Part shown: piece after piece, positions 1-64,000 of the stretch
How the letters are laid out: each line of letters begins with the position of its first letter
Position numbering within the stretch: position 1 is the first letter of the stretch
Origin: an uncultured Aquimarina sp.
GTDB taxonomy: Bacteria; Bacteroidota; Bacteroidia; Flavobacteriales; Flavobacteriaceae
DNA length: 64,000 nucleotides
Direction: 5' to 3'
Assembly (NCBI GenBank): GCA_947498935.1
Contig: CANMMM010000001.1
Coordinates: forward strand, 310,001-374,000
The notes under the pieces: generated by a model
What the model was told of the DNA's origin: nothing
What the model saw: only the letters and a program-made list of their open reading frames with translations
Databases searched by the model: none
Program-made: the position numbers and the translations under genes

Positions 1-2
1 AA

Positions 3-203
3 AACACCAACTTCCTAATTCGAGAAGGAGAGGACTTCCCCTCTTGTCTAAACTGTGATTTCCTTAATCGGTGGAAAAAACGCACCATAGATTTTCTTAG
101 TAATTGTCCCGGGCTCGTTGAAAAAATAAAAACTGGAGTCTATGGAGAAGACGACTTAAAAGATATTGTAGAATACTATAATGATTTCTGTGCTGATCAT
201 TAA
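3..203 (+). CDS. C-terminal end of an unrecognised protein (partial)
   Basis: An open frame enters from the left edge and ends at TAA 201-203, giving 66 C-terminal residues. It is acidic toward its end and holds a Cys-Leu-Asn-Cys pair, a basic Trp-Lys-Lys-Arg patch and a final segment rich in Asp, Glu and Tyr. I do not recognise the family. It converges on the XRE regulator with a gap of about 50 bp. The uninterrupted frame and plausible composition favour a real gene over chance, but without the N-terminal part no function can be given. Confidence 0.55.
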   Translation, partial: NTNFLIREGEDFPSCLNCDFLNRWKKRTIDFLSNCPGLVEKIKTGVYGEDDLKDIVEYYNDFCADH

Positions 204-254
204 AACGAATACAACCCTACAAAGATAATCTCAGACAACCATATTATCTTTTCG

Positions 255-1013
255 TCATACCATTTTAGTTTTTAGCGTCGAAATATCTTCTTCGATACGC
301 TGCAATGAATGCGTAATCGTATCCATTGGAGCAGGTACACGATGATAAAAAACAGTACATACCTTCCATATTTCTTTAACAGCTGATACAGGTACTATCA
401 TAGCATCGATATGCTTATGATCTGCACGCAATACCAGTTGCGCCCCTTCTTGATACATCCTTCTAAAAATAAGTTGTGTATCTGTGACTACCAATACTAG
501 TATCCCATTAGACAATGTTTCGATTTCAGCTAGCGACACATGCACCCCAATCACAATATCATTGGGATAATACCCCTCATCGTACTGTGTCATTTCTAAG
601 TTCGATACTGTATAGCCTCTGTATTCCTTGGTTTCGTCTAATGGGAGCTGCAATACAGGCAACTCATTAATAAAACGTTCCTGATCATACGCCTCTATAT
701 ACTCGGCAGTAGTAGTAGCGGTAATACACGGGATATATGCAAACTGCTCTCTGCGCAAGACCTGCGTATAGGTAGTCAACTCCCCTTTGAAACGCAATAA
801 TTCATTTACCGTGAGCTCGCCAGTGAGCAACGCATCTATTTGTATGCTAAAATAATTAGCTATCTTAATAATTGTGTCGATCTTAGGCTCACTCCTCCCC
901 TCTTCATACGCCCCCAAAGTCCCTCTTTTTAAGTCAAATAGTTCCGCAAAAGCCTGTTGACTCAATCCTTTAACACTACGTATCTTTTTTATATTTTTTC
1001 CAAAAAATGACAT
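255..1013 (-). CDS. XRE-family regulator with a degenerate LexA/S24-like domain
   Basis: A 252-residue DNA-binding regulator. Residues 5-60 form a classic Cro/C1 helix-turn-helix (LSQQAFAELF, then the recognition helix with RGTLGAYEEGR). Residues about 125-230 align by eye with the S24 LexA-like fold common in Bacteroidota XRE proteins, including the closing EIWKV. The motif that normally reads GDSM is here NLEM (residues 138-141), so the catalytic Ser is Glu, and the Lys position reads IFRR. Self-cleavage is therefore unlikely, and the domain probably serves as a dimerisation or ligand module. It is divergent from the PspA/YqiJK/AAA module across a 378-bp spacer carrying repeated TGCTAATTTTA and palindromic ATTAGCTAAT sites, so it is a candidate regulator of that module (inference). 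Confidence 0.85.
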   Translation of the reverse strand: MSFFGKNIKKIRSVKGLSQQAFAELFDLKRGTLGAYEEGRSEPKIDTIIKIANYFSIQIDALLTGELTVNELLRFKGELTTYTQVLRREQFAYIPCITATTTAEYIEAYDQERFINELPVLQLPLDETKEYRGYTVSNLEMTQYDEGYYPNDIVIGVHVSLAEIETLSNGILVLVVTDTQLIFRRMYQEGAQLVLRADHKHIDAMIVPVSAVKEIWKVCTVFYHRVPAPMDTITHSLQRIEEDISTLKTKMV

Positions 1014-1391
1014 TTTTTGCTAATTTTATTTGCAATTATCCGTTTTTATTGTACATTTACACTAACAATATTAGCTAATAGATTTCATTTCTGCTAATTT
1101 TAATAGACAAACCTGTTGTAAAACACTTAATTTTGTGGTTTTACCGTAGGCTGCTACTGTTTTTAGCAATTTCAATCATTCATTAATCATTAACAACAGC
1201 ATACCCATGATCATCATCGCACAATTCATAATCAATTTAGTCGTCAAAGTCTCTGAGAATATTTCCTATTTTTGGCACTAACAGCTACGTATTATCATAG
1301 AAGTGTGTAAAGTGCTTGCAATTAGCTATAAAAATGAAAAACAGCACACCACTTCACGACATAAAAACAACTAACTAATCTATAAACACCT
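1014..1391. promoter_or_regulatory. Divergent control region with candidate XRE operator sites
   Basis: A 378-bp spacer between the XRE gene and the YbjN/PspA module. It holds TGCTAATTTTA twice in the same orientation (1018-1028 and 1092-1102) and a perfect 10-bp palindrome ATTAGCTAAT (1070-1079) between them. All three share the core GCTAAT. The first site overlaps the expected leader of the XRE gene, fitting autoregulation. A -7-like TAATTTTG lies at about 1129-1136 but has no TTG at the usual distance. No gene is seen here; a 24-codon ATG frame near 1208 has no support. Confidence 0.4.
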
Positions 1392-1787
1392 ATGCAAGAT
1401 CATTTTCAACTTGTAAAAGAGTACTTATTACAACTCCGATTCCATATTGCACATGAAAATAAAAAGGAAGGTATCCTAATGGTGAGCAAAGAGAATGATG
1501 GTATCAAAAACCTCATCATCGGAGTAGCACACCCTATTTTGATCATAGAACAATATGTTTTTACGATCCAAAACCAAGAAGCGCTTGTACATAAAAACTT
1601 GCTCCAGAAAAATAGGGATATCATACACGGAGCATTTGTATTGGATGAAACAGGCCAAAAAGTAATTTTTAGAGACACGCTGCAATTAGAAAATCTAGAC
1701 CTCAACGAACTTGAAGGCACACTAAACTCTCTGAGTCTATTATTGAGTGAATATGCGCAGCAAATTATCAATTTTTCAAAATACTAA
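1392..1787 (+). CDS. YbjN-like / type III chaperone-fold protein
   Basis: A 131-residue soluble protein without signal peptide or membrane segment. The alternating alpha/beta layout (helix 1-18, strands around 28-60, helix 75-82, strands 95-105, C-terminal helix 108-128) resembles the YbjN / Tir-chaperone-like fold; the assignment rests on layout, not on a catalytic motif. Such proteins are thought to act as small chaperones or adaptors. It is the first gene of the module, with the pspA start only 4 bp after its stop, which points to a functional link with PspA. Other annotation pipelines might leave it as hypothetical. Confidence 0.65.
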   Translation: MQDHFQLVKEYLLQLRFHIAHENKKEGILMVSKENDGIKNLIIGVAHPILIIEQYVFTIQNQEALVHKNLLQKNRDIIHGAFVLDETGQKVIFRDTLQLENLDLNELEGTLNSLSLLLSEYAQQIINFSKY

Positions 1788-1791
1788 ACAT

Positions 1792-2496
1792 ATGAATTTT
1801 TTTAAACGATTATTTAAGATAGGAGAAGCCGAAGCGAACGCGGCAATTGACAACATGGAAGATCCCATTAAAATGACTGAACAGGGGATCAGAGATATGA
1901 AAAACGATCTAGAAAAAAGCATCGAGGCGCTAGCACAAGTAAAAGCAATGGCTATACGTACTAAAAATGACACTGAAGAAGCGGCTGCTAAGGCAGACGA
2001 TTACCAGCAAAAAGCCATGCTTATCCTAAAAAAAGCACACAATGGCACCCTAGATACTGCTGAAGCGGATCGATTGGCCAAAGAAGCACTGATCAAAAAA
2101 GAAGCAGCAGCACAGCAAGTAGAGAGTAGAAAACAAGAAACCGAAAAATACGAACGCACCGTATCCCAATTAGAAAAAAACGTACACGATATCAAACAAA
2201 ATATCAGTCGATGGGAAAACGAACTCAAAACACTAAAAGCTAGAGTAAAAGTCGCCAGTGCTACCAAAAACGTAAGCAAACAAATGGCTGCTATAGATAG
2301 TGCTAGTACTGTAGCCATGCTAGAACGTATGAAAGAAAAAGTGCAACAAGAAGAAGCTATAGCCGAAGCTTATGGCGATATTGCCAATGCTAGTCAATCG
2401 ATAGATTCGCAACTAGATGAGGCTATCAATGCTACAGAAACCAGTGCCGAAGAGGAGTTATCAGCACTTAAAAAACAGTTAGGATTAGACAGTTAA
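1792..2496 (+). CDS. pspA: PspA/IM30-family membrane-remodelling protein (ESCRT-III superfamily)
   Basis: A 234-residue protein that is almost wholly alpha-helical coiled coil. The N-terminus MNFFKRLFKIGEAEANAAID is the amphipathic helix that lets PspA bind stressed lipid bilayers; the following PIKMTEQGIRDMKNDL segment is the usual PspA signature. Long heptad helices run from about residue 25 to 225. PspA and Vipp1 are known ESCRT-III relatives that form rods or rings and bind the inner membrane under stress. The ATG at 1792 is chosen over an in-frame GTG at 1747 because it gives the canonical amphipathic N-terminus and does not overlap the upstream gene. There is no pspF/pspBC here; the partners are YqiJ/YqiK-like proteins and a large AAA+ ATPase. 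Confidence 0.9.
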   Translation: MNFFKRLFKIGEAEANAAIDNMEDPIKMTEQGIRDMKNDLEKSIEALAQVKAMAIRTKNDTEEAAAKADDYQQKAMLILKKAHNGTLDTAEADRLAKEALIKKEAAAQQVESRKQETEKYERTVSQLEKNVHDIKQNISRWENELKTLKARVKVASATKNVSKQMAAIDSASTVAMLERMKEKVQQEEAIAEAYGDIANASQSIDSQLDEAINATETSAEEELSALKKQLGLDS

Positions 2497-2966
2497 CCTC
2501 TTACAACTATTTGTATGCAATAGAAAGACTATCACAACTTGAAACTGTAGCAAAACCTAATACCCTATTATTTAATATAATCATAGCTGCATGATACTTA
2601 AGATATGGAAAACAGCAAGTCTTATTGCTTTTTCAACCCTAATAAAGAAGTGCTATGATAGAAAATGAGTTAAAAAATCACTTTTTTATAAAAAAATAAC
2701 GTTTAGTAGGGTAACATTTTGATCAAAATTGACATATACTAATGAGTCTTTTTTTGATAGGGTAACAAATGGCCATAATTCATACAAAATAATGCCATGA
2801 ACTATACCGTATTTTCGACTCATAAAACAGCTGCGTTAGGAATCCTAGTTGGAAATCCCACAGTCCGACGCAGTAGGGGCGAGGAATTGGAGCGGATAGT
2901 CCGATCCAAAGAGGGGAAACGCCCTAAACATTAAAAAACAACTAGTAAACCTAAAAAATAAACACA
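2497..2966. other. 470-bp gap inside the module, with one family-1 repeat
   Basis: AT-rich spacer between pspA and the yqiJ-like gene. It contains the short sequence AGGGTAACA twice (about 2708-2716 and 2760-2768) and a family-1 repeat (2833-2924). A 45-codon frame (2797-2934) runs through the repeat but looks accidental. The length suggests that the yqiJ-yqiK part may also have its own promoter. No terminator with a T-run is seen. Confidence 0.4.
2833..2924 (+). repeat. Family-1 dispersed repeat, copy A
   Basis: A 92-bp copy, from GCGTTAGGAATCC to GGGGAAACGCCC, with the internal landmarks AAATCCCACAG, CCGACG, GCGAGGAATTG, AGCGGATAG and CCGATCC. It is the most diverged of the full-length copies. 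It lies 42 bp before the TTG start of the yqiJ-like gene. Confidence 0.85.
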
Positions 2967-3662
2967 TTGGAAGAACTCTTACACATCGCTTTTTCTCCTG
3001 TCAATGCTTTTTTAAGTATCATGTGCTTATTACTGATCCTATATTGGGTATTGACTATTCTTACGGGATTTGACCTCGATTTCTTCGATGTAGAATTCGA
3101 CGCTGCAGCCGATATGGATCTAGATATGGACATGGAGGCTGATATAGATGACTACAATCCAGATGTAGACTTACCACAGAAAAACGTAGAGGCTTCTACA
3201 GATACTGAGGGAGTAGGTGTAAAAATATTGCGCTTCTTCAATTTTGATGAACTGCCACTCATGTTTATGCTTACAGGACTGTTTTTTTCGATGTGGTTTA
3301 TTTCTGTAAATATATCGCATTATTTACAACTACCGAATTGGATAGGGTTTCTCTTACTGATTCCAAACCTAATCATCAGCCTTTTTATCACTAAATTTCT
3401 GACCAAACCAATTGCTAAGGTGTATGCCATGATCAATCATAAGGGAGAAGAGACGATTGATTTTTTAGGAAGACAGTGTATCGTAAAATCGCCTGTGGCG
3501 GGTAATAAACTAGGACAAATAGAAGTCAAGATTCATAACGATGTAATTCTTGTACAAGCCAAAGGATTTAAAGGAGCTACCATCGGCAGTGGCGAAACAG
3601 CCGTGATCGTCAATGTATCGAAAGACAAAAAATATTATCTCATCGAAAAATTTGAATTATGA
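2967..3662 (+). CDS. YqiJ-like OB-fold membrane protein
   Basis: A 231-residue inner-membrane protein. The N-terminus (residues 1-30) reads MEELLHIAFSPVNAFLSI, typical of the YqiJ/NfeD-like family, and holds a first membrane helix; two more lie at about 92-108 and 115-140. Between them is an acidic Asp/Glu/Met-rich stretch (35-65). Residues 160-230 form the OB-fold-like beta domain expected in the cytosol. In E. coli yqiJ is paired with the flotillin yqiK, as here. The start is TTG at 2967, accepted because the family N-terminus begins there. The stop TGA is T3660 plus the first two bases of a family-2 repeat, so insertion of the repeat may have set the C-terminus. Confidence 0.85.
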   Translation: MEELLHIAFSPVNAFLSIMCLLLILYWVLTILTGFDLDFFDVEFDAAADMDLDMDMEADIDDYNPDVDLPQKNVEASTDTEGVGVKILRFFNFDELPLMFMLTGLFFSMWFISVNISHYLQLPNWIGFLLLIPNLIISLFITKFLTKPIAKVYAMINHKGEETIDFLGRQCIVKSPVAGNKLGQIEVKIHNDVILVQAKGFKGATIGSGETAVIVNVSKDKKYYLIEKFEL

Positions 3663-3822
3663 AGTGGTTTAGACTTTTTTGATGCCAGCGAACATCGTAA
3701 GATTTTGTGACCAAATGCAGTATTTTTTTTGTTGCATAGCAGCGCTACGGAACTCAAAAATTACAAAATTTTGGTGCAAAAGATCGTTTTTATAGCAAAT
3801 CGTAAAAAGTGTAAACCACTTC
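3661..3822 (+). repeat. Family-2 inverted-repeat element, copy A
   Basis: A 162-bp element. Ends GAAGTGGTTTAGACTTTTTT and AAAAAGTGTAAACCACTTC are imperfect inverted repeats. The core carries GTTGCATAGCAGCGCTACGG and GCAAAAGATCGTTTTTATAG as in the other copies. It fills the gap between the yqiJ-like gene and the flotillin gene almost completely and supplies GA of the yqiJ-like TGA stop. A flanking target duplication is not clear (TAT on the left, GAT on the right). Confidence 0.85.
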
Positions 3823-3853
3823 GATAAATAACTAATTAAACAACAACTATAAT

Positions 3854-5944
3854 ATGTTAGGAAACACATCACTCATTATCATGGGCGCTTCTGTACTAGT
3901 AGGATTTGGGCTGCTCGTATGGATCATCTCTATGTACAAAAAGATTATCCAAGGAAAGGTATTGGTCAGAACAGGTATGGGAGGTACCAAAGTATTTTTT
4001 AATGCTGGTTTGGTCGTACCCGTACTCCATAAGATGGAAATCATGGACATTTCTGTAAAAAAACTAGAAATCGAACGAACGGGTATGAATGGATTAATCT
4101 GTAAGGATAACATCAGAGCCGATATCAAAGTTGCTTTCTTTGTGCGTGTGAATAAGTCAACTGCGGATATTATCAATGTAGCACAGACTATTGGATGTGC
4201 TAGGGCTTCGGAAATCGATGTATTGCGTAATCTATTTGATGCTAAATTCTCGGAAGCATTAAAAACCGTGGGTAAGAAGTTCGAATTTGTAGAATTATAC
4301 GAAGCTCGTAGGGAGTTTAGAGACGAAATCATTAATGTGATCGGTACCGATTTAAATGGTTATGTACTGGATGATTGTGCTATCGATGATTTAGAGCAGA
4401 CAGCACTAAACTATCTAAAATCAGATAATATTCTAGATGCAGAAGGGATTAAGAAAATTACCGAACTAACGGCGGCTCAGAATATCAAATCAAACCTAAT
4501 CAAGCGCGATGAAGAAAAAATAATCCGTAAGCAAGATGTAGAGGCACAAGAAGCAATTCTAGAACTCGATAAGCAACTTGCCGAAAAGGAAGAGCAGCAG
4601 AAACGCGAAATCGCCAATATCAAAGCGCGTGAAGGAGCGGAAACACTAAAAGTAGCAGAAGAAGAACGACTGAAATCAGAAACGGCTCGTATCGCTACTG
4701 AAGAAAAAGTACAGGTTGCCGAAGAAAACAAAGATCGCCAAGTGATTGTAGCAGCTAAAAACAAACAGCGTACCGAGGCTGTAGAAACCGAACGTGTAGA
4801 AAAAGATCGTGCTTTAGAAGCTACAGAACGCGAGCGTATCGTAACACTGGCACAGATCGAAAAAGAAAAAGTAGTAGAGGTAGAAAAGAAAAACATCCAA
4901 GATGTAATCCGCGATCGAGTAATGCTAGAAAAAGGGGTGGTTCAAGAGCAGGAAAACATGAAGGATATAGAAGCTTTTAAAACAGCAGATCGTGAGAAAC
5001 AAGTAAAAATCACGATTGCCGAAGGGAATGCACAGGAAGACCTGATCAAAACGATTAAAGCTGCTGAGGCAGAAAAAGAAGCCGCTAAGCAAAAAGCGGA
5101 AGAGATGAATATAGAAGCACAAGCTAAAAAAGAAGCTAGTGAAAAAGAAGCAGAAGCTCGTAAAACATTAGCAGAAGCTACTGCCAAGGAAGAGGCTACC
5201 ATCGGTATGTCTGAAGCACAAGTAATGCATGCAAAAGCAGATGCTAATGAACGTGAGGGGTTAGTAGAAGCTAATATCATAGAGAAAAAAGCGAAGGCAG
5301 AAGCAGCCGGTATATTAGCCAAAGCAGAAGCTCAGAAACAAGAAGGAATCGCCGAGGCAGAAGTTATCAAAGAAAAAGCACTGGCAGAAGCTTCTGGAAA
5401 TAAAGAAATCGCCCTAGCTGAAGCAGCAGGAATCGAAGAGAAAGCAGAAGCGATGAAGAAACTCGATGGTGTAGGAAAAGAGCATGAAGAGTTTAAACTA
5501 CGCTTAGATAAAGAACTACAGGTAGAACTGGCTGAAATCAATATCCAAAAAGAAATTGCCTTTGCACAAGCAGATGTGATCGGAGCGGCACTAAAAGCAG
5601 CGAATATAGATATTGTAGGAGGTGAAACGATGTTCTTTGAGCAAATTATCGGTCAGATCACCAAAGCCAAAGGCGTGGATCGATTGGTAAAACATTCTGA
5701 CACCGTTACGGATGTTAAAAATGCTATTTTAGGTAGTGATGATGTAAAAGGTAATTTATTATCTAAAGTCAAAGAGTTTGCTACGGAATACGGCATCTCT
5801 TCTGAGGATATTAAAAATCTGACCATTGCAAATCTACTGGTGGATCTAAAACAAAAGGCTACAAATGACGAAGAAACTACCTTGTTTGGTAATCTTTTTA
5901 ATCTAGCCAAAGGACTCGGATTGTCTAACAAAAAACTTTCGTAA
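3854..5944 (+). CDS. YqiK-type flotillin (SPFH/Band-7 protein)
   Basis: A 696-residue membrane-scaffold protein. A single N-terminal membrane helix (residues 5-26, LGNTSLIIMGASVLVGFGLL) is followed by an SPFH domain (about 30-200, with VRTGMGGTKVFF and KDNIRADIKVAFFVRV). A long Ala/Glu/Lys-rich coiled coil with repeated AEA motifs runs from about 215 to 570, and a C-terminal globular part of about 120 residues follows. It is longer than E. coli YqiK, mainly through the coiled coil. Flotillins oligomerise and organise membrane microdomains. The YqiJ-like gene directly upstream is the usual partner. Many reverse-strand frames overlap it but only mirror its biased codon use. Confidence 0.92.
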   Translation: MLGNTSLIIMGASVLVGFGLLVWIISMYKKIIQGKVLVRTGMGGTKVFFNAGLVVPVLHKMEIMDISVKKLEIERTGMNGLICKDNIRADIKVAFFVRVNKSTADIINVAQTIGCARASEIDVLRNLFDAKFSEALKTVGKKFEFVELYEARREFRDEIINVIGTDLNGYVLDDCAIDDLEQTALNYLKSDNILDAEGIKKITELTAAQNIKSNLIKRDEEKIIRKQDVEAQEAILELDKQLAEKEEQQKREIANIKAREGAETLKVAEEERLKSETARIATEEKVQVAEENKDRQVIVAAKNKQRTEAVETERVEKDRALEATERERIVTLAQIEKEKVVEVEKKNIQDVIRDRVMLEKGVVQEQENMKDIEAFKTADREKQVKITIAEGNAQEDLIKTIKAAEAEKEAAKQKAEEMNIEAQAKKEASEKEAEARKTLAEATAKEEATIGMSEAQVMHAKADANEREGLVEANIIEKKAKAEAAGILAKAEAQKQEGIAEAEVIKEKALAEASGNKEIALAEAAGIEEKAEAMKKLDGVGKEHEEFKLRLDKELQVELAEINIQKEIAFAQADVIGAALKAANIDIVGGETMFFEQIIGQITKAKGVDRLVKHSDTVTDVKNAILGSDDVKGNLLSKVKEFATEYGISSEDIKNLTIANLLVDLKQKATNDEETTLFGNLFNLAKGLGLSNKKLS

Positions 5945-6000
5945 GCCTATCAGGCAGTAACAATGATTTTCTGTAAAGATATACGAATCAAAAGACCCTA

Positions 6001-6037
6001 GCACCTTCTCCCCCATGCTGAGAAGGTGCAGCATGGG
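6001..6037. promoter_or_regulatory. Two interleaved hairpins ahead of a small membrane-protein gene
   Basis: Arm A GCACCTTCTC (6001-6010) pairs perfectly with A' GAGAAGGTGC (6020-6029). Arm B CCCATGCT (6012-6019), which is the loop of A/A', pairs perfectly with B' AGCATGGG (6030-6037). The order A-B-A'-B' means that the two hairpins exclude each other, or at best form a partial pseudoknot because the connecting loops are 0-1 nt. The site is 57 bp after the flotillin stop and 30 bp before the next ATG, a position suited to attenuation or mRNA processing. There is no T-run directly after it. Confidence 0.6.
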
Positions 6038-6066
6038 AATTGTTTAATTTTAAAAAAAAAGAAACT

Positions 6067-6372
6067 ATGGGAGGAGAAGGAGCAATGATGCAAGCTATTC
6101 ATTCCACGAGAAATAATAGCCGAAGAAATCAAAGAGATACATTTAAAACTGTAGAAAGCAGTAAAAAAAGTGACGGTATAAAGGTCGAACCTATTAGCGA
6201 AGCAGCTTTGGAAGCAATTCGTATCAAAATCAAACAGCAAAAAAACGTAGAAAATATACAGATGTGTAGTATCATCGGTATCGCTATTGCTATTGTTGGC
6301 GCATTATATTACGGGGTATCACAGCTCAATGGAAATGATGCGACTCATTTCTTTTCGATGTTTGGAAGGTAA
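6067..6372 (+). CDS. Small single-span membrane protein of the flotillin/AAA module
   Basis: A 101-residue protein of unknown family. A polar, positively charged N-terminal two-thirds (STRNNSRRNQRDTF) precedes one hydrophobic helix at about residues 68-88 (MCSIIGIAIAIVGALYYGV) and a short tail, so it is likely a tail-anchored-type inner-membrane protein with the N-terminus inside. ATG 6067 is preferred; a TTG at 6040 would add MFNFKKKET, which looks like a possible amphipathic start and cannot be excluded. It lies between the flotillin and the lipoyl-like gene in the same orientation, suggesting a structural partner in the membrane complex. Confidence 0.65.
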   Translation: MGGEGAMMQAIHSTRNNSRRNQRDTFKTVESSKKSDGIKVEPISEAALEAIRIKIKQQKNVENIQMCSIIGIAIAIVGALYYGVSQLNGNDATHFFSMFGR

Positions 6373-6401
6373 CAGTATCTAATCGACGCGTATATTAATT
6401 T

Positions 6402-6490
6402 GCGTTAGGGATTGCAGTGAAAATCCCACAGCCCGACGATAGGAGGTGCGAGGAATTGTAGCGGAAAGCCCGACCCTTGTGGTAACGCCC
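6402..6490 (+). repeat. Family-1 dispersed repeat, copy B
   Basis: An 89-bp copy from GCGTTAGGGATTG to GGTAACGCCC, with AAATCCCACAGCCCGACGAT, GTGCGAGGAATTG, GCGGAAAGCCCGACCC. It lies 29 bp after the stop of the preceding small gene and 23 bp before the ATG of the 46-residue protein, inside the module. Confidence 0.9.
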
Positions 6491-6513
6491 TAAACCAATA
6501 AAGTAATACTACT

Positions 6514-6654
6514 ATGGAAATTATAGAAACTGTAGTTGTAGGTATAATTCGATGCTTATGGGAACTTCTGATAGAAATAATTTTTGAAGGTATTCTAAGA
6601 GGTATATGGATAGGAATAAAAGGAATATATAGTCAATTCAAAAAGCTACTATGA
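6514..6654 (+). CDS. 46-residue amphipathic membrane peptide
   Basis: ATG 6514 opens a 46-codon frame that begins MEIIETVVVGIIRCLWELL and ends FKKLL, rich in Ile, Leu and Trp with regularly spaced Glu, Arg and Lys. The pattern predicts one or two amphipathic or membrane-inserted helices. Its TGA overlaps the ATG of the following lipoyl-like gene (ATGA at 6651-6654), a sign of translational coupling and the main reason to accept so short a gene. No known family is recognised. The position suggests an accessory subunit of the PspA/flotillin/AAA complex. Confidence 0.6.
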   Translation: MEIIETVVVGIIRCLWELLIEIIFEGILRGIWIGIKGIYSQFKKLL

Positions 6655-7070
6655 GTAACTTAATTACACTGCCTAATCTACAGTCTACCTCATACTATGA
6701 GATGTATAAAAAAGAGTTTATTATTCAGGAAGTCCAATGGTTCAAAAATGTAGGAGACTCAATTACTAAGGGAGAGGTTTTTTGTGCAATTGAAAACGAC
6801 GAGGTAACGTATGAATTTGAGTCTTTATATACGGGTGAGGTATTGTATATCCATACGAACAACGTGATAAGAATAGGTGATATCATCATGGTGATTGGAA
6901 CTGCAGGAGAAAACTATAAAAAAACAATGGAGGAATACTACCTAGAACTCAAAGACAATACTGCATATCAGCAAAGCGTGCCTATGGAAATACGCAACAA
7001 ACCTTATGTACCCGTCATCAAAAAAGATAATGCTTTTTGGAATCGCATCAAAGCAATTTTCAATCTATAA
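6651..7070 (+). CDS. Lipoyl/biotinyl-like domain protein lacking the modified lysine
   Basis: A 139-residue protein. Residues 1-85 follow the hammerhead fold of lipoyl/biotinyl carrier domains: ITLPNL at the start, FIIQEVQWFKNVGDSITKGE as the first half, then the turn AIENDEVTYEFESLYTG and GDIIMVIG at the end. In true carriers the turn reads ETDKA or AMKM; here the Lys position is Glu or Val (ENDEVT), so lipoylation or biotinylation is not possible. The fold is therefore probably an interaction module, as in membrane-fusion proteins. The C-terminal 50 residues are charged. It is coupled to the 46-residue peptide and lies 44 bp before the AAA+ gene. Confidence 0.6.
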   Translation: MSNLITLPNLQSTSYYEMYKKEFIIQEVQWFKNVGDSITKGEVFCAIENDEVTYEFESLYTGEVLYIHTNNVIRIGDIIMVIGTAGENYKKTMEEYYLELKDNTAYQQSVPMEIRNKPYVPVIKKDNAFWNRIKAIFNL

Positions 7071-7114
7071 GAAGAAAAAGGTAGTTACACCACTACAAAA
7101 CTAGTAAACAATTC

Positions 7115-10100
7115 ATGGAAGAACATAACACAAACGCAATGCAATTAGACGGTGGGACGTATGAGATTATCCAAAACCGTTTGCAGAAACATAAAAGCGA
7201 GCTACAAACACGCTTGTCGGAATTGAATGAGGCGCGTAAAACGGTGTTTGGTAGTATCGAGACACAATTGATAGCGAATAACCGTATCAATACCGAGAAT
7301 AATTGTATCGCACGTGATATTGTAACGATTGGTGATTATTGCATTTTTGGATATAATGTCCATTTTGGATTGCGTACAGAAATCAACTTACAGGATGTAT
7401 TTAGTATCTACCAATATACAGAGGATCATTTTGCTTCGCAATCTTTAGATCAACTCAATGATAGTGCCTTTATCAATGATTTTACGAATCTGTATAAATA
7501 CTATCGAAATACGATTTTTTCTAAATTTGCGATTATAGGCAATTACCTGCACATGGTATTTCAGCTCAGTGATAGTGTGAGCGACATTAAGACCTTTAAA
7601 TGGTTGATCAATGAAAATACACTTACGTATGTAGACAATCGCAGTGAGCATGAGTTTACATTCCCGAAGCAATTCGAATTTGATTGGCAAGAGGTTTCTA
7701 GAGATATGCATCGCTATGGTACGCATCCGCATATCTCCATCTTAGACAAGGTTTTTGTAGAAACTGTAGGTGGTGACCTGACCATTAAGATAGAAGACAA
7801 TACCGATGATGGCAAAGGAATTTATAACGAAGCGGTATCCCTAGCAGATCAAACCTTGGATGATGGGCAATATCGTTTTGCCGATTTAGGTAACTTGATC
7901 CCACTAGAGATCAAACCATTTCAGGAAAGTGCTCGCTATTTTGTGTACAATCATAAGATACGAGAGGTTAAAAAAATAGATGCGATCCAAGATGCGTGTG
8001 TACTCCTACCTGATGCCCAAGGGATTATTTTTCCGAATGGCTACTATTTACAATCTGGCGATTTTAAGTTATTTACCAATGAGGCCACTAATGTAAAATT
8101 TCAGAAAAAAATTTCCTCTCCTAATGGCGAAGATTATTTTTATGTTTTTTACGAAAGTGAAAAAGGACTCTATATCCTGATGACCTACAATGTCATTGAT
8201 CAAGAGGTAAAAACACCGATTATTTGTAATGGATTTACCATTTTAGAAAATGGAGCGCTTTGCTATTTTAAAACGGAGGATGCACAAACGAAACATCATG
8301 TGATCCAGATATGGCAAACGCCATTTATCAAGGGAGACGCGCTACCTTCTGAACATACGGATAACTTATTATACAAAATAGGCAATAAGGATATTGTAAA
8401 GGCGATGGCAGAGTGTCATGCATTGATCACACTTCTGAACAAAGAGGATAGCTATGACGGCTTATATGATGATCTGTCTAAATTTTCGAATGAGATTATA
8501 GATAGTTATTATTGGATTAGAGAAGAAGACACCTGCCGACTGGATGTACCACTGGGTGAAATCAACCAAGCTGCCAATGCTGCTATCGATGAATTCGAAA
8601 AAGTAGTACAGCTACGTAAAACGGCTGAAAATACGACACAAGAAACCAACGAAAAAGCTACGAGTGTTTTTAACAAAATCAAAAGTAGTTCTTTTCGATC
8701 TATTGAGGATTTTGTAACTGTATTGTCGCAATTGCGCACCTTACGCGGCGAGGTGATCGCACTGCATGATATTCGGTATGTAGCTACTGATTTTATCCAA
8801 GAATTAGAGGCTGAAATCGCTACGCAGACTGAGAAAATCTCGCAACGATGTGTGCAATTCTTATTAGACGATAAGGCACTGCTCCCCTACCACGATCGTG
8901 TAGCCGAAAAACAACAAGCATTAGATGGTATAAAAAAGGTAATCGATGCCAAAAAACTAGAAACCGAGGTCACACAGATCGCTACTGATTTAGAAATGCT
9001 GATCGATATTGTATCGAATCTAGCGATTGAAGACACCTCTCAATCTACTAAAATCATCGATGCTATTTCATTGATTTTTTCGAGTATCAATCAGCTAAAG
9101 GCGGGTATCAAAAACAGCATCAAATCACTGGGATCGAAAGAAGCTAGTGCCGAATTTGTAGCCCAGTTAAAATTAGTAGACCAGAGCATTATCAACTATT
9201 TAGATATTGCCAATACGCCTGAAAAAACAGATGAATTACTGAATAAGGTATCGGTACAGTTAGAAGACTTAGAAGGGCGTTTTGCCGATTTCGAAGATTT
9301 CATCTCGCAAATTATAGAAAAAAGAGAGGAAGTCTACAATGCTTTCGAGACGCGTAAAAACAGCTTGATCGAAGCGCGTAATAAAAAGGCGGTTGCGCTA
9401 GAAAAGGCGGCTACTCGTATTCTAAAAGGAGTAACTAAAAAAGCCCTGAGCTTTGATAGCATCGCAGCGATCAATGGGTATTTTGCAGGAGACCTAATGA
9501 TCAATAAATTACGAGACCTGATCGCCGAATTGATAGCGCTGGAGGATATTGGAAAAGCAGAAACGATAGAAACTGCTCTAAAAGTTGCTAAGGAAGATGC
9601 TACTCGAAAACTAAAAGACAAACAGGATCTGTATGAAGATGGAGAAAACATCATCAAACTAGGGAAACACAAATTTGGAGTCAATAAACAACCGCTAGAC
9701 CTGACCATTGTCTACAAAGACGAAACGCTACAGTACCACCTAACAGGCACTGATTTTTATCAGACTATTAATAATGATGTATTGCTAGCATCTAAAAAAT
9801 ACTGGGATCAGGAATTGATTTCTGAAAATGAAACGGTATACAGAGCTGCGTATTTAGCATATACCATTTTTACAACTGCTACTGAGAGCCTCATCGATTA
9901 TAGCGAAACCGAATTGCTAGCACTGGTACAAGCAGAAAGCAGCAAAAACTATGCTGCAGGCTATGTAAAGGGCGTACATGATGTGGATGCCGCTAAAATT
10001 TTGCACACACTGATTCATACAGATCACAACTTGGGGTTACTGCGTTTTGCGCCGAGTATTAGAGCACATACACAGTATTTTTGGAATCACTTAGATCCAG

Positions 10101-12001
10101 AACAACAAACAGCATGGGAACAGCAAATAAAGATTGCAGGACAGGTACAAAGTGTGTTTCCTGACAGCCTCGAATACCAAAAGATCATTGCGCAATTAGC
10201 AGCAGTGATTCAGGAATCTGACGTATTTCTATCCTATGCAACATCCGATAGTACTGCTACATATGCTACTAAATGGGCCACTTATTTATTTGAAGAACTC
10301 AAAAAAGGAAATACCTTCTGTAGTAGTCAAGTAGCCCACGAACTCTATGATCACTTCATTACTACACTACAAAAGAAAAAGGTATATACTGCTTTTAAAA
10401 AATCATTAGGGCTCGATACGGAATTACACCAAACCAGTGCCGAGACGATTGCGCTGGCAAAACAATGGGTAGCGTCCTACATACGCGCTACACATCCAGA
10501 AGCTACAGCCTATATTGATGAGGTGGTATGTATCTTATTATTTAAAGCTGCTGTGACTGAACAGATCATTCATAGCAGTCCATCACAGCAGATTAGCGGA
10601 TTGATGGGGAGTCACCCGACCATCACTGACGGTGTTTATGAGTTTAATTACCATGATTTTATAACACTACTCACCCATTTTACTACGGTAGAAGTCCCTG
10701 CTTTTGCCGAGTATCGAGCCACGAAACACACTGTCACAGACCAGTTAAAGAAATCTTTAAAACTCACCGAGTTTATACCTCGGGTATTATCATCATTTGT
10801 ACGGAACAAACTGATCGATCAGGTATACCTTCCGCTATTTGGAGATAATCTAGCCAAACAGCTAGGAAGTGTAGGCGATACCAAACGAACGGATCGTATG
10901 GGGATGTTACTACTCATCTCGCCACCAGGATATGGAAAAACAACCTTGATGGAATATATGGCAAATCGTCTGGGATTGATCTTTATGAAAATTAATGGCC
11001 CTGCGATTGGACACGAAGTCACGTCAGTAGATCCGATGGCAGCAACCAATGCCGCAGCAAGAGAAGAATTGAAAAAATTGAATCTTGCTTTTGAAATGGG
11101 GAATAATGTCATGTTGTATTTAGACGATATACAGCATTGCAATCCTGAGTTTTTGCAGAAATTCATTTCACTAGCAGATGGTACTCGAAAAATAGAAGGA
11201 GTCTATAACGGTACTCCTAAGACCTATGATCTACGGAGTAAGAAATTCTGTGTGATTATGGCAGGAAATCCCTATACCGAGAGTGGTGAAAAATTTCAGA
11301 TCCCTGATATGCTCGCCAACCGTGCGGATATTTATAATCTGGGAGATATTATTGGAGATACTGCTCACTTATTTAAGCTTAGTCTCATCGAAAATGCATT
11401 GACATCGAATCCTGTACTACATCAATTAAGCAGTAAGAATTTTGATGATGTATATCAGCTTATTGAGGCAGTATCTACAGGCAATCAGGATAGCATGGAG
11501 CTACAAGGAAACCATACGAAGCAAGAGGTACAAGAATACCTAGCGGTATTAGAAAAAGTGGTGCGCATTAGAGACACGGTAATGCTCGTAAATGAGACCT
11601 ATATCAAATCTGCTGCAATGGAGGATGCTTATAGAACGGAGCCTTCTTTTAAATTACAAGGATCGTATCGAGATATGAGTAAATTAGTAGCCAAAGTAGT
11701 GCCTATTATGAATGAGCAAGAGTTAGAAACGCTTTTGGCATCTCACTACGAAAATGAATCCCAAACCCTTACGAGTGCCGCAGAAGCCAACTTACTAAAA
11801 TACAAAGAACTGACAGACACCCTTACAACTACTGAACAATCACGATGGGAGGTAATGAAAGAGAGTTTTGTAAAAAACAATACCCTGAAAGGTTTCGGCG
11901 CTCAGAACGAAATGGCGCAAGTATTGGCACAAATGATGCAGTTTAGCGAACATTTGGCAGGGATACAGGAAGTATTAAAAAAAGGAATCGAAAAAAAGTA
12001 A
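7115..12001 (+). CDS. Giant AAA+ ATPase, 'DNA repair ATPase' annotation group
   Basis: A 1628-residue protein. An N-terminal helix (10-50) is followed by a mostly beta region (about 55-430), extended coiled coils (about 480-860), a mixed region, and a C-terminal AAA+ core. Walker A is SPPGYGKTTL at about 1268-1277, Walker B is MLYLDDIQHCNPEF at about 1333-1346, and sensor 1 is CVIMAGNPYTESG with a later LANRAD arginine. The core is MoxR-like in style. Walker B has DD where most AAA+ proteins have DE. Databases call such proteins DNA repair ATPases, but nothing here concerns DNA. The PspA, flotillin and YqiJ-like neighbours suggest remodelling of membrane scaffolds, perhaps in the way Vps4 acts on ESCRT-III (inference). 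An in-frame ATG at 7139 is an alternative start. Confidence 0.85.
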   Translation: MEEHNTNAMQLDGGTYEIIQNRLQKHKSELQTRLSELNEARKTVFGSIETQLIANNRINTENNCIARDIVTIGDYCIFGYNVHFGLRTEINLQDVFSIYQYTEDHFASQSLDQLNDSAFINDFTNLYKYYRNTIFSKFAIIGNYLHMVFQLSDSVSDIKTFKWLINENTLTYVDNRSEHEFTFPKQFEFDWQEVSRDMHRYGTHPHISILDKVFVETVGGDLTIKIEDNTDDGKGIYNEAVSLADQTLDDGQYRFADLGNLIPLEIKPFQESARYFVYNHKIREVKKIDAIQDACVLLPDAQGIIFPNGYYLQSGDFKLFTNEATNVKFQKKISSPNGEDYFYVFYESEKGLYILMTYNVIDQEVKTPIICNGFTILENGALCYFKTEDAQTKHHVIQIWQTPFIKGDALPSEHTDNLLYKIGNKDIVKAMAECHALITLLNKEDSYDGLYDDLSKFSNEIIDSYYWIREEDTCRLDVPLGEINQAANAAIDEFEKVVQLRKTAENTTQETNEKATSVFNKIKSSSFRSIEDFVTVLSQLRTLRGEVIALHDIRYVATDFIQELEAEIATQTEKISQRCVQFLLDDKALLPYHDRVAEKQQALDGIKKVIDAKKLETEVTQIATDLEMLIDIVSNLAIEDTSQSTKIIDAISLIFSSINQLKAGIKNSIKSLGSKEASAEFVAQLKLVDQSIINYLDIANTPEKTDELLNKVSVQLEDLEGRFADFEDFISQIIEKREEVYNAFETRKNSLIEARNKKAVALEKAATRILKGVTKKALSFDSIAAINGYFAGDLMINKLRDLIAELIALEDIGKAETIETALKVAKEDATRKLKDKQDLYEDGENIIKLGKHKFGVNKQPLDLTIVYKDETLQYHLTGTDFYQTINNDVLLASKKYWDQELISENETVYRAAYLAYTIFTTATESLIDYSETELLALVQAESSKNYAAGYVKGVHDVDAAKILHTLIHTDHNLGLLRFAPSIRAHTQYFWNHLDPEQQTAWEQQIKIAGQVQSVFPDSLEYQKIIAQLAAVIQESDVFLSYATSDSTATYATKWATYLFEELKKGNTFCSSQVAHELYDHFITTLQKKKVYTAFKKSLGLDTELHQTSAETIALAKQWVASYIRATHPEATAYIDEVVCILLFKAAVTEQIIHSSPSQQISGLMGSHPTITDGVYEFNYHDFITLLTHFTTVEVPAFAEYRATKHTVTDQLKKSLKLTEFIPRVLSSFVRNKLIDQVYLPLFGDNLAKQLGSVGDTKRTDRMGMLLLISPPGYGKTTLMEYMANRLGLIFMKINGPAIGHEVTSVDPMAATNAAAREELKKLNLAFEMGNNVMLYLDDIQHCNPEFLQKFISLADGTRKIEGVYNGTPKTYDLRSKKFCVIMAGNPYTESGEKFQIPDMLANRADIYNLGDIIGDTAHLFKLSLIENALTSNPVLHQLSSKNFDDVYQLIEAVSTGNQDSMELQGNHTKQEVQEYLAVLEKVVRIRDTVMLVNETYIKSAAMEDAYRTEPSFKLQGSYRDMSKLVAKVVPIMNEQELETLLASHYENESQTLTSAAEANLLKYKELTDTLTTTEQSRWEVMKESFVKNNTLKGFGAQNEMAQVLAQMMQFSEHLAGIQEVLKKGIEKK

Positions 12002-12004
12002 TAT

Positions 12005-12056
12005 AGATACTCATCCCTCATTGCTTATAAATATGAGGGATGAGTATCTTTTTTTT
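12005..12056 (+). terminator. Strong intrinsic terminator of the AAA+ module
   Basis: AGATACTCATCCCTCAT (12005-12021) and ATGAGGGATGAGTATCT (12033-12049) form a perfect 17-bp stem with an 11-nt loop, followed by an unbroken run of T to 12056. It begins a few bases after the ATPase stop and separates the module from the convergent polyamine genes. Confidence 0.92.
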
Positions 12057-12111
12057 GTAGTACTATAGCGTACATTTATCCACAACTATCTTGTGATCAT
12101 TTTTATAACTG

Positions 12112-13086
12112 CTACATCCCTAACAGATAACCAAATATCAATGGCGCTACGATGGTGGCATCACTTTCGATAATAAACTTAGGAGTCTCTATATCGAGTT
12201 TACCCCAAGTTATCTTTTCATTAGGTACTGCTCCTGAATACGACCCATAACTTGTAGTAGAATCACTGATCTGGCAGAAGTAGTTCCAGAATGGCGTATC
12301 TGTTCGTTCTAGGTCTTGGTATAACATCGGCACTACACAGATTGGAAAATCTCCTGCAATCCCTCCTCCTATCTGAAAAAAACCAATCCCATCCCTTGAA
12401 TTCTCAGTGTACCAATCGGCTAAAAAGGTCATGTATTCTATCCCAGATTTCATGGTACTGGCTTTTAACTCTCCCTTCATCACATAACTGGCAAAAATAT
12501 TACCCATCGTACTATCCTCCCAACCTGGAACGACCATTGGCAAATTGGCTTTTGCTGCTGCATACATCCATGAGTCTTCGATTGGAATTTCATAATACTG
12601 CTCTAAGACGCCCGATAGCAGCAATTTGTACATAAATTCATGAGGAAAAAATCGTTCTCCTGCATCTTCTGCGTCTTTCCATATTTTGAATACATGTTCT
12701 TGTAATCTCCTAAAGGCTTCTTCTTCTGGGATGCAGGTATCGGTTACCCGATTCAATCCTTTTTCTAGCAAATCCCATTCTTGCTGCGGTGTTAGATCGC
12801 GGTATTCTGGTACGCGCTTATAATGGCTATGCGCTACTAGGTTCATAATATCTTCTTCGAGATTTGCACCCGTACAGGAAATGATATGTACTTTTTGTTC
12901 GCGTATCATTGCTGCAAAAATCTTTCCTAGCTCAGCAGTGCTCATTGCTCCTGCCAATGATACGAGCATTTTGCCTCCTTGATGGAGTTGAGATTCGTAT
13001 GCCTTAGCTGCATCGACGAGTGTAGCTGCATTAAAATGCAGAAAATATGTTTCGATAAACTTCGAGATGTCTCCTTTGTTTTTCAT
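12112..13086 (-). CDS. Deoxyhypusine synthase-like enzyme (probable polyamine synthase)
   Basis: A 324-residue NAD-dependent aminobutyl-transferase of the deoxyhypusine synthase family. Visible family signatures are LVSLAGAMSTAELGKIF, SCTGANLEEDI, the GGGIAGDFPI stretch, and the catalytic-lysine region ITWGKLDIE followed by ESDATIVAPLIFG. Bacteria have no eIF5A in the eukaryotic sense, and several bacterial homologues make homospermidine or a related polyamine from spermidine or putrescine. It lies 54 bp downstream of agmatinase and after arginine decarboxylase in the same orientation, which supports a polyamine role. The exact substrate and product cannot be read from the sequence. Confidence 0.85.
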   Translation of the reverse strand: MKNKGDISKFIETYFLHFNAATLVDAAKAYESQLHQGGKMLVSLAGAMSTAELGKIFAAMIREQKVHIISCTGANLEEDIMNLVAHSHYKRVPEYRDLTPQQEWDLLEKGLNRVTDTCIPEEEAFRRLQEHVFKIWKDAEDAGERFFPHEFMYKLLLSGVLEQYYEIPIEDSWMYAAAKANLPMVVPGWEDSTMGNIFASYVMKGELKASTMKSGIEYMTFLADWYTENSRDGIGFFQIGGGIAGDFPICVVPMLYQDLERTDTPFWNYFCQISDSTTSYGSYSGAVPNEKITWGKLDIETPKFIIESDATIVAPLIFGYLLGM

Positions 13087-13140
13087 CGTATTTTGTGTTA
13101 TTGCTATTTTTTTAGTGAAGTGATTTATGAAAGTTGTTTT

Positions 13141-14019
13141 TTACCTATCGAGCGCTGTTTCTTTATCTTCGAATTTATAGCTGAGCATCTTATAAAATAA
13201 TTTAGCTGCAGCAAAATCTGAGGGCTTACTTGTAGGATTTGGACATAATTCTACTATATCAAAACCGACTACATTTTTTTCGTCGAATACTTTTCTGAGA
13301 AATTCCAAGGTTTCATACCATAGTAACCCTCCTGGTTCTGGAGTTCCTGTAGCAGGTACTACCGAAGGATCAAAAGCGTCTAAATCGAAAGTAATATAGA
13401 CCGTATCTGTCATTAATTCAATAGCATTATCCATCCAATACGTATCATTGACCATCTGATGTGCAAAAAACACCTGTTCTTGATTCATCACTGTGTTTTC
13501 AGAGACATCCATACTACGAATCCCTACTTGTATCAGATTCGTTTGTTCGTTGGCCTCATACATGGCACATGCATGATTGCATGCAGACCCATTATATGTT
13601 TTTCTAAGATCTGTATGTGCATCTATTTGTAACACCGTAAGATTATCAAAACATTCATTAAATGCTCGAATAGCACCTATAGAAATTGAATGCTCTCCTC
13701 CTATGAGAGTTACTAATTTATTTCTTTTAATGTGTTTTTTAGTCGCTACATATACCGCTGCTACCATGGCTTCTGGAGTTTCATCTTCGGTAATCGGGTC
13801 TACTAATGCGATCCCTTTAGTATATACTTCATATCCTGTTTCTATATCATATAGTTCCATATTTTCTGAGGCAAGCAAAAAGGCTTCTGGGCCTTTGTCT
13901 GCTCCTTTGCCCCATGTACTTGTTCCATCATATGGCACAGGGATGATGACTATTTTTGATTGCTCGTATACAGCATTTACTGCTGGTATTCCTGCATAGG
14001 TACGGCTTCTTTTCATCAT
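13141..14019 (-). CDS. speB: Agmatinase (ureohydrolase)
   Basis: A 292-residue Mn-dependent enzyme that hydrolyses agmatine to putrescine and urea. All ureohydrolase metal motifs are present: GGEHSISIG, QIDAHTDLR and TFDLDAFDPSVVPATGTPEPGG (the last split here as DLDAFDPS and TGTPEPGG). Length is normal for the family. It lies between arginine decarboxylase upstream and the deoxyhypusine synthase-like gene downstream, so arginine is converted to agmatine and then putrescine within one cluster. Two consecutive ATGs (14019 and 14016) are possible starts. Confidence 0.93.
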   Translation of the reverse strand: MMKRSRTYAGIPAVNAVYEQSKIVIIPVPYDGTSTWGKGADKGPEAFLLASENMELYDIETGYEVYTKGIALVDPITEDETPEAMVAAVYVATKKHIKRNKLVTLIGGEHSISIGAIRAFNECFDNLTVLQIDAHTDLRKTYNGSACNHACAMYEANEQTNLIQVGIRSMDVSENTVMNQEQVFFAHQMVNDTYWMDNAIELMTDTVYITFDLDAFDPSVVPATGTPEPGGLLWYETLEFLRKVFDEKNVVGFDIVELCPNPTSKPSDFAAAKLFYKMLSYKFEDKETALDR

Positions 14020-14174
14020 TGTATATTGGTGTTTTTTTTAGTGTCATATAAAACTGAATCATATAGTCTTGTTTTTAGAAAATCTATACCAAAATGATAT
14101 GCTTACAGGCTTCTTATTAGACAATTAAATAATAGATTTAAAAAGTATGTATTGCTTATTTTAATTTTAGTAAA

Positions 14175-15569
14175 CTATGAATATCCTAAGATCGATAAAA
14201 TTTCGGCAGAGGTTTGCTGTTTTGAAAATATCGAAGTATTTAGGTTTCCTTCTTGATCCCGATCAATGATTACATGTTTGGGTTGTGGGATAAGGCAATG
14301 TTGCACCCCTCCAAATCCACCGATGGTTTCTTGATACGCTCCTGTATTAAAAAAACCTATATATAAGGGTTCTTCTTTGTTGTATTTAGGCAAGTAAATA
14401 GCATTCATATGCTTTTCGGAATTGTAGTAATCATCACTATCACAGGTGAGTCCTCCTAGCAATACACGCTCGTACTCGTCATGCCAACGATTGATTGCTA
14501 ACATCATAAAACGTTTATTGATTGCCCATGTATCTGGCATGGTGGTGATAAAAGAAGAATTGATCATATTCCACTTTTCTCGATCATTTTGTTGTTTTTG
14601 GTATAGTACTTCATAGATGGTGCCTCCGCTTTCTCCTACTGTAAAACTTCCAAACTCTGTAAAAATATGAGGGACGGCTACTTTCGCTTCTGTACAAGCA
14701 ATTTGGATTTGATGTATGATTTCATTGACCATATACTGGTAATCGTAGTCAAATGCTAATGAGTTTTTTATCGGAAACCCTCCTCCTATATTTAAGCTAT
14801 CTAAGGAAGGGCACATTTTTTTGAGCTGAATATAAACCTTAAGGCATTTTAATAATTCATTCCAATAATATGCAGTATCTCGTATGCCCGTATTGATAAA
14901 AAAGTGTAGCATCTTTAGAGAAACCTTAGGATTAGCTTTGATCTGCTCTCTATAAAAAGGTACAATATCTCGGTATCCAATGCCTAGTCTAGAGGTATAA
15001 AACTCAAATTTAGGTTCTTCCTCGGCAGCAATACGTATGCCTATTTGATAATCCGTAGTGATCACATCACTAAGGAGTGTGAGTTCTTCTTGATTATCTA
15101 TGATCGGAATACAATTGTGATGCCCGTTATTGATCAATCGTGCTATATTTTTTATGTATTGATCTCTCTTGAAGCCATTACTTATAATATAAGTATCGTC
15201 TGTAATCTTTCCTTGTCCTTTTAGATTTTCTACAATATCTATATCAAACGCCGATGAGGTTTCGATATGGATATCGTTTTTTAGGGCTTCGTTTAATACA
15301 TACTCGAAATGAGCACTTTTGGTGCAATAGCAATAATTATACGTAGCCTGATACTTATTGGTTTTCATAGCTGTAGCAAACCATTTTTTTGCACTATTGA
15401 TATTTTCAGAAATCTTCGGCAGGTATGTAAATTTTAACGGAGCTCCATATTGTTGTATCAATTCCATCAGATCAATTCCATGAAATTGTAATTGCTCTTC
15501 TCTGAGATGGAATTCTTTTTGTGGGAACGTAAAGGTTTGATCAATAAGATCTATATATTTTGTTTTCAT
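14175..15569 (-). CDS. speA: Arginine decarboxylase, PLP-dependent fold III (Bacteroidota type)
   Basis: A 464-residue cytosolic decarboxylase, arginine to agmatine. The PLP-binding lysine lies in YCYCTKSAHFEY; the glycine-rich phosphate site is SLNIGGGFPIK; and the C-terminal active-site motif is LTCDSDDYY with the dimer-interface stretch NTGAYQETIGGFGG. It is shorter than E. coli SpeA. The ATG at 15569 is used because the upstream extension (MSCDPYNRKQY) is atypical and the protein then begins MKTKYIDLID. Agmatinase follows after 155 bp. Other fold-III substrates are conceivable, but the agmatinase neighbour argues for arginine. Confidence 0.88.
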   Translation of the reverse strand: MKTKYIDLIDQTFTFPQKEFHLREEQLQFHGIDLMELIQQYGAPLKFTYLPKISENINSAKKWFATAMKTNKYQATYNYCYCTKSAHFEYVLNEALKNDIHIETSSAFDIDIVENLKGQGKITDDTYIISNGFKRDQYIKNIARLINNGHHNCIPIIDNQEELTLLSDVITTDYQIGIRIAAEEEPKFEFYTSRLGIGYRDIVPFYREQIKANPKVSLKMLHFFINTGIRDTAYYWNELLKCLKVYIQLKKMCPSLDSLNIGGGFPIKNSLAFDYDYQYMVNEIIHQIQIACTEAKVAVPHIFTEFGSFTVGESGGTIYEVLYQKQQNDREKWNMINSSFITTMPDTWAINKRFMMLAINRWHDEYERVLLGGLTCDSDDYYNSEKHMNAIYLPKYNKEEPLYIGFFNTGAYQETIGGFGGVQHCLIPQPKHVIIDRDQEGNLNTSIFSKQQTSAEILSILGYS

Positions 15570-15735
15570 GTATTGTTTTCGATTATAGGGGTCACATGAC
15601 ACACCTGTATTGGATATTGATAGATAGCGTACTATCTACAAGGTATTACTAAGTGTTTTATTTAGGTATTTTTTATTAAATTCTATCCATATCATTACCT
15701 TGATTGATACTCATATATAGGATCCATAAATATCG

Positions 15736-15892
15736 AGTTCATCTTAGCTTTTCCTTTCTGTAAAAAATGATTACAATTCATCTATATTTCGTTACTCTTT
15801 TATCCGTAGTTCCACTGTGAATTTTCAAAAAAACACTTAACTTAGTTTAATTTCTTTTCATTTTTGATGACAACAAAAGGTAAGACAACCTT
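15736..15892 (+). repeat. Family-3 element, decayed copy A
   Basis: About 157 bp aligning end to end with the family-3 copy at 61.1 kb: start AGTTCATCTTAGCTTTTCC, then TAAAAAATG, TATTTCGTTACTCTTTTATC, CACTTAACTTAGT and an end AAAAGGTAAGACAACCT. Boundaries are approximate because the terminal repeats have drifted. Confidence 0.65.
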
Positions 15893-16302
15893 ATTGACAC
15901 AATGCGTATAAGCATAACATCTAGAGTGTATATATTGTACAATCAATGGTATTATGTAAGAGGGAATCCTCATACCCTAATAATAAATATGGTATGGGGA
16001 ACAAATGGTGTTTGCCCCAAAAGTAGAAGTGTACTGCTATATTTTTTAGAAGTCAGCCTGAGAATTCGGTTCCTCATCCCTGAGGCAGCTTTTGGAGCAG
16101 ACTTCATTATCCTCCTAAGCCCGAATCTGAAAAAGAATTTCATTTTAATTCGGCAATGCGTCTGGTGTTACAAACTCATTAAAATAGTGCTCAAATGTAC
16201 TAAAAAAGTAAGTTGATCTGTATACCCAATTTCTTAAAAAATATCAGAATTTACTAAGTTACTGATAATATTGCATAAGTGCATTTGATAGCACTAGATC
16301 TG

Positions 16303-16380
16303 TAGTAGGGATTCCCAACATACATCCCATAGTCTAATGATAGAAAGGATGAGGAATTGCATCGGATACGCTAGTCCCAA
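16303..16380 (+). repeat. Family-1 repeat, decayed and truncated copy G
   Basis: TAGTAGGGATTCCCAACATA, then CATCCCATAGTCTAATGATAG, AGGATGAGGAATTGCATCGG and ACGCTAGTCCCAA follow the order of family-1 landmarks (TTAGGGATAG, ATCCCACAGCCTGACGATAG, GCGAGGAATTG, GAATAGCCCGACCC). The 3' end GGGAACGCCC is missing and a family-2 fragment starts exactly there. Confidence 0.6.
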
Positions 16381-16496
16381 ATCAGTGATATACTATCTTT
16401 TTTATTGCATAGCAGCACTACGGAACCCAAAAAGTGTAAAATTTGAGCCTAAAAGATTGTTTTTTATAACAAATTGCAAGAAGTTTAAACCACTTC
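16381..16496 (+). repeat. Family-2 element, 5'-truncated copy B
   Basis: Matches the right two-thirds of family 2: TTGCATAGCAGCACTACGG, AACCCAAAAAGTGTAAAATTT, AAAGATTGTTTTTTATAAC and the terminal AAGTTTAAACCACTTC. The left terminal inverted repeat is absent; the fragment abuts the decayed family-1 copy. Confidence 0.75.
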
Positions 16497-16527
16497 TTAA
16501 AGAAATAAATCTATTTTAGTGTGCTGT

Positions 16528-17235
16528 ATGAAACAATTCGTTGCTTTTAGTCTTATTTACTACTGTTTTTTCCCACTTTGGGCGCAAGAGACAGTACCTG
16601 AAGCGCCTACTAAAAAGGTATTGGACTCTTTGTACAGAGAGGATCAATTTTATGTTGGGCTAACGATAAACTTACTTTATAATTTACCCAACTCTATTGA
16701 TCAATCTGGGTTTTCTGGTGGATTGCATATGGGAGTGAGCAGGGATATGCCTATCAATAAACGTAGAAATCTAGCGATCGGATGGGGACTAGGCTATTCT
16801 ATTAACACCTACGGACAAAATTTATTTTTGGGAGAGGATGCTACGACTGGCGAAAGTATTTTCAGTAGTCTGGAGCGGGTCCGTTTTGAAAAAAATAGGT
16901 TTCTAACACACATTATAGAAAGCCCTATCGAATTTAGATGGAGAACATCCGTCCCAGACACACATAAGTTTTGGCGGATCTATACGGGGATAAAGGTGGG
17001 CTATATGCATTACTTTAGCGCTCGATTTTTACAGACTGGTAATCGGGTATATCAATCTAAGATTGATGAATTAAATCGATGGCGTGTAGGGGCTACTTTT
17101 ACATTTGGATGGAATACGTTTAACTTTCACTTCTATTACAGTCTGAATCCTTTGTTCAATAAAAATGCGATGATTGGTAATGAACAGGTAGGACTCTCTA
17201 TTGCCAAAATAGGATTGATGTTCTACATCCTATAA
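16528..17235 (+). CDS. PorT-like outer-membrane beta-barrel protein
   Basis: A 235-residue exported protein. The signal peptide MKQFVAFSLIYYCFFPLWAQ is cut after AQ; the rest is alternating amphipathic strands with aromatic ends, closing with LSIAKIGLMFYIL, a typical barrel terminus. It resembles the PorT/OMP_b-brl family of Bacteroidota, which includes the type IX secretion protein PorT, but I cannot tell orthologue from paralogue by eye. ATG 16528 is chosen over GTG 16519 because it gives a clean signal peptide. It converges with the PAP2-like gene, the two overlapping by 6 bp. A family-2 repeat ends 31 bp before the start. Confidence 0.75.
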   Translation: MKQFVAFSLIYYCFFPLWAQETVPEAPTKKVLDSLYREDQFYVGLTINLLYNLPNSIDQSGFSGGLHMGVSRDMPINKRRNLAIGWGLGYSINTYGQNLFLGEDATTGESIFSSLERVRFEKNRFLTHIIESPIEFRWRTSVPDTHKFWRIYTGIKVGYMHYFSARFLQTGNRVYQSKIDELNRWRVGATFTFGWNTFNFHFYYSLNPLFNKNAMIGNEQVGLSIAKIGLMFYIL

Positions 17236-17835
17236 CCAAAATTGCACAAGTGTAATTTGTGGAATGATACCGATCGCAAAGCCTAATAGCAGTTCTAGAT
17301 TGGTATGTGCTTTTACGTGCAGTCGCGAAGTAGCCACCAATCCATTACAGGCGATCATAAGAGCGATGAGTAAGGTGAGATTGATCTCGAAATGGATACT
17401 CAATACTACTGTAAACATAGTGATCGCTGCCATGGCTAGCATATGCAAACTCGCCTTGATATTAAACAGTACCATAAATATTGCGCTTAATGAAGAGATA
17501 AGACAACCTAGAAAGAAAAAATACAACTCTGGATAGTGATACACATCTACAATCATTTTGATCACTAATAGATAGAGTAAGGACTGTAATAACAATGGTA
17601 TTTTTCGCTGTTTGACATCTTCTAAATGTATCGAAGTAATCAATCCTGAGGTTTTTAGAAAGAAAAAAAGCACTATAGGTATCAGTACCGTAATAACGAT
17701 CAATCCGAATAACTTAACCCCTATGATATCTTCTGGGATAAATCGAGGGGTGATCATAAAATAAAGAAATGCTCCACTAACCGGCATTAGTAATGGATGC
17801 AATAGGTATGAAACACTTTTTAGAAAAAAATTCAT
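17230..17835 (-). CDS. PAP2-like multi-span membrane protein
   Basis: A 201-residue protein with about six membrane helices from residue 10 to 198. The C-terminal part (SRLHVKAHTNLELLLGFAIG) is similar to the last motif of PAP2 phosphatases (Ser-Arg...His...Glu), but the earlier Lys and Pro-Ser-Gly-His motifs are not evident, so an enzymatic role is doubtful. It starts inside the stop of rpoN (TAATG, one base shared), so the two are probably translated together. It is hypothetical in function. Confidence 0.6.
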   Translation of the reverse strand: MNFFLKSVSYLLHPLLMPVSGAFLYFMITPRFIPEDIIGVKLFGLIVITVLIPIVLFFFLKTSGLITSIHLEDVKQRKIPLLLQSLLYLLVIKMIVDVYHYPELYFFFLGCLISSLSAIFMVLFNIKASLHMLAMAAITMFTVVLSIHFEINLTLLIALMIACNGLVATSRLHVKAHTNLELLLGFAIGIIPQITLVQFWL

Positions 17836-19295
17836 TATATTTTTTTTCGCAACCTCGCTACAGGTATGTCTAATTGTTCTCTATACTTTGCTACGGTACG
17901 CCTAGCGATGGGATAGCCTTTTTCTTTGAGGATCTTGGCTAGCTTTTCGTCTGTTAATGGTTTTTTCTTGTCTTCTTCGCTAATTGTAATCTCTAATATC
18001 TTCTTGATTTCTCGAGTAGATACTTCTTCACCTTGATCATTGGTCATGGATTCTGAAAAGAATTCTTTGATCAGTTTCGTTCCATAAGGGGTGTCTACAT
18101 ATTTACTATTAGCTACCCTAGAAACGGTACTGACATCCATTTCTATTTCATCGGCAATGTCTTTTAAGATCATTGGCTTTAGCATTCGCTCATCACCACT
18201 CAGAAAATACTCTTTTTGGTAATACATAATGGCACTCATGGTTACAAACAAGGTCTGCTGGCGCTGTTTTACTGCTTCGATAAACCATTTTGCCGCATCT
18301 AATTTTTGTTTTATAAAGAGTACTGCGTCTTTCTGTGATTTTGATTTTTCTTTGCTCGCTTTATAGCCTTGTAGCATATTGTTATACTCTCTGGACACGT
18401 GTAATTCGGGTGCATTCCGTCCATTGAGTGTTAGTTCTAATGCGCCATCGATGATTTTGATGGTAAAATCTGGCACCACATGCTCTATCATTCTTGTACT
18501 CCCTGCATAGGCCCCTCCTGGCTTAGGATTAAGATGTTCGATCTCTTCTATCGCTTCTTTCAGATCTTCTTCTGTGATATCGAATTTGACCAATAATTTT
18601 TGATAGTGTTTCTTACTAAAATGATCAAATGACTTAGATAAGATCAATGTAGCCAATTTAATAGGGATTGTGGTTTCTTTACGCTCTAACTGAATTAATA
18701 AACACTCCTGCAAACTTCTAGCACCGACTCCTGCGGGATCTAATTGGTGTACTGTTTTGAGTATATCTTCTATTTTCTCTTCGGCCGTAAATACATTTTG
18801 CGTAAATGCTAAATCATCTAGTATGTCCGTAAGAGGCCTTCTAATATAGCCGCTTTCATCGATGCTACCGACTAAGAATTCTGCTATTTCGCGCTCCTCT
18901 TTATCGAATCTATAGGTATTTAATTGATTGATCAGATGCTGATGAAACGATGTTCCTGAAGCATAGGGTACACTTTTTTCATCGTCACTCGCACTGTAAT
19001 TATTAGAATTAAGTCGATAACTTGGGATTTCATCATCGCTTAAGTATTCGTCTACATTGATTTCGGTTTCTATTTTTTCAGTTCCGTACTCTTCATCTGC
19101 ACTACTTTCATTGCTAAAGGTATCTTCATAATCTTCTGCTTTCTCCTTTCCGCTATCCAACGCAGGATTTTCTTCCATTTCTTGCTTAAGGCGCTGCTCA
19201 AATGCCTGTGTAGGCAATTGAATCAATTTCATCAATTGGATTTGCTGCGGAGATAATTTCTGCGAAAGCTTAAAGTTTAACTGTTGTTTTAGCAT
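17835..19295 (-). CDS. rpoN: RNA polymerase sigma-54 factor
   Basis: A 486-residue sigma factor. Region I is at the N-terminus (LNFKLSQKLSPQQIQLMKLI), an acidic linker follows (45-110), the core-binding domain is in the middle, the helix-turn-helix has DIADEIEMDVSTVSRVANSK, and the RpoN box appears near the end as ARRTVAKYRE. All domains are intact. Sigma-54 needs enhancer-binding ATPases, none of which is in the window. It is co-transcribed with the PAP2-like gene. A -7-like TATTTTTG lies about 20 bp upstream of the start, on the minus strand. Confidence 0.97.
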   Translation of the reverse strand: MLKQQLNFKLSQKLSPQQIQLMKLIQLPTQAFEQRLKQEMEENPALDSGKEKAEDYEDTFSNESSADEEYGTEKIETEINVDEYLSDDEIPSYRLNSNNYSASDDEKSVPYASGTSFHQHLINQLNTYRFDKEEREIAEFLVGSIDESGYIRRPLTDILDDLAFTQNVFTAEEKIEDILKTVHQLDPAGVGARSLQECLLIQLERKETTIPIKLATLILSKSFDHFSKKHYQKLLVKFDITEEDLKEAIEEIEHLNPKPGGAYAGSTRMIEHVVPDFTIKIIDGALELTLNGRNAPELHVSREYNNMLQGYKASKEKSKSQKDAVLFIKQKLDAAKWFIEAVKQRQQTLFVTMSAIMYYQKEYFLSGDERMLKPMILKDIADEIEMDVSTVSRVANSKYVDTPYGTKLIKEFFSESMTNDQGEEVSTREIKKILEITISEEDKKKPLTDEKLAKILKEKGYPIARRTVAKYREQLDIPVARLRKKI

Positions 19296-19528
19296 AAAAA
19301 TTCTATGTTCTTACCTTTACAAAAATACAGAAAATATCATGTATTTATGTAGTATTTGGGGTTAGTTTGGATTTGATAAAGAGCTTAGTTTTGCTTCAAT
19401 TTACAAAACTATTTTGCTTTCTGATCAATAAACGCGCCAAAATTTATTTTATGCAGCCCAAACTGATAAATAAAAATTAAAACTTTATTAAAAACTTGTA
19501 GTACTTTTCTACTTGCTGATCCGCTAGC

Positions 19529-20167
19529 TTAGGGCGTAAACATTTTGTTTTTAATCGCATAGATCACCAATCCTGTTCTGTTTTTGAGATTCAGCTTATC
19601 GAATACAGCATCCCTGTATCCTTCTACAGTTTTAGGACTAATTGACATATCATCGGCAATTTCTTTGTATGTTTTTTCAGTACAGGCATGTTGGATAAAC
19701 TCTAATTCTCTTTTTCTAAAAACGACCTTTTCTTCTTCCTTAGGGTTTAGAGAACTGAGTAATAAATTCGTTACATTCTTAGTGTGGTAGAAACCTGTTT
19801 CTTGTACTTCTATCAATGCATTTTCGAGTATTTCTTTTTCGGTATCTTTTAGCAAATATCCTTTGGCACCTGCGCGTAACATCTTTAGAATGGTGTCTTC
19901 ATCTTCTTCTACAGATAGCGCTAGTACATTAATTGATGGATATTTTTTCTTTAATTCGATGGTTGTTTCTATACCATTCATTATAGGCATATTGATATCC
20001 ATTAATACGATATCGGGTATGTTTTTAGGGTCTTTGAGTCGGGTAAGAAACTCCTTCCCGTTTTTACACTGATATAATATCTTAAATTTAGAAAATTCAT
20101 TCACTAGCCCAGTGAGTGCCTGAGACAATAGGATATGATCTTCTACAATAACGACTGAGTATTTCAT
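19529..20167 (-). CDS. NarL/FixJ-type response regulator
   Basis: A 212-residue regulator. The receiver domain spans 1-120 with the acceptor Asp57 in VLMDINMP, acidic residues near the N-terminus (VVIVED) and the Lys of GYLLKDTEKE. The LuxR-type helix-turn-helix is at about 145-207 (ELEFIQHACTEKTYKEIADD, then SPKTVEGYRDAVFDKL). It follows the histidine kinase gene after 149 bp, so the pair is a likely two-component system. The signal and targets are unknown. Confidence 0.93.
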   Translation of the reverse strand: MKYSVVIVEDHILLSQALTGLVNEFSKFKILYQCKNGKEFLTRLKDPKNIPDIVLMDINMPIMNGIETTIELKKKYPSINVLALSVEEDEDTILKMLRAGAKGYLLKDTEKEILENALIEVQETGFYHTKNVTNLLLSSLNPKEEEKVVFRKRELEFIQHACTEKTYKEIADDMSISPKTVEGYRDAVFDKLNLKNRTGLVIYAIKNKMFTP

Positions 20168-20316
20168 GTGTTTAGTTTTGTGTGAATCTAGGGTTTATTA
20201 CGAGCCGCTAATATACTACTTATGCAATAGAATAGCGATTGGCATACAGCAGAACACTTAGAACACCATCGTTTACGCTTTTCATCAGCACACCAACTAT
20301 TCTTTTTATGGCTATT

Positions 20317-21114
20317 TTATACCAATACAGGCACCTTATTTTTTTGATCCGCATACGCATACGTGATGTGTAACACTGTTCCATTTACTTCATTAGAAGT
20401 AAGCTCTATATCAGCTCCTATCAAACGTGCTTTCTGTTGCATCGTGGTAAGCGCTAGTTTTCTTCTTAATGCTGGATTATTGACATCAAAACCTATTCCA
20501 TTATTATGCGCTTTGATTCGTAGGTAGTCTTTTTCGTATTGTATGTCTACGGTGAGTTGTGTCGCTTGTGCATACTGTAGTGTCTGGTTAAAAAACTCTT
20601 GTAATACTCTAAAGAGTATGATCTCAACACCTGTCTTTAGTCGTTTCGTAGTACAACCACTGGTTACAGAAGCGTCTAAAAACTGTAATCTGTTAAAGCG
20701 TTCAACCTCTACAGTTACTGCTTGTACAAGGTTTCTTTTTTTAGTCCGCTCTGGATTGATCAATTTAGATAAAGATCTTAATTCACTAAGACTTCTAGAG
20801 ATTGTATGCGTAGCTTCACAAATATGAGAAGTATCTTTTCGCGCAGTACCTATCTGTATTTTAGCCAGTGTAAGAAGTTGCCCTATATTATCGTGTAATT
20901 CCCAACTGATATTCCGTAATGTGGCTTCTTTGGCCTCTAATTGTGCCACAGAAACTGCACGATCGTATGCCTGTTCTGCTGCTTTCTGTGCTAATAGAAA
21001 ATTGTTTCTTCTTTTTTGAGAAACCAACATCCATACTAGCCAAATAATCAATACAATCACTAGGACAATGCCTGCGATTAAAATTCCTGTTGCTTGTCGC
21101 TCCATATAATACAT
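20317..21114 (-). CDS. Membrane histidine kinase, HisKA_3 type, with altered ATP-binding motifs
   Basis: A 265-residue kinase with one N-terminal membrane helix (about 10-33) and almost no periplasmic part, so it senses from the membrane or the cytosol. The phospho-acceptor is His74 in SWELHDNIGQLL. The HATPase domain is diverged: the N-box reads EFFNQTLQYAQA (Tyr at the usual His), and the G1 box reads HNNGIGFD, with Asn204 at the position of the adenine-binding Asp. Activity may be weak, or it may act mainly as a phosphatase. It lies upstream of the NarL-type regulator. ATG 21105 is an alternative start. Confidence 0.88.
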   Translation of the reverse strand: MYYMERQATGILIAGIVLVIVLIIWLVWMLVSQKRRNNFLLAQKAAEQAYDRAVSVAQLEAKEATLRNISWELHDNIGQLLTLAKIQIGTARKDTSHICEATHTISRSLSELRSLSKLINPERTKKRNLVQAVTVEVERFNRLQFLDASVTSGCTTKRLKTGVEIILFRVLQEFFNQTLQYAQATQLTVDIQYEKDYLRIKAHNNGIGFDVNNPALRRKLALTTMQQKARLIGADIELTSNEVNGTVLHITYAYADQKNKVPVLV

Positions 21115-22003
21115 TCAATATAATAGCGAGTATCCATTGATTTATTCCTAAAAACAATATTCAATATACTTCAACTTATACCTTACTACACTACTAGTTC
21201 CTCTTTTTGAATACATAGTATGTTGATTCAAAAAGGGGGTGCAACACAGCAAGTGTTATAGTGATCCATGGCAGCTCCAAAAGGGGGGACTTTCGTACCA
21301 TTTTACACACTATAACCTATTGTGCCTGATTGCCAAATAGTAGCATTACTTATTCATTCTTATTTAGATTGTTCGTTTTTTGATGATGATTACATTTTAC
21401 TTTGTTATACGTTGCATCAGGTGATGAATTCTGATCTCATATACTACTTAAAAAGTGTGTCATGAAACGTATCGCAAAAAAAGGCACTTTAACTACTTAA
21501 TTGGTAACTATTGATATTCATGTGTTTATACTGTTTTTTTATAGAATCACATGGAACTCGCTATAGAACTATCTTGAATGTGTATCAAAAAAATCACTAC
21601 AACTTGTTTCATTCTTTAGTTGAGTTATACGAGCTATTAATCAATGTTCTAGTTTTCTACTAGTAACTACAAATAACAACAGGTATTCGTGTTAAGTGCT
21701 GCAAGGACATAGTACTGTCTGACATTAGCAATTGGAAAACAAGGATAACAGTTTACATACCAACTGCGCATTTCAGACTAGCACTATGCTAACAGCAGTA
21801 TAAAAGTACACCTTTGGCTATCATCTTTAAAAACAAACACACCATAAACTACTCCAAAAAAAATGCTTACCCCTTGCAAACAAAGCCTTTCACCAGCTAA
21901 ACCAACTTGCAAAACGAAAAACAATCATTATTCACAGGGGGAAATGTACCCTATGCAAAAACAGGCTTTTTCGTAGTTCACAGCTTAAGACACATTTGCA
22001 TTG
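21115..22003. other. Gene-free 890-bp region with two hairpins
   Basis: CTTTTTGAAT (21203-21212) pairs with ATTCAAAAAG (21226-21235), and GTTATAGTG (21255-21263) pairs with CACTATAAC (21308-21316) around a 44-nt loop. Both lie upstream of the histidine kinase. The rest is AT-rich without a credible frame; the longest small frame (21863-21976, 37 residues) has no recognisable features. Nothing else is seen. Confidence 0.4.
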
Positions 22004-22477
22004 TCATGTAAGATTCATTTCCATTTTATAATCACTGCGTTGATATGGAGGGTCTTCTTCTAATGGCACGGCTACAAAACCATGTTTTTGATATATATGA
22101 ATTGCATTTTTTAATATAGTACCTGTATATAAGAATAGTTTAGACCATTGGTTCTGCTTCGCGTATTGTATAGAAAAACACAGCAGCTCCTGTCCTATTC
22201 CGCGCCCTTGATAGGTATCCAATACAGCCATTTTACCTAATTCATACACACCTTCTTTTGATTTAATCAATGAAAATGTACCTACAATCATTTCTTTATA
22301 CTTCGCAAAGAAGATATACCCTCCTGCTTTGACGATAGTATCTTCGCACTTTTCTAGCAATGCAGCATCATGTGGTTCTACTACGAAGTATTTTTCTAGC
22401 CATGCTATATTGAGTGCTGCAAAATCTTGGCTATATGCAGAATCAAATGGAATAATCTGTATTGGTATTTTGGTCAT
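22004..22477 (-). CDS. GNAT-family N-acetyltransferase
   Basis: A 157-residue acetyl-CoA-dependent transferase. Motif A is visible as MAVLDTYQGRGIGQELLCF (the Q/RxxGxG/A acetyl-CoA loop), preceded by the beta strands of the GNAT core and followed by LYTGTILKNAIHIYQKHGF. The acceptor substrate cannot be predicted. Its ATG overlaps the stop of the marR gene by 4 bp, so it is co-translated with that regulator and may be involved in resistance or small-molecule modification. Confidence 0.9.
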   Translation of the reverse strand: MTKIPIQIIPFDSAYSQDFAALNIAWLEKYFVVEPHDAALLEKCEDTIVKAGGYIFFAKYKEMIVGTFSLIKSKEGVYELGKMAVLDTYQGRGIGQELLCFSIQYAKQNQWSKLFLYTGTILKNAIHIYQKHGFVAVPLEEDPPYQRSDYKMEMNLT

Positions 22478-22965
22478 CGTGATGCTTCTTTTAAATTTTC
22501 GATAATACGTACGCTCAATGGTTTTTCTCTGAACTGATTTTCTAAATGAGTAAGGTGCCTAGTCAAACTAGTAGATCCTCCTTCAGTAAGCCATTTTATC
22601 TGGTGTTCTATCACATTCCACAAAGGTTGCATCTGTGTATGTAAGTCATGCCCTTTTGGCGTAACTCTAATGATTTTCTTTCGCTTGTCTTCTTTATCTG
22701 TAGCAATAGCGATCAACTGCTTATGCAATAATTTTTTGAGCGCCTGTGTGATAGCGGGCTGCGTATACTGCAATGACTCTCGAATCTCTGCATTCGTAAC
22801 AGGCTCTTGTGCTATCACTACCTTAAAAATTGGAAATAAATACGGGTCGAAATCTATCGCCAATGCGTCGTACACCAGCTGCGTTTCCTTCATCAAATAA
22901 TCACTTAACCGCTTTAACCTAGACCCTAAACCTAGCGTATCTAGCTCTTGCAAAAAATATTCCAT
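22474..22965 (-). CDS. MarR-family transcriptional regulator
   Basis: A 163-residue winged-helix repressor. The helix-turn-helix runs about 50-85 (NAEIRESLQYTQPAITQALK) and the wing has the typical acidic-basic DKEDKRKKIIRVTPKG at about 95-110. N- and C-terminal helices form the dimer interface. It leads an operon with the GNAT gene. The inverted repeat CATAAGT/ACTTATG (22963-22988) lies over its own start codon and leader, as expected for autorepression. Confidence 0.92.
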   Translation of the reverse strand: MEYFLQELDTLGLGSRLKRLSDYLMKETQLVYDALAIDFDPYLFPIFKVVIAQEPVTNAEIRESLQYTQPAITQALKKLLHKQLIAIATDKEDKRKKIIRVTPKGHDLHTQMQPLWNVIEHQIKWLTEGGSTSLTRHLTHLENQFREKPLSVRIIENLKEASR

Positions 22966-22988
22966 AAGTATTTATATAAGCACTTATG
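22963..22988. promoter_or_regulatory. Inverted repeat over the marR start, candidate MarR operator
   Basis: CATAAGT (22963-22969) and ACTTATG (22982-22988) form a perfect 7-bp inverted repeat with a 12-bp AT-rich spacer. The left half contains the marR start codon. The size and position match MarR autoregulatory sites; binding is an inference. Confidence 0.45.
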
Positions 22989-23081
22989 TAAATATAACTA
23001 TTTAGCAACATATACTAGTTAATAACAGAACTATTTATTCGTTTTTTTAGCAAGCATAATTCAATTAAAAAACACAAAACA

Positions 23082-23714
23082 ATGAAAAACATTCTTATCA
23101 TTATCTTTATAAGCATTGGCTTAATCGCTTGTTCTAATGACGACAACCCATCTACAGATGTTAGCAATAGTGATTTTTACCCACTTGCTATTGGAAACAG
23201 CTGGGTACATAAGTCATATAGTGAAAAAGACGGAGCTATGGTTTTTACAGGTATTATAGACTCTACTACTATCGAAGGTACTGAAGAAATTAATGGAACT
23301 ATTTATTTCGTCTTTAAAACCAAAACTACAGGAAATGATAATAACACCCCGCATTTTAACAAAAATGGCGAAAGAACTGAATTATTAAGAGACTCTTTAG
23401 GGTTCCTAATAGACACTACAGGCTATAAGCATTACAATTCAAAAAATAAAACAAGGTTAGTCAATTACGAAGCTAGTTTCGGAACTATTTTCTCTCAATT
23501 AATAACTGATGAGACAGTAGTAGAAGTAGAAGCTGGAACATTTTCATGCATTCACAATCAATTTTTTGCCATAGAAGCTATCACAGAAGAGCTACTTCCT
23601 GGTATAGACCAAGATTATTATGCAAAAAAAATTGGTCCTATTCTAAGGACTTTAAACACGGCAAGTGGCAGGAAATTAGGGGAACGACGCCTTGACAGCT
23701 ATTCTATAAAATAA
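23082..23714 (+). CDS. Hypothetical lipoprotein
   Basis: A 210-residue secreted lipoprotein. MKNILIIIFISIGLIAC is a lipobox signal peptide with Cys17, followed by the polar SNDDNPSTD linker common in Bacteroidota surface lipoproteins (the charged residues after Cys resemble an export signal to the outer surface). The mature part begins YPLAIGNSWVH and is mostly beta strands. I do not recognise a catalytic motif. It is divergent from the MarR/GNAT operon and followed by a hairpin. Confidence 0.75.
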   Translation: MKNILIIIFISIGLIACSNDDNPSTDVSNSDFYPLAIGNSWVHKSYSEKDGAMVFTGIIDSTTIEGTEEINGTIYFVFKTKTTGNDNNTPHFNKNGERTELLRDSLGFLIDTTGYKHYNSKNKTRLVNYEASFGTIFSQLITDETVVEVEAGTFSCIHNQFFAIEAITEELLPGIDQDYYAKKIGPILRTLNTASGRKLGERRLDSYSIK

Positions 23715-23730
23715 GCGCTACATTATAGTA

Positions 23731-23764
23731 TACCGCCAAAGCTTTATAAAAAGTAATGGCGGTA
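23731..23764. terminator. Hairpin between convergent genes
   Basis: TACCGCCA (23731-23738) pairs perfectly with TGGCGGTA (23757-23764). It lies between the lipoprotein gene (plus) and the broken exbD copy (minus), the place for a bidirectional terminator. There is no long T-run on either side, so termination strength is uncertain. Confidence 0.5.
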
Positions 23765-23778
23765 AATTCACAAAATAC

Positions 23779-24168
23779 TTAGTAGCCGTTCTGCTTTTGA
23801 CCCGCTGTTGCATAATTAATACGACGAACACCCACCTCCTGTAGCGCTGCTTTGACATCTTTTACCAACCCCATTTTTACATTTTTATCCACTTTTAATG
23901 AAGCGACAAATTGCACTCGATCGCTTTCATTTTCTGACGACATTGCTTCTAAGACATAGGGTTTGATCGCCTCTACAGGCACCAATTGATCATTAAGCTG
24001 TATCATATCTGAAGTACCTGACGAGGCATAAGTAGCCATTGGTGGTCCGATGTATATATGCATAGGCTTTACCTTTCGCGCTATTTTCTTTTCTTGATCT
24101 GCTATTGGCAGTCTATTTTTCACCTTCAAACTATGTTCTCGCATTACGGTAGCTGCCACAAAAAAGAG
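23779..24168 (-). pseudogene. 5'-truncated duplicate of exbD
   Basis: The 130-codon remnant matches the full-length ExbD encoded at 24501-24983 from its ATVMREHSLKVKNRLPIADQ segment to the end (YIYAG/HIYIG, IQLNDKF/IQLNDQL, LKVD, MGLV, LREV/LQEV, INY). The first 30 or so residues, which hold the cytoplasmic start, the membrane helix and its functional Asp, are gone: similarity stops at Leu-Phe-Phe (24168) and a TAA follows upstream in frame. A family-1 repeat begins 19 bp further on. A GTG at 24159 could start translation, but the product would lack a membrane anchor. It is probably a dead duplicate, although the remaining frame is open, so decay is recent or the fragment is used. Confidence 0.75.
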
Positions 24169-24187
24169 TTAGTAATTCATTGTATAT

Positions 24188-24275
24188 GGGCGTTTCCCAA
24201 GGGTCGGGCTATACGCTACAATTCCTCGCACTTCCTATCGTCAGGCTGTGGGATTTCCACTCCTATCCCTAACGC
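24188..24275 (-). repeat. Family-1 dispersed repeat, copy C
   Basis: An 88-bp copy in reverse orientation: GGGCGTTTCCCAAGGGTCGG at the left, AATTCCTCGCAC and CTATCGTCAGGCTGTGGGAT in the middle, and CCTATCCCTAACGC at the right. It sits at the broken 5' end of the duplicate exbD. Confidence 0.92.
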
Positions 24276-24443
24276 ATTAGATCCGTTTGCAGACTAAAAC
24301 TAGTGTATTATTGATGCACTCTATCACTTGTTTTGGCTAGTTAGAGGTATTGCATCATAATGGTAAGATAGCATACAAGTGTTATGCCAGTTTATACGAT
24401 TCTTGTAGTTTGTATGAATCAATAGCACATTCATATAATAGTA

Positions 24444-24476
24444 TAAAAAAATCCTGCTCTCGTGAGAGAGCAGGAT
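24444..24476 (-). terminator. Intrinsic terminator of the TonB-motor operon
   Basis: ATCCTGCTCTC (24451-24461) and GAGAGCAGGAT (24466-24476) make a perfect 11-bp stem with a GTGA loop. On the minus strand it is followed by a T-run (24444-24450). It is 25 bp after the stop of exbD and ends the exbB-exbD operon. Confidence 0.9.
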
Positions 24477-24500
24477 GTATAAATAGTTAATTTCTTAATC

Positions 24501-24983
24501 TTATTTTAGATTACCAGAAGCGTCACCTTGTCTAGTAGTATAATTGATTTTCAGCGCTTGAACTTCTCTCAATTCTTTTTTAATATCTCCTACAAGACCC
24601 ATGTTCGTTTCTCCATCTACTTTTAATGCAGTAATTAAGAACGGTACTTCTTCTTCTCTTTTTGCAGCTCTTTCTGCAAGCACAAAAGGTTTAATATCAG
24701 TTACGTCTGCAAACTTATCATTTAGCTGAATTCTAGCTTGTGTACCTGCACTTGCAGCATATCTAGAACTTGGCTTCCCTGCATAAATATACATTACTAA
24801 TGTTTTTTTATCCAGCTTTTCAGTTTGATCAGCGACTGGTAATTTATTTTCTATTTTCAGATTATTTTCACGCATCACTGTTGCCACCATAAAAAAGAAT
24901 AACAACATAAATACGATATCTGGTAATGAAGCTGTAGAAATAGCAGGTAAATCACCACCTTTTTTCTTTTTAAACTTAGACAT
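24501..24983 (-). CDS. exbD: ExbD/TolR biopolymer transport protein (second copy of the pair)
   Basis: A 160-residue component of the proton-driven motor that energises TonB-dependent transport. A basic cytoplasmic start (MSKFKKKKGG) precedes one membrane helix (about 20-40) that contains the functional Asp in SLPDIVFMLLFFF; the rest is the periplasmic TolR-like domain. It is the last gene of exbB, a small membrane protein, exbD, exbD, the arrangement usual in Flavobacteriaceae. A truncated duplicate lies directly downstream. Confidence 0.93.
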   Translation of the reverse strand: MSKFKKKKGGDLPAISTASLPDIVFMLLFFFMVATVMRENNLKIENKLPVADQTEKLDKKTLVMYIYAGKPSSRYAASAGTQARIQLNDKFADVTDIKPFVLAERAAKREEEVPFLITALKVDGETNMGLVGDIKKELREVQALKINYTTRQGDASGNLK

Positions 24984-25006
24984 ATATACGTTTTTATAGT
25001 TATTAT

Positions 25007-25615
25007 TTACTTTTTAGGCTCTGCTTCAGATAATTTCTCTGGGTACATTAATTGTACTTTTTTGATATTATCTTTCAGTCTTTCTTTGCTTCCGGAATAA
25101 TTTACATCTTTAAGATCTAATTCCATCTGCGTGAATGTTTTTCCAAACATACGCTCTGCCTCTCTATTACGTAATTCTGTATAAGCAGCCACTAATTCGT
25201 TTTGTACAGCGATGTACATTGCGTAACTAGTTTCTCTGTTATTTCGTAATGAGATTACTGCTTTTTCTGGGTTATCGGAAGAAGTTGAGCTTTTCTCACC
25301 TCTACAGTAATTACAAGCCTCATCTCCTGCTCCTCCACCGTTATCTAAAAAAGCAACTGCAGCAGCACGTAGATCTTTTAACTCCATAGGAGCTTCCTCT
25401 ACTAACAAGTCATTATTCTTGTTCAATTCTACTACAAAGATATTTTTTTGTTTTAGAATTGGAGGTGTTATTGTTTCATCTAAAGGAGGTGGTAATTTAC
25501 GGCTTATACCTCTATCTGTATCAATGGTTGTAGTAACCAGAAAGAATATAAGAAGTAAGAATGCAATATCTGCCATAGATCCCGCGTTCACCTCTGGTGC
25601 TGATCTTCTTGCCAT
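25007..25615 (-). CDS. exbD: ExbD/TolR biopolymer transport protein, longer type
   Basis: A 202-residue ExbD. MARRSAPEVNAGSMADIAFLL holds the start of the single membrane helix with its conserved Asp, and the periplasmic part is long. It has a small insert with Cys-Asn-Tyr-Cys at about residue 103, of unknown role but able to form a disulfide. The gene lies 23 bp before the second exbD and 3 bp after the small membrane-protein gene. Paired exbD genes imply a heteromeric motor or two alternatives. Confidence 0.93.
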   Translation of the reverse strand: MARRSAPEVNAGSMADIAFLLLIFFLVTTTIDTDRGISRKLPPPLDETITPPILKQKNIFVVELNKNNDLLVEEAPMELKDLRAAAVAFLDNGGGAGDEACNYCRGEKSSTSSDNPEKAVISLRNNRETSYAMYIAVQNELVAAYTELRNREAERMFGKTFTQMELDLKDVNYSGSKERLKDNIKKVQLMYPEKLSEAEPKK

Positions 25616-25618
25616 AAT

Positions 25619-26113
25619 TTATTTACCTATTAATTTTTTAACTCCTGATAGTAGCATTAGACCTACAGCGATTGCTGCAAGGAAATAAAATGCATACAAA
25701 CCAGTACCTACCCACTTAGATCCACTAGCAGAAAGTACTTCTCCATCTTTCATAGGTGTTTCCACACCATTTGCCATCGCAAAACCAATTCCTATAACGA
25801 CTAAGAAAGCTACGATACCAATACCTGCTTTTTTAAGTCCTGCTGGATTTTTTGCTAATGCTGTAAATACTGCTATTAATGTTGCTATGATAATAATAAC
25901 AAAAATAACAAGTGTTAAGTTATACATAGGCGACACTAACGATGTTGCTTCTGCAAACGCTGAAGAGGTAGTATCTTTTACCAAATCTTTTGCTTCCGTA
26001 ATACCGTAGTTATCCATGAGTGTGGTAAAGTTTTTTCCCATGAGGAATAATAATACCGCACCAATTGCTCCTACTGCTAGGATAACGTATGATAAAATTT
26101 TTGAAATTTTCAT
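25619..26113 (-). CDS. Four-helix membrane protein of the exbBD locus
   Basis: A 164-residue protein with four hydrophobic helices (about 8-25, 62-85, 93-112 and 138-158) and little else; the linker between helices 1 and 2 is polar. It is conserved in this position between exbB and exbD in flavobacteria (established by family knowledge of the locus), but I know of no assigned function. The tight spacing to exbD (3 bp) supports a subunit or assembly factor of the motor. Confidence 0.8.
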   Translation of the reverse strand: MKISKILSYVILAVGAIGAVLLFLMGKNFTTLMDNYGITEAKDLVKDTTSSAFAEATSLVSPMYNLTLVIFVIIIIATLIAVFTALAKNPAGLKKAGIGIVAFLVVIGIGFAMANGVETPMKDGEVLSASGSKWVGTGLYAFYFLAAIAVGLMLLSGVKKLIGK

Positions 26114-26228
26114 GTGACTAATTTTTTACACAGATTGTAGTGCTTACAATCTAAATTTTTAAATAATTGAATGCTGATTACAACGGGTGTAGTTATCGTT
26201 TTCGTAACTACACAACTAGTGCATTTAA

Positions 26229-27026
26229 TTATTTTTTGTTTTTGTAAGCTACTAACATATCGATAAGTGTAATCGATGCGTCTTCCATGTCATTAACGAT
26301 ACTATCGATCTTAGCGATGATATAGTTATAGAATACTTGTAGTATAATTGCCACGATTAATCCAAATACTGTAGTAAGAAGTGCTACTTTAATACCTCCT
26401 GCTACTAATGATGGCTGCATATCTCCTGCTGCTTCAATCTTATCAAAGGCGTCAATCATCCCGATTACCGTACCCATGAACCCAAGCATTGGTGCTAGTG
26501 CGATAAATAAAGATACCCAAGATACGTTCTTTTCTAATTGTCCCATTTGCACACCTCCGTAAGCTACTACAGCTTTCTCAGCAGCGTCAATGCTTTCGTC
26601 AGCTCTGTCAAGTCCTTGGTAGTAAATAGATGCCACAGGTCCTTTTGTGTTTCTACACACTTCTTTTGCAGCTTCTACACCTCCACTATTCAGTGCATCT
26701 TCTACATTTTGTTGTAATTTCTTAGTGTTCGTTGTAGATAAATTAAGAAATATAATTCTTTCGATTGCGATCGCAAGACCTAAAATCAAACATAAAAGTA
26801 CGATCCCCATAAATCCTGGACCTCCTTCTATAAAACGTTTCTTTAGGTTTTGGTGGAATGATTCTTCCGTTGCCGCAGGCTCATCATCTGCTTGCATTGT
26901 TGTAGCTAATGGTGCAACTAATAGTTGAGTGCTAGCCGATAATAACTGAGCTGGAGCAGTGGAAGCTTTTACATTTCCAAAAGCCATTACTGTTGCGATT
27001 GCCAGAATAGAGAATAGTCTTTTCAT
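26229..27026 (-). CDS. exbB: MotA/TolQ/ExbB proton channel protein
   Basis: A 265-residue ExbB with an N-terminal signal-like segment (MKRLFSILAIATVMAFGNVK), then the three-helix core: first helix at about 73-92 (GFMGIVLLCLILGLAIAIE), second and third at about 165-190 and 205-232 (SWVSLFIALAPMLGFMGTVI and VALLTTVFGLIVAIILQ). The MLGFMGTVIGM motif lines the proton path. It is the first gene of the operon. The extra N-terminal segment is common in Bacteroidota ExbB. Confidence 0.94.
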   Translation of the reverse strand: MKRLFSILAIATVMAFGNVKASTAPAQLLSASTQLLVAPLATTMQADDEPAATEESFHQNLKKRFIEGGPGFMGIVLLCLILGLAIAIERIIFLNLSTTNTKKLQQNVEDALNSGGVEAAKEVCRNTKGPVASIYYQGLDRADESIDAAEKAVVAYGGVQMGQLEKNVSWVSLFIALAPMLGFMGTVIGMIDAFDKIEAAGDMQPSLVAGGIKVALLTTVFGLIVAIILQVFYNYIIAKIDSIVNDMEDASITLIDMLVAYKNKK

Positions 27027-27108
27027 TGCGCTGATTCTTATTTTTAATTAGTTAAAGGGTTAAAGATATAAAAATATTATAAAATTCATTAAATATTTGA
27101 TAATAATG

Positions 27109-27196
27109 CAGAGAGGAAGGGATTCGAACCCTCGATACGCTTTTGACGTATACACACTTTCCAGGCGTGCGCCTTCGACCACTCGGCCACCTCTCT
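27109..27196 (-). tRNA. tRNA-Ser (anticodon GGA)
   Basis: An 88-nt tRNA. Acceptor strands AGAGAGG and CCTCTCT pair over 7 bp; the D-arm starts TGGCCGAGTGG; the anticodon loop CTGGAAA carries GGA in the GCACGCCTGGAAAGTGTG stem; a long variable arm (ATACGTCAAAAGCGTAT) is typical for serine; and the T-arm reads GAGGGTTCGAATCCCTT. The discriminator is G; the CCA end is not fully encoded (GCA). Confidence 0.96.
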
Positions 27197-27203
27197 ATTT
27201 ATT

Positions 27204-27234
27204 TAAAAATATTTACCAAAAATCGGTGGGACAA
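27204..27234 (-). promoter_or_regulatory. Promoter of the tRNA-Ser gene
   Basis: On the minus strand TTG (27234-27232), a 20-nt spacer and TATTTTTA (27211-27204) match the Bacteroidota TTG / TAnnTTTG promoter in all but the last base. Transcription would start at about the first base of the tRNA. Confidence 0.6.
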
Positions 27235-27271
27235 ATAACGAAAAAAATGTTAACTACTAAAATTTGACGCG

Positions 27272-28297
27272 TTAATTTTCTGACATTTCACCACGCAGTG
27301 AAGTTTCATAAATGGTTTTTAAGACATTAAGCGGCATTTCTTCTCCTAACAAATACATAAGTTTTGCTACCGCTGCTTCTGTAGTGATGTCTTTTCCTGA
27401 GATAACTCCTAGTTTTTTTAGGCCTACACTGGTATCATACGCCCCCATGATCACACTTCCTCCTGCACATTGCGTAACATTTATTACAGGAATACCTTGC
27501 TGAATCAAGGCTGAAATCGCATCTAAAAACCATGTTTTAGTAGTTGCATTTCCTGCTCCAAATGTTTCTAAAACTACTCCTTTTATACCTTTTACCGCTA
27601 ATAACGCTGTAATAATAGATGCATTCATCCCTGGAAATACTTTAATAATAACCACATTCGTATCGAAATGGGTGTGATATACCATCTTTCTTTTGCGGTT
27701 TATCTTTCGCAAAAATGGCGTGTTTACCTTTAAATGTACTCCCGAGGTAATTAATTCTGGATAGTTAAGAGACTGAAACGCTCTAAAATGTTCGGCGTTG
27801 ATCTTGGTAGTTCGGTTGGCTCGTAATAATTTATATTCAAAATACAAGCCTACTTCTGTTATGACAGGCTTTCCTTTTTCTTGCAATCCTGCAATTTGCA
27901 CAGCTGTGATTAGGTTTTCTTTGGCATCTGTACGCAAATCTCCTATGGGCAATTGTGAACCTGTGAAGATAATCGGCTTATCTAAATTCTCAAACATAAA
28001 ACTAATAGCAGATGCTGTATAAGACATGGTATCACTACCATGCAATACGACGAATCCATCATAAGCGACATAATTATCATAGATCATCCCTCCTAGTTCT
28101 TTCCAACGAGAGACATTCATATCAGAGGAATCTACAGGAATTTTAAAACTAAGTGTATCTATATGACAGTGCAATTGTAGCAGCTCTGGAATATGCTCTA
28201 ACAGTCGACTAAAGTCGAATGGTATTAAAGCTCCTGTCTGCACATCTTTGGTCATACCAATGGTACCTCCTGTATATATGAGTAAAATCTTAGACAT
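27272..28297 (-). CDS. ansA: Type I L-asparaginase
   Basis: A 341-residue cytosolic amidohydrolase, asparagine to aspartate and ammonia. The two catalytic threonine motifs are present: TGGTIGMT at residues 9-16 (nucleophile Thr12) and LHGSDTM at 85-91. There is no signal peptide, which suits the type I enzyme. It is followed by the tRNA-Ser and preceded by tatD in the same orientation. Confidence 0.93.
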   Translation of the reverse strand: MSKILLIYTGGTIGMTKDVQTGALIPFDFSRLLEHIPELLQLHCHIDTLSFKIPVDSSDMNVSRWKELGGMIYDNYVAYDGFVVLHGSDTMSYTASAISFMFENLDKPIIFTGSQLPIGDLRTDAKENLITAVQIAGLQEKGKPVITEVGLYFEYKLLRANRTTKINAEHFRAFQSLNYPELITSGVHLKVNTPFLRKINRKRKMVYHTHFDTNVVIIKVFPGMNASIITALLAVKGIKGVVLETFGAGNATTKTWFLDAISALIQQGIPVINVTQCAGGSVIMGAYDTSVGLKKLGVISGKDITTEAAVAKLMYLLGEEMPLNVLKTIYETSLRGEMSEN

Positions 28298-28401
28298 CCT
28301 AGTTACAACGTATCGTTTTAAGCATACAATATACTTCTTTTACCCAAAGATGCACTAACACTTACAACCTATTTATAAGCATTACTGACAACTCAATGTT
28401 T

Positions 28402-29190
28402 TTAAACTCCAAAAACCGTTTTGGAATTCTGAGTAGTAATGCTCGCGATTTCTTCTATAGACAGTTGATAAATATCTGCTAGCTTTTCGGCTACTTTGGC
28501 AAGATATGCACTTTCGTTTCGCTTACCCCTAAAAGGTGCAGGCGCTAGATAGGGCGCATCTGTTTCTAAGACAATATGCTCTAATGGAATTTCTGAAAGA
28601 AATTTATCTATTTTTCCATTCTTAAAAGTAGCTACGCCTCCTATACCTAACTTCATATTATAAGACAATGCACGCTGTGCGTCTTCTTTGGTCCCTGTGA
28701 AACAATGAAAAATCCCAAACAGATCTTCTCCTTGCTCTGATTCTAACACCTCGAAAACTTCATCGAAAGCATCTCTACAATGAATTACTATAGGCAATTG
28801 ATATTTTTTAGCGAGTCGTATTTGATACACAAATGCTTCTTGCTGCTGTTTTAGATAGGTTTTATCCCAATATAAATCGATCCCGATTTCTCCTACTGCA
28901 TAAAAGCGCTTGCCACTTCCTTGTGCAAAACGTTTTTCTAATTCTTCTGTGACGTGTTTTAACTCTTCTTGATAATTCTCTTTTACATAGGTCGGATGTA
29001 ACCCCATCATCAAAAAAACCTGAGAAGGGTATTTTGCTTCTATTGCATACATAGATGCTGTAGCGGTAGAATCGATTGCGGGCACAAAAAAACGCTGTAC
29101 TCCAGCGTCTATTGCTCGCTGCATCATAAGGTCTTGATCCGTTTCGAAGGACTCACTATATATGTGCGTATGGGTATCGGTTAATATCAT
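28402..29190 (-). CDS. tatD: TatD-family metal-dependent DNase
   Basis: A 262-residue TIM-barrel hydrolase. Metal ligands are visible in DTHTHIY (residues 4-10), in AVGEIGIDLYWD (Glu), in PIVIHCRDAFDE, in GIFHCFTG and in VLETDAPYLAP. Length and motifs are normal. TatD enzymes act as 3'-5' exonucleases or deoxyribonucleases in DNA fragmentation and repair. On the minus strand a TATTTTTG -7-type element ends 4 nt before the ATG, so the mRNA may be nearly leaderless. Confidence 0.93.
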   Translation of the reverse strand: MILTDTHTHIYSESFETDQDLMMQRAIDAGVQRFFVPAIDSTATASMYAIEAKYPSQVFLMMGLHPTYVKENYQEELKHVTEELEKRFAQGSGKRFYAVGEIGIDLYWDKTYLKQQQEAFVYQIRLAKKYQLPIVIHCRDAFDEVFEVLESEQGEDLFGIFHCFTGTKEDAQRALSYNMKLGIGGVATFKNGKIDKFLSEIPLEHIVLETDAPYLAPAPFRGKRNESAYLAKVAEKLADIYQLSIEEIASITTQNSKTVFGV

Positions 29191-29383
29191 GTCGCAAAAA
29201 TACTTATTTTTCTACGCGACACTCCTAATTTATTAATGAAGTGATGCAAACTTTTTTTAACTTACTCTAAAAACAATCATTTACAGTACATTTTTTTCTA
29301 CACTTACATTTCATAGCACTGTTATGCTGCTAAAAAACTACTGTATTGAATCATTCTAAAGTATTGTATCAAAACCACACGGA

Positions 29384-29671
29384 TTAGCCTACTTTAATGG
29401 TACGCGCTAAAGGTATTACGGTAGATTGCTTTAAGATTACAGACTTATCTGTTACCCCCCACACGGTAGTTTCTACTTTTTTAGAACCTTTTTCGTCTGC
29501 AAAAACAATATTTACTTTGGAGCGCTCTAAATTACCTAAACGCATTGCTCATAAAACATCTACATACCGATTTTTCTTTTCTAGAGCGCTAGACAAAATA
29601 TCTTGCTTTGGAAAGCGCAAAAACTGAATACATTCTTTTTCGATCTTCTTAATTTGATTGAGAATTTTCAT
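29384..29671 (-). pseudogene. Small conserved flavobacterial protein gene interrupted by in-frame TGA
   Basis: From ATG 29671 the frame reads MKILNQIKKIEKECIQFLRF... for 40 residues, then meets TGA (29551-29549), and continues in the same frame as AMRLGNLERSKVNIVF, then VETTVWGVTDKSVILK, VIPLARTIKVG to TAA (29386-29384). The second part strongly recalls a small conserved protein of flavobacteria that begins upstream of the MRLGNLE motif and ends with a short beta domain and an IPxxRI-like motif. A CGA to TGA change explains the break. Reinitiation at ATG 29545, six bases after the start of the stop codon, could still give the 53-residue C-terminal part. The function of the family is unknown. 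Confidence 0.65.
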
Positions 29672-29782
29672 ATTATTTACTTTTTACATTCCTTAACTTA
29701 GTTAACAAAAAGATCCAATAATTACATCTTTCGAGCCAATACTTTAGTTTTTTGCCTGAATTTTAACAAAATAACTTTTTTT

Positions 29783-29870
29783 GCGTTAGGGATAGCAGAG
29801 GAAATCCCACAGCCTGACGATAGGAAGTGCGAGGAATTGGAACGAATAGCCCGACCCTTGGGGAACGCCC
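29783..29870 (+). repeat. Family-1 dispersed repeat, copy D
   Basis: An 88-bp copy, the best match to copy C in the other orientation: GCGTTAGGGATAGCAGAGG, AAATCCCACAGCCTGACGAT, GTGCGAGGAATTGG, ATAGCCCGACCCTTGGGG, AACGCCC. It lies between the broken small gene and the protease gene. Confidence 0.92.
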
Positions 29871-29958
29871 ACATTTACCAAAACGCTACTCCTAAACACT
29901 GAGCACTGCTAATTTTATTGAATTGCTTACTTTTACTGCTTTAACCTTAATTCCTTAC

Positions 29959-30396
29959 ATGAGTACATTACGTAATTTCTTACTTCAGCAAGATTATATC
30001 CGCATCAACCTTACACTAACCAAAACGAATCATTTCGAAACCACCGCTGTACTAAATGGCATTACTGGTAATTTTATTATAGATACTGGCGCTTCTAATT
30101 CTTGTGTAGGACTTGATCAAATCGAAAAATTTCAATTATTTACCGAAGAGAGCGGTATCAAAGCTGCGGGGGCAGGCGCTACTGACATGCATACGCAACT
30201 TTCTAAGAAAAATAGCCTAGAACTAGGAAAGTGGTCTCGAAAAAATGTTTCACTTATTTTATTTGACTTAACACATGTAAACACGGCATTGATTGCTCAT
30301 AATGCAACCCCTGTGGATGGCATTATTGGTGCTGATATTTTAAAAAGAAGTAAAGCTGTGATCGATTACAACCGAAAATGCATGTACTTAAAATAA
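29959..30396 (+). CDS. Retropepsin-like aspartic protease (clan AA)
   Basis: A 145-residue single-domain protease. The catalytic motif FIIDTGASNS lies at about residues 44-53, and the C-terminal GIIGADIL at about 122-129 matches the retropepsin-type closing motif. Such proteins work as homodimers, each giving one Asp. No signal peptide is seen after choosing the ATG at 29959 (MSTLRNFLLQ); the upstream extension from 29923 is hydrophobic and would make a membrane-targeted form, so the start is open. It converges on the ABC permease gene 6 bp away. The substrate is unknown. Confidence 0.8.
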   Translation: MSTLRNFLLQQDYIRINLTLTKTNHFETTAVLNGITGNFIIDTGASNSCVGLDQIEKFQLFTEESGIKAAGAGATDMHTQLSKKNSLELGKWSRKNVSLILFDLTHVNTALIAHNATPVDGIIGADILKRSKAVIDYNRKCMYLK

Positions 30397-30402
30397 TCGC
30401 TA

Positions 30403-31656
30403 TTACATCCCTGTTCTGATTGCTTCTACTGGATCTAACCTGGCAGCCATCCATGCTGGAAATATACCAGCAACAAGACCTATTAGACTAGCCCAGAACA
30501 TCCCCCAAAACATATTAGAGGCGGATAATATAAATTCAAAATCTCCTGTAAACGATGATGCGCCTATAGATACTAGCCACACAAGCACTAAGCCTATTAG
30601 CCCTCCGAACACCGCTAGAATCACTGCTTCGAATAAAAACTGCAATAAAATAAATTTACGTTTGGCTCCTAGTGCTTTTTGAATACCGATCAAATTGGTC
30701 CGTTCCTTGACACTTACAAACATAATATTAGCAATTCCAAACCCTCCTACTAGTAATGAGAACATACCTATAAAACCTCCTATCTTAGACATTGTACTGG
30801 TCATATTATCTATAAAATCGGTAAAACCTTGTAGCTGATTAACAAAGAAGCTATCAACTTCTCCTGGTTTAATCCCCCTATACGTGCGTAGTTTCTGCGT
30901 AAGGTTTGCTACAAATTCTGGCACATCTCCTTCTGGATCGGGCTTGATGATAATCATGGGGAATGTAGACTTATTATTATCTCCAAAAATGCGTCGAATT
31001 AGATTTACAGGTACAATGACCGAAGTATCCTTAGATTCTCCAAACAGACTACTCCCTTCTTTTTTAAGCACTCCTATGACAGAAAATTTACGTCCGTACA
31101 ACCGTACTTTTTTACCTATCGGATCTATTTCTCCAAATAGACTTTTTGCAATTTCATCGCCTATGACCATCACAGGGCTTCCTCCAATCGACTCCTGTTC
31201 ATTATAAAACCGACCATTGACTACTTGTAATTCTTCTATATTATAATAATCACTGGTTACGGGCACAATACTCACATTACTGACTGTCTGATCTCCGTGT
31301 TTTAAAGTTTCGGGAGACACATTCAGCAAAAAACTTGCTGCTTTTAATTCAGGCATGGTACGATTGATATACTGATATTCTTCGAAGGTTACGTCTGGAA
31401 ATTGTTCTCGCTTCCATCTGGGTATTTCTGAAGGACCAAATGAAATTCGTGCTAAATAGATCGTACTATTATCTAATGAACTGATGCTTCCTTTTATTTC
31501 TTTTTCCAAAGAATCTACAGCAGCTAACACTCCTATAATAGAAAAAATACCTATAGTGACCCCTAATAGGGACAAAAAGGTTCTCAACTTATTGTTTATT
31601 AATGCATTAACTGCAAAATTAAAACTCTCTCTAAGCACTCTAAGGTAGATGAACAT
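30403..31656 (-). CDS. MacB/FtsX-type ABC transporter permease
   Basis: A 417-residue permease. First helix at about 20-45 (NNKLRTFLSLLGVTIGIFS, the usual MacB start), a large periplasmic MacB_PCD domain (50-285) with VSIVPVTSDYYNIEELQVVNG and VMVIGDEIAKSLFG, then three helices in the FtsX domain (about 290-400) and the end GIFPAWMAARLDPVEAIR. There is no ATPase gene next to it, so the partner must be elsewhere. It probably extrudes a lipoprotein, peptide or drug; the substrate is not readable. Confidence 0.9.
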   Translation of the reverse strand: MFIYLRVLRESFNFAVNALINNKLRTFLSLLGVTIGIFSIIGVLAAVDSLEKEIKGSISSLDNSTIYLARISFGPSEIPRWKREQFPDVTFEEYQYINRTMPELKAASFLLNVSPETLKHGDQTVSNVSIVPVTSDYYNIEELQVVNGRFYNEQESIGGSPVMVIGDEIAKSLFGEIDPIGKKVRLYGRKFSVIGVLKKEGSSLFGESKDTSVIVPVNLIRRIFGDNNKSTFPMIIIKPDPEGDVPEFVANLTQKLRTYRGIKPGEVDSFFVNQLQGFTDFIDNMTSTMSKIGGFIGMFSLLVGGFGIANIMFVSVKERTNLIGIQKALGAKRKFILLQFLFEAVILAVFGGLIGLVLVWLVSIGASSFTGDFEFILSASNMFWGMFWASLIGLVAGIFPAWMAARLDPVEAIRTGM

Positions 31657-31740
31657 AGGCTATTTTTTGAAGAATCTAATGATAGGACGCTTTCTTTGCA
31701 TTTTTGTTACAAAATATCTAAAACAATTACAGCTAAGAGA

Positions 31741-31772
31741 TTGCCAAATTGCTTGGTAAATTGCTACTTTTG
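31741..31772 (+). promoter_or_regulatory. Promoter of purH
   Basis: TTG (31741-31743), 21 nt, then TACTTTTG (31765-31772) match the Bacteroidota TTG / TAnnTTTG consensus; the purH ATG follows 23 nt later. Confidence 0.65.
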
Positions 31773-31795
31773 CGTTTTACTAACTACAAAATGTT

Positions 31796-33328
31796 ATGAG
31801 CAACACAAAAAAGGCTACATCCGCATTGATTTCTGTTTTCAGTAAAGACGGATTAGCACCTATCGTAAAAAAATTAGACGAATTAGGTATCACCATCTAC
31901 TCTACTGGGGGTACAGAAAAATTTATTAAAGATCAAGGTGTAAATGTAATTCCTGTGGAAGATGTGACTTCATACCCATCAATTCTGGGTGGAAGGGTAA
32001 AAACATTACACCCAAAAGTTTTTGGAGGTATTTTAAATCGTCAGAATAACGATAGTGATGTTGATGAATTAGCACAATATGAGATTCCACAGATTGATAT
32101 TGTAATTGTGGATTTATATCCTTTTGAAAAAACAGTGGCTTCTGGTGCTTCTGAGCAAGATATTATCGAAAAAATAGACATCGGAGGAATTTCTTTGATC
32201 AGAGCTGCTGCTAAAAACTTTGCTGATGTAACTTGTGTAGCTTCTGTAGAAGATTATGCTGAATTTTTAAACGTAATTACGGAAGGTGAAGGCGCTATCT
32301 CATTGGCAGATCGCAAACGTTTTGCTGCAAAAGCATTTAATGTGTCTTCGCACTATGATACTGCTATTTTTAACTATTTCAATACTTCTGAAGATATCTC
32401 TGCTTTAAAAATTAGCGAACAACAAGGAAATACGTTGCGTTATGGAGAAAACCCACACCAAAAAGGAGTTTTCTTCGGTGATTTTGACGCAATGTTTGAC
32501 AAACTACACGGCAAGGAACTTTCTTATAACAACTTATTAGATGTAGATGCGGCTGTAAACTTAATGTCTGAATTTAAGGGAGAGGCTCCTACCTTTGCGA
32601 TCTTAAAACACAATAACGCTTGTGGACTAGCACAAAGAGCTACGATCCACCAAGCATATGTAGATGCACTAGCAGGTGATCCTGTATCTGCCTTCGGTGG
32701 TGTATTGATCAGTAATACTACAATCGACAGCGCTACTGCAGATGAAATCCATAAACTATTTTGTGAAGTAGTGATTGCGCCTGGATATAGCGACGAAGCA
32801 TTGACAACACTTAAAGGGAAGAAAAACAGAATTCTTCTGACGCTAAAAGATATTGCACTACCTAATACTCAGGTTCGTACTTGTTTAAATGGAACATTGG
32901 TACAGGATAAGGACCTAAAAACGGATGTGGCTGAAGATCTAAAAACGGTCACTAAAGTTGCACCTACCGATACACAGGTAGCCGATTTATTATTTGCTTC
33001 TAAAATTTGTAAGCATACGAAATCTAATACTATCGTATTTGTAAAAGACAAACAGCTGTTAGCGAGTGGTACAGGACAGACTTCTAGAGTAGACGCACTG
33101 CGTCAATCTGTAGAAAAAGCAAACTCTTTTGAGTTCGATCTTACTGGTGCTGTTATGGCGAGTGATGCGTTCTTCCCGTTCCCAGATTGTGTGGAGCTAG
33201 CGGACAATGCAGGTATCAAAGCAGTGATCCAACCTGGAGGATCGATTAAGGATCAATTAAGCATTGATTACTGTGATGCTAATGAAATTGCAATGGTAAT
33301 GACAGGAACACGCCATTTTAAACATTAA
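31796..33328 (+). CDS. purH: Bifunctional AICAR formyltransferase / IMP cyclohydrolase
   Basis: A 510-residue enzyme of the last two steps of IMP synthesis. The N-terminal MGS-like cyclohydrolase spans about 1-200 (ALISVFSKDGL, YSTGGTEKFI, GGRVKTLHPKVFGGIL). The C-terminal transformylase has LRYGENPHQKG, the ILKHNNACGLA motif (Ala at the usual Pro of KHNNPCG), the SAFGGV stretch and the end AMVMTGTRHFKH. It has its own TTG/TAnnTTTG promoter and lies 43 bp before mreB; their link is positional, as in many flavobacteria. Confidence 0.98.
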   Translation: MSNTKKATSALISVFSKDGLAPIVKKLDELGITIYSTGGTEKFIKDQGVNVIPVEDVTSYPSILGGRVKTLHPKVFGGILNRQNNDSDVDELAQYEIPQIDIVIVDLYPFEKTVASGASEQDIIEKIDIGGISLIRAAAKNFADVTCVASVEDYAEFLNVITEGEGAISLADRKRFAAKAFNVSSHYDTAIFNYFNTSEDISALKISEQQGNTLRYGENPHQKGVFFGDFDAMFDKLHGKELSYNNLLDVDAAVNLMSEFKGEAPTFAILKHNNACGLAQRATIHQAYVDALAGDPVSAFGGVLISNTTIDSATADEIHKLFCEVVIAPGYSDEALTTLKGKKNRILLTLKDIALPNTQVRTCLNGTLVQDKDLKTDVAEDLKTVTKVAPTDTQVADLLFASKICKHTKSNTIVFVKDKQLLASGTGQTSRVDALRQSVEKANSFEFDLTGAVMASDAFFPFPDCVELADNAGIKAVIQPGGSIKDQLSIDYCDANEIAMVMTGTRHFKH

Positions 33329-33371
33329 TTTTAGTACATTTACTTAATTATAACACTTTTTAATACTTTTT

Positions 33372-34400
33372 ATGGGATTTTTTGACTTCTTCACTGAAGA
33401 AATTGCTATTGACCTAGGAACTGCTAACACCTTAGTGATTCATAATGACAAAGTTGTAGTAGACAGTCCATCTATAGTAGCTCGTGACATTGTTACTGGA
33501 AAAATCATTGCTGCTGGTAAAGAGGCTGCGATGATGCAAGGAAAAACCCATGAGAATATTAAGACCATACGCCCATTAAAAGATGGAGTTATTGCAGACT
33601 TTGATGCTAGTGAGAAAATGATTAGCATGTTTATCAAAGATATCCCTGCATTAAAGAAAAAAATCTTTACTCCTGCACTACGAATGGTGATCTGTATTCC
33701 TTCTGGAATCACCGAGGTAGAAATGAGGGCTGTAAAAGAAAGTGCTGAACGCGTAAATGGAAAAGAAGTATACTTAATCCACGAACCTATGGCTGCGGCC
33801 ATAGGTATTGGCGTGGATATTATGCAACCTAAAGGGAATATGATCGTAGATATCGGTGGTGGTACTACCGAAATCGCAGTCATTGCTCTAGGAGGGATTG
33901 TATGTGATAAGTCTGTAAAGATTGCTGGGGATGTATTTACAAACGATATCATTTATTACATGCGCACGCAACATAACTTATATGTAGGTGAGCGTACGGC
34001 TGAAAAAATTAAAATTCAGATTGGTGCTGCCACAGAAGATCTAGAAGTGCCGCCAGAAGAAATGAATGTACAAGGGAGAGACTTACTAACTGGTAAACCT
34101 AAACAGGTACAAATTTCTTTTAGAGAGATTGCCAAAGCGCTCGACAAATCGATCCTAAGAATTGAAGATGCTGTTATGGAAACGCTATCGCAAACTCCAC
34201 CAGAATTAGCTGCTGATATTTATAATACCGGAATTTATTTAGCAGGTGGTGGTTCTATGCTCAGAGGACTCGACAAACGATTGTCTCAGAAAACAGATTT
34301 ACCTGTATATATAGCAGAAGACCCGCTTCGAGCAGTAGTAAGAGGTACTGGAATTACATTAAAAAACATAAATAGATACAAAAGTGTTTTAATAAAGTAA
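33372..34400 (+). CDS. mreB: Rod-shape determining actin homologue MreB
   Basis: A 342-residue actin-like ATPase. Phosphate-1 loop EIAIDLGTANTLV, the DGVIADFDA motif, phosphate-2 loop MIVDIGGGTTEIAVIALGG and the adenosine motif YLAGGGSMLRGL are all present. MreB filaments direct lateral cell-wall synthesis, working with the MreC, MreD, PBP2 and RodA genes that follow. Length is normal. Confidence 0.98.
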   Translation: MGFFDFFTEEIAIDLGTANTLVIHNDKVVVDSPSIVARDIVTGKIIAAGKEAAMMQGKTHENIKTIRPLKDGVIADFDASEKMISMFIKDIPALKKKIFTPALRMVICIPSGITEVEMRAVKESAERVNGKEVYLIHEPMAAAIGIGVDIMQPKGNMIVDIGGGTTEIAVIALGGIVCDKSVKIAGDVFTNDIIYYMRTQHNLYVGERTAEKIKIQIGAATEDLEVPPEEMNVQGRDLLTGKPKQVQISFREIAKALDKSILRIEDAVMETLSQTPPELAADIYNTGIYLAGGGSMLRGLDKRLSQKTDLPVYIAEDPLRAVVRGTGITLKNINRYKSVLIK

Positions 34401-34534
34401 CACCTAATTTATTTTATTGAAAGATGGTATACAAATCATCTGTTTTTTAACGTTATCATAAGCATTAGTATTCGTATGCTAATAGCCATAACATCTTATT
34501 TAATTGATTATAAAACCTAGTACACTATAAAAGA

Positions 34535-35359
34535 ATGCAGCAGATTATCAATTTTTTAATAAGGAATAAAAACTTCTTATTATTCATGCTGTTATTTTTG
34601 ATTTCTCTTGTCCTTACAATTCAATCCCATTCATACCATAAAAGTAAAATCGTAAATTCTACCAATTTCATTACAGGGGGTATTTACGGATGGAAATACG
34701 GAATTAACAACTATTTTGGACTGAAAAGCAAAAACGAACGATTACTAGCGGAGAACGAGCGCCTTAGAAACTTAATTAGCACCTACTCGATTGACACTAC
34801 TTCTAACACTCATTTTACAGACAGTACTCGATTTCTCGCTCCTTATACATTTATCAAAGGAAACGTCTACAAAAATGATTATAGTAAAATAGACAATTAC
34901 ATTCTCATAGATAAAGGAACTAAAGATGGCATCATGATCGATATGGGGGTCATTACAGACCAAGGAATTGTGGGGATTGTAGAGGGCACTTCTGAAAACT
35001 ATGCCCGTGTGATCTCTATACTTAATAGCAATTCTAAAATCAATGCTGGACTCAAAAAATCCAATCAGTATGGTTCTTTAATCTGGAATGGCAACGACCC
35101 CAATATTGTACAACTAGAAACGATCCCTAGACAGGCAATTTTACAAAAAGGAGATACGATCATTACAAATGGTCGCTCTACGATATTCCCAAAAGGCATT
35201 GGCATTGGTACAATCCTAGATTACAGGTTAGACAAAAGCCAAAGCTACTACTTAATCGATGTGCAATTATTTAATGACATGACAGATATTGGTTTTGTCT
35301 ATGCGATACAGAGCAACAATGCTGCGGAAATAAAAAAAATAGAATCACCCAATGAATAA
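34535..35359 (+). CDS. mreC: Rod-shape determining protein MreC
   Basis: A 274-residue protein with an N-terminal membrane helix (about 10-30), a short coiled coil (60-80, KSKNERLLAENERLRNLI) and the periplasmic double beta-barrel (about 105-265) with GIVGIVEGTSENYARVISIL. It scaffolds the elongation complex and activates PBP2. It overlaps mreD by 8 bp. A 134-bp gap separates it from mreB. Confidence 0.96.
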   Translation: MQQIINFLIRNKNFLLFMLLFLISLVLTIQSHSYHKSKIVNSTNFITGGIYGWKYGINNYFGLKSKNERLLAENERLRNLISTYSIDTTSNTHFTDSTRFLAPYTFIKGNVYKNDYSKIDNYILIDKGTKDGIMIDMGVITDQGIVGIVEGTSENYARVISILNSNSKINAGLKKSNQYGSLIWNGNDPNIVQLETIPRQAILQKGDTIITNGRSTIFPKGIGIGTILDYRLDKSQSYYLIDVQLFNDMTDIGFVYAIQSNNAAEIKKIESPNE

Positions 35360-35858
35360 CAATACTTTATTATACATAGGCAGATTCGTGATTCTAGTGA
35401 TTGTTCAGGTGTTTTTTCTGAACCATATCAATTTTTTGGGATACCTCAATCCATATGTATACATCTTATTTATTTTGCTAGCACCTATCACCATACATAA
35501 AAGTGCATTTTTATTTTTTAGTTTTTTATTAGGACTTACTATCGATATATTTGGTGATTCTGGTGGTGTTCATGCTGGAGCTTGCTTAGTGATTGCCTAT
35601 ATGCGTCCATTATTTTTACGATATTCATTTGGACTTAGCTATGAATTTCAAACGGTAAAACTGAGCAAAGTGCGTTTTGGAGAACGCTTAGCATATGTTT
35701 TCTTATTGGTCGTTACTCATCATTTTGTCTTATTCCTATTGGAAATTTTCAATTTTTCGCACTTTTTACTCACGCTCAAAAAAACACTGTTTACCAGTAT
35801 TTTTTCTATTATTGTTATGCTGCTTGTTTTGGTATTATTTAGAAGAAAAGATTCATGA
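35352..35858 (+). CDS. mreD: Rod-shape determining protein MreD
   Basis: A 168-residue membrane protein with about five helices. MreD sequences are poorly conserved; the family is supported by the GLTIDIFGDSGGVHAGACL stretch and by the position between mreC (8-bp overlap) and pbp2 (4-bp overlap). Confidence 0.92.
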   Translation: MNNNTLLYIGRFVILVIVQVFFLNHINFLGYLNPYVYILFILLAPITIHKSAFLFFSFLLGLTIDIFGDSGGVHAGACLVIAYMRPLFLRYSFGLSYEFQTVKLSKVRFGERLAYVFLLVVTHHFVLFLLEIFNFSHFLLTLKKTLFTSIFSIIVMLLVLVLFRRKDS

Positions 35859-37723
35859 GAAAATTGTTATTATATCTAATCATTATCACTACTGGCGTGA
35901 TCTTTATTACACGCTTGTTTTACTTGCAGATATATAACACTTCATTTGCAGCACTTTCAGAGGACAATGCTATTAAGGTTATTTATGATTACCCACAACG
36001 AGGCGCCATATATGACAGAAACGGAAAATTACTAGTCACTAATCAGCCTTCTTATGATGTAATGGTGATCCCTAGAGAATTAAAACCCTTTGACACCTTA
36101 GAATTCTGCAGTGTTTTAAACATTAATAAAGAACTACTGATCAAGCAATTACAGAAAGCAAGACGCTATTCTCCTAGAGTGCCTTCTATAGTCATCCCAC
36201 AGCTTACCAAGGATGAATATGCATACTTACAGGAAAAGATGCGAAAATTTACTGGTTTTTATATACAGAAACGATCACTAAGAGATTACAACACAGAAAA
36301 TGCCTCTAATGTTTTAGGCTATATAGGAGAGGTTAATGATGGACTGATTCGAAAGAACCCGTATTACCTGTCTGGTGATTTGATAGGGATGCAAGGCGTA
36401 GAAAAAGTATACGAAAAAGAACTCAGGGGCATCAAAGGAGTGAAACGCATTCAAAAAGATCGATTTAATAGAGATATCGGCCCGTATAAAGAAGGAAAGT
36501 ACGATACATTACCTGTCAATGGAAAAGACTTAACCATCACTATTGATGAAGAGTTACAGAGGTACGGGCAAGAACTTATGAAAGGAAAGCGCGGAGGCAT
36601 TGTAGCATTAGAACCTAGCACTGGCGAAATATTAGCATTGATCACAGCTCCTAGCTATGAACCTTCTTTATTAGTAGGTCGCAAACGCTCTCCTAACTTC
36701 ACACGACTGTATTATGATACGATTGCCAAACCTCTTTTCGATAGAGGTGTAAAAGGTGAATACCCTCCAGGATCACCGTTTAAAACGATTACTGCTTTGA
36801 TTGGCTTACAAGAAGAAGTTGTTACTACGCAAGAAAGCTTTTACTGTAATATGGGGTTTCGATATGGAAGAAATGCGAAGCTAGGGTGCCATGCACATAG
36901 AAGCCCCCTGAATATGGTTCCTGGAATTGCTAATTCTTGTAATGCTTATTTTGCGAATGTATACTTACGTACCATTAATAAGTATGACACTCCACAAGAA
37001 GGTATTGAAAATTGGAGGAAACATGTAGAGAGTTTTGGATTGGGTAATTACTTAGGTAATGATTTATCTAGTGGCAGCAAGGGATTAGTACCCACTGCCA
37101 ATTATTACAACCGCGCAAATCGATATCCGCAATACAAATGGTACGCAACGGCTACTATATCGAATGCTATTGGCCAAGGAGAAATACTAGCTACCCCTAT
37201 ACAGTTAGCTAATATGACAGCAGCAATTGCTAACAGAGGTTTTTATTACACACCGCATATCCTAAAAGCGATTGATGGACTACCTTTAAAAAAAGAACAG
37301 TTTACTAAGCCTAAATACACCACTATCGACAAGGCTCATTTTACACCTGTTATAGAAGGATTACATCAGGTGTATACACATGGTACTGCGAAATCACTAC
37401 AGGTAGAAGGTATTGAAATTTGCGGGAAAACAGGTACTGCCGAGAATTATACCAAAATAAATGGCAAACGAATGCAATTGACAGATCATTCTGTTTTTAT
37501 TGCTTTTGCTCCAAAAGACAACCCTAAGATCGCATTAGCCGTTTTTATCGAACATGGGTATTGGGGTTCTAGATACGCTGGCAAAATAGCCAGCTTAATG
37601 ATCGAAAAACACCTTCGTGGTACTATTTCTAGAACAGATCTACAAGAATGGATTTTCTCACACAATCTCGAAGAAGAATATGCAAAACCTTATAGCGGAC
37701 AACCTTTTAAAATCAATAAATAA
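35855..37723 (+). CDS. mrdA: Penicillin-binding protein 2, elongation transpeptidase
   Basis: A 622-residue class B PBP. One N-terminal membrane helix (about 5-25), the PBP dimer domain (RGAIYDRNGKLLVTNQPSYD, then GYIGEV), and the transpeptidase domain with SPFK (active Ser, after GEYPPG), SCN in ANSCNAYF and KTGT in CGKTGTAENY. It cross-links peptidoglycan during elongation with RodA. Its stop and the rodA start share one base (TAATG). Confidence 0.97.
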   Translation: MRKLLLYLIIITTGVIFITRLFYLQIYNTSFAALSEDNAIKVIYDYPQRGAIYDRNGKLLVTNQPSYDVMVIPRELKPFDTLEFCSVLNINKELLIKQLQKARRYSPRVPSIVIPQLTKDEYAYLQEKMRKFTGFYIQKRSLRDYNTENASNVLGYIGEVNDGLIRKNPYYLSGDLIGMQGVEKVYEKELRGIKGVKRIQKDRFNRDIGPYKEGKYDTLPVNGKDLTITIDEELQRYGQELMKGKRGGIVALEPSTGEILALITAPSYEPSLLVGRKRSPNFTRLYYDTIAKPLFDRGVKGEYPPGSPFKTITALIGLQEEVVTTQESFYCNMGFRYGRNAKLGCHAHRSPLNMVPGIANSCNAYFANVYLRTINKYDTPQEGIENWRKHVESFGLGNYLGNDLSSGSKGLVPTANYYNRANRYPQYKWYATATISNAIGQGEILATPIQLANMTAAIANRGFYYTPHILKAIDGLPLKKEQFTKPKYTTIDKAHFTPVIEGLHQVYTHGTAKSLQVEGIEICGKTGTAENYTKINGKRMQLTDHSVFIAFAPKDNPKIALAVFIEHGYWGSRYAGKIASLMIEKHLRGTISRTDLQEWIFSHNLEEEYAKPYSGQPFKINK

Positions 37724-38976
37724 TGGCTAAATCTGTAGTGGGCGCAATTGACTGGATCACCGTACTCCTATTTCTATTGCTAGTCAGTTTTGGCTGGATG
37801 AACATCTATTCTGCTTCCTATGGAGAAGAAACATTTTCACTACTTGATTTCTCTAAGGTGTATATTAAACAAGGGTATTGGATTCTATTAAGTATCGCCT
37901 TAGTAGTACTTACACAAGCTATAGAAGCTAAATTTTATGAACGTTTTGCTGGTTTAATTTATGTAGTATCTCTGGTATCACTCCTAGGACTCTTCGTGAT
38001 TGGAAAAAATGTAAATGGAGCTACTTCTTGGTATGCCTTTGGACCTGTGGGACTACAACCTTCAGAATTTGCCAAAGCAGCTACTGCATTGGCTATTGCT
38101 AAATTTCTGAGTGATATGCAAACGAACATTAAAATAGTAAGTCATCAGCTCAAAGCTTTTTTAATCATTGCATTACCTGCGCTATTCATTGTTCCACAGC
38201 CAGATCCAGGAAGCGCACTGGTATATGTGGCGTTTCTTTTTCCCTTATACCGAGAGGGACTTGCCACTATCTATCTAATCATAGGTGCTTCTGCCGCCGT
38301 TCTTTTTGTGATCACCTTACTTGTTAGCCCTATTTGGATCGTAACCATTGTTGCATTGATATTGATAGGATTACTGATCAAAAAACGTAAAAACAAACCC
38401 AAATACGGGCTTTATATAATCATTCTGGCGGTTGTAACTGGGTTTTGCTTTTCTGTGAATTATATATTCAATAATTTCTTTGAACAGCGCCACAGAGATC
38501 GTTTTAACATTGTACTGGGTAAAGAAGTAGATACAAAAGGAATTGGCTACAACACCAATCAAAGTGAAATTGCCATTGGAAGCGGAGGTTGGACAGGCAA
38601 AGGATGGAAAGAAGGGACACAAACGAAAGGGGGCTTCGTTCCCGAACAACATACGGATTATATCTTTAGTACTGTAGGCGAGGAATGGGGATTTCTAGGA
38701 GCTACCGCTATCATTATTATATTCATCGCTTTATTAGTTCGTATATTATTATTAGCTGAACGACAAAAAAATCAATTTAGCCGAGTTTATGGCTATAGTG
38801 TAGTTGGCGTTTTATTTATTCATTTTGCTGTAAACATAGGAATGGTCACAGGTTTATTACCTACTATCGGTATTCCATTGCCTTTTTTTAGTTATGGCGG
38901 TTCTGGATTATGGGGATTCACACTACTACTCTTTATATTTATCAAACTAGATGCCAATCGCGTAAACGAATGGTAA
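37723..38976 (+). CDS. rodA: Rod-shape glycosyltransferase RodA
   Basis: A 417-residue SEDS-family polymerase with about ten helices. Signatures: GVGLQPSEFAK-like GPVGLQPSEFAKAA, PDPGSALVY (with the catalytic-site Asp), TDYIFSTVGEEWGF and GIPLPFFSYGGSG near the end. It makes glycan strands with PBP2. It is the last gene of the mre operon. Confidence 0.97.
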   Translation: MAKSVVGAIDWITVLLFLLLVSFGWMNIYSASYGEETFSLLDFSKVYIKQGYWILLSIALVVLTQAIEAKFYERFAGLIYVVSLVSLLGLFVIGKNVNGATSWYAFGPVGLQPSEFAKAATALAIAKFLSDMQTNIKIVSHQLKAFLIIALPALFIVPQPDPGSALVYVAFLFPLYREGLATIYLIIGASAAVLFVITLLVSPIWIVTIVALILIGLLIKKRKNKPKYGLYIIILAVVTGFCFSVNYIFNNFFEQRHRDRFNIVLGKEVDTKGIGYNTNQSEIAIGSGGWTGKGWKEGTQTKGGFVPEQHTDYIFSTVGEEWGFLGATAIIIIFIALLVRILLLAERQKNQFSRVYGYSVVGVLFIHFAVNIGMVTGLLPTIGIPLPFFSYGGSGLWGFTLLLFIFIKLDANRVNEW

Positions 38977-39025
38977 CCTCTTTTTCTATCTTATCTATCA
39001 TTAATACTAAAACATACATAAAACA

Positions 39026-39057
39026 GTAAATCCCTGATATTACTATCAAGGATTTAC
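39026..39057. terminator. Hairpin after rodA
   Basis: GTAAATCC-C-TGATA pairs with TATCA-A-GGATTTAC (one C/A mismatch) around a 4-nt loop, 50 bp after the rodA stop. It lacks a following T-run, so it may be a processing or weak termination site. Confidence 0.5.
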
Positions 39058-39347
39058 CTAAGTGTGTGTGAAGAAAAAGAGTGCTAATACACGTTAAGTG
39101 ATGATCTCTTCTCGTGTATTAAGTCGTAAAAGTAGTAGCGAATTTACAAGCCTTCTTCATTAAATGATGAAGATAAAAACAATGCCCCATTTTATAAACT
39201 GTAGTGAGTAGCTACTCTTCATAAAATAATTGTCTTCTTTACTTCTAAATTTCATACACTACTTGTGCTCATTGTTTTAAGAGCATGAAACTCTCTGTTA
39301 TTCGAATTTTTAATTCTACTTAAGTTGGATGATCGTTTATTTATATT

Positions 39348-39508
39348 GAAGTCGTTTAAACTTTTTTGATTTAAGCAAAAAACCAAGATTTTGTGATCAA
39401 ATACAGTGATTTTTTAGTTGCATAGCAGTGCTACGGAACTCAAAAATTGCAAAATTTGAGTGCAAAAGATCGTTTTTATAGCAAATTGAAAAAAGTTTAA
39501 ACGATTTC
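39348..39508 (+). repeat. Family-2 inverted-repeat element, copy C, with ATT target duplication
   Basis: A 161-bp element with 22-bp ends GAAGTCGTTTAAACTTTTTT(GA) and (TG)AAAAAAGTTTAAACGATTTC that are inverted repeats with two mismatches. It is flanked on both sides by ATT (39345-39347 and 39509-39511). The segment AGCAAATTGAAAAAAGTTTA (39480-39499) is the empty form of the site that is occupied by family 3 in copy E. Confidence 0.92.
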
Positions 39509-39520
39509 ATTATTTAATTC

Positions 39521-41122
39521 TTAAGGTTTTTTTCTTGTCTGTTCATTTTGTTTATAATGTCTTTCTACAAGCATATTGATAAAATAAAAGAACTCATTGT
39601 ACGTATATTTTTCAGGATACACTTTTTGATTAATAATAGTAGTTGGCGTAGCATGCAAGTTATTCTCTTCTAACCACGCAGCTTGTTTATCTAATATCGT
39701 TAACTGATGACTCTTTAAAGTTCCTTTTCCATATTTCTCTGCCCAAGTATCAAAAACTCTATTTTCAAACCACTCACTATATGCTGCTATAAAAGCGTCT
39801 GCTCCTTCTTGCTGATAAATTTCCATTAATCGAAGTCCTATTTGTGTTGCAGCGGTATCCATAGCTGTTGCTTCAATATTCATGCGTACTATGATTTGTA
39901 TGCGATCTTTCATACTACGTAATACTTTAGCGTAAGCTTCAAAAGCTTTTTTGCAATATCCACACATAGGGTTGGTAACACATATGATACTAAAACTCGC
40001 ATTACTATTACCCAATACTATATCATCTGGCATAACAGCTACATCTAACACTTTATCAGATAAAACTAATAAATGATCAAAAATCTGTCGATCTCTTTTA
40101 AAGTGATTGAGCGCTACAAATTGCTTTTTAAAATAATTTCTATCCTCTAACAAAAACTTACTATAGGAATAAAGCAACGCCACTAAGCTACCTACAACTA
40201 AAAAACGTATTACTGAGAGTACTTGAAAATCTATCACTGATACTATGCTCGCAATCACTACTAGAGAAACACATAACATACTAACTATAGCACACAATGC
40301 ACACCATTTTTTAAGCACAACTGTCTGTAAATATACTGCATAAACAACGAAAGGTATACTAAGTATTGCTGGAATTACTAAAACGTTTTCGAAACCAAAC
40401 AGTAATTGAAAAGCAGTTAGCGATGTAAAGAAGATAAAACTACTGTCTGCTAATGATAACTTGTTCCAAAGCATTCCTTCTTCGCTCTTTACAACTTGAT
40501 CACATGTGCTGCGTATTGTTGAGCAAAATCGCTGTATCACCTTTGATTGCCCCCCTAAGCGTTCTCTAACGATCAAAGCTGTTACCACAGTTCCCACAAT
40601 AGAAATCAATAAAAAGCCAAATTGATATATAGTAGCGCTATAAAAATAACTAAGTATACTGCTAGCTATCAGAAATACCCCAATCGACAAATACTCTAAT
40701 AATGAATTTGCATAGACAGTATTACTTTTCGAAGCATATTCTACTGCTATGACATTTGAAATCCAAATATCTTTAAACTCATCAAAAGTATAATTTGTTT
40801 TCTTGTGCGTAGTAAACTTTAAACGTATGTTGCCATTTTTCCGGCTAGCAGCTACAATCTCAGATCCATTATCAGTAGTCACCAAAGTAATAAAACTTTC
40901 TGGTAGTTGATCCAATGCATCTAGCGGTACAGCAACTGCAATATTATCGATATGAAAGTAATCTAATGTGTCTGTGATAGCCTCAAAACTAGGATAACTA
41001 GGGTGGATTTGTAATTGCAAATCTAGGTCACGCTTATTTTGATTCTGAACTCTATTCTGAACCAAAACATGATTTACAATATTTCCTAACGTACTATTCA
41101 TTTCATTTAACGACAGAACCAA
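39521..41122 (-). CDS. Fusion of C39-like, VKOR and thioredoxin domains
   Basis: A 533-residue membrane oxidoreductase. Residues 1-125 resemble a C39 peptidase-like domain (YPSFEAITDTLDYFHIDNIA) but lack the catalytic Cys, so it is at most a peptide-binding domain. Residues 140-320 form a VKOR-type helix bundle with the redox pair WCALC (274/277) and a second pair C200/C207. Residues about 365-520 are a DsbA-like thioredoxin domain with PMCGYC (387/390) and the cis-Pro in HATPTTII. VKOR passes electrons from the thiol oxidase to quinone. Relatives sit beside bacteriocin-type exporters in Bacteroidota, but no exporter or leader peptide is in this window. Confidence 0.85.
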   Translation of the reverse strand: MVLSLNEMNSTLGNIVNHVLVQNRVQNQNKRDLDLQLQIHPSYPSFEAITDTLDYFHIDNIAVAVPLDALDQLPESFITLVTTDNGSEIVAASRKNGNIRLKFTTHKKTNYTFDEFKDIWISNVIAVEYASKSNTVYANSLLEYLSIGVFLIASSILSYFYSATIYQFGFLLISIVGTVVTALIVRERLGGQSKVIQRFCSTIRSTCDQVVKSEEGMLWNKLSLADSSFIFFTSLTAFQLLFGFENVLVIPAILSIPFVVYAVYLQTVVLKKWCALCAIVSMLCVSLVVIASIVSVIDFQVLSVIRFLVVGSLVALLYSYSKFLLEDRNYFKKQFVALNHFKRDRQIFDHLLVLSDKVLDVAVMPDDIVLGNSNASFSIICVTNPMCGYCKKAFEAYAKVLRSMKDRIQIIVRMNIEATAMDTAATQIGLRLMEIYQQEGADAFIAAYSEWFENRVFDTWAEKYGKGTLKSHQLTILDKQAAWLEENNLHATPTTIINQKVYPEKYTYNEFFYFINMLVERHYKQNEQTRKKP

Positions 41123-41533
41123 TTACGCTGCACGTAAGGTTATGTCTTTCTTATTTATCTTGGGATGTTGACTATCAATATTGATTCTAAAGTATAGCTT
41201 TTCGACGTAAAAACAAAAAGGCAAATACCTATCAATAAAAAGGCAAAACCTTACTTTCGTACATTTTACACAACTCAATATATTGATGAATAGTTACTTG
41301 TAAGACCATAAAAATCAGGCTTTTTTCCGCGCTTAAAATTGTTAAAAAGACAAAAATTAAAAAAATTTTAACATTTTAAACTACAAATACTATGTCTTGT
41401 AGACCAAAAACCTTTTTTCCGAGTATTGTCAATTTTTGATATTTTTGCTCTCATGCTTTGTTGTACTACCAATAGCGATGCGTACAATAAGAATAGATAG
41501 ACACATACATCATTAGCCTTATATACAAAACCT
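41123..41533. other. 411-bp divergent intergenic region, no gene seen
   Basis: AT-rich spacer between the VKOR fusion (minus) and the endonuclease (plus). It must hold both promoters, but no element fits the TTG / TAnnTTTG pattern well. No repeat of families 1-3 and no frame longer than about 30 codons with protein character is present. Confidence 0.4.
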
Positions 41534-42322
41534 GTGAAAAGATCCTATATCTACCCTTTGCTCATTATTGGAGTATCCGTACTTTTTTATTATTTAGAGA
41601 AGCAATTAGATAATTCAAACACTACTATTACTAAAACTACTGATAGTTCTTTTTTCTACTTACCTAGTTCTACTACCGATGCTATCACCATACATTCCAA
41701 TTATGCTTTATCCTATTCTGAAAAGCATGAACAACCAGAGTGGGTGGCCTATGAACTAAAAAAAGAACACCTAACTAAAAATGAATTCAAAAGACCTTAT
41801 TTCGAAATAGATCCTAAAATACGTACCAATTCTGCTGATTGGAGAAATTATAAAAAATCAGGATATGACAAAGGGCATTTATGTCCTGCTGGAGACAGAC
41901 GATTTACATATGATGCTTTTAAAGAAACTTTTTTAACTTCAAACATCTCTCCTCAAAACCATGATTTCAATGCAGGAATCTGGAATCGATTGGAACAAAA
42001 AGTACGCTATTGGACACATCGATACGATCAATTATATGTAATAACTGGGGGTGTACTTGAAGAACAATTACCTACTATCGGCTATGAAGCCGTAAGTATT
42101 CCAAACTACTTTTACAAAATCATATTGGACAACCATGCTACAAACCCTAAAATCATTGCTTTTTTGATACCTCATAAAGAATCATCTAAACCTCTTAGTG
42201 ATTTTATCGTACCCGTAGATCATCTCGAAAAAATAACTGGTATTGATTTTTTTCCTGCACTAGAGGACAGTATAGAAAAACGCCTAGAAGTAACAGCTAG
42301 TCATTCTGGTTGGAAAATGTAA
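41534..42322 (+). CDS. DNA/RNA non-specific endonuclease, membrane-anchored or secreted
   Basis: A 262-residue beta-beta-alpha-metal nuclease. MKRSYIYPLLIIGVSVLFYY is a signal anchor or signal peptide. The catalytic motif reads DKGHLCPAGDRR (112-123; DRGH in most relatives, with His115 as general base), and the metal-binding segment is NISPQNHDFNAGIWNRLE. The start is GTG at 41534; no ATG fits the signal segment. It probably degrades external nucleic acids for nutrition. Confidence 0.88.
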   Translation: MKRSYIYPLLIIGVSVLFYYLEKQLDNSNTTITKTTDSSFFYLPSSTTDAITIHSNYALSYSEKHEQPEWVAYELKKEHLTKNEFKRPYFEIDPKIRTNSADWRNYKKSGYDKGHLCPAGDRRFTYDAFKETFLTSNISPQNHDFNAGIWNRLEQKVRYWTHRYDQLYVITGGVLEEQLPTIGYEAVSIPNYFYKIILDNHATNPKIIAFLIPHKESSKPLSDFIVPVDHLEKITGIDFFPALEDSIEKRLEVTASHSGWKM

Positions 42323-42365
42323 TACATTTGAGAAGAGAAGTGACCATACTTTTATTGATAGTGCG

Positions 42366-43481
42366 TTAGTTTTTTACATCTAAGGCATCACGCAACGCAT
42401 TTCCCATGAGCATAAATGCCATCACCAAGCTCATAATCGCTACACCTGGTATCACTGCTAGGTATGCTTTTCCTAATATGATATAAGAGTAATGATCTTT
42501 GATCATAGCGCCCCAACTCGCCATAGGAGGTTGTGCTCCAATACCTAAAAAGCTTAACCCGCTCTCTATTAAGATTGCCGATGCAAAATTAGCCGCTGAA
42601 ATCACAATCACAGGCGCTAAACTATTAGGTAATACATGCCGTGTTATGATTCTAAAATGGGTAAACCCTAACGCTTTAGCAGCAGTAACATATGGCATTT
42701 GTCGCACACTCAATACCTGACCTCTTACTACACGTGCTACTTCTACCCACATCGTCAACCCAACAGCTATAAAAACTTGCCAAAAACCTTTGCCAAGAGC
42801 CAGTGTAATAGCTATTACTAATAATAATGTAGGGATAGACCATGTAACATTAATCAACCACATAATGATCGCATCTATTCTACCACCAAAATACCCTGCT
42901 ATAGCCCCCAGCGTGATTCCCAGAACCAATGAAATAAAAACTGCTACAAAACCTATAGAAAGTGAAATACGAATCCCTACTAGCATCCTACTCAACATAT
43001 CTCTACCATATTTATCAGTCCCCAACACAAAAGTACGCTGCGTTACATATTGCGTCACTATCTCTTTTGCTGTCATCCCTTCGGGAAATACAGTTAATGG
43101 ATATTCTTTAGAGATGGCCACCAACTCCCCTTCTGCATACGGTGTAACATTCAGTGTTGATGCTGTAGATGTATATGTATCTTCTATAGGGATCTCTACA
43201 TCTCTATTCGTCTCTCCAAAAAATAGCTGTGTCAAAAAAAACTGATCTGCAGACAGTTTCGATGGAATCGTAAGCATTTTTACAGAAAAACCTGGCGGTT
43301 TAGAATGTATCGAAAGATGCATTTGATTCGCATTCGCAGAATCATCTGGTGCTAAAACATATGCTAATACAGCTACAACCGCACAGCATACTATAAACCA
43401 AAAACTCAAAACGCCCCAAAAATTCTTTTTAAATTTTTGGAGCGCTATTGCTGTTAACGAATTAGCTAATCTTGATTGCAT
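42366..43481 (-). CDS. OppC/DppC-type ABC permease
   Basis: A 371-residue inner-membrane permease. OppC_N helix at about 20-45, then a periplasmic insert of about 100 residues longer than in E. coli OppC, then the BPD_transp_1 domain with five helices (about 165-365). The entry VLGTDKYGRDMLSRMLVG and the EAA loop AAKALGFTHFRIITRHVLPN are typical. There is no binding protein, second permease or ATPase gene adjacent, which is usual in flavobacteria where such genes are scattered. It lies 8 bp downstream of the processing protease gene. Confidence 0.92.
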   Translation of the reverse strand: MQSRLANSLTAIALQKFKKNFWGVLSFWFIVCCAVVAVLAYVLAPDDSANANQMHLSIHSKPPGFSVKMLTIPSKLSADQFFLTQLFFGETNRDVEIPIEDTYTSTASTLNVTPYAEGELVAISKEYPLTVFPEGMTAKEIVTQYVTQRTFVLGTDKYGRDMLSRMLVGIRISLSIGFVAVFISLVLGITLGAIAGYFGGRIDAIIMWLINVTWSIPTLLLVIAITLALGKGFWQVFIAVGLTMWVEVARVVRGQVLSVRQMPYVTAAKALGFTHFRIITRHVLPNSLAPVIVISAANFASAILIESGLSFLGIGAQPPMASWGAMIKDHYSYIILGKAYLAVIPGVAIMSLVMAFMLMGNALRDALDVKN

Positions 43482-43489
43482 TAATCCAT

Positions 43490-45625
43490 TTAGTTCTTAA
43501 TCGTAAGTGGATTTTTAGACCTACGTATATTGTTAATTTTCATATCCTCTAATACACTCAATGCTTCTTCTACATACACATCTTTACTTAGACTCGTATG
43601 CCATCTTTTTCTTTTTTCTTCTAGAATGGTATCTTTCTTCATCAATTCCTTCTCATAAGGCAATGACTCAAAAGTAAGATTCGTTTGGTAATCGTTTAGT
43701 TTTTCGAAACGCTCTGCTTGCTGCTCATTCAGCATGATGTTTTCTTTATACTTATTATAATTTAATGAATATACATTCACATCTCTTTTTTCTCGTACCC
43801 ACTTCGCATTCTCTTCTATTAATTTTAGTTGTTCATTAGTGGCCATACGCGTTTTACTGTTATTGATCGTTTGATCAAAATCGATATAACCATCCCATAA
43901 TGTATAATCAGCAGCAGGGATTTTATCCCAAGGAAGTGGATTTTCTTGATCTTTTTCTCCGATATCTATATAGCTATACCTGTCTGGTACTACAACATCA
44001 CTTTTTACTCCTTCTAATTGTGTAGATCCTCCGTTTACTCTATAGAACTTTTGAGTCGTTAGTTTTAATGCTCCTAAATCTCCAAAATCATTACTACGCA
44101 TCCATCGGTTTAGATCCATTACGTTCTGTACCGTACCTTTTCCATACGTTTGCTTACTACCTATAATAATAGCGCGCTTATAGTCTTGCATGGCTGCCGC
44201 TAAAATTTCTGAAGCTGATGCCGATAATTCATTCACTAAGATCACTAAAGGACCATCCCATAAGATACTTCTATCTTTGTCGCTTAATACTTCTGGAGAT
44301 TCTCCTTTGGTACGCACTTGTACTATAGGCCCTTTATCTATAAACAACCCTGCTATATCAACTACCGTCTGTAATGATCCTCCACCATTATCTCGTAGAT
44401 CTACAACCAAACCATCCATATTCTCTTTTTTAAGACGAATAATCTCTTGTTTAACATCTTTGGCTGCATTTCGCTGATTGTAGTCTTGCATATTAAAATA
44501 GAACTTCGGTAGATTGATAATCCCAAAGGTCTTATCATTCTTTTTTACCACAGAAGATTTTGCATATGTTTCTTCTAGTTCTACTACATCTCTAATAATA
44601 TCTATGTTCTCGATTGTACCGTCTACTTTCTTTACAGTCAGCGTTACTTTCGTTCCTTTAGGCCCTTTGATTAAACTTACAGCATCATCTAATCGCATTC
44701 CTACGATACTTACAGGCTCTACTTCATCCTCTTGTTTCACTTTCATAATCAAGTCTCCTACCTCTATTTCATTTCCTCTCCATGCCGGACCACCAGATAT
44801 GATTTCGATAATTTTCACATTATCATTTTTCTTTTGCAGACGCGCTCCGATTCCTTCTAATTTACCAGACATAGCGATATCAAAACGATCTTTATCCTGT
44901 GGTGCGAAGTAAAATGTGTGAGGATCAAATTCCTCTACAATAGAATTGATATAAATAGAAAACCAATCTTTTCTTTGCAGGTCATCTGCAAACTCAAAAT
45001 ACTCCTTCAAAGAACCCTTCGTAATCTCTCTAGCTTCATTTTCTAAAACCACTGCTGTTTTTCGCTTGTATTCTTTATTCTTAGTAATAGAATCTACTTG
45101 CTCATCTACTTTTTCATAATAACTAGACAGTGCATTGAATTTAAGTTGTAATCTCCAGCGATTTTTCATCTCCTCTTTATTCTTTGCATATGCTAACTGC
45201 TCATAATCGGTATTGATAGCTTCCTCCTTCTCGAAATTAAAAGGTACTTCTAGAATCTCTAGATATAATTTTCTAGACTCACGCATACGTTCTTGCAATC
45301 GCTCATAGGTACGATTGAAAAAAGAAATTTCTTTATCTCTGATTTGGTCATCTATCAGGGTTTCAAATTTCTTAAACTCATCGATATCACTCTGATAAAA
45401 ATATCTTTTTAAAGGGTCTAATGCATCTATGTAATCTACAAACACTTCTTTAGAAAAATCATCATTAATGGTCTTTGCATCATAATGCCCTTTGCTTAGC
45501 ACATAACTAATAAGATCTATTAAGATTCTGTCTTTATCCGGGTCTCCTTCCATTTTAGTAGTAAAACTACAAGATGCTGCAGAAAGAAATACAGCTAGCA
45601 TTAATACCAAAAAACTCTTTTTCAT
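43490..45625 (-). CDS. prc: C-terminal processing peptidase (Prc/Tsp, S41A), lipoprotein
   Basis: A 711-residue protease. The signal peptide ends in a lipobox (LSAASC, Cys19). An N-terminal domain (30-230) precedes a PDZ domain (about 245-335, FDIAMSGKLEGIGARLQ) and the S41 core with DLRDNGGGSLQ, the Ser in NELSASASEILAAAMQDY and the Lys in GSKQTYGKGTVQ (Ser-Lys dyad). The C-terminal Tsp_C domain follows. It cleaves proteins from their C-termini in the periplasm and takes part in envelope upkeep. It is in tandem with the OppC-like gene. Confidence 0.95.
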   Translation of the reverse strand: MKKSFLVLMLAVFLSAASCSFTTKMEGDPDKDRILIDLISYVLSKGHYDAKTINDDFSKEVFVDYIDALDPLKRYFYQSDIDEFKKFETLIDDQIRDKEISFFNRTYERLQERMRESRKLYLEILEVPFNFEKEEAINTDYEQLAYAKNKEEMKNRWRLQLKFNALSSYYEKVDEQVDSITKNKEYKRKTAVVLENEAREITKGSLKEYFEFADDLQRKDWFSIYINSIVEEFDPHTFYFAPQDKDRFDIAMSGKLEGIGARLQKKNDNVKIIEIISGGPAWRGNEIEVGDLIMKVKQEDEVEPVSIVGMRLDDAVSLIKGPKGTKVTLTVKKVDGTIENIDIIRDVVELEETYAKSSVVKKNDKTFGIINLPKFYFNMQDYNQRNAAKDVKQEIIRLKKENMDGLVVDLRDNGGGSLQTVVDIAGLFIDKGPIVQVRTKGESPEVLSDKDRSILWDGPLVILVNELSASASEILAAAMQDYKRAIIIGSKQTYGKGTVQNVMDLNRWMRSNDFGDLGALKLTTQKFYRVNGGSTQLEGVKSDVVVPDRYSYIDIGEKDQENPLPWDKIPAADYTLWDGYIDFDQTINNSKTRMATNEQLKLIEENAKWVREKRDVNVYSLNYNKYKENIMLNEQQAERFEKLNDYQTNLTFESLPYEKELMKKDTILEEKRKRWHTSLSKDVYVEEALSVLEDMKINNIRRSKNPLTIKN

Positions 45626-45865
45626 ACGCTTATTTTGTTTTTGATGATCTTATAAAATTTCCGCAGTTTCATTCATTCACCACCTGCTTACTTTTCTATA
45701 TATTCATTTCTATTAAGGGGTTCTGACAAATTACACTAAAAATTATGCCAACGACAAGTAATAATACTAAAATTTTCTTAAAAGAACTAATATTATGTAC
45801 ACATACTTACGAATCTAATTTTTAGCATAAAATAATGTATTTTTACAAACGAAAAAAACAAATCG

Positions 45866-46648
45866 ATGTTACAAGAAAAACCACTAATTTTAGTGACCAA
45901 TGACGATGGTATCACGGCACCGGGTATCCGAGCTTTAATCAGCATACTTACCGACATAGGAGATATTTTTGTTGTAGCACCAGACAGCCCACAAAGCGGC
46001 ATGGGACATGCCATCACTATCAATAACACCCTGTTTTGCAACCCAGTAGTCATTGACAAAGATGGATCACAAACTGAATACAGTTGTTCTGGTACTCCTG
46101 TAGATTGTGTAAAAATCGCTACCCGACAACTATTACCCAGAAAACCTGATCTTTGTGTAAGTGGTATCAATCATGGATCGAATTCTGCCATTAATGTCAT
46201 TTATTCAGGTACGATGAGTGCTGCTGTCGAAGCAGGTATTGAAGGTATACCTGCCATTGGTTTTTCATTGTGTGACTACAGCTTACAAGCAGATTTTGAA
46301 CCTGCTAGGAAATATGTAAAAAAGATCATCAAAAACGTATTGACACATGGCCTTCAAAAAGGAGTAGTCCTCAATGTAAACATCCCGAAAATACCCGAAA
46401 ACGAAATCAAAGGCATGAAAATCTGTCGCCAAGCCCATGCACATTGGGAAGAAGATTTTGACAAGCGTATCAACCCTATGGGCAAAGAGTACTATTGGCT
46501 ATCAGGACGGTTTATCAATGAAGACAAAGGAGAAGACACAGACGAATGGGCACTCGCTAATGGATACATCTCCATTGTACCCACTCAATTTGATCTTACC
46601 GCACATCATTATATCCAAGAATTAAACAATTGGGCACTCAATGATTAA
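45866..46648 (+). CDS. surE: 5'/3'-nucleotidase SurE
   Basis: A 260-residue metal-dependent nucleoside-monophosphate phosphatase. Metal motif LVTNDDGITAPGI, then APDSPQSGMGHAIT, CSGTPVDCVK and SGINHGSNSAINVIYSGTMS are all intact. It heads a cluster with a small membrane protein (8-bp overlap), lpxB and an NlpC/P60 lipoprotein, a gene order common in flavobacteria. Confidence 0.96.
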   Translation: MLQEKPLILVTNDDGITAPGIRALISILTDIGDIFVVAPDSPQSGMGHAITINNTLFCNPVVIDKDGSQTEYSCSGTPVDCVKIATRQLLPRKPDLCVSGINHGSNSAINVIYSGTMSAAVEAGIEGIPAIGFSLCDYSLQADFEPARKYVKKIIKNVLTHGLQKGVVLNVNIPKIPENEIKGMKICRQAHAHWEEDFDKRINPMGKEYYWLSGRFINEDKGEDTDEWALANGYISIVPTQFDLTAHHYIQELNNWALND

Positions 46649-46922
46649 AAAAGAAATTACCATTGGATTTGTAACTGGTATTATTGCCAATTGCATCGGA
46701 GTACTATTGTACATAGCACTATTTTCTGATCTAAAAATAAAAACAACATTAGTAGCCGCTAAAGAGAATAATGTATTAGGAAGTTTGATTGCCCTAGGAG
46801 CAGTTTTGAACCTACTTGTTTTCTTTTTGTTTTTAAACCAAAACAAACCTTACAGAGCACGCGGCGTACTATTAGCCACACTCATTGCTGCTGTATATAT
46901 CGCAATAAGCAAATTTAGTTAA
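46641..46922 (+). CDS. Small membrane protein between surE and lpxB
   Basis: A 93-residue protein with three hydrophobic segments (about 8-28, 45-65 and 75-90) and short charged loops. Its ATG lies in the surE stop region (8-bp overlap), and lpxB begins 22 bp after it. No function is known to me; the conserved position beside lpxB hints at lipid A or envelope biology. Confidence 0.75.
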   Translation: MIKKEITIGFVTGIIANCIGVLLYIALFSDLKIKTTLVAAKENNVLGSLIALGAVLNLLVFFLFLNQNKPYRARGVLLATLIAAVYIAISKFS

Positions 46923-46944
46923 CCCAACAAAGGAAAACGACTCC

Positions 46945-48054
46945 ATGAAATACTATCTTATCGCAGGAGAAGCATCTGGTGACTTACACGGCGCTAATCT
47001 CATGAAATCTATCCTTAAAAAAGACCCTGAAGCTGAATTTCGATTTTGGGGAGGAGATTTGATGCAGCAAGTAGGTGGAACCATCGTAGTACACTACAAG
47101 GAAAGAGCCTTTATGGGATTCTCCGAGGTCTTCTTTAACCTGCTAAAAATCTTAGGATTTATCAAACACTGCAAAAAAGATATTGCTGAGTATCGACCCG
47201 ACGCATTGATTCTTATAGACAATTCTGGATTCAATCTACGCATTGCTAAATGGGCAAAAATCAATGGATTTACCACACATTACTACATCAGTCCACAAGT
47301 ATGGGCTTCTAGAGCTGGCAGAGTAAAAAAGATCAAAGCCTATGTAGATCATATGTATGTCATTCTCCCATTCGTACAACGCTTTTATGAGACCTATGAC
47401 TACCCCGTACATTTTGTAGGACACCCACTCATCGACGCCATCGCTGCTCATGAACAAGTCATGCCCGCAGATTTTAAACAACAGTACCAACTCGATGATC
47501 GCCCGATCATCGCTATATTGCCAGGCAGTAGAAAACAAGAAATCAAAAAAATGCTATCCGTAATGCTAAGTGTTGTCGATGATTTCCCTGCTTATCAATT
47601 TATCATTGCAGGTGCTCCTAGTCAAGAAGCTGATTTTTACACCCCCTTTATCAAAAAAGAAGGCGTGCATCTGGTCATGAATCGCACCTATGATATCCTA
47701 AGCCTTAGTAGTGCCGCCCTAGTAACCTCTGGAACCGCTACTTTAGAAACCGCACTTTTTAAAGTACCCCAAGTCGTTTGCTACAAAGGCAACGCACTTT
47801 CCTACCAAATTGCAAAGAGAATCATTCAATTAGAATACATCTCTTTAGTCAATTTGATCATGGACAAACCCGTAGTCACAGAATTAATACAAGATGATTT
47901 AAACACCCATCGATTGCGCCAAGAACTTACAACCATTACAGACGATTACCAACGTGCTGTAATGTTCTTAGCATATTACGACTTAGAAAAGAAACTAGGA
48001 GGCAAAGGCGCTAGTGATAAAACAGCCTCTTTAATTACCCAAACCCTACATTAA
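46945..48054 (+). CDS. lpxB: Lipid-A-disaccharide synthase
   Basis: A 369-residue GT19 glycosyltransferase that joins UDP-2,3-diacylglucosamine and lipid X on the inner membrane. YYLIAGEASGDLHGANLMK at the start, the ALILIDNSGFNLRIAKWAK and YYISPQVWASRAGRVKKIK motifs, VGHPLID, ILPGSRKQEIKK and VTSGTATLETALFKVPQVVCYK match the family throughout. Length is normal. Confidence 0.97.
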   Translation: MKYYLIAGEASGDLHGANLMKSILKKDPEAEFRFWGGDLMQQVGGTIVVHYKERAFMGFSEVFFNLLKILGFIKHCKKDIAEYRPDALILIDNSGFNLRIAKWAKINGFTTHYYISPQVWASRAGRVKKIKAYVDHMYVILPFVQRFYETYDYPVHFVGHPLIDAIAAHEQVMPADFKQQYQLDDRPIIAILPGSRKQEIKKMLSVMLSVVDDFPAYQFIIAGAPSQEADFYTPFIKKEGVHLVMNRTYDILSLSSAALVTSGTATLETALFKVPQVVCYKGNALSYQIAKRIIQLEYISLVNLIMDKPVVTELIQDDLNTHRLRQELTTITDDYQRAVMFLAYYDLEKKLGGKGASDKTASLITQTLH

Positions 48055-48066
48055 TACGCAAGTATC

Positions 48067-48576
48067 ATGAGACAAATTATATACCTACTCTGCATCTCCC
48101 TTTTGATCGCCTCCTGTGGTGGTACTAAAAAGAAATATCGCAGTACGAACTCTTCTACGAGTAAGCAAAGCAATACCCGCTATATAAAACCCAGCAAAAA
48201 GGCCAAAAGTATCATCCAATATGCCAAAACATTTCAGGGTACGAAATACAAATATGGAGGTACAACTAGAAAAGGAATGGACTGCTCTGGACTCATCTAC
48301 ACCTCCTTTAAAAAAGAAGCCGTGGTACTCCCTAGAACCTCACGTGCCATGTCTACACAAGGACAAAAAGTTGCACTGAAAAAAGTAGCTCCTGGAGACC
48401 TCCTATTTTTCAAAACCAATAAAAACAAAAACGTAGTCAATCATGTAGGACTCGTAGTAGCCGTAGGCAAAGATATTTTATTCATCCACTCTTCTAGTTC
48501 CAAAGGCGTTACCATCTCTAGCCTGCAAGAACGCTATTGGAATGGCAATTTCGTAAGTGCACGTAGAGTTTTATAA
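48067..48576 (+). CDS. NlpC/P60 cell-wall peptidase, lipoprotein
   Basis: A 169-residue secreted C40 peptidase. Lipobox at LLIASC (Cys17), a basic Ser/Lys-rich linker (20-55), then the catalytic domain: Cys in GMDCSGLIYTSF, His in VNHVGLVV and the third polar residue in FIHSSSSKG. It hydrolyses stem-peptide bonds in peptidoglycan. It is the last gene of the surE-lpxB cluster and is followed by a family-1 repeat. Confidence 0.93.
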   Translation: MRQIIYLLCISLLIASCGGTKKKYRSTNSSTSKQSNTRYIKPSKKAKSIIQYAKTFQGTKYKYGGTTRKGMDCSGLIYTSFKKEAVVLPRTSRAMSTQGQKVALKKVAPGDLLFFKTNKNKNVVNHVGLVVAVGKDILFIHSSSSKGVTISSLQERYWNGNFVSARRVL

Positions 48577-48602
48577 TATGTAATAATTTACATTTTGGGT
48601 AT

Positions 48603-48689
48603 GGGCGTTCCCCAAGGGTCGGGCTATCCGCTGTATCTTTTTTGGTTTTACAGAAAACCAAAAAAGGATGCCGCTCCTATCCCTAACGC
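48603..48689 (-). repeat. Family-1 dispersed repeat, copy E (hairpin subtype)
   Basis: An 87-bp copy in reverse orientation: GGGCGTTCCCCAAGGGTCGG, CTATCCGCTGTATC at one end and GGATGCCGCTCCTATCCCTA, ACGC at the other. Instead of the AATCCCACAG...GCGAGG core it carries a palindrome, TCTTTTTTGGTTTT(ACAG)AAAACCAAAAAAGGA, so family 1 has two interchangeable cores. Confidence 0.92.
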
Positions 48690-48690
48690 A

Positions 48691-48817
48691 AAAACTAGTG
48701 ACATGATCAAATACAGTGATTTTTTGTTACATAGCAGCGCTACGAAACTCAAAAATCGCAAAATTTGAAGGCAAAATCTTCGGTTTTAGCTGAAATCAAA
48801 AAAGTTTAAACCACTTC
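48691..48817 (+). repeat. Family-2 element, 5'-truncated copy D
   Basis: Matches family 2 from ATGATCAAATACAGTGATTT through GTTACATAGCAGCGCTACG to the right end AAAGTTTAAACCACTTC; the left terminal repeat is missing. It abuts family-1 copy E, as copy B abuts the decayed copy G. Confidence 0.85.
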
Positions 48818-48900
48818 AAAAATAAAATCACCAAAAAAGGGTAACATTTTAGCTGTTTCTGACATTAATTATAACACAATGACTCTTAAACACCTATTTC

Positions 48901-50964
48901 ATGCCACGCTTATACAAACTAAGCCATCACCCATTTCTCATACTCAGCACCTCTTTAGTAATTGGCATTCTTCTTGGGCACCACCTTACATGGTCTTTTT
49001 CATCCTTAATCATAGCACAGGGAGTGTGCATTGCAGGACTTATTATCTCTTGGAAATATGCCCGAAAAATATTTCGGCGTTCTTATGGGTTTACACTTTT
49101 CGTCATACTAACTTTTATAGCTTTTGGAGTCATTCGCACACAAATGCAACTCCCAAAAAATATCCCTAATCATTACAGTCATTTCTCATTCTCAAAAAAT
49201 ACGGATACCATACACCGCATCCATTTTTATATCAAAGAACAACTAAAACCCACTCCACATTACCATAAATATGCAATCAATATACTTTCTTTAGACAACC
49301 ACACAGCGACAGGAACACTATTGCTCAACATCCCAAAAAACACGAATGCGCTACATACCTTAGAAGTCGGCAACCAGTATCTGAGTACGCAAACACCGAT
49401 ACCCGTTCCTACGGCGCACAATCCACAGCAATTCGATTACGCTTCATACCTGCAGAAACAACATATGTATCATCAAATCACCATCAATAATGATGCTCTT
49501 ATCGATACCGATACTCCCATAACCACTATCTACAGCATAGCCCATTCCATACGGGCATCAATCCAGCAAGCACTACAACACTACTCCTTTACCGATCAGC
49601 AGCTCGCCCTCATCAATGCCCTGATACTGGGGCAACGCCAACAAATTGATGCTACAACAGTAACTGATTATCAAAAAGCAGGTGCAGCACATCTACTCGC
49701 TATTTCTGGGCTTCATATGGGACTATTCGTACTTTTTATACACTACCTACTCGCCCCACTTCGGCATTTCAGAAAAGGAGCTGTCCTCCAAACATTGGTC
49801 TCCATACTATGCCTATGGTGTTTTGCCATTGTAGCAGGATTATCGCCATCAATACTCAGAGCAGCAACCATGTTTTCTTTTATCGCTATTGGCATGCACC
49901 TCAATACAATGAAAAACACATACAATTCCATATATATAGCCTTATTTTTACTACTTTGTTACGACCCCATGCTCTTATTTCAGATAGGGTTTCAGCTTAG
50001 TTTTTTAGCTGTATTTTCCATTCTACATATCCACCCATTACTTACTAAATACTACAGCCCTCGTTATTATATCGATACCGTTTTATGGAACACACTGACC
50101 GTTAGTATCGCAGCGCAACTAGGACTTGCACCACTCACACTGTTTTATTTCCATCAATTCCCATTACTATTTTTAGTCAGTAACCTGCTTATTATACCAT
50201 TACTAGGATGTATTATTGGAGGAGGAATTATAATCGTCTTGCTTGCCATACTGCGCCAATTACCCAATTGGATGGTAGATAGCTATGGCAGTATCATAGA
50301 TACTTTAAACAATAGCATTCATTGGATCGCTGCCCAAGACGCATTTGTACTCACAGACATTCCTTTTTCTTGGAGAATGCTACTCGCTAGTTACCTATTG
50401 GGCTGCATGCTATTATGGATAATACAAAAATACACTCCCCAAAAAATATATGGCGTACTCATTGCACTACTCATGATAGCCAGTATATATAGTTATGAAA
50501 CCTATACACACCATCACCAAAAAGAATTCATTATTTTTCATCAGTACAGAGCCACTGCTATTGGTGTGTTAGAAGGAAAACAGTTCGAAGTGTATCACAA
50601 TTCGCTATGCAATACCCAAACAGCACACTATACATTCACTAACTATGCAGCATACCATAAGGCTACACATACAGAGATACATTCATTACAAAACGTGTAT
50701 CAATATCAACAACAAAAAGTATTAATCGTAGACAGCACAGGAATTTATAATGTACAAGGATTTACACCAGATATCGTATTACTATCAGCCTCCCCAAAAA
50801 TACATTTAGATCGTCTGCTATGTGACATACGCCCCAAATACATTGTAGCAGATGGCAGTAATTATACCAGTTATATAAACCTGTGGGAAGCTAGCTGTAA
50901 ACAAAAGAACATTCCTTTTTATCGCACTGATAGACAAGGTGCTTTTATACTACCCATTGATTGA
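48901..50964 (+). CDS. comEC: ComEC/Rec2 DNA-uptake channel
   Basis: A 687-residue membrane protein. Three N-terminal helices (10-85), an OB-like periplasmic part (100-215, with the PQQFDYASYLQKQHMYHQ stretch), then the competence domain with many helices (about 240-540), including AGAAHLLAISGLHMGLFVLF and AGLSPSILRAATMF, the family signatures. The C-terminal 140 residues are a reduced metallo-beta-lactamase-like region without the HxHxDH motif, as in most Bacteroidota. It carries single-stranded DNA across the inner membrane in natural transformation. Confidence 0.93.
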   Translation: MPRLYKLSHHPFLILSTSLVIGILLGHHLTWSFSSLIIAQGVCIAGLIISWKYARKIFRRSYGFTLFVILTFIAFGVIRTQMQLPKNIPNHYSHFSFSKNTDTIHRIHFYIKEQLKPTPHYHKYAINILSLDNHTATGTLLLNIPKNTNALHTLEVGNQYLSTQTPIPVPTAHNPQQFDYASYLQKQHMYHQITINNDALIDTDTPITTIYSIAHSIRASIQQALQHYSFTDQQLALINALILGQRQQIDATTVTDYQKAGAAHLLAISGLHMGLFVLFIHYLLAPLRHFRKGAVLQTLVSILCLWCFAIVAGLSPSILRAATMFSFIAIGMHLNTMKNTYNSIYIALFLLLCYDPMLLFQIGFQLSFLAVFSILHIHPLLTKYYSPRYYIDTVLWNTLTVSIAAQLGLAPLTLFYFHQFPLLFLVSNLLIIPLLGCIIGGGIIIVLLAILRQLPNWMVDSYGSIIDTLNNSIHWIAAQDAFVLTDIPFSWRMLLASYLLGCMLLWIIQKYTPQKIYGVLIALLMIASIYSYETYTHHHQKEFIIFHQYRATAIGVLEGKQFEVYHNSLCNTQTAHYTFTNYAAYHKATHTEIHSLQNVYQYQQQKVLIVDSTGIYNVQGFTPDIVLLSASPKIHLDRLLCDIRPKYIVADGSNYTSYINLWEASCKQKNIPFYRTDRQGAFILPID

Positions 50965-50998
50965 TATATCCATCTAGGTAGTCTAGTTACAAGACGCT

Positions 50999-52288
50999 TT
51001 ACAATTGTGCGATTTCCTCTTGTAATTCTTCTTCGAATGGCTGCGATAATACATCTTCTACAATCGCACGTATATCTGGAATAACAGTTCGGGCTAATTT
51101 GGTCGGGCTATTAAATAATACGGTAATCCCTATATCCTCTTGCGGGTAGATAGCAATCTCGCTTCTATAGTTATTTACATACCCCCCATGATGTATGATC
51201 TTATGTGGGGTTCCTGTAACTTGATCTTTAAACATATGCACACGCCAGCCATAGGCATAATGCGAAGACTGATAGCCTTTCCATCGCTGGTAGTATTTAC
51301 TACGTCCTGGAATCGCTACCTGAGGACTAAATACCTGCGCCATTGTAGTCGCATCTAATATCTCTGGATGACTTCCTAACAAGAAACGCATATATTTTGC
51401 CATATCTGTAATACTCGCATTTACGCCTCCTGCTGCTACAGCATTGTAGTACTTTTTATTTATTTTTTGTTTGCGATACCTTCTGAATATTTTGCGATGA
51501 GGATATGCTTTATTTTTAGTATTCATAAAAGTAGCGTAATCTGTAGAAGCATTCTGCATATTCAAGGGGGCAAACAACTTGTTTTGCAACTCTTCTTGGT
51601 AAGAAATACCGCATCGCTTTTCGATCATCAGTCCTGCTAATCCAAAAGCTGCATTCTGGTAGCTATACACCTCCCCAGGTGCACCGATGGTGCGTAATTG
51701 ATCAAAATTACTAGCGATATCCTCTAAACCTACCCCATCTTCTACCAAATTCGTAAAACTATGGTATGGCAAGCCTGTAGTATGAGAAAGCACATGCGAC
51801 AAGGTAATCTCTTTGGTCACCGTAGCATTCGTCATTCTGAAGTTTGGGATATACTCCACCACTTTATCATTCCAATCTAAGGTACGATTCTGTACTTGTA
51901 TACCTGCCAGAATCCCTGCAAATCCTTTAGAAACTGACCCGATTCTAAATACTGTAGCAGTATCAATCTTAGCTTTTGATTTTTGTTTCTTTTTACCGAA
52001 TCCCCCTAAATATATGATAGAATCACATTTTACCACACCTACGGCAGCACCTATGATCTTTCTTTGTCGGATTGCCTTAGAGAAATAGACTGCTATAGCA
52101 CTTTCTAACCGTTTTTTATAAAAATCTGCAATTTCTGAAGTCTTGTCTTCTTCTTTAGAAGCTTTTACCAAATAAGCCGTTTCGGAAGTATCAACTTGGG
52201 AAGGCATTACTGAAGCGCTAGGTGTTACAAATACACCAACAACTACACAGCTTACCAGTAGGGCACTAATAATCAATCTCATGTTCAT
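50999..52288 (-). CDS. Serine hydrolase, class C beta-lactamase-like
   Basis: A 429-residue secreted enzyme. A signal peptide MNMRLIISALLVSCVVVGVF is followed by a linker (about 30-65) and the beta-lactamase/transpeptidase-like fold: SxxK as FRIGSVSKGFAG, YxN as YSYQNAAFG and a third motif near KIIHHGGYVNNY (HxG). The family holds DD-peptidases, esterases and beta-lactamases; the true role cannot be told. ATG 52288 is preferred over an upstream ATG at 52315 because it gives the better signal peptide. It converges with comEC. Confidence 0.9.
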   Translation of the reverse strand: MNMRLIISALLVSCVVVGVFVTPSASVMPSQVDTSETAYLVKASKEEDKTSEIADFYKKRLESAIAVYFSKAIRQRKIIGAAVGVVKCDSIIYLGGFGKKKQKSKAKIDTATVFRIGSVSKGFAGILAGIQVQNRTLDWNDKVVEYIPNFRMTNATVTKEITLSHVLSHTTGLPYHSFTNLVEDGVGLEDIASNFDQLRTIGAPGEVYSYQNAAFGLAGLMIEKRCGISYQEELQNKLFAPLNMQNASTDYATFMNTKNKAYPHRKIFRRYRKQKINKKYYNAVAAGGVNASITDMAKYMRFLLGSHPEILDATTMAQVFSPQVAIPGRSKYYQRWKGYQSSHYAYGWRVHMFKDQVTGTPHKIIHHGGYVNNYRSEIAIYPQEDIGITVLFNSPTKLARTVIPDIRAIVEDVLSQPFEEELQEEIAQL

Positions 52289-52315
52289 AAGTAGGGTATG
52301 TACTAAAAATTGCAA

Positions 52316-52978
52316 TTGTTTAAGAGGGGGAGTACAATTTTTAATCTAATTTTTAGATGATTTGATTTATTTTAATTTCTAACAAATATAAGCGATTATT
52401 TAGAACAAAACACCGCCTAACTACACATATCAGCGATATAATACACAACTTTAACACTTTCACCTGTTTAAAAGTACGCTAAAACACGCATAAGCATACC
52501 GTATCCGCATCTACACATCGCATCTTCAAACCTTTAACTATAAATACCAAAGGCTTCTATATACAATAACAGATTGTTGTATAAATTGTATTCTTAAGAA
52601 GAGTTTACTACTTTTTAACATAGTTATAAGAAACATAAGGTGTGAGATCTGATACGTTTCAAATTGAAAATAATATAAATATTTTGCTATTATCATTTTT
52701 CATTCATAAGTAACCATTTTTCTATTAGCAACTTTATGTACAAGTACTAGCTTTTCATTAAACCTAAAAAGCCTTGTCTGTTATTATACATTACTAGCAC
52801 CCGTTAATTTCAATTCGGAATAAAAATATAATCGTTTTTTTTACTAAAAAAGCAACTTTTGTATAACCGGAGCTGTAGCTCATACAGCCTATAGAGTCGT
52901 TTATACAATTGGAATTTTTCTAAGCACATAATTATATAAATTTGATCTTAAATCAATAAACTCTTTAAAACCAAAATT
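52316..52978. other. Gene-free 660-bp region with paired inverted repeats
   Basis: TATACAA (about 52560) and TTGTATA (about 52577) form one hairpin. Further right, TTGTATAA (52859-52866) pairs with TTATACAA (52901-52908) around an inner stem GCTGTA/TACAGC (52872-52877 and 52883-52888). No frame with protein character is present. Confidence 0.4.
52859..52908. other. Two-stem structured element ahead of a small lipoprotein gene
   Basis: An outer 8-bp perfect stem TTGTATAA/TTATACAA encloses an inner 6-bp hairpin GCTGTA-GCTCA-TACAGC and a 12-nt single-stranded part. It lies 70 bp before the ATG of the next gene. It could be an RNA leader structure or a protein-binding site; function unknown. Confidence 0.4.
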
Positions 52979-53401
52979 ATGTTAGTAAAAAAATTAAAAT
53001 TATTCACTTTAATTGGAATAGTATTCTTTATGTTCTCTTGTACTAAAGAATCTGTAAGTAATGAAACAGAAGAACCTTTAAATCTAGTAGAGACTATACA
53101 AGACACTGGAACATTGACTAAATCAAAACCTAGAATAAAAATGTGGGTTTCGGGTGGAGACGTTCTCACGAGTCGAGAAAAAAATATTTATGGAACTGGA
53201 CAATCTGGAAATTATTATGTAAAAACTGGAGCAACTTTAAACATTAGTAGCAGTCATTTTGGACCTAAAAAAATAATCATTAAAGATTATAATACTAAAC
53301 AAGTAATCCGTACTGATAGATTACGAGCTAATGGTAGTATTTATTATCTTCCAGGTACTGGTTTACCTAATAACATTAACGTTTTTGTTAGGAATCCTTA
53401 A
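52979..53401 (+). CDS. Small hypothetical lipoprotein
   Basis: A 140-residue protein. MLVKKLKLFTLIGIVFFMFSC is a lipoprotein signal peptide (Cys21), followed by an acidic linker (about 23-50) and a beta-rich mature domain of about 85 residues with GTGQSGNYYVKTGATLNISS and a Pro/Gly-rich end. I do not recognise the family. It stands alone between a gene-free region and a terminator-like hairpin. Confidence 0.65.
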   Translation: MLVKKLKLFTLIGIVFFMFSCTKESVSNETEEPLNLVETIQDTGTLTKSKPRIKMWVSGGDVLTSREKNIYGTGQSGNYYVKTGATLNISSSHFGPKKIIIKDYNTKQVIRTDRLRANGSIYYLPGTGLPNNINVFVRNP

Positions 53402-53424
53402 ACCATATCTATCACATAGAAAAG

Positions 53425-53468
53425 AGAGGGTGTCTGAAAAGTCTAACACCCTCTTACTATCTCTTTTT
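53425..53468 (+). terminator. Terminator after the small lipoprotein gene
   Basis: AGAGGGTGT (53425-53433) pairs with ACACCCTCT (53446-53454) around a 12-nt loop; a T-run (53464-53468) follows after 8 bp. It lies 24 bp after the stop codon. Confidence 0.7.
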
Positions 53469-53628
53469 GAGCGACAAGATATCACTTGATCTCTCTAAGT
53501 AGCACAAATAAAAACGAATTAACGATCAGATCATATTCGTCATAATAATCCGTATTCACCCAACAGACATGATTTTTTATGTGTGATACTAAACTAAATA
53601 TAATCAGTGTTAATACTATTCTGTTCAG

Positions 53629-54027
53629 CTATTTTTTTCTCAATAAGACGTGATTATTTGGGTTTTCAGGCAAAAACTTTATTATTATTGTGTCATTAGT
53701 ATTTGTTGAATCATGTATCTGACTATGCCTATAAACCTTACCTTGATATCTAAAATAATAGTAAATATAATGCCCAGTACTCCAATTTCCTTTACCTCTT
53801 CTTTCCCATTTTTTATTAAAAACAATAGCTTCTGTTTCTATACCTTTAATTTCTAATTCATTTGCTTGGTATTTATTAAAATGTACAAACCCATAAACTT
53901 GAATAAAAACAAGCAAAACTAGTACCATCAGCATTATTCTCTGAGCCTTTGTTATCTCTTTGTCTTTTTTATGCTTTTTTGATTCAATTTCAAAGATTGA
54001 ATAATTTTGAAACTTGGAGAGGAACAA
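53629..54027 (-). CDS. Hypothetical membrane protein with a beta domain
   Basis: 132 residues if started at TTG 54027. A charged N-terminal part rich in Lys and Glu (15-28) precedes one membrane helix (about 31-50, IMLMVLVLLVFIQVYGFVHF), and residues 58-130 look like a small beta domain (IETEAIVFNKKWERRGKGNW, YYYFRYQGKVYRHSQ) reminiscent of the DUF3592 group. The start is uncertain: the first ATG in frame is inside the helix, and the TTG overlaps the upstream gene by 38 bp in another frame. Function unknown. Confidence 0.55.
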   Translation of the reverse strand: MFLSKFQNYSIFEIESKKHKKDKEITKAQRIMLMVLVLLVFIQVYGFVHFNKYQANELEIKGIETEAIVFNKKWERRGKGNWSTGHYIYYYFRYQGKVYRHSQIHDSTNTNDTIIIKFLPENPNNHVLLRKK

Positions 54028-54184
54028 TAAATACTTCTACACCTATGATGAAGAAACCAATAAGTGCTAAATATCTTGAAGAACTTTGATGAAAATAAAA
54101 TTTTAGACATAGTACGTTTCCAATAATCAATAAAAAAACATGTATTACTATTATTCCTGTTTTATAAAATCGTTTCATTTTCAT
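53990..54184 (-). CDS. Small two-helix membrane protein
   Basis: A 64-residue protein from ATG 54184 (MKMKRFYKTG). Two hydrophobic helices at about 9-28 and 38-57 are joined by a short polar turn. The frame overlaps the next downstream gene, which suggests coupling. No family is recognised; upstream ATG-less extension to 54223 is not used. Confidence 0.45.
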   Translation of the reverse strand: MKMKRFYKTGIIVIHVFLLIIGNVLCLKFYFHQSSSRYLALIGFFIIGVEVFIVPLQVSKLFNL

Positions 54185-54223
54185 CGTTATATGATTTTGC
54201 AACCTTCCCCAAAAAAGTAACAC

Positions 54224-54611
54224 TTAATTTAGCGATCAAGCCAAAGACAGAGGTTCATTTACACATCCAACTGACCTATTTTAATAAGATTGCTTTTTAA
54301 AAGCTAGGAGAAACAGTTGATAAAATTATGGTTGATTAGTAGTCATCAAACCACTTGATGTTACCGCTTGAGAATATACACATGATAGATTATCTAATAT
54401 ACTAGCCCTAAATCTTACCATTTGGGTTTTACACGAGTAAACATCTAAAAACGCTACGACTCATTGCAGCTAATTTTTATATTTCAGAAGGTATATTTTT
54501 TTTGCGTTAGGGATAGGAGCGGCATCCTTTTTTGGTTTTCTGAAAAAACAAAAAAGATACAGCGGATAGCCCGACCCTTGGGGAACGCCCTAATGATCAC
54601 ATGTACAATAA
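54224..54611. other. 388-bp intergenic region with family-1 copy F
   Basis: Apart from the family-1 repeat at 54504-54590 nothing recognisable is present; the rest is AT-rich without a credible frame or clear promoter. Confidence 0.4.
54504..54590 (+). repeat. Family-1 dispersed repeat, copy F (hairpin subtype)
   Basis: An 87-bp copy: GCGTTAGGGATAGGAGCGGC, ATCCTTTTTTGGTTTT, a short loop, AAACAAAAAAGATACAGCGG and ATAGCCCGACCCTTGGGG, AACGCCC. Its core is the same A/T palindrome as in copy E, in the other orientation. Confidence 0.92.
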
Positions 54612-55151
54612 CTAATTGCTAAAGGTACTCACAAAGGCTTTTTCATACTTTTGCCAAGCTGCTGTTGTAGTCAATTTTTTATAATCATCTTGATGGATCA
54701 TTTTTAGGTATAGCTCTAGTTGTTGTGGTGTTTTGTAACCTGTAACGGGCGCTATTAACTGCCCATTTTCATCAAAAAACACGATACTAGGATAGCCGTT
54801 AATTTTCAAGGCATTGGCAAAGAAATGTTGGCTATTTCGCCCTCTGCGATTTGGATTGTGATTCGGATTGGTGTAGGTAAAATCATTATAATGTACTTCT
54901 TCTGTACCTTCGGCATTGAATTTTACAGCATAAAAATGCTCATTTACATAGCTTACTACATCCTGATTATGGAATGTTTTTTTATCCAATAGCTTACAAG
55001 GCCCACACCAGTCGGTATAGACATCCATGAATATCTTTTTAGGCTCTTTTTTTTGTGCTGCCAGTGCTTCATTCATCGTCATCCATTTAATTTCTTGTGC
55101 TTGTACACTGAGGATGAACAACGTCATCGATACAAAAAGTAGGTGTTTCAT
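54612..55151 (-). CDS. Exported thioredoxin-fold protein
   Basis: A 179-residue periplasmic protein. The signal peptide MKHLLFVSMTLFILSVQAQ is followed by a thioredoxin fold with the redox motif DWCGPCKLLDKKTF (about 49-62) and the cis-Pro loop NGYPSIVFFD. The DKKTFHNQDVVSYVNEHFYA part resembles the DUF255/DsbD-gamma group. It probably reduces or repairs disulfides in the envelope. It is downstream of the POT transporter and DPP IV genes but separated from them by a hairpin. Confidence 0.9.
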   Translation of the reverse strand: MKHLLFVSMTLFILSVQAQEIKWMTMNEALAAQKKEPKKIFMDVYTDWCGPCKLLDKKTFHNQDVVSYVNEHFYAVKFNAEGTEEVHYNDFTYTNPNHNPNRRGRNSQHFFANALKINGYPSIVFFDENGQLIAPVTGYKTPQQLELYLKMIHQDDYKKLTTTAAWQKYEKAFVSTFSN

Positions 55152-55294
55152 GTCTTTCTATACTATTGATTTTTATCTTTCTATGGGATTCCTTAACAAT
55201 CCGTATGTATACAGTAGACTGCTAAGGATTTGTTACTACTAAGTACACTTCTCTAATTAGTCGAAACAAAAACCATTCCTTAAAATTATATACA

Positions 55295-55330
55295 AACGCT
55301 TTAGCTACGATTTGGAATAGCTAAAGCGTT
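55295..55330 (-). terminator. Hairpin after the peptide transporter gene
   Basis: AACGCTTTAGCTA (55295-55307) and TAGCTAAAGCGTT (55318-55330) form a perfect 13-bp stem with a 10-nt loop, 70 bp beyond the transporter stop on the minus strand. The following T-run is poor (TGTATATAATTTT). Confidence 0.7.
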
Positions 55331-55400
55331 GGTTTTATCTGTAATCAATGTGCACTTTTGATGATTTGTTATAAAAAGTACACATGACTTCTATGATACA

Positions 55401-56990
55401 TTATCTGATCCCATGCATCATTCTGAGCAATGTTTTATTCAGTGCTAGCATAACGATTCCTGCTGCAATGGGTATGATGGTAAAAATAAGGAAAAACGAT
55501 GCCATTCCATATTCTTCTACTATCGGATCTATATAACTACCTGTAAATCCTGCCAATGTATTGGCTATAAAATTCGCTACAAACCAGATTCCAAACATCA
55601 TTCCTACGAGTTTTACTGGCGCTAATTTACTTACATACGACAGTCCTACTGGAGAGACACATAATTCTCCTAGTGTATGGAATAGGTATGCCAAAATAAG
55701 GAACACCATATTTACCGAAGCGGTTTTAGCTCCTAAGGGAATGCCTACAGATCCAAAGGATAAAATCCCGAAACCGATTCCTAGTAATAATAAACCAATG
55801 GCAAATTTAACGGGACCTGTGGGATTGTATTTACTGCTCCATATTTTAGAGAATAAAGGGGCAAAAGAAATGATAAAAAAGGAGTTTAAAATCCCAAACC
55901 ATGAGGCTGGTACTTCGGCAGTTTCTGCTACAAATTCTCGCTGAAGCATCCAAATAACGATCCCCCATATAATCACAAAACTACTTCCCAATAAAATATT
56001 AGACAATGCGTATTTTCCAAAAATCTGTCTAAATAACAATGATAATACCCATGTAATGATGAGCATAGGAACTACGGTGAGTATGGCATTGGAGATTTTA
56101 AAGATCAATGCGCCGTTTCCTGCTAGTACTCTATCGGTATAATCAGAGGCAAAAATAGTCATCGAACCTCCTGCTTGCTCAAATGCCCACCAGAAGAAAA
56201 TGGTAAAGAATGAAAAGACTCCTATGACTACCAATCGCTCTGTAACTACCTTAGACTTACTAGCTTCTTCTGCTACCTCTTCGATAGCATCTTCGGTATC
56301 TTCTAATGCGTCTTCGATCACATCATCTAGGTCTTCTTTTTTGCGAGGAGGCAGCCCTATCTTGGCAAAGATTTTTTGTGCAAAATAGAATTGTAACATC
56401 CCAAAAAACATAAAGATTCCTGCGAGTCCGAATCCGTAGTGCCATCCTACTTTTTCTCCGATGTATCCACAGAGTAGAATCCCTAGGAATGCTCCTGCAT
56501 TGATACCCATATAGAAAATAGTATAGCCGGCATCTTTTTCTTTGCCTTGTGTTTTATACAACTGCCCTACCATAGATGAGATATTGGGTTTAAACAGTCC
56601 ATTACCTATAATTAATAATCCGAGTCCTATAAAGAAGAAAAAATCTGCGGTTCCTTCTAGTGCCATGGAGGCATGTCCTAGTGTCATCAAAAAAGCACCA
56701 AGCACTACTGCATTGCGATAGCCCATAATCTTGTCGGCGATCAAACCTCCGAAGATCGGTGTTATATATACCAATCCAGTATACCATCCATAGAGCAATA
56801 ATGCATTTTCTCGCTCCCAGCCCCATCCTTGATCTACTATAGAAGCTACTAGAAACAACACCAGCAAGGCACGCATTCCATAATAAGAAAAGCGCTCCCA
56901 CATCTCTGTAAAAAACAGCACAAAAAGTCCTGAGGGATGCCCTAAGACAGTCCTTTGGTTGACCTCTGAACCTCCAAATTTAAATTCCAT
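55401..56990 (-). CDS. POT/PTR2 proton-coupled oligopeptide transporter
   Basis: A 529-residue MFS transporter. The N-terminal PTR2 signature FFTEMWERFSYYGMRALLVL (with the ExxER motif on helix 1), GGLIADKIMGYRNAV and FYMGINAGAFLG are present. About 14 helices are expected; a charged cytosolic loop rich in Asp and Glu (about 215-245) joins the halves. It imports di- and tripeptides with protons. The DPP IV-like peptidase gene lies 26 bp upstream, so peptides are probably cut and taken up by one operon. Confidence 0.95.
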   Translation of the reverse strand: MEFKFGGSEVNQRTVLGHPSGLFVLFFTEMWERFSYYGMRALLVLFLVASIVDQGWGWERENALLLYGWYTGLVYITPIFGGLIADKIMGYRNAVVLGAFLMTLGHASMALEGTADFFFFIGLGLLIIGNGLFKPNISSMVGQLYKTQGKEKDAGYTIFYMGINAGAFLGILLCGYIGEKVGWHYGFGLAGIFMFFGMLQFYFAQKIFAKIGLPPRKKEDLDDVIEDALEDTEDAIEEVAEEASKSKVVTERLVVIGVFSFFTIFFWWAFEQAGGSMTIFASDYTDRVLAGNGALIFKISNAILTVVPMLIITWVLSLLFRQIFGKYALSNILLGSSFVIIWGIVIWMLQREFVAETAEVPASWFGILNSFFIISFAPLFSKIWSSKYNPTGPVKFAIGLLLLGIGFGILSFGSVGIPLGAKTASVNMVFLILAYLFHTLGELCVSPVGLSYVSKLAPVKLVGMMFGIWFVANFIANTLAGFTGSYIDPIVEEYGMASFFLIFTIIPIAAGIVMLALNKTLLRMMHGIR

Positions 56991-57016
56991 ATAAAAAAAT
57001 TAAGTTAGTAAAAGTA

Positions 57017-59188
57017 TTATAAATTAGCCTTTATAAAATTCGTCATTTTGGTATATAGGTGCAATCTGGTGTAGCCCCCGTAGATTCCATGATTTTTATC
57101 GGGATAGATTGCCCACTCAAAATCTTTGTTTTTCTGCACCAATGCTTCTATCAATTGCATGGTATTCTGCACATGCACATTATCATCTGCAGATCCGTGC
57201 ACTAGTAAATACTTACCTTGTAATCCATCTACATAATTAATAGGAGAGTTGTCATCGTATCCTTTTGGATTTTCCTGTGGTGTGGTCATATACCGCTCTG
57301 TATAGATGGTATCATAAAAACGCCAATTGGTTACTGGCGCTACAGCAATCCCCATCGCAAAGGTGTCTCCCCCTTTGAACAAACAGTTACTAGCCATAAA
57401 TCCTCCGTAACTCCACCCCCAGATTCCAATTCTGGTAGCATCTACATAAGGTAAGGCACCTAGTTGCTTAGCTGCTGCTATTTGGTCTTGTACTTCTAGG
57501 TTCCCTAAATCATTCTGGGTTACTTTTTTAAATGCTGCTCCTTTTAACCCTGTTCCTCTACCATCTACACACACCACAATATATCCCTGCTGTACTAATG
57601 ACATATACCAATAATCATTGCTAGAATGCCATTCATTACTTACTGATTGCGAACCTGGTCCTGAATATTGATACATTAATACCGGATATTGCTTTTTGGA
57701 ATCAAAATCTTTAGGCTTCATCATCCACATGTTTAGCGACTCATTGTTTACTGCAATCGTAGAAAATTCTTTGGGTCTTACATCATATGCTTCTAGCCTG
57801 TTTACTAATGCTGTATTATCTTTTAGCAATCGAATGCGCTCTCCTGTAGCGGCTTTGTTTAATGAAAATTCGTATGGAGTCTCAGCATTAGAAAAGTAAT
57901 GAATATACTGACTGTAGTCGGCACTGAAATCCGCATCGTGTGTTCCTTCTTTACTGCTCAATCGCTTTTTCTTTTTTCCGTTGAGACCTATACTATAAAT
58001 ATCTCGATTGATGCTTCCATTCTCTACACTTTGGTAAAAGATTTTCTTATGCGCAGCATCGTATCCGTAATAGGCTGTAACTTCCCAGTTGCCTTTGGTC
58101 ACTTGATTCAGTAATTCTCCGTTAGCTTTGTAATGATAAATATGATTATAGCCATCTTTCTCACTGGTCCAAATAAAACTATTGTCTTTTAGAAAGGTTA
58201 GATTATCTGTAATATCGATATAGGCTTTATCTTTTTCTGCTAATACTGTTTTAGATTGCAAACTACTAGCGTTTATAAACAATAAATCCAGATGATTTTG
58301 GTGTCTATTCATGATTTGTGCACTCAAAATATCTGGATCTGTAGACCATAAAATTCGTGGAATATAAAAGTCATTATATGCGGAGAGGTCAATTTTTTGG
58401 GTCGATGATTTTTTTAGATCGATTACGTGTAGAGATACGGTCGCGTTTTCTTCTCCTGCTTTTGGGTATTTAAAAACGGCTTGTTGTGGGTATAACATTC
58501 GCCCATAGACATCCATCGAAAATTCTGGAACAGCAGTTTCATCAAAACGGATGAATGCGATCTTATCACTGGTCGCATTCCAATCAAATGCCCTAACAAA
58601 AGCAAATTCTTCTTCGTACACCCAATCAGTAACTCCATTGATGATCTTATTCTTTTCTCCATCGGTAGTGAGCTGTTGGGTCTTTTGAGTCTTAAGATCT
58701 AACACATACAAATTGTTATCCAATACATAGGCTATTTTAGTACCGTCTGGAGAAAAAGTAGGCTCTTGTATTTTCTGATCACTGATTTTATATACACTCG
58801 CATCTGCTACATTATATACATAATAAACACCACGAGTAGACCTCCTGTATAATTGTTCTAATTCTGTAGCTACTAGTATTTTTTGCTCATCATCACTAAA
58901 TGTGTAATCTTGTATCCTATTTATTTGTGGTATTGCAGACGATGCTACGATGGTACGCTCCTTAGCTCCTGTAGCATATGTATATACTGCAACAGCAGTA
59001 TTACCTGCGGTAGCTTCTGGTTCTAGCACTGAATACTCAGTACCATTATTCATGGAATGTACTGATTGTAATCGTTCGGTCCTAAAAGCACCTCCCCAGA
59101 TTTCTTCTAAGGTAATTTGTTGATTTTGTGCGTGTGCTAAAGAGGTTACTAAAAAAAAGAAAAACAAAAAAAAGTGAGTAATTTTCAT
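57017..59188 (-). CDS. Dipeptidyl peptidase IV-like (S9B) peptidase
   Basis: A 723-residue periplasmic peptidase. The signal peptide ends at AHAQ; residues about 35-480 form the eight-bladed propeller (DPPIV_N), with the EEEFAF motif that binds the substrate N-terminus; the hydrolase domain has Ser in GWSYGGFMAS, Asp in HGSADDNVHV and His in PDKNHGIYGG. It removes Xaa-Pro dipeptides. It is in an operon with the POT transporter. Confidence 0.96.
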   Translation of the reverse strand: MKITHFFLFFFFLVTSLAHAQNQQITLEEIWGGAFRTERLQSVHSMNNGTEYSVLEPEATAGNTAVAVYTYATGAKERTIVASSAIPQINRIQDYTFSDDEQKILVATELEQLYRRSTRGVYYVYNVADASVYKISDQKIQEPTFSPDGTKIAYVLDNNLYVLDLKTQKTQQLTTDGEKNKIINGVTDWVYEEEFAFVRAFDWNATSDKIAFIRFDETAVPEFSMDVYGRMLYPQQAVFKYPKAGEENATVSLHVIDLKKSSTQKIDLSAYNDFYIPRILWSTDPDILSAQIMNRHQNHLDLLFINASSLQSKTVLAEKDKAYIDITDNLTFLKDNSFIWTSEKDGYNHIYHYKANGELLNQVTKGNWEVTAYYGYDAAHKKIFYQSVENGSINRDIYSIGLNGKKKKRLSSKEGTHDADFSADYSQYIHYFSNAETPYEFSLNKAATGERIRLLKDNTALVNRLEAYDVRPKEFSTIAVNNESLNMWMMKPKDFDSKKQYPVLMYQYSGPGSQSVSNEWHSSNDYWYMSLVQQGYIVVCVDGRGTGLKGAAFKKVTQNDLGNLEVQDQIAAAKQLGALPYVDATRIGIWGWSYGGFMASNCLFKGGDTFAMGIAVAPVTNWRFYDTIYTERYMTTPQENPKGYDDNSPINYVDGLQGKYLLVHGSADDNVHVQNTMQLIEALVQKNKDFEWAIYPDKNHGIYGGYTRLHLYTKMTNFIKANL

Positions 59189-59590
59189 AAAATACTTTAA
59201 AAAATTGTTGCCCCAAGATTACTAAAAAATCCTCGAAAAATATAACACCTAGCGTTAAATACAACAAAAAATTAGCACTTATTTGTTTTTTTATTGCCAT
59301 ATCTTCAAAGAAAACACAGGAACAACGCAATTCTTTCAGTGCAAAAAACCCGTAAAATCACAACGTTTTGACCTTGTAATCGCAATAATCTTTAAATGAT
59401 TTCATACAGCTTTTTTATTCCTTATTACAAAACAATCTTTCACACTCTTTGAACACTATTTAACCATTATACTACAAGGTAATCAATACATTAGGACTAT
59501 AACACCTTGTATTCTCTAAAATCAAAAAAAGTATACATTACTTCAATCCCAAAACAGAATAGTATATTTGGCAACAAAATAAAAAAGAGA
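59189..59590. other. 402-bp divergent control region of DPP IV and HMG-CoA reductase genes
   Basis: AT-rich spacer. TATATTTG at 59563-59570 is a perfect TAnnTTTG -7 element, 20 bp before the HMG-CoA reductase ATG; the -33 position has TTC rather than TTG. This element lies inside the longer frame that starts at 59507, which supports the shorter start. No gene or repeat is seen. Confidence 0.5.
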
Positions 59591-60907
59591 ATGAACACAA
59601 AGGTTGCTGGCTTTTCAAAACTTTCGAAAGCTGATAAGATCAAATGGTTAGTTACTAATTATTTCAATAATGAATCTCAGGCCGAAGAGACACTAAAAAT
59701 GTACTGGCACAGTGATCAGAAATTACAACAGCTACATGACGAATTTTCTGAAAACACCATTTCTAATTACTACCTACCCTTCTCTATTGCTCCTAATTTT
59801 TTAATTAATGGTCTATTGCACACAATCCCTATGACTATAGAAGAAAGTTCTGTAGTTGCCGCTGCCAGTAAGGCTGCAAAATTCTGGTTAGACAGAGGAG
59901 GATTTAAAGCCGAAGTGATCAGTATGACCAAAGTAGGGCAAGTACATTTTATGTTCAAAGGTGCCACCGAAAAATTACAGCAATTTTTTAAACAACATAA
60001 AGATGCACTGATTACAGCCGCAAAAGATATTACCCAAAATATGGAAAAACGAGGCGGTGGGATTACAGATATACAATTAGTGGATAAAACTGATGACATT
60101 CCTAATTATTACCAACTGCACTGCACCTTTGGGACGGCAGATGCAATGGGTGCTAATTTTATCAATTCTTGCTTAGAACGTTTTGCTTCGCATATATTAG
60201 AAGTGGCCAATACCTATACCCATTTTTCTGAAGCAGAAAAAGAGATAGAAATTGTGATGAGTATTTTATCCAATTACGTACCTGATTGCTTGGTGCGTGC
60301 GTATGTTTCTTGTCCTATCGAACAACTCCCTACTACAGATCAATTAAGTGCGCAACAGTATGCAGAGAAATTTGTTCGTGCTGTACAAATCGCCACTATC
60401 GAACCTTACAGAGCTGTAACACATAATAAAGGGATCATGAATGGGATTGACGCTGTAGTATTAGCTACTGGAAATGATTTTAGAGCTATCGAAGCAGGAG
60501 CACATGCATATGCTGCCAGAGAAGGACAGTATAAAAGTTTAACCACTGCTACAATTGAAAACGACCTATTTACCTTTTCTATCGAGATCCCACTCGCATT
60601 GGGTACTGTAGGAGGTCTTACTTCTTTACATCCATTGGTAAAACTAGCCCTGCAAGTACTCGGAAAACCGAATGCCAAAAAACTAATGGAAATCACAGCG
60701 GTAGCTGGATTAGCACAAAATTTCGCTGCGATCAACTCTCTGATTACTACAGGTATCCAACAAGGGCATATGAAAATGCACTTGATGAATATTATGAATC
60801 AACTCGAAGCAAATACAGAAGAAAAAAAACAATTAATCGAGTTTTTTAAATCCAATACGGTCACACATAGCCATGTAGTTAATGAACTAGAAAGACTGCG
60901 AAATTAA
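59591..60907 (+). CDS. Hydroxymethylglutaryl-CoA reductase, class II (degradative-type)
   Basis: A 438-residue reductase. The catalytic Glu is in IPMTIEESSVVAAAS, the dimer/cofactor motif is GTADAMGANFIN, the Lys/Asp region is NKGIMNGIDAVVLATGNDFR, and the catalytic His lies in the C-terminal part. Class II enzymes are called degradative, but in flavobacteria this enzyme is thought to supply mevalonate for isoprenoids. A GHMP kinase follows 500 bp downstream. ATG 59591 is chosen because the family begins near SKLSKADKI and a -7 element overlaps the longer reading. Confidence 0.93.
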   Translation: MNTKVAGFSKLSKADKIKWLVTNYFNNESQAEETLKMYWHSDQKLQQLHDEFSENTISNYYLPFSIAPNFLINGLLHTIPMTIEESSVVAAASKAAKFWLDRGGFKAEVISMTKVGQVHFMFKGATEKLQQFFKQHKDALITAAKDITQNMEKRGGGITDIQLVDKTDDIPNYYQLHCTFGTADAMGANFINSCLERFASHILEVANTYTHFSEAEKEIEIVMSILSNYVPDCLVRAYVSCPIEQLPTTDQLSAQQYAEKFVRAVQIATIEPYRAVTHNKGIMNGIDAVVLATGNDFRAIEAGAHAYAAREGQYKSLTTATIENDLFTFSIEIPLALGTVGGLTSLHPLVKLALQVLGKPNAKKLMEITAVAGLAQNFAAINSLITTGIQQGHMKMHLMNIMNQLEANTEEKKQLIEFFKSNTVTHSHVVNELERLRN

Positions 60908-60974
60908 CGAACAGAATAGCGTATTACAATAGCCACTTATACTGTACTAACTTTTAGATATGTTGATACCAAAG

Positions 60975-61299
60975 TAAGTGGTTTAAACATTTTTTGATTT
61001 CAGTAAAAAGCAAAGACCTTATGATCAAATGCAGTATTTTTTTTGTTGCATAGCAAGGCTACGGGACTCAAAAATTGTAAAATTTGAGGGCAAAAGATCA
61101 TTTTTATAGCAAATTAAACTCATCTTGACTTTTTCTTTTCCCTAAAAAATGCCTGAAATTCACCTGTATTTCGTTACTTTCTTTATCCATAGCGCTGCTA
61201 TGAGTTTCAAAAAGTGACTTATCCAGTCAAATTTCCTCTCATTTTCGGTCAAAAACAAAAAGTCAAGATGAGTTCATTGAAAAAAGTTTACATCACTTC
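60975..61299 (+). repeat. Family-2 element, copy E, interrupted by family 3
   Basis: The left part TAAGTGGTTTAAACATTTTT ... TTGCATAGCAAGGCTACGGG ... AAAGATCATTTTTATAGCAA (60975-61115) and the right part GAAAAAAGTTTACATCACTTC (61279-61299) together make one family-2 element of about 162 bp. They are separated by 160 bp of family 3 plus a 3-bp duplication. Confidence 0.92.
61116..61275 (+). repeat. Family-3 element, copy B, with perfect terminal repeats and ATT duplication
   Basis: A 160-bp element. AACTCATCTTGACTTTTT (61117-61134) and AAAAAGTCAAGATGAGTT (61257-61274) are perfect 18-bp inverted repeats. ATT flanks it on both sides (61113-61115 and 61276-61278). Removing the element and one ATT restores AGCAAATTGAAAAAAGTTTA, exactly as in family-2 copy C at 39.48 kb. 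Confidence 0.95.
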
Positions 61300-61409
61300 A
61301 CTAAATCTACATGCTAAAAACATATATTTAGAAATTAAATAACAAGTCCCTGTAATCTTAATAAATTTCATTATTAAGTAAAACAACTGGCCTAACATTG
61401 TATCTCTCT

Positions 61410-62342
61410 ATGAAAACATCCTTTTATAGTCATGGTAAATTATTAGTTACCGCAGAATACTTGGTATTAGATAATGTACCTGCATTAGCACTACCTACTA
61501 AAAAAGGACAATGGTTACATGTAGAAACAAATGACCTAGGCTATATACATTGGAGAAGTTTAGACGAACAACACAACTGCTGGTTCGAAACTGTATTAGA
61601 AGTAAAAAACAATAGGATTACAAAACGTATAGATGCTTTAGAAAACAAAGAAGCTACAGCCATTACACAAACACTTCTAGACATTATAAACACAGCTAAA
61701 CAACTAAACGCTGACTTCTTAACCACCAACCAAGGATATACGATTACGACACAGCTCGAATTCAATCGTCATTGGGGATTAGGATCCTCCTCCACCTTAA
61801 TTAATAACATTGCGCAATGGGCTGCTGTAAATCCTTTTACATTATTAAACCAGAGTTTTGGCGGAAGCGGTTATGATATTGCTTGTGCACAGCATGACAC
61901 CCCTATACTGTATCAAAGAAATGGAGACAGCCCTAAAATTAAGCAGCTACAATTTTCACCCGCTTTTAAAGATCGTCTTTTTTTTGTGTATCGTAATCAA
62001 AAACAAAATAGCAAAGACTCTATACGACAATATCGATCTTTGCCCAACAATACCATTCATGATGCCGCACGCCAATGTCTGGAAATTACAGAAGCAATCA
62101 TCGCTAATGATGATTTCTCTACATTCGAATCACTGATTCGAGCGCATGAGGGATTAATTTCTAATATCATTAAAACCCCTACGGTACAATCTCAGTACTT
62201 TTCGGATTATAAAGGCGCTATTAAAAGCCTCGGTGGATGGGGTGGAGATTTTATACTTACTACTGGTACCAAAACAGAGATGGAGTATTTCTACACTAAA
62301 GGATATACAACAATTATCCCCTATACCGATATGATCTTTTAG
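61410..62342 (+). CDS. GYDIA-type GHMP kinase (mevalonate-pathway related)
   Basis: A 310-residue small-molecule kinase. MKTSFYSHGKLLVTAEYLVL is the N-terminal strand pair typical for mevalonate-type kinases, the ATP-binding loop is WGLGSSSTLIN, the GYDIACAQ motif gives the group its name, and GGWGGDFILTTG is the third motif. In flavobacteria this gene stays next to HMG-CoA reductase, so mevalonate or a phosphorylated form is the likely substrate (inference). ATG 61410 gives the standard start; an ATG at 61398 adds four residues. Confidence 0.9.
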   Translation: MKTSFYSHGKLLVTAEYLVLDNVPALALPTKKGQWLHVETNDLGYIHWRSLDEQHNCWFETVLEVKNNRITKRIDALENKEATAITQTLLDIINTAKQLNADFLTTNQGYTITTQLEFNRHWGLGSSSTLINNIAQWAAVNPFTLLNQSFGGSGYDIACAQHDTPILYQRNGDSPKIKQLQFSPAFKDRLFFVYRNQKQNSKDSIRQYRSLPNNTIHDAARQCLEITEAIIANDDFSTFESLIRAHEGLISNIIKTPTVQSQYFSDYKGAIKSLGGWGGDFILTTGTKTEMEYFYTKGYTTIIPYTDMIF

Positions 62343-63552
62343 CTCCTATCAAGCCACATCTATCATAGCAATTCAACATAATTTCTATACGATCTGTCAT
62401 AGTCTAAAAAACATAGTGTGTGCAATACTATTGTTCAAAAAGTCACGTTTACTAGTAATATAGTATAAACTTGACTTGTTCTTTTCCCTAAAAAAATGAC
62501 TTAAATTCAACTGTATTTCATTACTTTTTTATCTGTAGCGATCCTACGAATTTCAAAAAAGTGCATTATCCAGTCAAATTTCTTCTCATTTTCGGTTTAA
62601 AACAAAGAGTTAAGATGACCACAATAGATAAAAAATACTGTCAGCATTGCATTAAAACACAATTCTTTTTTAACATAAAAAATTGTTAAAAAATACACCT
62701 CTATACTTCTTTTAATAGTTTAAAGCGTCTTTTTTTTCTTAACAAACTACATCTTTTTTATTTAAAACATCCAGAAGACACACCCTTTAAACATAGGTAT
62801 ACAATATACATCATTGATACAAAAGAGAAGATTATCATATGCTACCATTAGCAAATCTGTAGCATACCTAAAATAATACCTACCTCATTCCTTATTAAGC
62901 AACAACGCTTTCTACAAAAAAACACAAGTATCAGTAAATCAAAATATAAGAATCAAACAATGACCAAAAGTTGCTAGCAACAGCCTACAATTAACCTGTA
63001 TTTTTGTTAGTATTGACATCTTTAGTACAGTAACCATGTTGCAAGTAGTACCATCAAATTATAATGCCTCATCACTACTATTCATCTCTAAAAAAAGAAC
63101 ACTTAGCCTTTACGCAAACCTATATGTATATTCTTTCTGTAAATCGAGGTTCTTAAACTCTAGAAAACCAATAAGAATTGAAAACAAATTTGGATGTTAA
63201 TAGAATGCAATAAATAAGGAAAACCTTTACAAATCTTTTTCATTTTTCACTAAAACACTTATTTATTTACAACAGCAAAAGTCAAATTTATATATATTAC
63301 GCAGTCAAAAATTGTATTTTTTTATTTACAAAATCTATACTGAAAGTTTTTTAGACAAAAAGCAGTCTAATAACACAATAAACATAACTTATTGATAAAC
63401 AGTTTTTTAATTAGAAAAAAGCAAAGTATTTACAAAAACTTTAACTATTAATTATACTTTAAAAAAAATGTTAAGATATAGCTGATCATTTTTATATGCT
63501 TTTAGCGTTAAATTTGTAAGCATAAAACCCAAATTATACATAAAATTCGTAT
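62343..63552. other. Gene-free 1.2-kb region
   Basis: Very AT-rich. It contains family-3 copy C (62463-62620) and otherwise no credible frame on either strand. Near the right end TAAATTTG (about 63509-63516) fits the TAnnTTTG -7 element for the secreted-protein gene, without a clear TTG at -33. Confidence 0.5.
62463..62620 (+). repeat. Family-3 element, copy C
   Basis: About 158 bp that follow copy B throughout: AAACTTGACTTGTTCTTTTC, CTAAAAAAATGACTTAAATT, CTGTATTTCATTACTTTTTT, ATCCAGTCAAATTTCTTCTC, ATTTTCGGTTTAAAACAAAG, AGTTAAGATGACC. The terminal repeats are partly mutated; target duplication is not clear. Confidence 0.82.
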
Positions 63553-64000
63553 ATGAAACATTTGTCCCTATTTTTTGTTACTACCTTGTTAGTAATGTTT
63601 AGCCAAACAGGAATAAGTCAAATTATCTACAGTGATAATTTTGATCATAGCAATTTAACAATCGAACCAACTACCAATGTAACCCCTACGCTGTCTAACA
63701 ATAATCTGACACTAAGTGGAAATGGATCTACTGAGGCTTTTGAAGCTATTGGATACGCCATCCACAACGAAGGAACTGGTATTAATATCAATGTACAATC
63801 ATCACCTGTATTGTACATCAGAGCTAAAGGTACCAACAACCCTCTGTTTAGAATTGATATGCAAGATGAAGGTGGATTTACAACTAACAACCAAACAACT
63901 TCAATAGAGCTTACTGAAAATTTCCAAACCTTTGAATTAAATTTCACTAATAAGTTTCAAGATGGTGGTTTCGGTGGACCTTGTGCAAAAGAAGATGCTC
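63553..64000 (+). CDS. Secreted protein with carbohydrate-binding-like domain (partial, N-terminal part)
   Basis: 149 codons to the right edge. MKHLSLFFVTTLLVMFSQTG is a signal peptide ending near ISQ. The mature part starts IIYSDNFDHSNLTIEP and continues with YIRAKGTNNPLFRIDMQDEG, then TNNQTTSIELTENFQTFELN and FGGPCAKEDA. The pattern (a bounded beta-sandwich with an RIDMxDEGG strand and a strand ending FELNF) resembles galactose-binding-like carbohydrate modules found at the N-terminus of secreted glycoside hydrolases and adhesins. The rest of the protein lies outside, so an enzyme cannot be named. Confidence 0.75.
   Translation, partial: MKHLSLFFVTTLLVMFSQTGISQIIYSDNFDHSNLTIEPTTNVTPTLSNNNLTLSGNGSTEAFEAIGYAIHNEGTGININVQSSPVLYIRAKGTNNPLFRIDMQDEGGFTTNNQTTSIELTENFQTFELNFTNKFQDGGFGGPCAKEDA

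What the first reader, a model, noticed from the sequence alone, without database searches (positions are those of the whole stretch)
1392..12001. PspA-YqiJ-flotillin-giant AAA+ module as a possible bacterial ESCRT-like machine
Eight co-directional genes place an ESCRT-III-fold protein (PspA) with a flotillin, its YqiJ-like partner, two small membrane proteins, a lipoyl-like adaptor and a 1628-residue AAA+ ATPase, ended by a strong terminator. The classical Psp partners are absent. In eukaryotes ESCRT-III is recycled by the AAA+ protein Vps4, so a dedicated ATPase beside PspA suggests an analogous remodelling cycle on flotillin domains. The ATPase is usually labelled DNA repair, which the context contradicts. 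Parts (PspA, YqiJK) are known; the complete assembly with the lipoyl-like and 46-residue proteins is little described to my knowledge.
Basis: partly seen in the sequence, partly recalled or inferred. Interest (0 to 1): 0.78.

Follow-up and report, generated by a model that had tools for sequence, protein, structure and literature searches.

The report
Flotillin-ATPase operon with PspA cassette
This is a real bacterial gene cluster, already described in outline, that pairs a membrane-raft (flotillin) scaffold with a large motor protein and, in some lineages, with a membrane-repair protein related to the eukaryotic ESCRT-III system; comparison suggests the motor belongs to the flotillin first and to the repair protein only optionally.

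Summary
The eight genes are real and correctly placed; the unnamed first gene is a CesT/Tir-type chaperone. The core (CesT-PspA-YqiJ-flotillin-AAA+ with propeller and coiled coil) and the ESCRT-like idea are in print (Ravi 2024, PMC11237479). Added here: (1) YqiJ-YqiK-ATPase is the near-constant unit: YqiK in every locus whose contig reaches it, YqiJ in all but one Streptomyces plasmid. (2) CesT-PspA is optional: 15 assemblies with the triad and full upstream DNA have no PspA match. Yet in Bacteroidota PspA is usually adjacent (10 of 10 in a phylum sample; 28 of 30 in the genus). (4) The ATPase has invariant catalytic residues and a pre-sensor-1 hairpin; fold matches favour MoxR-type proteins, sequence matches p97/RuvB-type; no MIT domain. 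(5) The 46-aa gene is private, the lipoyl-like gene lacks the acceptor lysine and was not found beside the ATPase elsewhere, the 110-aa gene is genus-restricted. Best reading: a flotillin-scaffold remodelling ATPase with PspA as a regulated add-on.

The parts
255..1013 (-).
   Evidence: HTH_19 E 1.5e-12, Peptidase_S24 20.7 bits (below cut-off 23.3); present in 38 of 38 loci with PF22550-type CesT and PspA; Ser position reads E and Lys position R in the window
1017..1035 (.). 19-bp palindrome TTGCTAATTTTATTTGCAA, probable operator of the regulator
   Evidence: exact in window; with up to 2 mismatches 0.44 expected by chance per window. At most 1 mismatch in the intergenic region of 34 of 38 loci, 4 hits elsewhere in those loci. 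Pattern taken from an alignment that included the window
1392..1787 (+). CesT/Tir-type chaperone (131 aa)
   Evidence: PF22550 E 3.8e-57
1792..2496 (+). PspA/IM30 protein (ESCRT-III superfamily)
   Evidence: PF04012 E 8e-44; only match in genome
2967..3662 (+). YqiJ-like (NfeD2-type) membrane protein
   Evidence: homologue set: YqiJ_N in 9 of 41 members; YuaF 2k14 E 0.055 with the profile (weak)
3854..5944 (+). YqiK-like SPFH/flotillin protein (696 aa)
   Evidence: homologue set: Band_7 in 8 of 36 members, best 9.3e-11; next to the ATPase in every locus whose contig reaches it
6040..6372 (+). 110-aa small protein with an apparent membrane segment (by eye), genus-restricted accessory
   Evidence: 24 of 74 genomes incl. 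own, all in the genus; in the YqiK-ATPase slot
6514..6654 (+). 46-aa hydrophobic ORF, no relative found
   Evidence: one weak match with a stop inside in 73 other genomes; overlaps the next start
6651..7070 (+). lipoyl-domain-like 139-aa protein without acceptor lysine
   Evidence: Biotin_lipoyl 1.5e-9; K replaced by E in the alignment to PDH E2; no match in the 89 loci scanned
7115..12001 (+). 1628-aa ATPase: beta-propeller (about 50-405), helical/coiled-coil (about 415-840), variable middle, C-terminal AAA+ (about 1228-1530)
   Evidence: K1275, D1337, D1338, N1385, R1403 invariant in 91 of 91 aligned sequences
12005..12056 (+). intrinsic terminator
   Evidence: 17-bp stem (12005-12049) plus seven U, z -7.6

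Best explanation
The fixed unit is a membrane machine of three proteins: a YqiJ/NfeD2-type membrane protein, a YqiK-type SPFH (flotillin) scaffold, and a dedicated giant AAA+ ATPase whose beta-propeller and coiled coil are its likely docking arms. The AAA+ core has a pre-sensor-1 hairpin and is probably nearer MoxR-type than Vps4-type motors. It most likely uses ATP to remodel or release the flotillin scaffold or proteins held in it, as FtsH works with HflK/C. In many Bacteroidota the unit is joined to a stress cassette: an XRE/S24-like regulator with a probable operator, a CesT-type chaperone that probably holds PspA, and PspA, which is recruited to the scaffold to patch or remodel the inner membrane. 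Shown: gene content, linkage, conserved active-site residues, optionality of PspA, regulator and palindrome conservation. Inferred: physical complex, docking roles, substrate, repression, membrane repair.
For: YqiK beside the ATPase: 46 of 48 genome-contig loci, the other 2 cut by contig ends; 9 of 9 further Bacteroidota loci; 27 of 27 Planctomycetota loci; 12 of 12 plasmid-collection records. YqiJ: 44 of 48, the other 4 cut by contig ends; 9 of 9; 26 of 27 plus one partial hit at a contig end (L155); 11 of 12. PspA with CesT: 27 of 48; 15 of the rest have full upstream DNA and no PF04012 match in the assembly. Thirteen of those 15 form one clade (FastTree support 1.0), nested among PspA-bearing sequences with 0.995 and 0.984 on the next nodes; the two I compared block by block (L022, L045) are as similar to the window as PspA-bearing ones. 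Regulator in 38 of 38 CesT-PspA loci, palindrome in 34 of 38. SPFH protein YdjI is required to localise PspA in B. subtilis (PMC8581546, abstract). In P. aeruginosa, loss of the CesT-fold BacA raises the other Bac proteins 6.1- to 13.5-fold (PMC10948618, passages).
Against: No physical interaction or ATPase activity was tested. In Bacteroidota the link to PspA is strong (10 of 10 and 28 of 30). In one genus member (G630) PspA and the ATPase are both missing while the regulator and CesT remain, which fits a closer PspA-ATPase bond than 'optional' implies. Several PspA-less assemblies are metagenome bins and their completeness was not told. E. coli has YqiJK in one operon (PMC2636767, passages) but no DUF3686 match (control), so the scaffold does not need the ATPase everywhere. 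Deleting the bac SPFH gene of P. aeruginosa had only slight effects (PMC13086221, passages). On the motor type: PDB sequence-profile hits are led by NVL, Rix7 and p97 (E 2.4e-4 onward, mostly the Walker A stretch), and fold-search E-values for several AAA+ clades lie within about tenfold.
Confidence: 0.5

Rival explanations
1. One reading: the ATPase is a functional Vps4 counterpart that recycles PspA filaments on flotillin domains.
For: Adjacent PspA in 10 of 10 DUF3686 genomes of a 395-genome Bacteroidota sample and 28 of 30 in the genus, against 1 of 13 genus members without the ATPase having a strong PspA match. Joint absence in G630. PDB sequence-profile hits led by classic AAA proteins. 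Ravi 2024 makes a similar proposal.
Against: Fifteen assemblies with the triad have no PspA match; two PspA-less ATPases compared are not relaxed; pre-sensor-1 hairpin and NorQ/CbbQ among the best fold matches, Vps4 not among the 50 shown of 243 with E up to 0.001; the MIM-like PspA tail is not specific to ATPase-linked PspAs; 2 of 30 Planctomycetota genomes with the ATPase have PspA within 10 kb.
Confidence: 0.22
2. A MoxR-type assembly chaperone (like NorQ or CbbQ) that activates an unknown membrane enzyme or complex on a flotillin platform; PspA is a parallel stress partner.
For: NorQ and CbbQ among the best fold matches; Pfam AAA_5 slightly ahead of AAA.
Against: Sequence-profile hits favour p97/RuvB-type proteins. 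No shared gene beyond the triad: largest shared family 3 of 15 PspA-less loci upstream and 6 loci downstream. A VWA-domain partner is recalled as typical of this family; none was looked for by profile.
Confidence: 0.12
3. A DNA-repair ATPase, as the database label says.
For: Pfam and record names; RuvB models among weak sequence matches.
Against: Constant membrane-protein neighbours; the linked S24-like regulator lacks the self-cleavage residues; AAA+ with a propeller.
Confidence: 0.03
4. A mobile defence or conflict module: patchy, sometimes on plasmids, with a regulator.
For: Patchy distribution (10 of 395; 30 of 43 in the genus); 12 plasmid-collection records, several of them chromosome-sized.
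Against: PADLOC matches are generic HTH models, a short IetA Walker A match (E 4.3e-4) and coiled-coil JetC matches to PspA; no match in 50,697 phage records at E 1e-5.
Confidence: 0.05

Closest known systems
CesT/Tir-PspA + band-7/flotillin + YqiJ + AAA+ (beta-propeller, coiled coil) operons of Ravi et al. 2024 (PMC11237479; section 19 read, passages of others)
   Different: What I saw of that text does not mention the divergent XRE/S24-like regulator or its palindrome, the absence of PspA from whole assemblies that keep the triad (it suggests PspA encoded elsewhere), or the hairpin and fold matches of the ATPase
Pseudomonas aeruginosa bac operon (bacABCDEF; PMC2587700, PMC10948618, PMC13086221; passages)
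   Same: YjfI/CesT-fold protein, PspA, short NfeD, SPFH protein in one operon by RT-PCR
   Different: DUF2170-type CesT, putative sigma-54 site; the passages I saw do not say what BacE and BacF are, so presence of the ATPase there is not established here
Band-7 proteins next to pspA in Bacteroidota and other phyla (PMC9239133, passages)
   Same: PspA-flotillin neighbourhood already reported for the phylum
   Different: No AAA+ partner in the passages I saw
B. subtilis pspA-ydjGHI (PMC8581546, abstract and passages)
   Same: An SPFH protein localises PspA at the membrane
   Different: No AAA+ partner in what I saw
FtsH-HflKC (recalled; PMC13220708 seen in a listing with the start of its abstract)
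   Same: SPFH scaffold paired with a AAA+ motor
   Different: FtsH is a protease; no protease domain was found in this ATPase
ESCRT-III/Vps4
   Same: ESCRT-III-fold protein near a AAA+ ATPase
   Different: No MIT domain found, pre-sensor-1 hairpin, PspA dispensable; ESCRT systems with both genes are held to be confined to archaea and eukaryotes (PMC10936438, passages)

Membership tests
CesT/Tir-PspA-flotillin-YqiJ-AAA+ operon (Ravi group 1) | CesT/Tir-like gene followed by PspA | tested here: met
   PF22550 and PF04012 hits, adjacent
[quoted passage not shown]
   by homologue sets; no direct Pfam hit of the window proteins
CesT/Tir-PspA-flotillin-YqiJ-AAA+ operon (Ravi group 1) | AAA+ ATPase with coiled coil and beta-propeller | tested here: met
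   models and fold hits
Vps4 | MIT domain | tested here: not met
   no Pfam MIT match at E 0.1; N-terminal half models as propeller and coiled coil; residues 850-1228 not matched to anything specific
Vps4 | classic AAA core without pre-sensor-1 hairpin (recalled definition) | tested here: not met
   hairpin strands 1359-1364 and 1367-1372 between Walker B and sensor 1 in the model; contrary sign: sequence-profile hits led by classic AAA proteins, mostly over Walker A
Vps4 | acts on an ESCRT-III-fold partner | not testable with these tools
   partner absent from 15 assemblies
ESCRT-III superfamily (PspA) | PspA_IM30 domain | tested here: met
   E 8e-44
MoxR-type AAA+ | AAA_5-like core, pre-sensor-1 hairpin | tested here: inconclusive
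   hairpin present and NorQ/CbbQ among best fold matches; Pfam AAA_5 and AAA score alike; sequence-profile hits favour p97/RuvB
LexA-type SOS repressor (linked regulator) | Ser-Lys self-cleavage dyad | tested here: not met
   window reads E and R; Ser position is S in L112 but its Lys position is R; L113-L116 have a different C-terminal part (dyad motif recalled)
Lipoylated carrier domain | acceptor lysine in the hairpin turn | tested here: not met
   K replaced by E in the alignment to PDH E2

The most novel reading that the evidence does not exclude
A further kind of SPFH-AAA+ pairing: a flotillin scaffold with its own MoxR-like giant ATPase as a membrane-domain remodeller, to which different stress effectors are docked, PspA under a private regulator in one lineage and none in others; where PspA is present it would be a bacterial ESCRT-III-fold polymer driven by a non-Vps4 motor.
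Probability: 0.27. Interest if true: 0.65.

Novelty: new member of a known kind. Interest (0 to 1): 0.42.

Why it matters
Whether an ATPase plays the Vps4 part for PspA or Vipp1 is stated to be unclear (Liu 2021, PMC8281802, passages). This locus gives a defined candidate and natural controls: relatives with the same ATPase and no PspA, relatives with the PspA cassette and no ATPase (L185-L187), and an apparent deletion remnant (L193). It also questions a 'DNA repair' label and points to flotillin, not PspA, as the ATPase's constant partner.

Tried and rejected
Lipoyl-like protein as adaptor: no match in the 89 loci scanned (the 27 loci were not scanned for it). In 74 genomes, 71 gave matches, most in E2-sized ORFs (about 390-570 aa; identity as E2 not tested), a few in short ORFs whose neighbours I did not fetch. 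Rejected as a conserved part.

The 46-aa ORF: one weak match with a stop inside in 73 other genomes. Rejected as a conserved part.

MIM-like PspA tail as ATPase dock: a motif like LxxLKxx(L/M) is seen by eye, not counted, in ATPase-linked PspAs and in 30 PspAs from genomes of the phylum sample without the ATPase. Those 30 are the loci returned, out of 154 such genomes. No specific support.

Conserved replacement for PspA upstream of the triad in 15 PspA-less loci: largest shared family in 3 loci. Downstream of the ATPase: largest shared family in 6 loci.

YqiJ and YqiK: no Pfam hit for the window proteins, solved through homologue sets. PDB by sequence for YqiK: none for the single protein, QmcA E 0.019 with the profile over the coiled-coil part, not used. 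Rfam at the gathering threshold on 1-20000: nothing. Promoter and terminator scans gave no more sites than shuffles.

My PspA profile, built from these loci, missed the divergent PspA near the module in G444 that PF04012 found, so 2 of 12 for the plasmid-collection records is a lower bound.

Library searches (held open-access papers only): DUF3686, 0 papers; PspA + flotillin + YqiK + AAA, 0; at least two of 'DNA repair ATPase', SPFH, YqiJ, 2 papers, neither holding 'DNA repair ATPase'.

Rows dropped before counts: L031 and L035 (no or little upstream DNA), L020 and L057 (contig ends in YqiK), L038 (contig edge; its assembly has CesT-PspA at another contig's end, L117), L044 (contig edge) from the PspA tally. 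L057's assembly has no PspA match; L044's has one below the cut-off. Sequences of 1400 aa or less were left out of the ATPase alignment, under 1550 aa out of the tree. L152 was left out of A1 and A3. G486 and G576 were not fetched among the 30 Planctomycetota genomes; L126 (G486) shows YqiK beside the ATPase.
Full report
What is there. Eight co-directional ORFs fill 1392-12001. ORF1 is a CesT/Tir-type chaperone, ORF2 PspA, ORF7 lipoyl-like, ORF8 the 1628-residue DUF3686/DUF7902/AAA+ protein. ORF3 and ORF4 have no Pfam hit of their own. Their homologue sets contain YqiJ_N (9 of 41 members) and Band_7 (8 of 36), so YqiJ and YqiK are right by homology. A 17-bp stem with seven U ends the run. Transcription as one unit is not shown: 470 bp separate PspA from YqiJ, dispersed repeats sit in three gaps, and a hairpin lies at 6012-6037.

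Already known. Ravi et al. 2024 (PMC11237479; section 19 read in full, passages of others) describe CesT/Tir-PspA with a band-7/flotillin protein, a AAA+ ATPase with coiled coil and beta-propeller, and YqiJ. They note abbreviated operons without PspA and propose ESCRT-like remodelling. Popp et al. 2022 (PMC9239133, passages) report band-7 genes next to pspA in Bacteroidota. The finding is therefore a member of a described kind. The P. aeruginosa bac operon (PMC10948618, PMC2587700, PMC13086221; passages) shares the first four proteins. What BacE and BacF are is not said in the passages I saw. Deleting its SPFH gene had slight effects.

What is constant. In 48 loci from genome contigs (analysed) YqiK precedes the ATPase in 46 and YqiJ in 44; the missing ones are cut by contig ends. 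Nine further Bacteroidota loci have both. Of 27 Planctomycetota loci, 27 have YqiK and 26 a clear YqiJ, the last (L155) a partial hit at a contig end. In 12 plasmid-collection records, several of them chromosome-sized, YqiK is present in 12 and a YqiJ match in 11. PspA with CesT is in 27 of the 48, never one without the other. Fifteen loci with full upstream DNA lack it, and none of those 15 assemblies has a PF04012 match at E 1e-3; five controls with the cassette all do. Several of the 15 are metagenome bins of untold completeness; L022, L023 and L030 are named strains. Thirteen of the 15 are Flavobacteriaceae and form one clade (FastTree support 1.0) inside PspA-bearing sequences (next nodes 0.995 and 0.984). 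The two compared block by block (L022, L045) show no relaxation. In Planctomycetota, 30 of 199 genomes have the ATPase, 7 of these 30 have no PspA match, and 2 have PspA within 10 kb (G559, G444). In the plasmid-collection records PspA was found within the fetched flank in 2 of 12, a lower bound.

What ties PspA in. In an evenly drawn sample of 395 Bacteroidota, 10 have DUF3686 and all 10 have an adjacent CesT-PspA; 164 of the 395 have some PspA match. In the genus (43 genomes) 30 have DUF3686. Of these, 28 have PspA on the same contig within 8 kb, one has it on another contig of a 55%-complete genome, and one has none. Of the 13 without DUF3686, one has a strong PspA match. These genomes are related and the sets overlap, so the counts are not independent. 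In G630 neither DUF3686 nor PspA is found in the genome, while the regulator, CesT and the 110-aa gene remain and no YqiJ or YqiK match lies in the 13 kb around them (L193); I read this as a joint loss. Conversely the regulator-CesT-PspA cassette occurs in genomes without DUF3686 (L185-L187). In L187 the ORFs that follow resemble Ravi's second group by order and length only.

The overlooked regulator. A divergent gene at 255-1013 (minus) encodes an XRE protein with an S24-like domain. A relative at E < 1e-20 lies beside CesT in 38 of 38 loci with PF22550-type CesT and PspA, and in none of the other loci of that set. That set includes pQBR103 (L069), whose CesT is of the DUF2170 type. A palindrome TTGCTAAT-N3-ATTTGCAA lies at 1017-1035 and, with at most one mismatch, in the intergenic region of 34 of 38 loci. 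The pattern was chosen from an alignment that included the window, and with two mismatches allowed 0.44 matches per window are expected by chance. In the window the Ser and Lys positions of the S24 dyad read E and R; L112 keeps a Ser, and L113-L116 differ in this part. SOS control is therefore unlikely. That this protein represses the operon is inferred.

The ATPase. K1275, D1337, D1338, N1385 and R1403 are invariant in 91 of 91 aligned sequences and R1519 in 90, so it is very probably active. The model of residues 850-1628 (pLDDT 85.5, pTM 0.71) shows a beta-hairpin between Walker B and sensor 1. The first fold matches are NorQ, ClpC and CbbQ, then MCM, ClpA, Lon and RuvB. Vps4 is not in the 50 shown of 243 with E up to 0.001; Rix7 and a Ycf2-FtsHi motor are. 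Against this, a sequence-profile search of the PDB is led by NVL, Rix7 and p97 (E 2.4e-4 onward), then RuvB, mostly over the Walker A stretch, and NCBIfam gives RuvB and CDC48 models weakly. I therefore claim 'no MIT domain, hairpin present, probably MoxR-like', not membership of MoxR. Clade definitions are recalled. The N-terminal half models as propeller and coiled coil (pLDDT 85.1). PspA's tail motif looks general, not specific to ATPase-linked PspA.

Accessory genes. The gap between YqiK and the ATPase runs from 18 bp to about 2.5 kb; it is longest in Aquimarina, with changing small genes. The 110-aa family is found in 24 of 74 genomes, all in the genus. The 46-aa ORF has no convincing relative. 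The lipoyl-like protein lacks the acceptor lysine, and I did not find it beside the ATPase elsewhere.

Mechanism. Most likely the ATPase works on the flotillin/YqiJ scaffold, with the propeller and coiled coil as docks. PspA, chaperoned by CesT and controlled by the XRE regulator, is an effector recruited to it under envelope stress, as SPFH protein YdjI localises PspA in B. subtilis (PMC8581546, abstract).

Change of odds. On checking, the result, which speaks against the MoxR-like assignment, had been left out. With it told, I lowered the best explanation from 0.55 to 0.5 and the novel reading from 0.3 to 0.27, and raised the Vps4-like rival from 0.2 to 0.22.

Noticed in passing
window 2872-2907, 3699-3831, 6399-6482 and copies at about 16342, 24184, 29782, 39385, 48603, 54480, 61013: Families of dispersed, partly palindromic intergenic repeats; three copies sit in gaps of this operon; no Rfam match at the gathering threshold in 1-20000.
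   Followed up: partly
window 12112-15602 (minus): Three genes that look like polyamine biosynthesis (deoxyhypusine/homospermidine synthase-like, agmatinase-like, arginine decarboxylase-like; by eye, no family search) converge on the operon; Ravi links PspA to polyamines. Within 3 kb downstream of the ATPase the largest family shared by other loci is in 6 loci and is a different protein.
   Followed up: partly
L193 (G630:C1:325000-338000): Apparent natural deletion: regulator, CesT and the 110-aa gene remain; PspA and the ATPase are absent from the genome, YqiJ and YqiK from this stretch.
   Followed up: partly
L069 (pQBR103 82452-107326): YjfI-PspA, rhomboid, DUF2491, DUF350, DUF1190, glutathionylspermidine synthase, YqiJ-like, SPFH and ATPase in one run, joining two of Ravi's operon groups.
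   Followed up: no
L151/L194 (G559:C89): Two PspA-like genes directly upstream of the triad and a third downstream; no CesT or XRE match of this type there.
   Followed up: no
L012, L024, L033, L043, L056 upstream of YqiK: A second, short YqiK-like ORF of about 215 residues precedes the full-length one.
   Followed up: no
slot between YqiK and ATPase in Aquimarina loci: Recurrent small genes that look like GIY-YIG and DUF559/Vsr-type nucleases (by eye) among the changing inserts.
   Followed up: no
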